DNA of 23,678 nucleotides. Source: an uncultured Clostridia bacterium. Its GTDB lineage: Bacteria > Bacillota > Clostridia > Peptostreptococcales > Anaerovoracaceae. The position numbers were made by a program, and so were the translations under genes. Location: contig CAKQVC010000003.1 of NCBI GenBank assembly GCA_934277655.1, forward strand, positions 1 through 23,678, written 5' to 3'. Numbering within the stretch: the first letter of the stretch is position 1; the number at the start of each line of letters is the position of its first letter. The notes beneath the pieces are model-generated. The model worked only from the letters and a program-made list of their open reading frames with translations. It did not search any database and had not been told where the DNA came from. This document shows, in pieces, positions 1 to 23,678 of the stretch.

Positions 1-1440
1 ATTTACTGTACAGATGCGACGGCGGATCTCCTGGAAGTCATGCTCAAGGACAGTGCATACATCCATGAGAAGGACGCAGAATGGCAGACGAAAAAGAATG
101 CCAGAACAGGAAGACCTCCGGTGGAGCCTCTGTATACGGTAAAGGATGCAGAAGCAGCACTGAAGCTGGTAAAACCGGTTTTATATGACCAGCTAGTAGA
201 ACTGAACGAGGATATTAAAATCGTATTTAACGATGCAGGACATATTCTGGGATCTGCTATTACCGAACTTTGGGTTACAGAGGAGGATAAGACTTCTAAA
301 ATTGTCTTTTCAGGAGATCTGGGCGTTCCAAACCGTCCGATCCTCCGTGATCCGGTTAAGATCAAAAAAGCTGATTACGTTATCATGGAAACTACATATG
401 GAAATCGCCTCCACGAAAAAAATGCGACCAGCATCAATGAATTGATCGAAATCACGCTTAAGACGATCAAGAGAGGCGGTAATGTGATCATTCCGTCTTT
501 TGCGGTAGGCAGGACACAGGAACTGATTTATCAGTTCAACATGTTCTATGAACATCATCCGGAATATCAGAATATCCTCGGAGCTGTTGATGTTTACATC
601 GACAGCCCGATGGCAACAACGGCAACAGAAGTTTTCAAGAAAAATGCACAGGTTTTTGATGAAGAAACACGCAATTATATTATGAACGGCGACCATCCAT
701 TGGATTTTAAAAACTTGAAATTTACTCGTAATACAGCAGATTCGCAGATGCTCAATACGGATAAGAAACCGAAGATCATTATTTCTGCAAGCGGCATGTG
801 TGAAGCGGGGCGGATTCGTCATCATTTGAAACATAACCTCTGGGATAGCAGAAACAGCATCGTGTTTGTCGGCTATCAAGCAGAAGGCACTCTTGGTCGC
901 TTGCTGGTACAGGGGGCGAAAGAAGTAAAACTGTTCGGCGAACCAATTTCCGTGCAGGCTGAGATCTATAATCTGGAAGGTTTCTCGGGACATGCAGATC
1001 AGGCAGGGCTTTTAGACTGGCTGGGTGGATTCCAGAAAGAGCCAAAGAAAATCTTCCTGGTTCACGGCGAACCTCAATCGAAGCTGGATTTTGCAGCGAA
1101 AGCAGAAGAAGTTTACGGCTACCATCCTATCGTTGTCAACTGTAACAGTGAATATGAACTGGAAACCGGAGAAGTCCTCAGCAAGGAACAGGTTATCCAG
1201 GATGCGTTAAGCGATGAAGATGTTGACAATCTGAAAGAACGGCTAATCAACATTCAGGGCGAGATCGCAGGAGTTCTGGAAAATACGCAGGATATCATGG
1301 CGAAAAAAGTTTCCCCGGCGAAACTGCAGCAGATTAACAACCTTGTATTAGAACTGGAAAAAGCATCGATTAATCTTGGGTCTTCGATCACTGCTGAGGA
1401 TCGCGATGAGCGACCGCTGACAGAGCAGACGTCGAAATAA
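1..1440 (+). CDS. MBL-fold/beta-CASP RNA-processing exonuclease-like protein (5' end missing)
   Basis: The reading frame is open from base 1 (IYCTDATADLL...) through the ATG at 40, so the gene begins upstream and only its last 479 codons are present. The family (YSH1/CPSF-like metallo-beta-lactamase proteins with an RNA-specificity domain, usually a little over 500 aa) hydrolyses RNA using two zinc ions in the cytoplasm. Visible motifs in order are DAGHILGSA (metal-binding His), FSGDLG (metal-binding Asp), METTYG, the beta-CASP segment PSFAVGRTQELIY, SASGMCEAGRIRHHL, GYQAEGTLG, FSGHADQ and FLVHGEP (last metal-binding His). The first HxHxDH signature must lie before the window. The C-terminal tail of about 70 residues is helical and charged. 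The stop is TAA at 1438. The downstream uridine kinase starts 62 bases later, so the two may be cotranscribed. The family is clear; whether it acts mainly on mRNA or rRNA cannot be told. Confidence 0.9.
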   Translation: MYCTDATADLLEVMLKDSAYIHEKDAEWQTKKNARTGRPPVEPLYTVKDAEAALKLVKPVLYDQLVELNEDIKIVFNDAGHILGSAITELWVTEEDKTSKIVFSGDLGVPNRPILRDPVKIKKADYVIMETTYGNRLHEKNATSINELIEITLKTIKRGGNVIIPSFAVGRTQELIYQFNMFYEHHPEYQNILGAVDVYIDSPMATTATEVFKKNAQVFDEETRNYIMNGDHPLDFKNLKFTRNTADSQMLNTDKKPKIIISASGMCEAGRIRHHLKHNLWDSRNSIVFVGYQAEGTLGRLLVQGAKEVKLFGEPISVQAEIYNLEGFSGHADQAGLLDWLGGFQKEPKKIFLVHGEPQSKLDFAAKAEEVYGYHPIVVNCNSEYELETGEVLSKEQVIQDALSDEDVDNLKERLINIQGEIAGVLENTQDIMAKKVSPAKLQQINNLVLELEKASINLGSSITAEDRDERPLTEQTSK

Positions 1441-1501
1441 AATCGAAATAAAAGGGATGCATCCGAAAGCAGAGAGTGCAGGACAGGAGACAGAAAGATA
1501 C

Positions 1502-2125
1502 ATGAAAGACATTATTGTAATTGGCATTGCAGGCGGTACAGGATCAGGGAAAAGCACGCTGATAAAAAAGATCAAAGAAGAGTTTCATGATGAGATTACA
1601 ATCTTGAGCCATGACTTTTATTATAAGCAGCACGATGATATTTCTTTTGAAGAACGGAAGAAGCTGAATTACGATCATCCGAATGCTTTTGATACGGATC
1701 TGATGATCGAACATGTCCGCAGACTGGCAGCTGGCGAAACCATCGAAAGACCGGTATATGATTTTACGATCCACAATCGGATCAATGAAACCGTTCTAGT
1801 AAGACCGGCGAAGGTTATCGTGGTGGAAGGCATTCTTCTCTTTGAAAACAAGGAACTGCTGGATTTATTTGATATCAAAGTTTTCATTGATACGGATGCT
1901 GATGTAAGGATTATCCGAAGGATCCTCCGTGACGTCAATGAGAGGGGGAGAACGCTGGAATCCGTGGTGCATCAGTATTTAACCACGGTTAAGCTGATGC
2001 ATGAGCAATTCGTGGAACCAAGCAAAAAATATGCGGATATTATCATTCCGGAAGGCGGTTTTAACCGGGTAGCACTGGAAATGCTCAATGAGCGGATTCA
2101 TGCACTTTTAAAAGAACGTTCTTGA
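1502..2125 (+). CDS. udk: Uridine kinase
   Basis: Phosphorylates uridine and cytidine to UMP and CMP in pyrimidine salvage, in the cytosol. The product is 207 aa, the usual Udk length. It carries the P-loop GGTGSGKST near residues 11-19, SHDFYYK (substrate-binding Asp), FDTDLMIEHV, YDFTIHNR (uridine-binding region), VVEGILLF (Walker B-like) and RRILRDVNERGR (lid). An upstream in-frame ATG at 1457 would add 15 residues, but it sits directly on an AAAGGG with no spacing and adds a tail untypical of the family. The ATG at 1502 gives the normal MKDIIVIGIAGG start, with AGGAG about 12 bases upstream. A hairpin terminator lies about 75 bases after the stop. Assignment is firm. Confidence 0.95.
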   Translation: MKDIIVIGIAGGTGSGKSTLIKKIKEEFHDEITILSHDFYYKQHDDISFEERKKLNYDHPNAFDTDLMIEHVRRLAAGETIERPVYDFTIHNRINETVLVRPAKVIVVEGILLFENKELLDLFDIKVFIDTDADVRIIRRILRDVNERGRTLESVVHQYLTTVKLMHEQFVEPSKKYADIIIPEGGFNRVALEMLNERIHALLKERS

Positions 2126-2199
2126 TGGGAAAAAGTTGCGGCAGGCGATTACAAACCGAAGACTGGAGCAACCAGGAAAATATGAGATGATATAGAAAG

Positions 2200-2246
2200 A
2201 CACTGCAGACGGCTGTGAGTTGACAGTTCAGGATGCAGTGTTTTTT
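2200..2246 (+). terminator. Rho-independent terminator after udk
   Basis: The perfect 8-bp stem ACACTGCA (2200-2207) / TGCAGTGT (2234-2241) encloses a small inner CTGT/ACAG pairing and is followed directly by a T run (TTTTTT from 2241). It ends the transcript carrying the beta-CASP gene and udk. It lies in the 308-base gap between 2126 and 2433; the rest of that gap holds a possible promoter and a repeat cluster. Confidence 0.85.
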
Positions 2247-2286
2247 GTGGGCATTTCTATTAGTTCGTTTCATTTTTGATTGCGTT

Positions 2287-2314
2287 TTGATTGCGTGATT
2301 TTTTGGCATAAATT
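2287..2314 (+). promoter_or_regulatory. Possible promoter for the RinA/ArpU-like gene
   Basis: TTGATT (2287-2292), a 16-base spacer, then TAAATT (2309-2314). The -10 box is weak (4 of 6). It is the best candidate in the gap and would place the transcript start at about 2320, at the first copy of the repeat described next. Confidence 0.4.
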
Positions 2315-2319
2315 CGGTA

Positions 2320-2408
2320 TTTTTCTGTAAAAATCAGGCAGGAAACAGCCTGGTTATTCTCTGTAAACTGTGCAAAAATAAGGTAGAAAAAATTTGTTTA
2401 CAGAAAAA
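2320..2408 (+). repeat. Three evenly spaced CTGTAAA elements forming nested inverted repeats
   Basis: CTGTAAA occurs at 2325 and 2361 and its complement TTTACAG at 2397, exactly 36 bases apart start to start. The outer pair extends to a perfect 12-bp inverted repeat (TTTTTCTGTAAA 2320-2331 / TTTACAGAAAAA 2397-2408). The middle pair extends to a perfect 9-bp one (TCTGTAAAC 2360-2368 / GTTTACAGA 2396-2404). Both use the same 3' arm, so the two hairpins exclude each other. The cluster lies just before the ribosome binding site of the 2434 gene. It could be an operator for a dimeric regulator or a leader RNA switch; the sequence does not decide. Confidence 0.6.
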
Positions 2409-2433
2409 GATAGAAAAGAGGATTGATGACATT

Positions 2434-2868
2434 ATGCCAGGAGAAGAGAGAGACAGAAGTACAGAATATCAGCCAAAGAAGATGAAAGAATATGTTTTGC
2501 CGGATACCGTGTACAAGCAGGCAGTGTGGGCTGCCAAAGATTTTACCCGTATGAAAAAGCAGCTAAGGGAAATGGAATATTCGATTGAAAATATTCCATC
2601 TGCGGGGGCTGATTTCCTTATGCCGGCTGTTTCAGGAGGAAGGGTCAGCGATGTTACAGGGAGAAAGGCAACAGAGATGGTGCGTATTTCTCAGAGAATT
2701 GAAAGCATTGAAAAAGCGCTGTCAGCGGTGCCCCTAAAATATAGGAGCGGAATCCGCAGCTATTTTTTTGATGGAGTTCCTTACGGAGATGAGGCACATC
2801 GGAATACATGGACAAAATGGCAGCAGATTTTCATTTATCATGTAGCAATAAATCTTGGGATTTATTAG
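2434..2868 (+). CDS. Phage-type RinA/ArpU-like putative transcriptional regulator
   Basis: A 144-aa soluble protein with ATG at 2434 and AGAGG about 12 bases upstream. Its layout resembles the small RinA/ArpU-like late-gene activators found in Clostridia prophages: an N-terminal segment YVLPDTVYKQAVWAAKD with a coiled-coil-like stretch (KDFTRMKKQLREMEYSIE), a linker with GRVSDVTGRKA, a second helix (RISQRIESIEKALSAVP), then a C-terminal YRSGIRSYFFDGVPYG-WTKWQQIFIYHVA segment like the sigma-70 region 4-related end of that family. No transmembrane segment is seen. It immediately precedes a Tad-like gene cluster, on the same strand, and could control it or itself through the CTGTAAA repeats upstream. 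No other phage genes are nearby, so it may be a domesticated regulator. The family call is by recollection of sequence pattern and is moderately sure. Confidence 0.55.
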   Translation: MPGEERDRSTEYQPKKMKEYVLPDTVYKQAVWAAKDFTRMKKQLREMEYSIENIPSAGADFLMPAVSGGRVSDVTGRKATEMVRISQRIESIEKALSAVPLKYRSGIRSYFFDGVPYGDEAHRNTWTKWQQIFIYHVAINLGIY

Positions 2869-2886
2869 AAATTTTCCTAAATTGTG

Positions 2887-2915
2887 TTGAAACCGAATTT
2901 TGTCTGTGGTAATAT
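2887..2915 (+). promoter_or_regulatory. Strong sigma-A-type promoter for the Tad-like operon
   Basis: TTGAAA (2887-2892), a 17-base spacer, TAATAT (2910-2915), with an extended -10 TGG just before it. It lies between the putative regulator and the cpaB-like gene, so the Tad-like genes can be transcribed separately from the regulator. The predicted start is about 2922. Confidence 0.8.
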
Positions 2916-2950
2916 GGCATTGTAACAAATTATACCATGAAAGGAGAAAA

Positions 2951-3559
2951 ATGGATAAAATTAAGCACAGAAGGATGGCAGGCCTGCTCATAATCATTAT
3001 GACGCTGAGCCTGCTTTGTTTTTGGGAACTTTGGGGAAGAAAAAATATCGGGTATGACAAAATTCCAGTCCTGAATCAGAGCGTGGAAGCAAACGGGCTG
3101 ATCCTGGAGAGCATGATTACCTATCGAGCCGTGGAAACTCCGGCAGGAAAGGTTCTGCGGAGTGGAAGCGAAAGGAGAATTATCGGTAAACTGGCAGGAC
3201 AGTATATACCGGAAGGTGAACCCTTGTACCCGGAATATTTCAGCGAGAATCTGTTTCAGGTCGGGGAGGCAAACGGTAAGTATGTTTTATCGGTTCCGGA
3301 TCATTGGCTGACATCCTATCCACAGACTGTACGAAGAGGCGATAAAGTTTTTTTTTACTGTAAGGGGAGCCTTGTAACCGAGGCGGTCGTAGCATATGTA
3401 AAAGACAGCAATAACCAGGAAATCGTATCTCAGGACAAGGAAAGACTTAATGCGAACGGAACTGTCGGTCTGCTTGAGGTTGTCGTTACTGCAGAGCAGG
3501 CTGAAAAACTGGGCAAGCTGGCAGCAAAGGGCAATCAGTTTGACATCCTGTATTATTGA
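2951..3559 (+). CDS. CpaB-like SAF-domain protein (pilus assembly)
   Basis: The 202-aa protein starts at ATG 2951, four bases after a strong AAAGGAG; the longer TTG-initiated version would begin inside the promoter and is rejected. It has a short basic N-terminus and one membrane anchor (about residues 10-25, LLIIIMTLSLLCFWELW). An outside region follows with a SAF/FlgA-like segment (YRAVETPAGKVLRSGSE through GQYIPEGEPLYPEYF, about residues 55-98) and a C-terminal beta-rich part ending FDILYY. In Tad/Flp systems CpaB (RcpC) is a periplasmic or extracytoplasmic assembly protein. Here it is the first gene of a same-strand set with a CpaF-like ATPase and two membrane platform-like proteins, 15 bases before the ATPase gene. 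The SAF match and the context support each other. Confidence 0.7.
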   Translation: MDKIKHRRMAGLLIIIMTLSLLCFWELWGRKNIGYDKIPVLNQSVEANGLILESMITYRAVETPAGKVLRSGSERRIIGKLAGQYIPEGEPLYPEYFSENLFQVGEANGKYVLSVPDHWLTSYPQTVRRGDKVFFYCKGSLVTEAVVAYVKDSNNQEIVSQDKERLNANGTVGLLEVVVTAEQAEKLGKLAAKGNQFDILYY

Positions 3560-3574
3560 GGAGGATTGAGAAAA

Positions 3575-4966
3575 ATGGAGAAGGAAGAAATGTTCCGGCA
3601 GGCCTGCGAAAAAGTCAGTCTCGTGATGGAGCGAAACTGGCGGGCATTCGATGATGCCGGCAAGATGCAGAGGATGGAACGTGAAAAGAGAGCGATTATG
3701 GGTTATGAAGAAGATATGCGGTTCTATAAAGAAGAAATCCATCAGATCATCCGGCAGGAAGAACTGTCTGAAGTGGAACCGCCTACATGGTATCCAAATC
3801 TGGAAGAAGGGATCTTTGCGGAGCTTTATGGGCTGGCAGGACTGGCCCCATGGGTTTACGATCAGATGGAGGTATATAAGAGGTCTCCGTCGGCAAAACT
3901 GATAGGAGAACGGCTGTATTGTATGATTGATGGCAGAGCGGTCCTTCAGCCGCAGAAGATCAGCAGGCAGAGAAGGGAACAGTTGAAGCGGGCACTTTTG
4001 ATGGCGACGCCGAAAGAAAGACTGGAACAGGGATTTCATGAGATTTATCTGCATAACGGAATCCGTCTTACTATCTTTTCGGGGGAAAAAACCAAGGATG
4101 GGCAGGATGTCATGGTTTTTCGAAAATATATCATGCAGTCACTGGATTTTCAGGCTCTGGTAGAGCTGGAAACGATTCCGCCGGACGCTCCGGATCTGTT
4201 TCGGTCTATGATACGTATTGGGTTTAATGTACTGATTGCAGGCCCTGTCCGGTCAGGAAAGACGACATTCCTTGAAATATGGCAGTGCTGTGAGGATCCA
4301 TCGCTGGAGGGAATTGCAATTTCTACAGACCCGGAGATCCCCTGGCACAAGCTGATGCCGGATGCACCGCTGATGCAGATTGTAGCGGATGGGAAAGAAT
4401 TGGAACAGATAACAAAACCAATTCTCCGTGGAGACTGTGACTATATGATCCTGGAGGAAATGAGGGATGCATCTGCTTATCGGCTGGCGCTGGACATAAC
4501 GGCTTTAGGAGCCCGAAGATGTAAAGGCACGGTGCATACAGGAAATGCAGTGGAGCTTCCTTATAAAATGGCATCTGCGATCAGCAGTCGTTTTGGAGGT
4601 GAGACAAGCAGCTTGATCCGCCAGGTGTTTTCCAGTTATCATTATGTCATGGAATTTATGCAGGATCCTGAAAATCCCGGTGCGAAAAAACTGAAGGCTG
4701 TGGTAGCTTACTGCTATGATGAGGGAATGGATCAGATCAGCGTGCATAAGATATGTGAGTATGTTCCTGAAGAAAAAAACTGGCGGTGGCATTTTTTTAT
4801 CGGGACAGAACAGGAAAAAACAGGTGCTTTGCGACCGAAGGAGATGAATGCTATGAAGCACATGCTGAAGCAGATGGAAAAGAGAAACCCAATCATGGGG
4901 CATACAACCATCTATCCAAGGTATTACCATCCCAACATGAAGAAAGGAGTTGAACTGCGATGTTAG
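3575..4966 (+). CDS. CpaF/TadA-like secretion ATPase
   Basis: A 463-aa cytoplasmic ATPase of the type II/IV secretion (CpaF/TadA, VirB11-like) family that would power assembly of a pilus or export of a substrate. It starts at ATG 3575 behind GGAGG with a 10-base gap. The N-terminal 200 residues are charged and helical and divergent from standard CpaF. Walker A is GPVRSGKT (223-230). The acidic Walker B region is DYMILEEMRD (289-298), replacing the common DRIIVGEVRG pattern. The His-box equivalent is GTVHTGNA, with His321. The end of the gene (TAG at 4964) overlaps the next ATG at 4960 by 7 bases, so the genes are translationally coupled. Sequence divergence suggests an unusual branch of the family, but the core motifs leave the ATPase call secure. 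Confidence 0.8.
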   Translation: MEKEEMFRQACEKVSLVMERNWRAFDDAGKMQRMEREKRAIMGYEEDMRFYKEEIHQIIRQEELSEVEPPTWYPNLEEGIFAELYGLAGLAPWVYDQMEVYKRSPSAKLIGERLYCMIDGRAVLQPQKISRQRREQLKRALLMATPKERLEQGFHEIYLHNGIRLTIFSGEKTKDGQDVMVFRKYIMQSLDFQALVELETIPPDAPDLFRSMIRIGFNVLIAGPVRSGKTTFLEIWQCCEDPSLEGIAISTDPEIPWHKLMPDAPLMQIVADGKELEQITKPILRGDCDYMILEEMRDASAYRLALDITALGARRCKGTVHTGNAVELPYKMASAISSRFGGETSSLIRQVFSSYHYVMEFMQDPENPGAKKLKAVVAYCYDEGMDQISVHKICEYVPEEKNWRWHFFIGTEQEKTGALRPKEMNAMKHMLKQMEKRNPIMGHTTIYPRYYHPNMKKGVELRC

Positions 4967-5940
4967 AAGCTTCCATGATTCTGCTGCTTGTTACAGGGCT
5001 GATCCTGCTGCTTTTACCTGAGATCCAAGAAGAATGGTACAAGTTACGGGAAAGAGTGATAGAATGGATGCATTCACTGCAGCTGCCGGAGAGTGAATCT
5101 AATGAGACAGGCACAGAAAATGCAGTGGTCGTATCAGATTCCGGCGACAAATTGATAGAATATATTCGAAGTTTGCTGAAAATTACATTGTCTATGGGCA
5201 GTGACAAGAGCGTACGGCTCTTTTGGATTCTCAGCATCATCTGCGGAGGTATGGTGCTGCTTCTTTTGACTCATAGGATTTCAGCAGGGTTGACGATTGC
5301 TGCTGCGACAGCAGCTCTGCTTCTTCCCTATGGCTTACTTCGAATGCGTCTGCAGGAAATTCGGATTCAGAGTTCGCGGGAAGGAGAAATTCTGATCACG
5401 GAGCTGACCGAAAATTATAAGATACACTACTGCAATATGCAAAAAGCGATTGAAGTAACAGCAATGACGATAGAGGATGCACCGAATTGCAAGAGGATTT
5501 TGTTCCACTTATCGAAGGGCCTGAATCGGGCAGGTTCGTCTGTTGCAATCGAACGGCTGTTAGATGAATTTCGTCTTTCCATCAATACATCCTGGGCAAA
5601 TATCCTGTCGTCCAATATTTTCTTTGCACTGGTTTCCGGCATCCATGTAACTGAGGCACTTTCTGATCTTTCGGAGGCAATTGCGGGAGCTAGAAAGGTA
5701 GAAGAATATGCCCGGCGCGAAAATCAGGAATCAAAGTTAATGTTGAAATATCTGGCTCCGCTTTTTTATGGATTTACGATCTTCGGAGGAATCAAGATGT
5801 TTGGTCTGACTGCAGATAAATTTCTTCATTATCAATTTGGAACGCAGATAGGACTGACATGGTTTGTCGGGTCAGCCATTCTGTATGTCAGCGGCATTTT
5901 CGTTTATCATTTTGTCAGTCACACTAAACTGGATTTTTAA
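4960..5940 (+). CDS. TadB-like membrane platform protein (type II secretion F-like)
   Basis: A 326-aa membrane protein starting at ATG 4960 with AAAGGAG 10 bases upstream, overlapping the end of the ATPase gene. It has an N-terminal hydrophobic segment (about 5-20), a charged linker to about residue 80, two close membrane segments (about 86-127), a cytoplasmic helical region (about 130-265, including FFALVSGIHVTEALSDLSEAI, the GspF/T2SSF-like pattern) and two C-terminal membrane segments (about 268-284 and 299-320). That architecture matches TadB-like inner membrane platform proteins, which couple the ATPase to pilin polymerisation. The gene is followed in the same frame by the TadC-like gene: after the TAA at 5938 no further stop occurs before the next start. 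Family assignment is by architecture and context. Confidence 0.6.
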   Translation: MLEASMILLLVTGLILLLLPEIQEEWYKLRERVIEWMHSLQLPESESNETGTENAVVVSDSGDKLIEYIRSLLKITLSMGSDKSVRLFWILSIICGGMVLLLLTHRISAGLTIAAATAALLLPYGLLRMRLQEIRIQSSREGEILITELTENYKIHYCNMQKAIEVTAMTIEDAPNCKRILFHLSKGLNRAGSSVAIERLLDEFRLSINTSWANILSSNIFFALVSGIHVTEALSDLSEAIAGARKVEEYARRENQESKLMLKYLAPLFYGFTIFGGIKMFGLTADKFLHYQFGTQIGLTWFVGSAILYVSGIFVYHFVSHTKLDF

Positions 5941-5976
5941 CGAAGGTGGTTATGGGGAAAAATTAAAAAGCAGGAT

Positions 5977-6540
5977 ATGAAAGACATAAGAAAATTAAGA
6001 GAAAAATATAAAAACGCAGGAACTATAGCACGGCAGTTGTGTAAGCGGCTGTCTTTTTGGATCCATTTCAACGATGCTGTCCGGGAAAGCGAATTGTATG
6101 ACAGCTGTATTCTGTTAAAAAACCTGGCTCTCGTATATCGCCAGATGCCACTGTCAGCGGATATGATCCTGGAATTATTGATGGAAAACAGCTGGAAGCT
6201 GAAGCCTGTTTACAGGGAAGTGCTAAATTTATATCGAAACGGAAAGAGGCAGGAAGCCTTTTCTTTTTTTGCCAGTGCAGTCGGCACGAAGAGTGGACGT
6301 AGTTTCAGCGCTATCCTTGCAAAGCTTGATCAGATCAATCCGGCAGAGCTCTTAGAACAGATGAAAGTTTTTCAGAACATGATGGCAGAAAAAAGGATGA
6401 CGCAGGCTGTCCGTAAGGCACAGAAAAACAGCTGGCTTACGACCATATGGTCAACGGCAACCCTTTTCGCACTGATGATCAACTTTGTGATCGTCACAGT
6501 TCTTCTGGACACTCTTCAAGTTCTGAAAAATATTTTTTAG
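5977..6540 (+). CDS. Short TadC-like membrane protein
   Basis: A 187-aa protein, shorter than the roughly 300 aa of typical TadC. It has a basic N-terminus, a helical cytoplasmic half (SADMILELLMENSWKLKPVY..., ELLEQMKVFQNMMAEKRMT) reminiscent of a single T2SSF domain, and one clear C-terminal membrane segment (about residues 157-182, ATLFALMINFVIVTVLL). The ATG at 5977 has only a weak AGG two bases upstream. A better SD-like AAGGTGG at 5944 stands too close to an ATG at 5952 that opens only MGKN-stop. The frame is open back to the TAA of the previous gene, so reinitiation or readthrough is possible. Likely a partner of the 4960 product in the membrane platform. The function call is tentative. 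Confidence 0.5.
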   Translation: MKDIRKLREKYKNAGTIARQLCKRLSFWIHFNDAVRESELYDSCILLKNLALVYRQMPLSADMILELLMENSWKLKPVYREVLNLYRNGKRQEAFSFFASAVGTKSGRSFSAILAKLDQINPAELLEQMKVFQNMMAEKRMTQAVRKAQKNSWLTTIWSTATLFALMINFVIVTVLLDTLQVLKNIF

Positions 6541-6559
6541 ACAAAAAAGGTAGAAAACT

Positions 6560-6589
6560 TTGAACTTTTAATAGAAAACACTTGATTAT
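6560..6589 (+). promoter_or_regulatory. Possible internal promoter before the small-peptide genes
   Basis: TTGAAC (6560-6565), an 18-base spacer and GATTAT (6584-6589) lie in the only real gap (66 bases) inside the Tad-like cluster, just ahead of the small hydrophobic ORFs. Extra transcription of pilin-like genes would fit, but the -10 box is weak. Confidence 0.35.
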
Positions 6590-6606
6590 ATGAGGAGGCA
6601 GAGAAA

Positions 6607-6777
6607 ATGAAAAATCTGATTATTATCATTGGAACGATTCTGCTTGGTGCACTGATTGTTAATACGCTCGTATTGGGAGATAATAACTCTTTGAAGAGTA
6701 CGGCGGAGGATATCATGGAAGAAGGCACCAGCGCAATTATGAATACCATTGATTTTGGAAAGGCAGGAGGGGCATAG
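6607..6777 (+). CDS. Small membrane peptide, pilin-like candidate 1 (56 aa)
   Basis: A 56-codon ORF with an excellent ribosome binding site (GAGGAGG at 6592-6598, 8 bases before ATG 6607). The product begins MKNLIIIIGTILLG, has one hydrophobic helix (about residues 3-23) and a polar, mildly acidic C-terminal part ending NTIDFGKAGGA. Size and one-helix design resemble Flp-type pilins, but there is no Gly/Glu prepilin peptidase cleavage signature. Its N-terminus is repeated in the next ORF and in the 7433 ORF. It is followed 3 bases later by the next small gene. Likely a structural subunit or secreted peptide of the Tad-like machine; that is inference. Confidence 0.65.
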   Translation: MKNLIIIIGTILLGALIVNTLVLGDNNSLKSTAEDIMEEGTSAIMNTIDFGKAGGA

Positions 6778-6780
6778 GCA

Positions 6781-6918
6781 ATGAAACAGCTAATCATTAT
6801 CATGGGGATGATCTTGCTGGGAGTCTTCGTCTTCAATTTGATGGCTGGCAGTCAGCCGGAGAGTCTGAAGTCGGTCAGTCTGCAGGCAATCCGGCAGACC
6901 ATGGAGGCATGGCAGTGA
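6781..6918 (+). CDS. Small membrane peptide, pilin-like candidate 2 (45 aa)
   Basis: A 45-aa ORF starting at ATG 6781, 10 bases after AGGAGG (6765-6770), which lies in the end of the preceding ORF. The product begins MKQLIIIMGMILLG, has one hydrophobic helix (about residues 3-22) and a short polar tail (GSQPESLKSVSLQAIRQTM). The SLKS and alternating tail resemble the SLKSTAEDIM of candidate 1, so the two look like paralogues. The stop TGA overlaps the GTG start of the following gene. No signal peptidase or prepilin peptidase site is evident. Confidence 0.65.
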   Translation: MKQLIIIMGMILLGVFVFNLMAGSQPESLKSVSLQAIRQTMEAWQ

Positions 6919-7436
6919 AAGATCTGATTACAACGATTGCTTCGATTCTGGTCTTGATGATGTTTTTATTGCAGTTTACTGCGAACCAAAGGACTTTTAC
7001 AGAGATTGCGGGGGTAGAAAACGCAATAAAAATTTTCAGGATAACCGCCGAGTCGAAAGGAAAGATTGGGGATGAAGATGTGAGCAGTATGCATACAGCA
7101 GCGGCGAAAGCAGCCAGATGTGATCTATCAGAGGTCGAGACAATATTGAATCCGGATAAAAACGAAGGATCAGAATATGCGTCCTATCAGGTACGAGTGC
7201 CGATCAGAGGCATTATCGGTGCAGCTCATATGTTAGGAGGGCTTACTAAAGAAGAAAACACGCTGTGGTACACATCATCCGGCATTATCGCATTGCACGA
7301 GAAAGATCGAGCAATTCCGGAAGGAACGGAAGGCGAAACGCCTGCAGAAGGAGAAAACAGACCGGGAACAGAAGAAAAAGCGGAGCAAGAAGAATCAACA
7401 GGAAAAGCGCAAGTTTTGGAAAGGTCAGAGAAATGA
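6915..7436 (+). CDS. TadE/minor-pilin-like membrane-anchored protein
   Basis: I prefer the GTG at 6915: GGAGG (6903-6907) lies 7 bases upstream and the start overlaps the previous TGA as GTGA. The ATG at 6909 would have almost no spacing and adds only two residues. The 173-aa product begins MKDLITTIASILVL and has one N-terminal hydrophobic helix (about residues 4-21) followed by FTANQRTFTEIAGVENAIKIFR, the layout of TadE-like or DUF4320-like pseudopilins. An extracytoplasmic alpha/beta domain follows to about residue 120, then a low-complexity acidic tail rich in E, G, A and T (about 130-173). The N-terminal signature is shared with the flanking small peptides. The stop overlaps the ATG of the 32-aa ORF. 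Its role as a minor pilin is inferred from architecture and position. Confidence 0.6.
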   Translation: MKDLITTIASILVLMMFLLQFTANQRTFTEIAGVENAIKIFRITAESKGKIGDEDVSSMHTAAAKAARCDLSEVETILNPDKNEGSEYASYQVRVPIRGIIGAAHMLGGLTKEENTLWYTSSGIIALHEKDRAIPEGTEGETPAEGENRPGTEEKAEQEESTGKAQVLERSEK

Positions 7437-7531
7437 AAAATATGATCATTACGATGGGGCTTATGATCCTGTTTGCTATGCTGTGTTCCTTTCAATGTGA
7501 AATTAACGCTAAAATTTTACAAAACTATTGA
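7433..7531 (+). CDS. Small membrane peptide, candidate 3 (32 aa)
   Basis: A 32-aa ORF whose ATG overlaps the preceding TGA (ATGA) and has GGAAAGG 8 bases upstream, so it is likely to be translated. The product MKNMIITMGLMILF... has one hydrophobic segment (about residues 3-18) and a short tail with two cysteines (CSFQCEINAKILQNY). The N-terminus matches those of the 6607 and 6781 products. The stop codon (7529-7531) lies inside the -35 box of the next promoter. It could be a truncated copy of the small pilin-like family or a functional peptide. Confidence 0.5.
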   Translation: MKNMIITMGLMILFAMLCSFQCEINAKILQNY

Positions 7532-7543
7532 TTTTTTTTAGCG
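7507..7543. repeat. Inverted repeat flanking the -35 box (possible operator)
   Basis: CGCTAAAA (7507-7514) and TTTTAGCG (7536-7543) form a perfect 8-bp inverted repeat around the TTGATT -35 box at 7528-7533. No T run follows the second arm, so it is unlikely to be a terminator for the upstream operon. An operator role is possible. Confidence 0.4.
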
Positions 7544-7556
7544 GAAACCTTATAAT
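7528..7556 (+). promoter_or_regulatory. Promoter of the riboswitch/P-type ATPase transcript
   Basis: TTGATT (7528-7533), a 17-base spacer and a perfect TATAAT (7551-7556). The start would be at about 7563, immediately before the aptamer at 7566. The -35 box overlaps the stop codon of the 32-aa ORF. Confidence 0.85.
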
Positions 7557-7565
7557 ATTCCTATT

Positions 7566-7673
7566 GTAAGAGGGAGTAACTTGCATCCGCAGCAGGATGT
7601 GATATTGTGCGTCATCTCAATCAGTGCCTTTGGATGGCTGATTCGCAAATATCTGAAATAGTAAGACTTTTAC
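7566..7673 (+). promoter_or_regulatory. yybP-ykoY (Mn2+-sensing) riboswitch aptamer
   Basis: The conserved core features are present: GGGAGTAAC (7572-7580; family consensus GGGGAGUAGC), the cross-junction loop GCGTCATCTCAATCAG region, and GTAAGAC (7661-7667; consensus GCAAGACC). P1 is GUAAGAG (7566-7572) with CUUUUAC (7667-7673), 7 bp including one G-U pair. Further stems are GCATCC/GGATGT (7583-7588 / 7595-7600), GATATT-TGCG with CGCAAATATC (7601-7611 / 7644-7653, one bulged G) and AATCAG/CTGATT (7619-7624 / 7638-7643). This family binds Mn2+ and commonly controls Mn2+ exporters, including P-type ATPases. It sits between a strong promoter and the P2A ATPase gene. Confidence 0.85.
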
Positions 7674-7711
7674 CGTATATTTTAAAATAATATATGGTGG
7701 GAGTCTTTTTT
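7663..7711 (+). terminator. Riboswitch expression-platform terminator
   Basis: AAGACT (7663-7668) pairs with AGTCTT (7702-7707). Inner U-G wobbles (TTT/GGG) and ACCGTATAT with ATATATGGT (9 bp including G-U) extend the stem, and a T run to 7711 follows. Its 5' arm uses the 3' strand of aptamer stem P1 (7667-7673), so ligand-stabilised P1 should prevent the terminator and switch the ATPase gene on. Confidence 0.8.
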
Positions 7712-7739
7712 GTATTCCCGCCGGAGAAAGGAAACCAGA

Positions 7740-10379
7740 ATGCAATATTATCTGAAAACTACAGAGGCTGTCATGAAAGAACTTGACAGCAGACAAAATG
7801 GACTGGACAGCTGGGAAGCAGAAAGTCGTCTGGAAAAACACGGACGTAATAAGCTTGCTGAGGCTAAAAAGGACTCGCTTTTTAAGCGATTCATCACGCA
7901 GCTGGCAGATCCGATGATTTTGGTTCTGATCGTGGCAGCGGCTATCTCAGGTGTAACCTCCTATTATGCAGGAGAAAGCTTTGCAGATGTTGTGATTATC
8001 ATGGCAGTTGTTATCATCAATGCCCTTCTGGGTATGTATCAGGAGAGCAAAGCAGAAAAGGCAATCGAAGCATTGCAGGAAATGGCAGCGGCTACAAGCA
8101 GAGTCCTCAGAAATGGAAAAATTGAGACAGTGAAAAGTGAAAATCTGGTCCCGGGAGATATCGTCCTTCTGGAGGCTGGAGATTCTGTACCGGCAGATGG
8201 CAGAATACTGGAATCCGCCAGTCTGAAAATAGAAGAAGCGGCATTGACCGGAGAAAGCGTTCCTGCCGAGAAAACCGCCGACACGCTTGATGCAGACGGT
8301 GCAAAAGATGTACCACTGGGTGACCGGAGAAACATGGTATATATGGGAAGCACGGTTGTGTATGGACGAGGAAAAGCAGTCATCTGCGAAACCGGTATGG
8401 ATACGGAGATGGGAAAAATCGCACATGCACTGACGCAGGCACAGGAGGGTAAAACACCTCTTCAGTTGAAACTGATCCAACTCAGCAAATTTCTGACGAT
8501 GCTTGTACTGGCTATCTGTATTGTTATCTTTGCAGTCAGCCTGATTCGAGCAGAGTCCATAGATGGAAGTGTTCTTTTAAATACCTTTATGGTTGCAGTC
8601 AGTCTGGCAGTTGCTGCAATACCGGAAGGGCTGGCAGCAGTGGTAACTATTGTTCTTTCCATTGGTGTAACCAATATGAGCAAAAAAAATGCGATCATAC
8701 GAAAGCTGACTGCCGTAGAAACATTGGGTTGTGCACAGATTATCTGCTCAGATAAGACAGGAACTTTAACTCAGAACAAGATGACGGTTGTCGATACCTA
8801 CGGAGAGGATGAACAAAAACTGGCAGAAGCAATGGCACTCTGCTGTGATGCCAGCGTGCAGGAAGGAGAGAATACAGCATCAGGCGAACCAACGGAATGT
8901 GCACTTGTAAATTATGCACAGAAAATCGGACTGGACAAGAGGAAGCTGGAAGAAAAACTCCCTCGAATCGGAGAAGTGCCCTTTGACAGCAACCGAAAGA
9001 TGATGTCTACAATACACGAGAACAGGCAAGAACATAAATGGATCCAGTACACGAAGGGTGCACCGGACGAAGTGCTGAAACGTTGCACGAAAATTTTGCG
9101 GGGCGGAAAAGCGGAAGATATGACGGAGGATGACAGACAGGCAATTCTTCTGGCAAATAAGAAAATGGCAGATCAGGCATTGCGTGTTCTGATGGCGGCA
9201 ATGGCAGTTTATGATACGGCACCGCAGCAATTCCTGTCGGAAACTTTGGAACGGGAGTTGTGTTTCTTAGGACTGGAGGGGATGATCGATCCTGTCAGAC
9301 CGGAAGTAAAGGATGCCATCAGGGAATGTAATAAAGCAGGGATCAGGCCGGTTATGATTACAGGAGACCATATTGATACGGCTTCAGCAATCGGAAGAGA
9401 ACTTGGGATCCTGGATGAGCAGCATCATGCAGTGACCGGTGCTATGTTAAACGAACTTACCGATGAACAGTTCGAAAACGAAATTGAACATATCAGTGTT
9501 TATGCCAGAGTTCAGCCGGAGCATAAAGTTCGTATTGTGAACATGTGGAAACGAAAAGGTTTTGTTACGGCTATGACCGGCGATGGTGTTAACGATGCTC
9601 CAAGCATTAAGGCAGCTGACATTGGTGTTGGAATGGGAATTACCGGAACCGATGTTACAAAAAATGTGGCTGACATGGTGCTTGCCGATGACAACTTTGC
9701 CACGATTGTAGGAGCAGTTGCCGAGGGACGGAGGATTTATGATAATATCCGGAAGTCTATTCAGTTTCTGCTTGCATCTAACATGAGTGAGGTTCTCAGT
9801 ATCTTTGCAGCAACAATGCTTGGCTTTACGATCTTGAAACCGGTGCATCTTTTATGGATCAATCTGATTACGGACTGTTTTCCGGCATTGGCGCTTGGAA
9901 TGGAGAAACCGGAAGATGATATTATGAAACGGAAGCCAAGAAAGACATCTGACGGCGTATTTGCAGGAGGACTGGGTGTGGATATGCTTTATCAAGGTGT
10001 TGTGCTTACGGTGCTGACCATGGCAGCTTACTTTATCGGGCATTATATGGAAGCAGGTGTATGGGAAATTACCGACAGCCCGGATGGTACTACGATGGCG
10101 TTTCTGACGTTGTCTATGGCAGAGATCTTTCACAGCTTTAACATGCGTTCGCAAAGAGGCAGTCTGTTTCATATCCGGACAATGAATCCTGCACTGATTT
10201 GGTCGGCATTGGCAAGTTTGGCAGCGACAACAATCGTTATCTATGTTCCGTTTTTATCAAATGCTTTTGAATTTGAGCATATCAGTCTGGCGGAATATGG
10301 AACGGCGTTAGGACTGGCTTTTCTTGTGATACCTGTGGTGGAGATCATCAAGTTTGTTCAGAGAAAATGCAGTCGATAA
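7740..10379 (+). CDS. P2A-type cation-transporting ATPase, probable Mn2+/Ca2+ exporter
   Basis: An 879-aa P-type ATPase of the plasma membrane that moves a divalent cation out of the cell at the cost of ATP. ATG 7740 has AAAGGA 7 bases upstream; an in-frame TTG at 7710 lies in the terminator and is rejected. Motifs in order: an N-terminal cation ATPase domain, LTGESVPAEKT (actuator loop), AAIPEGLAAVVTI (M4, PEGL), the phosphorylation site SDKTGTLT (Asp338), KGAPDEVL (nucleotide binding), MTGDGVNDAPSIKAADIG (hinge), NMSEVLSIF (M5) and LWINLITDCFPALALGMEKP (M6, with the N..TD of SERCA-like pumps). These are marks of the Ca2+/Mn2+ (P2A) group. The upstream yybP-ykoY riboswitch favours Mn2+ export, as reported for the riboswitch-controlled P-type ATPase YoaB of Lactococcus. 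Transcription ends at the 10501 hairpin. Substrate is inferred, class is secure. Confidence 0.92.
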   Translation: MQYYLKTTEAVMKELDSRQNGLDSWEAESRLEKHGRNKLAEAKKDSLFKRFITQLADPMILVLIVAAAISGVTSYYAGESFADVVIIMAVVIINALLGMYQESKAEKAIEALQEMAAATSRVLRNGKIETVKSENLVPGDIVLLEAGDSVPADGRILESASLKIEEAALTGESVPAEKTADTLDADGAKDVPLGDRRNMVYMGSTVVYGRGKAVICETGMDTEMGKIAHALTQAQEGKTPLQLKLIQLSKFLTMLVLAICIVIFAVSLIRAESIDGSVLLNTFMVAVSLAVAAIPEGLAAVVTIVLSIGVTNMSKKNAIIRKLTAVETLGCAQIICSDKTGTLTQNKMTVVDTYGEDEQKLAEAMALCCDASVQEGENTASGEPTECALVNYAQKIGLDKRKLEEKLPRIGEVPFDSNRKMMSTIHENRQEHKWIQYTKGAPDEVLKRCTKILRGGKAEDMTEDDRQAILLANKKMADQALRVLMAAMAVYDTAPQQFLSETLERELCFLGLEGMIDPVRPEVKDAIRECNKAGIRPVMITGDHIDTASAIGRELGILDEQHHAVTGAMLNELTDEQFENEIEHISVYARVQPEHKVRIVNMWKRKGFVTAMTGDGVNDAPSIKAADIGVGMGITGTDVTKNVADMVLADDNFATIVGAVAEGRRIYDNIRKSIQFLLASNMSEVLSIFAATMLGFTILKPVHLLWINLITDCFPALALGMEKPEDDIMKRKPRKTSDGVFAGGLGVDMLYQGVVLTVLTMAAYFIGHYMEAGVWEITDSPDGTTMAFLTLSMAEIFHSFNMRSQRGSLFHIRTMNPALIWSALASLAATTIVIYVPFLSNAFEFEHISLAEYGTALGLAFLVIPVVEIIKFVQRKCSR

Positions 10380-10500
10380 AGTTTCAAAGACAGCATTTAC
10401 TATTTTGACGCAGAAACTGATGGAAAAACTGCAGTTTGCAGAGGAATGTGAAAACAGCTCTGCCTAAAAAATGAAATAAATAAAAAGTGAAAGTAAGGGG

Positions 10501-10554
10501 AATCCCGCTTCAGACAGAAACAGAAGATGTTTCTGCCAGATGCGGGATTTTTTT
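10501..10554 (+). terminator. Rho-independent terminator of the P-type ATPase gene
   Basis: AATCCCGC (10501-10508) pairs with GCGGGATT (10542-10549); an inner stem CAGAAAC/GTTTCTG (10515-10521 / 10529-10535) continues it, and a run of seven T follows. A smaller hairpin GCAGAG/CTCTGC (10438-10443 / 10458-10463) lies upstream without a T run. The gap 10380-10645 holds nothing else clear: a TTGACA at 10561 has only poor -10 matches. Confidence 0.9.
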
Positions 10555-10645
10555 CGGAAATTGACAGAAAACAGATACAGGTATGTGCAGCCTTGTCCAT
10601 AATGGAGGAATTTGACGTAAATTTTTTAAAACAGGAGAACGATAG

Positions 10646-11545
10646 ATGACAGAAAAAAAGCAAGCAATAACTGCGTTGCTGACCTTGACGATGCTTGTGT
10701 CAGCAGCGACCAGCTTCGGTCAGGCACAAGTAAAAACGGAAGAAAAATCTTCTATGAAGCAGCCTGCGAGAGTAAAAATACTGGAGGTTTATGGGAGAGC
10801 AGGAGGCTACGGCGAACTGACCATGCGATGGAAGCCGGCAGAAGGTGCATCCGGATATGAGCAGCAGGTTAGCCGGATGAAAAATGGGGAGTGGACGGGA
10901 TGGAAAAGTTTTGTTTATGATGGAGATGGGAAAAAGCAGAAATTCATCAACTATGATACGACCTTAAAGTTGCTGAAACGTCGTTATCCAGATGGATATG
11001 TGGAAATTATGAAAAAGGATGGCAACGGATTCCGGCATTGCTCTGTCAAAAAAGCTGCTGAGTATATCATAGGCAGACGAGCTGCCAGATTAAAGGTTGT
11101 GGAAGACCTAAGTGTTTACAGATTCCGAGTCAGAGCATATCGCATGGTAAAAGGTAAAAAAGTTTATGGTGCATGGTCGAGGTCAGCAGAAGCCAAAAAG
11201 ACGATTGATCTAAAGAGTCTGAAGAAAATCCTGCGTGATTATGCAGTAGAGTATGCAAAAAAACAAAACTTGAATTTTACTTATTTGGATGAGGCAGATG
11301 GAAATGATGAGAATTCCAGCTATATTCTAGAAGGTACACTTGGTGCTTTTTCAAGGTATGCCAGACAGGAAGATGTAATAAAAAAACTAAAAGCAGAAAT
11401 CCGGTTTTATATCGACAGAACCGGAGAGACAGAGGAAAACCGTGGGTTTTTGTATATAAAAAAGTCAAAGCCGGGGCAGATGGAGGGCATGGAACTGCAT
11501 ACCAGCAAGGACATCTACTATACTGCCTGGATGCTTCGTGGCTGA
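10646..11545 (+). CDS. Secreted fibronectin type III-like protein
   Basis: A 299-aa exported protein. ATG 10646 follows AGGAG by 8 bases. The signal peptide runs to about residue 26 (EKKQAITALLTLTMLVSAATSFGQA). An Fn3-like region follows: LTMRWKPAEGASGYEQQVSR near residues 58-78 and YRFRVRAYRMVKGKKVYGAWS near 157-178, the first and last strands of the fold, separated by an insert rich in K, D, Y and G. The remaining 100 residues (SLKKILRDYAVEYAKKQNLN...) are of no recognised family. No anchor or sorting signal is seen, so it is probably secreted or held by the next gene's product, which starts 119 bases downstream. The frame continues past the TGA with coding-like codons up to a TAA at 11657, so the present end may be a truncation. 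Confidence 0.65.
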   Translation: MTEKKQAITALLTLTMLVSAATSFGQAQVKTEEKSSMKQPARVKILEVYGRAGGYGELTMRWKPAEGASGYEQQVSRMKNGEWTGWKSFVYDGDGKKQKFINYDTTLKLLKRRYPDGYVEIMKKDGNGFRHCSVKKAAEYIIGRRAARLKVVEDLSVYRFRVRAYRMVKGKKVYGAWSRSAEAKKTIDLKSLKKILRDYAVEYAKKQNLNFTYLDEADGNDENSSYILEGTLGAFSRYARQEDVIKKLKAEIRFYIDRTGETEENRGFLYIKKSKPGQMEGMELHTSKDIYYTAWMLRG

Positions 11546-11659
11546 AGATTGAAAGGTAAGCCGATAGAAGAATGAAATCACGGAAATCTTCAAAGCTATC
11601 TAAAAAAACAGAATGATGCCGGAAAGAAAATAGAGGCAGCAGCAACGAAAAAAAGATAA
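11546..11659 (+). pseudogene. Possible coding remnant extending the Fn3-like gene past two in-frame TGAs
   Basis: In the frame of the 10646 gene the sequence after its TGA reads RLKGKPIEE, then TGA (11573-11575), then NHGNLQSYLKK and on to AAATKKR and a TAA at 11657-11659. The TAA is 5 bases before the next gene's ATG, the usual spacing of tightly packed genes. This may be a decayed C-terminus or a readthrough extension, or chance in A-rich DNA. A 14-codon ORF at 11572 in another frame has no ribosome binding site and is not called. Confidence 0.3.
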
Positions 11660-11664
11660 AGGGA

Positions 11665-14600
11665 ATGGATCTAAACATGAAAAGAAGAAAGGTTATAAAA
11701 AAAGCAGCGGCAACGCTTCTGGCATTTGCCATTGTTTTATCGTCTTTCCCACTTGGCATGCTGATGGGAACGACAGAAAAAGCAGATGCAACCATGCGAG
11801 GCAGACTGGGAATGGAAAATCTGAGCGGGTACCGGTTTACAAACAGTCGGTATATGCAGATTTTTACGGCCGATTATCAAAATCAGACGATATATAAAGG
11901 CAGTGCGACCGAAGCCGGGATGATGATGAAACGGTACTTGGTTGATGATACGCTGGTGTTCTGTATGGAACACGGTGTCGTACAGAAAAGCATGACATTG
12001 AAAGCAACTGATTATAGAAAATCATCCTTTTATGCTGCATACAATAATGCGGGAAAAGGCTATGCCGTGCGTAATATGTATCGTGTCTTAATGTATGGTC
12101 CGGTCAGTGGAAGTTCCATTACGGAACTAAATCAATTAGGGTTTTCTGACTCGAAGTACTATGGTAAAAACAGTCGATCTTATACACTCTCCGACTGGAT
12201 TGCAGCCACACAGATGCTGATCTGGGAGTCACAGCAACTGATGAGAAATAAGAATTTTGACAAGGTTGCAAATGGAATGTTTTACCAGGATTCTTGGAGA
12301 GGTAATAAGACAGATCCAATTGAAAAAAACCATTATGCCAATCAGATTGCAGGAACTGCAGCTATCGATATTTATAATTTTATGGCAGGCAAAATAAAAG
12401 AAAAAATCAGTTTTGATACATCGATTGCGTCTGCAGACCAAAGCAAACCCAAAACACTGACTGCAGCAGCAACCGGAGAACTGCCGTACACCTTAACGAT
12501 CAAAGGTGGATCAAAAGCCGGGGCAGTTACCGTTACGGACGAAAAAGGAAAGAAAATAAAGGGGCTTCAGATCAATTTTGATCAAAGAAGAAGAGAATAT
12601 AAGCTTGTCATATTCGACGAAAGCGTATGGAATAAGACGATCGTTGTCCGTCATGATGATTCTGCCGCTCAGAGAGCAGAAAAGTATTTAAAAAAGAACA
12701 ACGAAAAATACAGCCGGTATTTTTGGGAATACGAAACGGCAGACAGCCATACACAGGGTATGATCTCAGGACTGACTGACCCAGATGCAGGTTATCTGAA
12801 ACTGGTAAAAGGTAAGGAAAATAAAGAGCTTTCCGAAGAAAGGTGTCATCCTGATGATCCGGATGTTTTTCCGACACTCTATTTTCCAATCGAGAAAATC
12901 GATGCAAATCCGGGATTTGATAATGATTCGCATACACCGATGGGCGATGCGAAACTAAATGCTGTCTATACCCTGGAGAGAAAGATTGGGAAAAACTCCT
13001 GGGAAAAGATTGATCAGATACAAATGGATGAATTGGGAAAGCAGGAAGTTTTCTCGGATCAACCATTTCAGACGGCAGAAGATCTGCTTGCATATCGGAC
13101 CGAAAGTGGAAGTCTGACCGGATGTGCACATCCGATCACGGACAGTGAAGGAAATATTATTGGATATCGGCATATCAGTCCGAAAACTCCGACAAAGAGA
13201 GAATGGGATGTGCTGGTACAGTACAGAATTACAGAAACACGGCCGGAGGGCAGATATATTGATCCGGATACCTGGCAGGGAGAACGAGAATACAGTTTTT
13301 CCTACAAAGCGGAAACGCATGATACCTGCAGCTATTGTCTGGACTGTGACAGTCTGCCGTGGACAGCGATAACATATGATTTCAGATGGAAAACAGAAAA
13401 AGGAGAAGGCACTGAATATACCACGGGCGAGACGGAGACACCGGAGGACGAACTCAATTATGACAATGAAATTTTCGTCAATGACTGCTTCCGCGGAAAT
13501 CTTCAGATCATCAAGTCCAATGAGAAAGAAAATCCGTTCAAAGACTCCCTGGCAGGAGGGGCAGACTCCAATATTTCCCTGGATTCACGCTGGACAGTCA
13601 AACTGCAGTCAAAAGGATTCGAAAATGAAGAGTATGTACATCTGGTCAGCGGGAAGCCGGAAATCCTGACAGGAGGAACGCATCAATACACTGTTTCCCG
13701 CGACAAAGGAGCAACGATCTGCAACAGTGAAAATCCACTGATCCCAGGCACGAACGGAACGCTGATCGTAAAGGATCTGCCATTCGGCACGTATATTGTC
13801 ACAGAGGTCAAGGCAGATGACCCAATGTATGTTCTGGAGGAATTTACAGTTACAATTGATGAGCATAATGGAAATAACGGGCCTGTTAACGGGCAGGGGA
13901 GTTTCGGCGGCTATGATAAGACTGGAATAAGCCCATCAGGGGGATCCGCATCCGGAAGCGGTGACTATTGGAATAATCGGTATGATGTGAATATCCGCGA
14001 CAAGATAAAAGAGAATAAAGTAAAGATCGTAAAGACTGACAGTGAAACCGGAAAGAAAATCCCTTTGGAAGGAACAAAGATTTTCATCCGCTATAAAGGG
14101 AATCCAGATTATACGGACACGGAAAACAGGGAAAAGTTCGGCCCTTCGGGTACAGAAGCGAAGAATACTTATAATCGATTTTTACCGAATGCAGAGTCGA
14201 TCAATTCCAAAAGTCAAAATTATGTTTTTGAACTGGACGAAAACGGGACATTTTCCATTCCTTACAGACTCCCTTATGGAAGATATGAGGTGCTTGAGTG
14301 GCTTTTACCGGAAGGGTATTATGTCGGGGCATATGGCACTGATGGTATTGCCAGATCACACAATTTTGGACTGGTTGAAGAAGGACAGTTAGCGGTGAAG
14401 TCTCCGAAAGATAGGTTCGACGGAACGGTGGCTGATTACGGAATCTACAATAAAGATGGAAAAAAAGTTGTTTATCAGGATAAAGAAAAATATTCCTTTG
14501 ATCAGTTAAAAGATATGGTAACAAACCAATACACTTTTGAAGTCACAAAACAAACCCTGCACAAGGATGGAAACTATACACAGCTGGTAACTTTTGATGG

Positions 14601-17600
14601 CAAAAGACAGAATGTCGATGCATCCTATGACAAAGGCGAATATCCCTACATTGACTATTATCTGATATCAGCAATTCCGAACAACGCAGTAAAAGGAAAA
14701 ATTGAAGTTGAGAAAATCGGAGAGGTGCTGACGGGATTTCAGAAAACAGAAAAAGAGGGGTATACGATTTTCGAACCTGTTTTTGAGATGATTTCTTCGT
14801 TAAAGGATACGGTATTTGGGATCTTTGCTGCCGAGGATATTCAACTTCGTGACGGAAGTGAGGGACCGGAAATCTACGACAGCCTGACAGACGAAAAGAT
14901 CCTTTTACAACAGGAAAAACGTACACATTTATCAAATATATGGGAAAACATCAAGGCTTTCGCAGATAAACTACTCCATCCGAAAGAGTATACCGGTGCA
15001 AGATATGAGATTTCTACCTTTTCGCATGCATCCGGGGCACAGTTATGGTCAATTTTGGAACGGGAAACTTCTGAAACGAACGAGAAACGTACACTTTACA
15101 TTTCTCCGGAGCAGAAAGACACGAAGATGACCGGATCCTGGCAGACGTCAGAAGGAAATCTGGACTACCGATGGGACGTGGAAGTTACCATGAAAAATCA
15201 GGCAGATGGAAAAAACATTACGGATGTGAATCTTACTAAAACAACCTCCGTGCATGCAGGTGCAGAAGATCACCTTACTCTGACGACGATGAAAGGATGT
15301 GTCGGAGAGACGGAGCTTGATCCAATCCGAAACTACATGCCGATTTCCGATCCGACAAATTGGAAAGAAAGCTCTGCACTGGAAGCTTATGAGCATACGT
15401 ATTGGTATGAAGCGGATGGAAAAAGTACGGAATATGCCGATGGTACGGAATACAAGGATGACAGATTTACCTTCGGGGATCACACGGAAGTAGATCTTTC
15501 TCAATACAGTGCAGAACGATATTTGATAAAAGATTATGATCTTTATCTGTTGACTGCAGATGATATGAAACAGGAAGAACGAAAAACGGGAGAAAAACAA
15601 GTTTTGATCTCGGAAGGTATCGATGCAGATGGTGATGGAAAATATGATGGACCAGAGGATATTGCACCGGTCTATAAGAATGTTGACGTCATGGACACAA
15701 AGACAGCTTTTGAATGGGAACATAACGTGACATTGAAAGAAGGACTGCATGCCGGAGATTGTGCAGTAATGATCCAGGAAGATAAGACCTGCTCTGTCGC
15801 AGTCAAAGGTTATTATACAGCAGGAACATATACAGAATATGAAAGACCGTTCCGCTGGATAAATTCCGATGAAGAGGGAACACCGGAGAAGGAATATCGT
15901 GTCCCGGAAGGATGGACGCAGAAAGCACTTTCCGGTGACCGGAGAGAAGACCCTCAATATGTAGTTATTTTCAGAAAAGACGAAGCAGATGGACCAACAC
16001 AATATAAAGTTTTGCTGCAAGACGGACGCACCTGGCAGAAATGCTCTGCTGAAGGAAATTTCGTGCAGGCTGCAGTACAGGTTTATCAGATTCGTTATAC
16101 GCAGGCAGCTGACGATGAAAATGGAATTTTGATCGACATGGATGGGATCACAGTACAGGCAGGAAATGATCACAAGGATGGTGCTGCCAGAACAATTATT
16201 GATGGACCGGAGGATTTTCTGCACACGGCGGTAAAGGAAGTGGGACAGGGTTATCGGTGGTATGAAGAAAACGGAAGTCTTGTGTTCGAGACAACGTCGG
16301 AAACTGCACCGGTTTATTTCCTCTGGAAGGATGGAATCCGGGCAGAAATGAGTTATAAAGGCAACTCCTGTTATGCTGTCGTGACAGTTTCGGATGATGC
16401 CGTTGACTATTTAGGAAAACAAATTGTACCAATACTGAATTTTGTCCATTATGATTCCGAAAACAAAAAAGTACCAAAAATTTTAGACTGGTATTCATCT
16501 TTGACGCCGGAAAATCCTGTGAAAGAATTTGGCTCCAGAGAAGGACTTTCAGATGGAGTCAGTGTGAAAGCTACAAGGCATGAAAAAGCAGAAAGCGGAG
16601 CAAAAACCTGGTATACGATAGAAATCTCAACGAATCAGGAAGAAAATGTACCTTTGGAAATGACATTTGCCGATGGTTATACGATGTCTGTGTATTGTGC
16701 ACAGACAGCAAGTGGAAATGGTGTAGGCGTGATCGAACTGTATAATGTTTATAAGACGACCAGATATCCGGCGTCCTCTCTTGTAGAGACCATTACAACA
16801 GGCAGTGACGGGAAAGCAGTTTCAAGAAGTCTTCCTCTGGGAACTTATATTATCAGAGAACTTGACACGGAAAACGGATATGTGAATGATGGCAGCGAGC
16901 GGACGGTAACTTTGTCTTATAAGGATCAATTCACACCGCTTGTCTGGAAAGCTGCAAAATTTAAAAATTCTTTTATGAAAGTGCAGCTAGACTTAAAAAA
17001 AGTTTTTGAAACAGGATGGCAGACAGGGGTTTATGAAGCGGCACATGCCGGACAGGAGGCTGTCTTTGGAATTTATACAGCAGAAGAGATTTCAGCAAAG
17101 GGAAAAGGCATTATCCATGTGACAGAAAAGACAGCTGCTGAAGATACGCTGGTCGGGGTGTTAAGAATCGGATGCGGCAGTGATGGAATACCGTTTACTA
17201 CAGGGACAGAAGTAAAACTCCCGGAGGGAACCTACTACCTGAAAGAAATAAAGGCGCCGGCAGGGTATCAGCTGGGATCTGTAAAATATCTTTTCCATGT
17301 CGGAGAAGAAAAACAAAATCGTTCTGATGCTTGCACCTTTGATATGAAAACACCGGATGGCATTTATGGTTCATTAAGGATGACAGAGAAAGATATAGTA
17401 AAAACAGAAATTATTATCGAAAACAGAGAACCGATGCCACCTATTACTGTAGATAGCATACTTTATAACCTGGACAAGAATACAGATGACGAGGAAAAGG
17501 GTGTAGCCGTTGATGTGTCTGACGCTTTTTCAAAAGTGACTATTGAGACAAAATCGGATACACAGACAGAAGTCATTTTACCAAACGGTAGAAAGCTAAC

Positions 17601-19044
17601 GATTATCCCGGCAGAAAACCATTTTTCCTACAGGATTGACGAAGAAAACTTTACATGGATGCCGACGATATCCTATACAGGATATTATGCAGCGTATGAA
17701 GAAGTATGGGAAGGAATAGCACAGGATGAAGTAAAAACATTCTTAGAAGAAAGTTCAAGAGAAGCAGATACAGAACCGGACGTGCCCGAACAGAATGCAC
17801 TTAACCGCAGAACTTCTGTTTCTATGACAGGTGCAGGATCGGATAAAGAAAAACTGATCGTGAAAGCGGAGATAACTCACAGCATTGAAAAATCGAAACT
17901 GCAGAAACAGTACGAATCATCAGGCCTGCCTTCACAGGATATAATCCGTCAGATGGAAGAACATAAAGCTGTCATTACGGCAGAGAAGGGAACTTCTGCT
18001 ATCGTTCTTCCGGAAAGCCATGTCTGCAAAGAAGGAAAAACTTCAGAAATCCGAACCGTAACGGAAGAACAAAGAATTGAAATTACAGCTGGGCAGACGG
18101 CAATTTTTACGGCAGAGTGCGGTGCAAAAGTAAAAGTGGCTATGAATGAAAATGGGAATCTCAGCATGGAAATCCAGCATGTTTTGGAGGGAAGCTTCGA
18201 GGAAGAGAAAGAAAGTGAAGTGAAATCCGACAGAAACAGCCTGGAAAAAATCAAGGAACATTTTCAGTTCGCTAAAAACGTGACGTTTGCCAGACAGGAT
18301 ACATCTGCGGAGACTTTGATGATCAAGATCAATTCCGATAATGAAGAGGCACTGGCTGTAAAAAATGATCGCAAGCCGCCGGAAAATCCGCCTTATAAAC
18401 CAACGGAACCGGAGAATCCGTCTCCGGCTCCAGCTATAAAGACAAGTGCGTCCGGAAAAATAAGTGGTAACCATGTGATAGCTCCAGAGAAGAAAGCCGT
18501 GGTTGTCGATACCGTTTCTTATGAAAATTTAATGATAGGTCAGAAATACCATCTGAAAGGCATTTTGATGGATAAAATCACAGGAAAACCATTGCTGAAA
18601 AGCGGAGAAACAGTTTCTGCAGAAATCTGGTTTATACCCGAATCGGTTTCTGGGACAGTTGAAGTTATCTTTACCTTTGATGCATCGGAACTGGGAGACA
18701 GAGAGCTTGTTGTGTTTGAGAAACTGTTTATACAAAAAAAGGAGTCAGATGGAGAAACGTCAGAGTACCTGATCGCGTCACACGAAGATCTGCAGGATCA
18801 GGCACAGACTGTGTATGTACGAGAACAAGAACCGGAAGAACCGGAACAGCCAGAAAAACCACACCATCCGCAAACAGCAAAAAAACCAGTAAATCCTGAT
18901 AGACCATCAAAAACTCCAGGGGAAACCGTGCCGCCAAATGTTCCGAAGACCAGTGATGAAACAAATCCTGTTTTATATATTCTTCTTCTGGCAGCCAGTG
19001 TATGTATGCTTACAAAACTCTGTTGTACATATAAGAAAAAATAG
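11665..19044 (+). CDS. Giant cell-wall-anchored surface protein with thioester, Cna-B/SpaA and T-Q ester domains
   Basis: A 2459-aa probable adhesin. The start is ATG 11665, or ATG 11677 (AAAGGG 13 bases upstream; MKRRKVIKKAA is a good n-region). The signal peptide ends near ADA at residue 42. A thioester (TQXA-type) domain occupies about 45-240: Cys100 in VFCMEHG and Gln183 in ATQMLIWE would form the bond that can capture a host or surface ligand. A CxxCxxC (C555, C558, C561) follows, then Cna-B/SpaA domains near 606-735, 785-930, 1010-1060 plus 1693-1740 (apparently one domain split by about 600 residues) and 1745-1885. An EF-hand-like loop DADGDGKYDGPE lies at 1320-1331. After an acidic, low-complexity region, a VaFE/T-Q ester domain runs 2270-2385 (Thr2283 in VDTVSY, Gln2381 in AQTVYV). 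The C-terminus has a proline-rich stalk, VPKTS (2426-2430), a hydrophobic segment and TYKKK. No sortase gene is in view. Domain edges are approximate. Confidence 0.9.
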   Translation: MDLNMKRRKVIKKAAATLLAFAIVLSSFPLGMLMGTTEKADATMRGRLGMENLSGYRFTNSRYMQIFTADYQNQTIYKGSATEAGMMMKRYLVDDTLVFCMEHGVVQKSMTLKATDYRKSSFYAAYNNAGKGYAVRNMYRVLMYGPVSGSSITELNQLGFSDSKYYGKNSRSYTLSDWIAATQMLIWESQQLMRNKNFDKVANGMFYQDSWRGNKTDPIEKNHYANQIAGTAAIDIYNFMAGKIKEKISFDTSIASADQSKPKTLTAAATGELPYTLTIKGGSKAGAVTVTDEKGKKIKGLQINFDQRRREYKLVIFDESVWNKTIVVRHDDSAAQRAEKYLKKNNEKYSRYFWEYETADSHTQGMISGLTDPDAGYLKLVKGKENKELSEERCHPDDPDVFPTLYFPIEKIDANPGFDNDSHTPMGDAKLNAVYTLERKIGKNSWEKIDQIQMDELGKQEVFSDQPFQTAEDLLAYRTESGSLTGCAHPITDSEGNIIGYRHISPKTPTKREWDVLVQYRITETRPEGRYIDPDTWQGEREYSFSYKAETHDTCSYCLDCDSLPWTAITYDFRWKTEKGEGTEYTTGETETPEDELNYDNEIFVNDCFRGNLQIIKSNEKENPFKDSLAGGADSNISLDSRWTVKLQSKGFENEEYVHLVSGKPEILTGGTHQYTVSRDKGATICNSENPLIPGTNGTLIVKDLPFGTYIVTEVKADDPMYVLEEFTVTIDEHNGNNGPVNGQGSFGGYDKTGISPSGGSASGSGDYWNNRYDVNIRDKIKENKVKIVKTDSETGKKIPLEGTKIFIRYKGNPDYTDTENREKFGPSGTEAKNTYNRFLPNAESINSKSQNYVFELDENGTFSIPYRLPYGRYEVLEWLLPEGYYVGAYGTDGIARSHNFGLVEEGQLAVKSPKDRFDGTVADYGIYNKDGKKVVYQDKEKYSFDQLKDMVTNQYTFEVTKQTLHKDGNYTQLVTFDGKRQNVDASYDKGEYPYIDYYLISAIPNNAVKGKIEVEKIGEVLTGFQKTEKEGYTIFEPVFEMISSLKDTVFGIFAAEDIQLRDGSEGPEIYDSLTDEKILLQQEKRTHLSNIWENIKAFADKLLHPKEYTGARYEISTFSHASGAQLWSILERETSETNEKRTLYISPEQKDTKMTGSWQTSEGNLDYRWDVEVTMKNQADGKNITDVNLTKTTSVHAGAEDHLTLTTMKGCVGETELDPIRNYMPISDPTNWKESSALEAYEHTYWYEADGKSTEYADGTEYKDDRFTFGDHTEVDLSQYSAERYLIKDYDLYLLTADDMKQEERKTGEKQVLISEGIDADGDGKYDGPEDIAPVYKNVDVMDTKTAFEWEHNVTLKEGLHAGDCAVMIQEDKTCSVAVKGYYTAGTYTEYERPFRWINSDEEGTPEKEYRVPEGWTQKALSGDRREDPQYVVIFRKDEADGPTQYKVLLQDGRTWQKCSAEGNFVQAAVQVYQIRYTQAADDENGILIDMDGITVQAGNDHKDGAARTIIDGPEDFLHTAVKEVGQGYRWYEENGSLVFETTSETAPVYFLWKDGIRAEMSYKGNSCYAVVTVSDDAVDYLGKQIVPILNFVHYDSENKKVPKILDWYSSLTPENPVKEFGSREGLSDGVSVKATRHEKAESGAKTWYTIEISTNQEENVPLEMTFADGYTMSVYCAQTASGNGVGVIELYNVYKTTRYPASSLVETITTGSDGKAVSRSLPLGTYIIRELDTENGYVNDGSERTVTLSYKDQFTPLVWKAAKFKNSFMKVQLDLKKVFETGWQTGVYEAAHAGQEAVFGIYTAEEISAKGKGIIHVTEKTAAEDTLVGVLRIGCGSDGIPFTTGTEVKLPEGTYYLKEIKAPAGYQLGSVKYLFHVGEEKQNRSDACTFDMKTPDGIYGSLRMTEKDIVKTEIIIENREPMPPITVDSILYNLDKNTDDEEKGVAVDVSDAFSKVTIETKSDTQTEVILPNGRKLTIIPAENHFSYRIDEENFTWMPTISYTGYYAAYEEVWEGIAQDEVKTFLEESSREADTEPDVPEQNALNRRTSVSMTGAGSDKEKLIVKAEITHSIEKSKLQKQYESSGLPSQDIIRQMEEHKAVITAEKGTSAIVLPESHVCKEGKTSEIRTVTEEQRIEITAGQTAIFTAECGAKVKVAMNENGNLSMEIQHVLEGSFEEEKESEVKSDRNSLEKIKEHFQFAKNVTFARQDTSAETLMIKINSDNEEALAVKNDRKPPENPPYKPTEPENPSPAPAIKTSASGKISGNHVIAPEKKAVVVDTVSYENLMIGQKYHLKGILMDKITGKPLLKSGETVSAEIWFIPESVSGTVEVIFTFDASELGDRELVVFEKLFIQKKESDGETSEYLIASHEDLQDQAQTVYVREQEPEEPEQPEKPHHPQTAKKPVNPDRPSKTPGETVPPNVPKTSDETNPVLYILLLAASVCMLTKLCCTYKKK

Positions 19045-19068
19045 TTCCACTACCGTGCCGATCTGTGC

Positions 19069-19074
19069 TATACT
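19069..19074 (+). promoter_or_regulatory. Extended -10 promoter of the lipoprotein gene
   Basis: TATACT at 19069-19074 is preceded by TGC (extended -10). The -35 candidate TTCCAC (19045-19050, 18-base spacer) is weak. It begins immediately after the surface protein gene's stop, so the lipoprotein can be expressed on its own. Confidence 0.6.
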
Positions 19075-19140
19075 AGGGATGAAAAGAGGGCTGCATGCTG
19101 GCGGTTGTTTTCGTCCATGTGCCAGCCCCCGATGTCCCTA
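19074..19140 (+). other. Structured leader of the lipoprotein mRNA
   Basis: Outer arms TAGGGA (19074-19079) / TCCCTA (19135-19140) and inner arms GGGCTG (19088-19093) / CAGCCC (19123-19128) form a long hairpin. An alternative inner stem GCTGGC (19097-19102) / GCCAGC (19121-19126) shares part of the same 3' strand. No T run follows, so it is not an obvious terminator. AAGGAGG comes 14 bases after it. It could regulate or stabilise the mRNA. Confidence 0.45.
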
Positions 19141-19169
19141 AATATGGGCAGAAAAGGAGGAAATGAAGA

Positions 19170-20198
19170 ATGAAAAAAATCATGGCAGTATTCCTTACAG
19201 TCACAATGATATTTGCTTTCTGCGGCTGTATGGAAACAACGAACAGTGTAACGATCAACCAGGACGGTTCCGGTAGCAGTGAAACGATTGTCGATGTGGA
19301 CAAAGAAATGTATGACAGCATGCTGGATGTTGCCGGAAATCTAGTCGGAGGCGAAGATTTTGATCCGTTTGATGGAGAAACACCGGTGGTTGTTACCAAG
19401 GATGGAAAAGAATATTATGAGACTAAGGATTCCAAAAGTTTTGCAAATTATGCCGAATTGAAAAAACTTTTAAGCGAAGACTATCAAGATGCTTATGCAT
19501 CGGAAAACGGCATACGTTTCGCGATGGAAGCCTTGATGACATCTGCAGAGTATGAGGAGGCAAAAAGTGGCTATGCATCTCTGGGTGTGGATATGGAAGA
19601 TTTATTGAAAATAACAATTAGTATTACCATGCCGAAGCCGATTGTTAAAGTCAGCAAATTGGGAACAATTTCGGAAGACGGACTTACCGCTTCGTTCAAT
19701 GTTACGATGAAAGACTGCACGAAAGATCTTGACTTCGTTGTCTCTACAGCAGAAGAAAAAACCGCACCTACCGTAACAGGAGTTGCCGCAGGAAAAACTT
19801 ATAACAAGGCAGTGACCTTTAAGGCCAAAGATATCAGCGGGATTGCATCTGCAAGCTACAGCAAAGCCGGAGAAAGCAGTAAAGCATTCTCTCTTTCCAA
19901 GAAAGTAACAAAATCCGGAAAATATACGGTAACGGCAACAGACTACTACGGCAACAAAAAAATTGTAACATTCACGATCAAAGATAAAACAAAGCCAACG
20001 GTTATCGGTGTAAAGAACAACAATGTTTACAAGTCCAAGAGAACCATCAAGTATAAAGATAACTGCGGAATTTCCAAAGCAACTCTTAACGGCAAAAAGA
20101 TTACAAACGGGAAGACTGTTTCAAAGAAAGGCAGCTACAAACTGGTGGTAACCGATGTAAATGGTCTGAAAACGACGGTAAAATTTAAAATTAAATAA
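19170..20198 (+). CDS. Lipoprotein with two C-terminal Ig-like repeats
   Basis: A 342-aa exported protein. ATG 19170 follows AAGGAGG by 9 bases. The signal peptide MKKIMAVFLTVTMIFAFCGC ends in a lipobox-like FCGC, with Cys20 as the probable lipidated residue, so the protein should be held on the outer face of the membrane. The next segment (MYDSMLDVAGNL..., to about residue 190) is an alpha/beta region with a SVTINQDGSG start, resembling LppM-type lipoproteins. Then come two related Ig-like units, at about 195-270 (APTVTGVAAGKTYNKAVTFK) and 272-342 (KPTVIGVKNNNVYKSKRTIK), each ending in a YTVTATDYYGNKK / YKLVVTDVNGLKT strand. The C-terminus is lysine-rich. It has its own promoter, leader hairpin and terminator. 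No specific function can be given. Confidence 0.75.
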   Translation: MKKIMAVFLTVTMIFAFCGCMETTNSVTINQDGSGSSETIVDVDKEMYDSMLDVAGNLVGGEDFDPFDGETPVVVTKDGKEYYETKDSKSFANYAELKKLLSEDYQDAYASENGIRFAMEALMTSAEYEEAKSGYASLGVDMEDLLKITISITMPKPIVKVSKLGTISEDGLTASFNVTMKDCTKDLDFVVSTAEEKTAPTVTGVAAGKTYNKAVTFKAKDISGIASASYSKAGESSKAFSLSKKVTKSGKYTVTATDYYGNKKIVTFTIKDKTKPTVIGVKNNNVYKSKRTIKYKDNCGISKATLNGKKITNGKTVSKKGSYKLVVTDVNGLKTTVKFKIK

Positions 20199-20203
20199 GA
20201 GAA

Positions 20204-20248
20204 AACGGATTGATTTTCGAAAGGACGGGAGTCAATCCGTTCTTTTTT
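20204..20248 (+). terminator. Rho-independent terminator of the lipoprotein gene
   Basis: A perfect 10-bp stem AACGGATTGA (20204-20213) / TCAATCCGTT (20232-20241) followed by C and six T (to 20248). Confidence 0.92.
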
Positions 20249-20280
20249 GGAAAAAGTATGCAAAAGTAGTAGAATAACTA

Positions 20281-20309
20281 TTTACAATTCCTTTTTCGTG
20301 TGATACAAT
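20281..20309 (+). promoter_or_regulatory. Promoter of the pantothenate kinase gene
   Basis: TTTACA (20281-20286), a 17-base spacer and TACAAT (20304-20309). The predicted start at about 20316 gives a leader of roughly 140 bases. A 20-codon ORF (ATG 20408, overlapping the kinase start) lies in that leader but has no SD sequence. Confidence 0.75.
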
Positions 20310-20457
20310 TAACAATGTTTTGTTGCACAGAATTTGCCCGCAGCAGGTTTTGTGCCAAGGTTCTTAATTAAAGGAAAGACTTCCAAAAGACCTTGATCAA
20401 GAAAAAAATGGAGAAACAAATTTTCATTGACCCAAAAGAAAAGAGGACATTACAGAA

Positions 20458-21312
20458 ATGGGAATTGTAGTAGGAATCGATATTGGCGGAAGTACGACGA
20501 AAATAGCAGGGTTTGACCAAGATAAAATGCTTATACCGGTTCAGATTTCGGCAAATAATGCGATTGCATCTTTATTCGGTGCATTCGGTAAATTTTTATA
20601 TGATAATCAGCTTGCACTAAACGATATTGAACAGGTAAACCTGACGGGTGTAGGATGCGCTGTGATCGATCAGTCGATTTACGGACTGCCGACCTATAAA
20701 GTGGATGAATTTACCGCAAATGGTGTAGGTGGTGGATATTTTGCACAGGGAAAACAGGAATTTATGGTTGTCAGCATGGGAACCGGAACTTCCTTTGTAG
20801 GGGTAAAGAACGGTGTACCGACACATCTGGGAGGTATCGGAATTGGTGGAGGAACAATTATCGGACTGTCAAAATTAATTTTGAACACAGATGATATTGA
20901 TAAAATCCAGGAACTGGCATCTACCGGCCGCGTTGGTTATATTGATCTGCGGATCGGGGATATTTCCGAAAAACCTTTACCGGGGCTGAATTTGGAAATT
21001 ACTGCTTCTAATTTTGGTAAAGCATCTTCCAGAGCGAACTGCGAAGATAAAGCAGCTGGAATTGTGCATATGGTCATTGAGACAATCTGCCAGACAGCGG
21101 CATTAATATCGCAGGGAACCAACATGAAAGACTTTATCTTGATTGGGGCTTTAACAAATTTCCCTGAGTGCGAAGCTGTTTGCAGCATGATTAAAACGTT
21201 GTTTCCGGATCTTACTTTCCATGTGCCGGAAGCCGGAGAGTATGGAACTGCTATCGGTACAGCATTAGCAGAGAATTGCTGCCTGAAATATGTGGGCGGA
21301 AGCAAAGACTGA
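20458..21312 (+). CDS. coaW: Type II pantothenate kinase
   Basis: Phosphorylates pantothenate, the first step of coenzyme A synthesis, in the cytosol. The 284-aa product has the ASKHA-fold signatures of the type II (eukaryote/Staphylococcus-like) enzyme: GIDIGGSTTKI (phosphate-binding loop, about residues 7-17), DEFTANGVGGGY (about 82-93, bearing the acidic residue), VSMGTGTS, HLGGIGIGGGTIIGLSKL and ILIGALTNFPE (adenosine loop). A C-terminal PEAGEYGTAIGTALAE completes it. The start at ATG 20458 has AGAGG 11 bases upstream. A promoter at 20281 and a bidirectional terminator at 21351 make it a one-gene unit. Type II enzymes are typically not inhibited by CoA, unlike type I; that is family knowledge. 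Similarity to BadF-type ATPases is shared by the fold but the length and motifs favour PanK. Confidence 0.85.
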   Translation: MGIVVGIDIGGSTTKIAGFDQDKMLIPVQISANNAIASLFGAFGKFLYDNQLALNDIEQVNLTGVGCAVIDQSIYGLPTYKVDEFTANGVGGGYFAQGKQEFMVVSMGTGTSFVGVKNGVPTHLGGIGIGGGTIIGLSKLILNTDDIDKIQELASTGRVGYIDLRIGDISEKPLPGLNLEITASNFGKASSRANCEDKAAGIVHMVIETICQTAALISQGTNMKDFILIGALTNFPECEAVCSMIKTLFPDLTFHVPEAGEYGTAIGTALAENCCLKYVGGSKD

Positions 21313-21350
21313 TTTCCAACCTGAAAAATTGAAAAGTAAAACCAGAGTAA

Positions 21351-21413
21351 AAAAACTGCCTGCTCTTTCGAACCAGCTGTAAACAGTTGTGCTTCGAAAG
21401 ACAGGCAGTTTTT
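21351..21413. terminator. Bidirectional terminator between the kinase and the PHP gene
   Basis: Arms AAAAACTGCCTG-TCTTTCGAA (21351-21372) and TTCGAAAGA-CAGGCAGTTTTT (21393-21413) form a nearly perfect hairpin of about 20 bp. An A run at the left and a T run at the right allow termination on either strand. It serves the + strand kinase gene and the convergent - strand PHP gene that ends at 21456. Confidence 0.9.
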
Positions 21414-21455
21414 GTGATTGCGGTTTGAATTTATGATCTGATGGGAATGAAAGGA

Positions 21456-22379
21456 TTAAAGAGGAATCTCACGGAAACCGTCTGCGGTAATGATCGATAC
21501 AGAAGTAAAGCCGCAGGATCTGGCAAGCTGAACTGCCTGATCAAAAGCGTATGTCAGGGTATCAACCGCATGGCTGTCACTGTTGATCATGACTTTACCG
21601 CCACGCCTTTGGATTTCTTTTAAAATGTCTGCAGACGGATATGGGACGCTGCGCCAGCCGCGAGAAATAGCACCTGTATTTATCTCAAAAATAGGAAAAG
21701 TTCCGGATTTCTCTGCAGCAGCTGAGTGAGGGAAGTCTCTGAAAATCTGATCCAGTGCAGAGCATACAGACTGACGGTAGCGAGTGTCTTTTTCATCGAA
21801 CCACGGAGTCTTTTCATTGAACTTTGTAATAAGATCGAAATGTCCGATGATATGGCATCCTGTTACAGCAGGAAGCTGAGCAACGGTTTGGTAATAGTGG
21901 TCAATGAAAGCGTAAGCATCGCCGTTATACTGCTCCTTTACCGCTTTTAAAATACAGTCCAGATCCCAGTCAATATAATCATAGTGGCTGCGGTCGTATC
22001 CGTGGAAGTAATCCAACTGACCGGAGGCAGGAGCAGCATCCGCATTATGCTGACAAAATGGAAAAACGGCATGAACCGAGCCGATGACATAGTCATAGTC
22101 ATCTGTAGGCTCATCGGAACCGAAATCCTGTTCGATACCGCAGAGAATTTCAATCTGATCTGCATATTTCTTTTTCAGAAATTGAATTTCATGCCAATAC
22201 TTTTTCGTGTTCTCAAGGCTCATGCAGTAGGATTTATCATAAGCTGTATAACTGTGCCCGGAGAAACCGATGGTGCAGAGTCCGTTCCGGATGGCACTCT
22301 GAACCATTTCTTCTAAAGATGCAGTTCCGTCACAAAAAGTTGTATGTGTATGGTAATTATATGGTATACTGTTAATCAT
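21456..22379 (-). CDS. PHP-domain phosphatase, histidinol-phosphatase (HisK/HisJ-like)
   Basis: A 307-aa cytosolic metal-dependent phosphoesterase of the PHP superfamily. HisK-type members remove phosphate from histidinol phosphate in histidine synthesis. Metal-ligand motifs are HTHTTFCDG (His10, His12), FSGHSY, GIEQDF, GSVHAV, GHFDLI and the C-terminal SDSH; EINTG lies between. Length and order match HisJ/HisK-like proteins. The start ATG is at 22379 (reverse strand). The best SD (AGGAG) is 15 bases upstream, which is long, but no closer in-frame start exists. Upstream on the minus strand is TATGAT (complement of 22418-22423) with a TGC extended -10. No other histidine genes are in view, so the exact substrate is open. 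It converges with the kinase gene and diverges from the 22477 gene. Confidence 0.85.
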   Translation of the reverse strand: MINSIPYNYHTHTTFCDGTASLEEMVQSAIRNGLCTIGFSGHSYTAYDKSYCMSLENTKKYWHEIQFLKKKYADQIEILCGIEQDFGSDEPTDDYDYVIGSVHAVFPFCQHNADAAPASGQLDYFHGYDRSHYDYIDWDLDCILKAVKEQYNGDAYAFIDHYYQTVAQLPAVTGCHIIGHFDLITKFNEKTPWFDEKDTRYRQSVCSALDQIFRDFPHSAAAEKSGTFPIFEINTGAISRGWRSVPYPSADILKEIQRRGGKVMINSDSHAVDTLTYAFDQAVQLARSCGFTSVSIITADGFREIPL

Positions 22380-22417
22380 AGCAAAGCATGATAGCTCCTT
22401 TCAGAATTTATGCGTTT

Positions 22418-22423
22418 ATCATA
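22418..22423 (-). promoter_or_regulatory. Possible extended -10 of the PHP gene promoter
   Basis: On the minus strand TGCTATGAT ends here (TATGAT with a TGC extension). There is no good -35, and the divergent 22477 gene must use sequence in the same 100-base gap. Confidence 0.4.
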
Positions 22424-22476
22424 GCATAAGTTTTTGAAAATATCCACTGAAACTTGAGAGAGGCAACAACATAGAA

Positions 22477-23148
22477 ATGAACTTTAGATTTTTCGCCCAT
22501 ATTATCGCCGGAATAGCAGCTTCCACACTGATCATCTGTCTGTCTGTCAGCATTACGGTCTTATTCAGACCACTATATTATGCGGACATCCATTTTCTTG
22601 ACATTGCTGAAAATTCCGGGTACAGTGCAGAGTTCTGCCGGGAAAACTATGATATTTTAATCGACTATAATCAGATTGGAGGACCGGATGAACTCAGATT
22701 TAGCGGACTGAGCAGTTCTGCCAACGGGCTGACCCATTTTCAGGAAGTGAAAGACATCTTTCTTTCTATGCAGTATACAGCTTTGGCAGGTGTGGCAGCA
22801 GTTTTTCTTTATGGTCTTGTTATAAGAAAAAAGAAAGCCGATGGCCGTGAAGTGAGCTTGCTGTGGATGCGGGCTGCGGTGGTTGTGACTGCTTTGATCG
22901 CAGTTGTAGTGCTGGTTGCAATGCTGATTTCATGGGATAAGGCATTTGTTATTATGCATCAGTTACTTTTTCAGAATGCTTACTGGCTGTTTAATCAAAA
23001 CACAGATCCGGTCATCAAGATACTGCCGGACACTTTTTTCTTCCACTGCGGGCTTCTGATCATTGCATTGACTGCAATCTTCAACGCAGGGATGGAACTG
23101 ACATACCGGCATTTCAGGAAAACGAAAATACAAACCATCAAGATATGA
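22477..23148 (+). CDS. TIGR01906 family (DUF1461) integral membrane protein
   Basis: A 223-aa protein with four predicted membrane segments (about residues 7-30, 96-113, 131-152 and 188-206). The first loop (about 33-95) faces outside and carries YNQIGGPDELRFSGL and the conserved HFQEVKDIF. The later motif WDKAFVIMHQLLFQNAYWLF-DPVIKILPDTFF is typical of the TIGR01906 family in Firmicutes, whose role is unknown. The start is ATG 22477 with AGAGAGG 13 bases upstream. The tail RHFRKTKIQTIKI is basic and probably cytoplasmic. It is followed 75 bases later by a small HTH-like gene, with only tiny ORFs between. Family call is good; no function should be assigned. Confidence 0.8.
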   Translation: MNFRFFAHIIAGIAASTLIICLSVSITVLFRPLYYADIHFLDIAENSGYSAEFCRENYDILIDYNQIGGPDELRFSGLSSSANGLTHFQEVKDIFLSMQYTALAGVAAVFLYGLVIRKKKADGREVSLLWMRAAVVVTALIAVVVLVAMLISWDKAFVIMHQLLFQNAYWLFNQNTDPVIKILPDTFFFHCGLLIIALTAIFNAGMELTYRHFRKTKIQTIKI

Positions 23149-23172
23149 AGGAAGAAAGAGAGGAGGAAGTTG

Positions 23173-23243
23173 ATGGTTCTGCGAGAAAAATGATTTTCGC
23201 AGAGCATATCGACAAAAGGAAAAATGCAGGAACTTACATTTAA
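23173..23243 (+). other. Overlapping mini-ORFs with a strong ribosome binding site and a hairpin
   Basis: AGGAGG (23161-23166) stands 6 bases before ATG 23173, which encodes only MVLREK-stop. The stop overlaps ATG 23190 (MIFAEHIDKRKNAGTYI, ends 23243). That second ORF overlaps the start of the 23224 gene, whose own SD (AAGGA) is close and weak. TCTGCG (23178-23183) and CGCAGA (23198-23203) form a hairpin with an AAAA/TTTT extension. It looks like a translational coupling leader, though chance is possible. Confidence 0.35.
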
Positions 23244-23454
23244 AACAATTTTTTTTCGGTTTTATGATCAAAAAATTACAGACGGTACGATCACTTTTTC
23301 GAAGATGGGGATGAGTAAAAATGATTTTACAAAACTCTGCACAGAAGCAGATTTTGTTCCGGACAGGGAAACTCTGGAGCGAGTAAGTCTCAGCATGCAG
23401 CTGACAGAAGAAGAAAAAGAGCTGATGTTCCGGGCAGCAGGACTGATACGGTAA
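23224..23454 (+). CDS. Small HTH-like protein (76 aa)
   Basis: A 76-aa soluble protein of helical character. The central and C-terminal part, ITFSKMGMSKNDFTKLC, then DRETLERVSLSMQLTEEEK and ELMFRAAGLI, resembles the XRE-like helix-turn-helix segment found in small Clostridia regulators (a helix, KxDFxxL recognition-like helix, then a helix with LxLxxEExxxLxxxAG). The first 30 residues (MQELTFKTIFFRFYDQKITDG) form a short strand/helix. ATG 23224 has an AAGGA only 4-5 bases upstream. It precedes a TPR-like gene by 88 bases, a pairing that suggests a small regulatory module. DNA-binding is inferred from pattern only. Confidence 0.5.
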   Translation: MQELTFKTIFFRFYDQKITDGTITFSKMGMSKNDFTKLCTEADFVPDRETLERVSLSMQLTEEEKELMFRAAGLIR

Positions 23455-23476
23455 TCCGAATAGCTTTGAGCAGTAA

Positions 23477-23496
23477 CGATAGGGGTTTTCCTATCG
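23477..23496 (+). other. Hairpin in the leader of the TPR-like gene
   Basis: CGATAGG (23477-23483) and CCTATCG (23490-23496) form a perfect 7-bp hairpin with a GGTTTT loop. No T run follows the stem. A GAGACA direct repeat (23505 and 23516) comes after it. It may be an RNA structural element or operator. Confidence 0.35.
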
Positions 23497-23542
23497 AATC
23501 AAAACGAGACACGTACGAGACAAGGCGAACGGAGGTATAAAC

Positions 23543-23678
23543 ATGAAAGTGGAAAATTTTTTTGAAAAACTGGACAATTTATTTGCATCTAAGCAGATTG
23601 ATCAAGTGGAACCTTTTATTAAAGAGGTTCTGGATGAAAAGTGGAAAAATCATAATCATATGGTGTCAAAAATGATTG
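23543..23678 (+). CDS. TPR-like protein, 5' part only
   Basis: The ORF starts at ATG 23543, 7 bases after GGAGG (23531-23535), and is open to the window end (45 codons). MKVENFFEKLDNLFASKQIDQVEPFIKEVLDE, together with the region that follows, resembles the N-terminus of Clostridia tetratricopeptide repeat proteins that begin with a similar EKLDELF...VEPFI segment. The rest is outside the window. Its position after the small HTH-like gene may indicate a two-gene regulatory module. With so little sequence the family call is provisional. Confidence 0.5.
   Translation, partial: MKVENFFEKLDNLFASKQIDQVEPFIKEVLDEKWKNHNHMVSKMI

Follow-up and report, generated by a model that had tools for sequence, protein, structure and literature searches.

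Gene content of the locus

The window, i.e. the whole stretch of 23,678 nucleotides from an uncultured Clostridia bacterium (contig CAKQVC010000003.1) that was analyzed, contains nine open reading frames (ORFs) on the forward strand between positions 2434 and 7531; from 2951 onward the genes overlap or are separated by gaps within about 70 bases. All ORF positions listed in an initial annotation of this DNA were borne out in the window sequence. The first ORF (2434..2868), located 5' of the core genes, encodes a putative phage-type regulator of 144 aa; this earlier designation is backed by a match to phrog_11237 (E=3.2e-13, function unknown) and by weak matches to phrog_36 and to phage transcriptional regulators, and the gene was matched in 31 of the 46 gut-clade loci described below. 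The core comprises a SAF/CpaB(RcpC)-like membrane protein (2951..3559, with an in-frame TTG also at 2900), a CpaF/TadA-like secretion ATPase (3575..4966), a TadB-like platform membrane protein of 326 aa (4960..5940), assigned from its position and weak profile matches, and a short TadC-like platform protein of 187 aa (5977..6540), assigned from its position, the comparison of outgroup TadB and TadC profiles, and alignment. These are followed by four small proteins, which occupy the place of the Flp and TadE-type pilins in a canonical Tad locus: the conserved leaderless Flp-like proteins s1 (6607..6777, 56 aa, MKNLIIIIGTILLG..., preceded by the ribosome-binding site GAGGAGG) and s2 (6781..6918, 45 aa, MKQLIIIMGMILLG...), the leaderless TadE-like protein e (6915..7436, 173 aa from a GTG start, or 175 aa from an alternative ATG at 6909; 38 sequences aligned), and f (7433..7531), which with 32 aa consists of a membrane helix only and is truncated compared with its relatives. 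In agreement with the initial annotation, none of the ORFs in this locus was seen to encode a prepilin peptidase, TadZ or secretin.

The ATPase yielded the sole Pfam match above cut-off in the locus (PF00437, 33 bits; cut-off 24.9). Its best NCBIfam match was TIGR03819 (TadA family), far below the model cut-off, and the solved structures reached by its sequence include PilT-type and CpaF ATPases. Compared with canonical proteins drawn from six of the same relative genomes, the ATPase family matched canonical TadA with an hhalign value of 99.8 (E=2e-28); the TadA/CpaF-type ATPase of a Tad (type IVc) pilus is thus present. The window ATPase has the motifs GPVRSGKTT (Walker A), ILEEMRD (Walker B) and TVHTGN (His box), and the catalytic Glu, the Walker A Lys and the His-box His are retained in all 68 aligned ATPases, including that of the window. 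The residue preceding the catalytic Glu is Glu in the window's clade (50 rows), Ala, with Gly in one case, in the Anaerovorax clade and its sister groups, and Gly in the outgroups and in two aligned canonical TadA proteins. The Walker B region formerly noted as unusual is therefore present but no oddity; the EE ahead of MRD is a clade signature and not a defect. Regarding Walker A, members of the Anaerovorax clade and its sister groups (loci among L093-L100, L103, L105-L107 and L112-L114) often have Ala or Ser, as in GAVRTAKTT, in place of the Gly before the Lys, and ATPases altered in this way may be kinetically unusual.

Secretion-family homology, which the initial annotation had assumed for both the ATPase and the membrane genes, is clear for the ATPase and fainter for the others. 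The SAF-like protein of the window yielded no SAF match itself in the Pfam search; a relative (L105) reached 21.2 bits with SAF (PF08666), barely above the cut-off of 21, and TIGR03177 with E=1e-4, below cut-off. The TadB family profile showed weak matches over about 150 columns to canonical TadC (44.0) and TadB (19.9); T2SSF was absent from the matches listed for 22 members, 11 of them TadB. The TadC set matched canonical profiles with at most 3.0, its outgroup subset, again weakly, with 13.5-18.3. The outgroup TadB and TadC profiles matched each other with 83.9, and the canonical TadB and TadC profiles with 94.3. These comparisons lend weak support to the putative TadB and TadC identities. 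The TadZ-like protein found in relatives matched canonical TadZ with an hhalign value of 97.3.

Distribution and reduction

A profile search of genome contigs with 29 aligned ATPases yielded 46 loci, mostly in Anaerovoracaceae-type Clostridia and with hosts including Emergencia timonensis, Aminicella lysinilytica and Eubacterium pyruvativorans. The full core set (SAF-like protein, ATPase, TadB, TadC, two small proteins, e and f) was matched in 38 of the 46; six others were cut by a contig end, and e was not matched in L033 and f not in L040. The search for the same gene order in Clostridia genomes, proposed earlier, thus recovered that order, and the small ORFs can be regarded as real, conserved and pilin-like in layout. 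Using the same 29-row model, which represents the gut clade only, the ATPase was found at E<=1e-40 in 156 of 296 sampled genomes of the family of E. timonensis, in 60 of 297 genomes of its order and in 4 of 398 of its phylum, the latter two samples including family members.

When proteins were searched with sequences of the distant branch, the matches included Anaerovorax, Sinanaerobacter, Anoxybacterium and Aminipila. The gene order also occurs in Thermincola-like Clostridia (the more distant loci L109-L111) and on the three plasmids inspected among the 27 matching plasmid records, from Bacillus velezensis, Alicyclobacillus acidocaldarius and Paenibacillus cellulosilyticus. In the distant and plasmid loci the order is SAF, TadZ/ParA, ATPase, two membrane proteins, small proteins, a protein of about 130 aa and one of about 165 aa; no small s protein was matched in L109 and L110. 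In two annotated plasmid records all products are called 'hypothetical' except SAF, the ATPase and, once, the ParA family protein.

A TadZ gene is present between the SAF-like gene and the ATPase in 47 of 68 loci; the window is among the 21 without it and so lacks this component of a Tad (type IVc) pilus at the expected place. The deepest lineages of the ATPase tree (68 rows, midpoint root) hold only TadZ-bearing loci, the distribution of TadZ requires four changes of state on this tree (shuffled mean 18.2), and the plasmid loci also have a TadZ-like gene. It is therefore most likely that TadZ is ancestral and disappeared in the lineage of the window, the exact place of the window in the tree being not firmly supported. 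Where TadZ is present, f measures 112-204 aa (three exceptions), as against 29-65 aa where it is absent (two exceptions), and TadC decreases from 281-299 aa in the outgroups to 187 aa in the window, where alignment indicates that the N-terminal part is missing. The earlier description as a reduced Tad-like locus was right, and the direction of the change can be given: TadZ, a longer TadC and a complete f are found in the outgroups and in most relatives, and relative to them the window copy is further reduced, with no TadZ, a short TadC and f cut to 32 aa.

N-termini and predicted folds of the small proteins

The 233 small proteins from related loci (118 s, 59 e and 56 f) start, with few exceptions, with Met-Lys followed directly by the hydrophobic helix (115 of the 118 s proteins have Met-Lys). 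In 181 of the 233 no other in-frame ATG, GTG or TTG lies upstream, and the nearest start is accompanied by a ribosome-binding-site-like motif in 95/118 s, 37/59 e and 32/56 f. In profile comparisons the N-terminal segments of s, e and f matched one another (69-85), whereas their matches to canonical Flp, TadE and TadG remained below 5. The deposited annotation of two plasmids likewise places the starts of s, e and f right at the helix. No class III (prepilin) signal peptide, as expected of a Tad (type IVc) pilus, was found on the small proteins.

As a control, 24 rows of canonical Flp, TadE-like and TadG-like proteins from six of the relative genomes were inspected (one protein counted twice, one row out of frame); 21 have K/R/Q-G before the helix, in most cases with a Glu soon after, the TadG-like rows excepted. 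Two leaderless rows, the canonical TadE-like proteins of L061 and L062, start with Met-Lys-x-Val-Glu and have an in-frame stop just upstream. They blur the control, and they also make pilins encoded in pre-processed form more plausible, since their Met1 lies at the start of a mature pilin, with Glu at position 5.

In the AlphaFold2 model of e (pLDDT 86.7), residues 2-50 form a long N-terminal helix, which is followed by a second, short helix, three strands and an acidic tail modelled at low confidence; the full-length f of L013 (pLDDT 93.9) is predicted to have the same plan. The modelled plan resembles that of a pilin but equally that of a bitopic assembly protein, and structure searches favored neither of the two.

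Interpretation and relation to known systems

Removal of the leader by a prepilin peptidase is regarded as the first and defining step in the assembly of type IV filaments. Starting from the homology, the gene order, the absence of leaders and the intact ATPase motifs, which can be read directly from the sequences, we favor, with slightly less than even confidence, a pseudopilus at the cell surface that is driven by the ATPase and made up of pilin-like proteins without leaders. The small proteins would be subunits, made already in mature form, of a reduced Tad-type (type IVc-like) envelope machine, s1 and s2 as Flp-like all-helical subunits and e and f as TadE/F-like tip or minor subunits. They would insert N-in, with Lys2 as a topology signal, and the ATPase together with TadB/C would extract them, uncleaved by a prepilin peptidase, to form a short pseudopilus. 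The putative platform proteins, with their weak matches, and the SAF/CpaB-like wall-side protein would be the TadB, TadC and RcpC of the machine, which in the window's lineage would operate without TadZ and the head of f. The initial annotation had suggested a streamlined pseudopilus or a peptide exporter; its interpretation as a whole is partly supported, having overlooked as the main point the missing prepilin leaders and a second, stronger CpaF-type ATPase in the relatives tested. The peptide exporter received no direct support.

That second ATPase bears on a rather unlikely alternative, according to which the small proteins are uncleaved bitopic assembly proteins of the PilN/PilO or GspL/M type, forming a motor or scaffold without a filament of its own that perhaps serves a canonical Tad pilus of the same cell. 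PilN/PilO and GspL/M proteins have a short cytoplasmic N-terminus, one membrane helix and a small alpha/beta domain, a plan that the absence of leaders and the architecture of e and f fit; proteins of 45-56 aa, on the other hand, are unlike PilN/O. A T2SSE-family match stronger than the locus ATPase was found in 38/38 tested relatives (E<=1e-36), mostly belonging to a canonical Tad locus, and canonical TadA was detected at E<=1e-60 in 271 of 296 family genomes; yet at least 7 of the 156 locus-bearing genomes (which may be incomplete) are among the 20 genomes listed, of 25, that have no canonical TadA match, and the locus has SAF-like, Z, A, B and C genes of its own, which sets it apart from an accessory. 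In L111 a canonical Tad set with leaders (628-5940) lies directly upstream of the leaderless locus (6006-12583), as fits the scaffold explanation; the pair looks as if both loci arose or travel in tandem. An A24 prepilin peptidase is encoded elsewhere in the genome in 37 of 38 relatives. Of 10 such loci inspected, 8 (L047, L048, L051-L056) have it beside genes that look by eye like yhbY/truA; no pilus genes were seen near the lone A24 gene in these short stretches.

The genomic neighborhood invites a further explanation, which we consider improbable, namely a secretion device for large adjacent wall proteins as a Gram-positive analogue of the type II pseudopilus. Secreted-like proteins of at least 300 aa occur within 5 kb downstream in 29 of 55 loci and upstream in 5 of 53 (Fisher p=1e-6, the loci being not independent), and a SpaA-repeat surface protein directly follows f in L001 and L015. 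However, these neighbors have, as judged by eye, N-terminal segments resembling signal peptides, as is usual for Sec substrates, and 26 of the 55 loci have no such neighbor in this count. In the window the operon neighbor, not counted as a member of the locus, is a surface protein of 2459 aa (11665..19044, forward strand) with SpaA and TQ ester domains and a thioester-domain match below cut-off; its C-terminus, read by eye, is sortase-like, which also speaks against such a device. Relatives of this protein are found near the locus in 8 of 67 other loci (L001, L002, L014-L016, L026, L032 and L038). For the favored pseudopilus, a surface role appears likely, which would consist in extending, displaying or exporting the wall proteins often encoded downstream. 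At 10646-11545 the window also encodes a secreted-like protein of 299 aa that gave no meaningful match to any family; proteins related to it are encoded close to the locus in L014, L016, L031 and L032. SLH-like repeat proteins (read by eye) lie downstream of f in L109, L111 and L112. On the upstream side, 28 of 46 loci have an MBL-nuclease-like or uridine kinase gene (named by sequence reading) like that of the window.

An ordinary Tad pilus locus with leaders missed through wrong start codons is hardly credible: another in-frame start exists for 52 of the 233 small proteins, sometimes Met-Lys itself, but the listed alternatives mostly lack a ribosome-binding-site-like motif, and the remaining proteins offer no alternative, the s proteins are nearly uniform in Met-Lys, and the two plasmid annotations agree.

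The locus resembles a Tad (type IVc) pilus in its ATPase family, the TadZ of its relatives, two putative platform proteins, the putative SAF/CpaB-like protein and the small helical proteins followed by TadE/F-like ones, in the same order as in the canonical loci of the same genomes. It differs in having no class III leaders, TadV or secretin, and in the window also no TadZ or full f. A review (PMC10191384) takes the class III signal peptide as the defining mark of prepilins and lists TadV, Flp and TadE/F among the Tad components; since this defining feature was looked for and not found, the locus is, on sequence grounds, described as Tad-like and is not called a Tad pilus. According to a section of Denise et al. 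2019 (PMC6668835), the Tad prepilin peptidase may be encoded apart. Among the closest published systems are a few clostridial tad-like loci (Gram-positive; C. kluyveri, C. bolteae and others) noted by Imam et al. 2011 (PMC3244431), with tadA, tadC, tadZ and rcpC homologues and no recognized prepilin signal motif; as characterized there, they have tadV and species-specific genes and would differ in this from the loci studied here, in which tadV is absent and four small proteins without leaders form a conserved set. The initial annotation had allowed for an already named Tad variant, but literature searches found no named system of this kind.

The SAF-ParA-ATPase loci on plasmids of Bacilli (B. 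velezensis, Alicyclobacillus, Paenibacillus), which are unnamed, are alike in gene order and leaderless proteins, and differ in being plasmid-borne and in having a longer TadZ and full TadC and f. With limited confidence, the loci can be proposed to form a Bacillota-wide branch of type IV filaments without prepilin processing, chromosomal in Clostridia and plasmid-borne in Bacilli, in which leaderless subunits would be loaded directly by a Tad-type ATPase. This suggests surface structures built or powered without the usual leader-cutting enzyme; a conserved and widespread leaderless machine would make the need of cleavage for membrane extraction directly testable. It would also bring to light a surface system of gut Clostridia that has no name and that leader-based pilin finders would miss. 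NZ_KP738729 (H36), a record labelled Aeromonas and possibly mislabelled, also encodes an ATPase that resembles the ones on the plasmids of Bacilli (34.8% identity).
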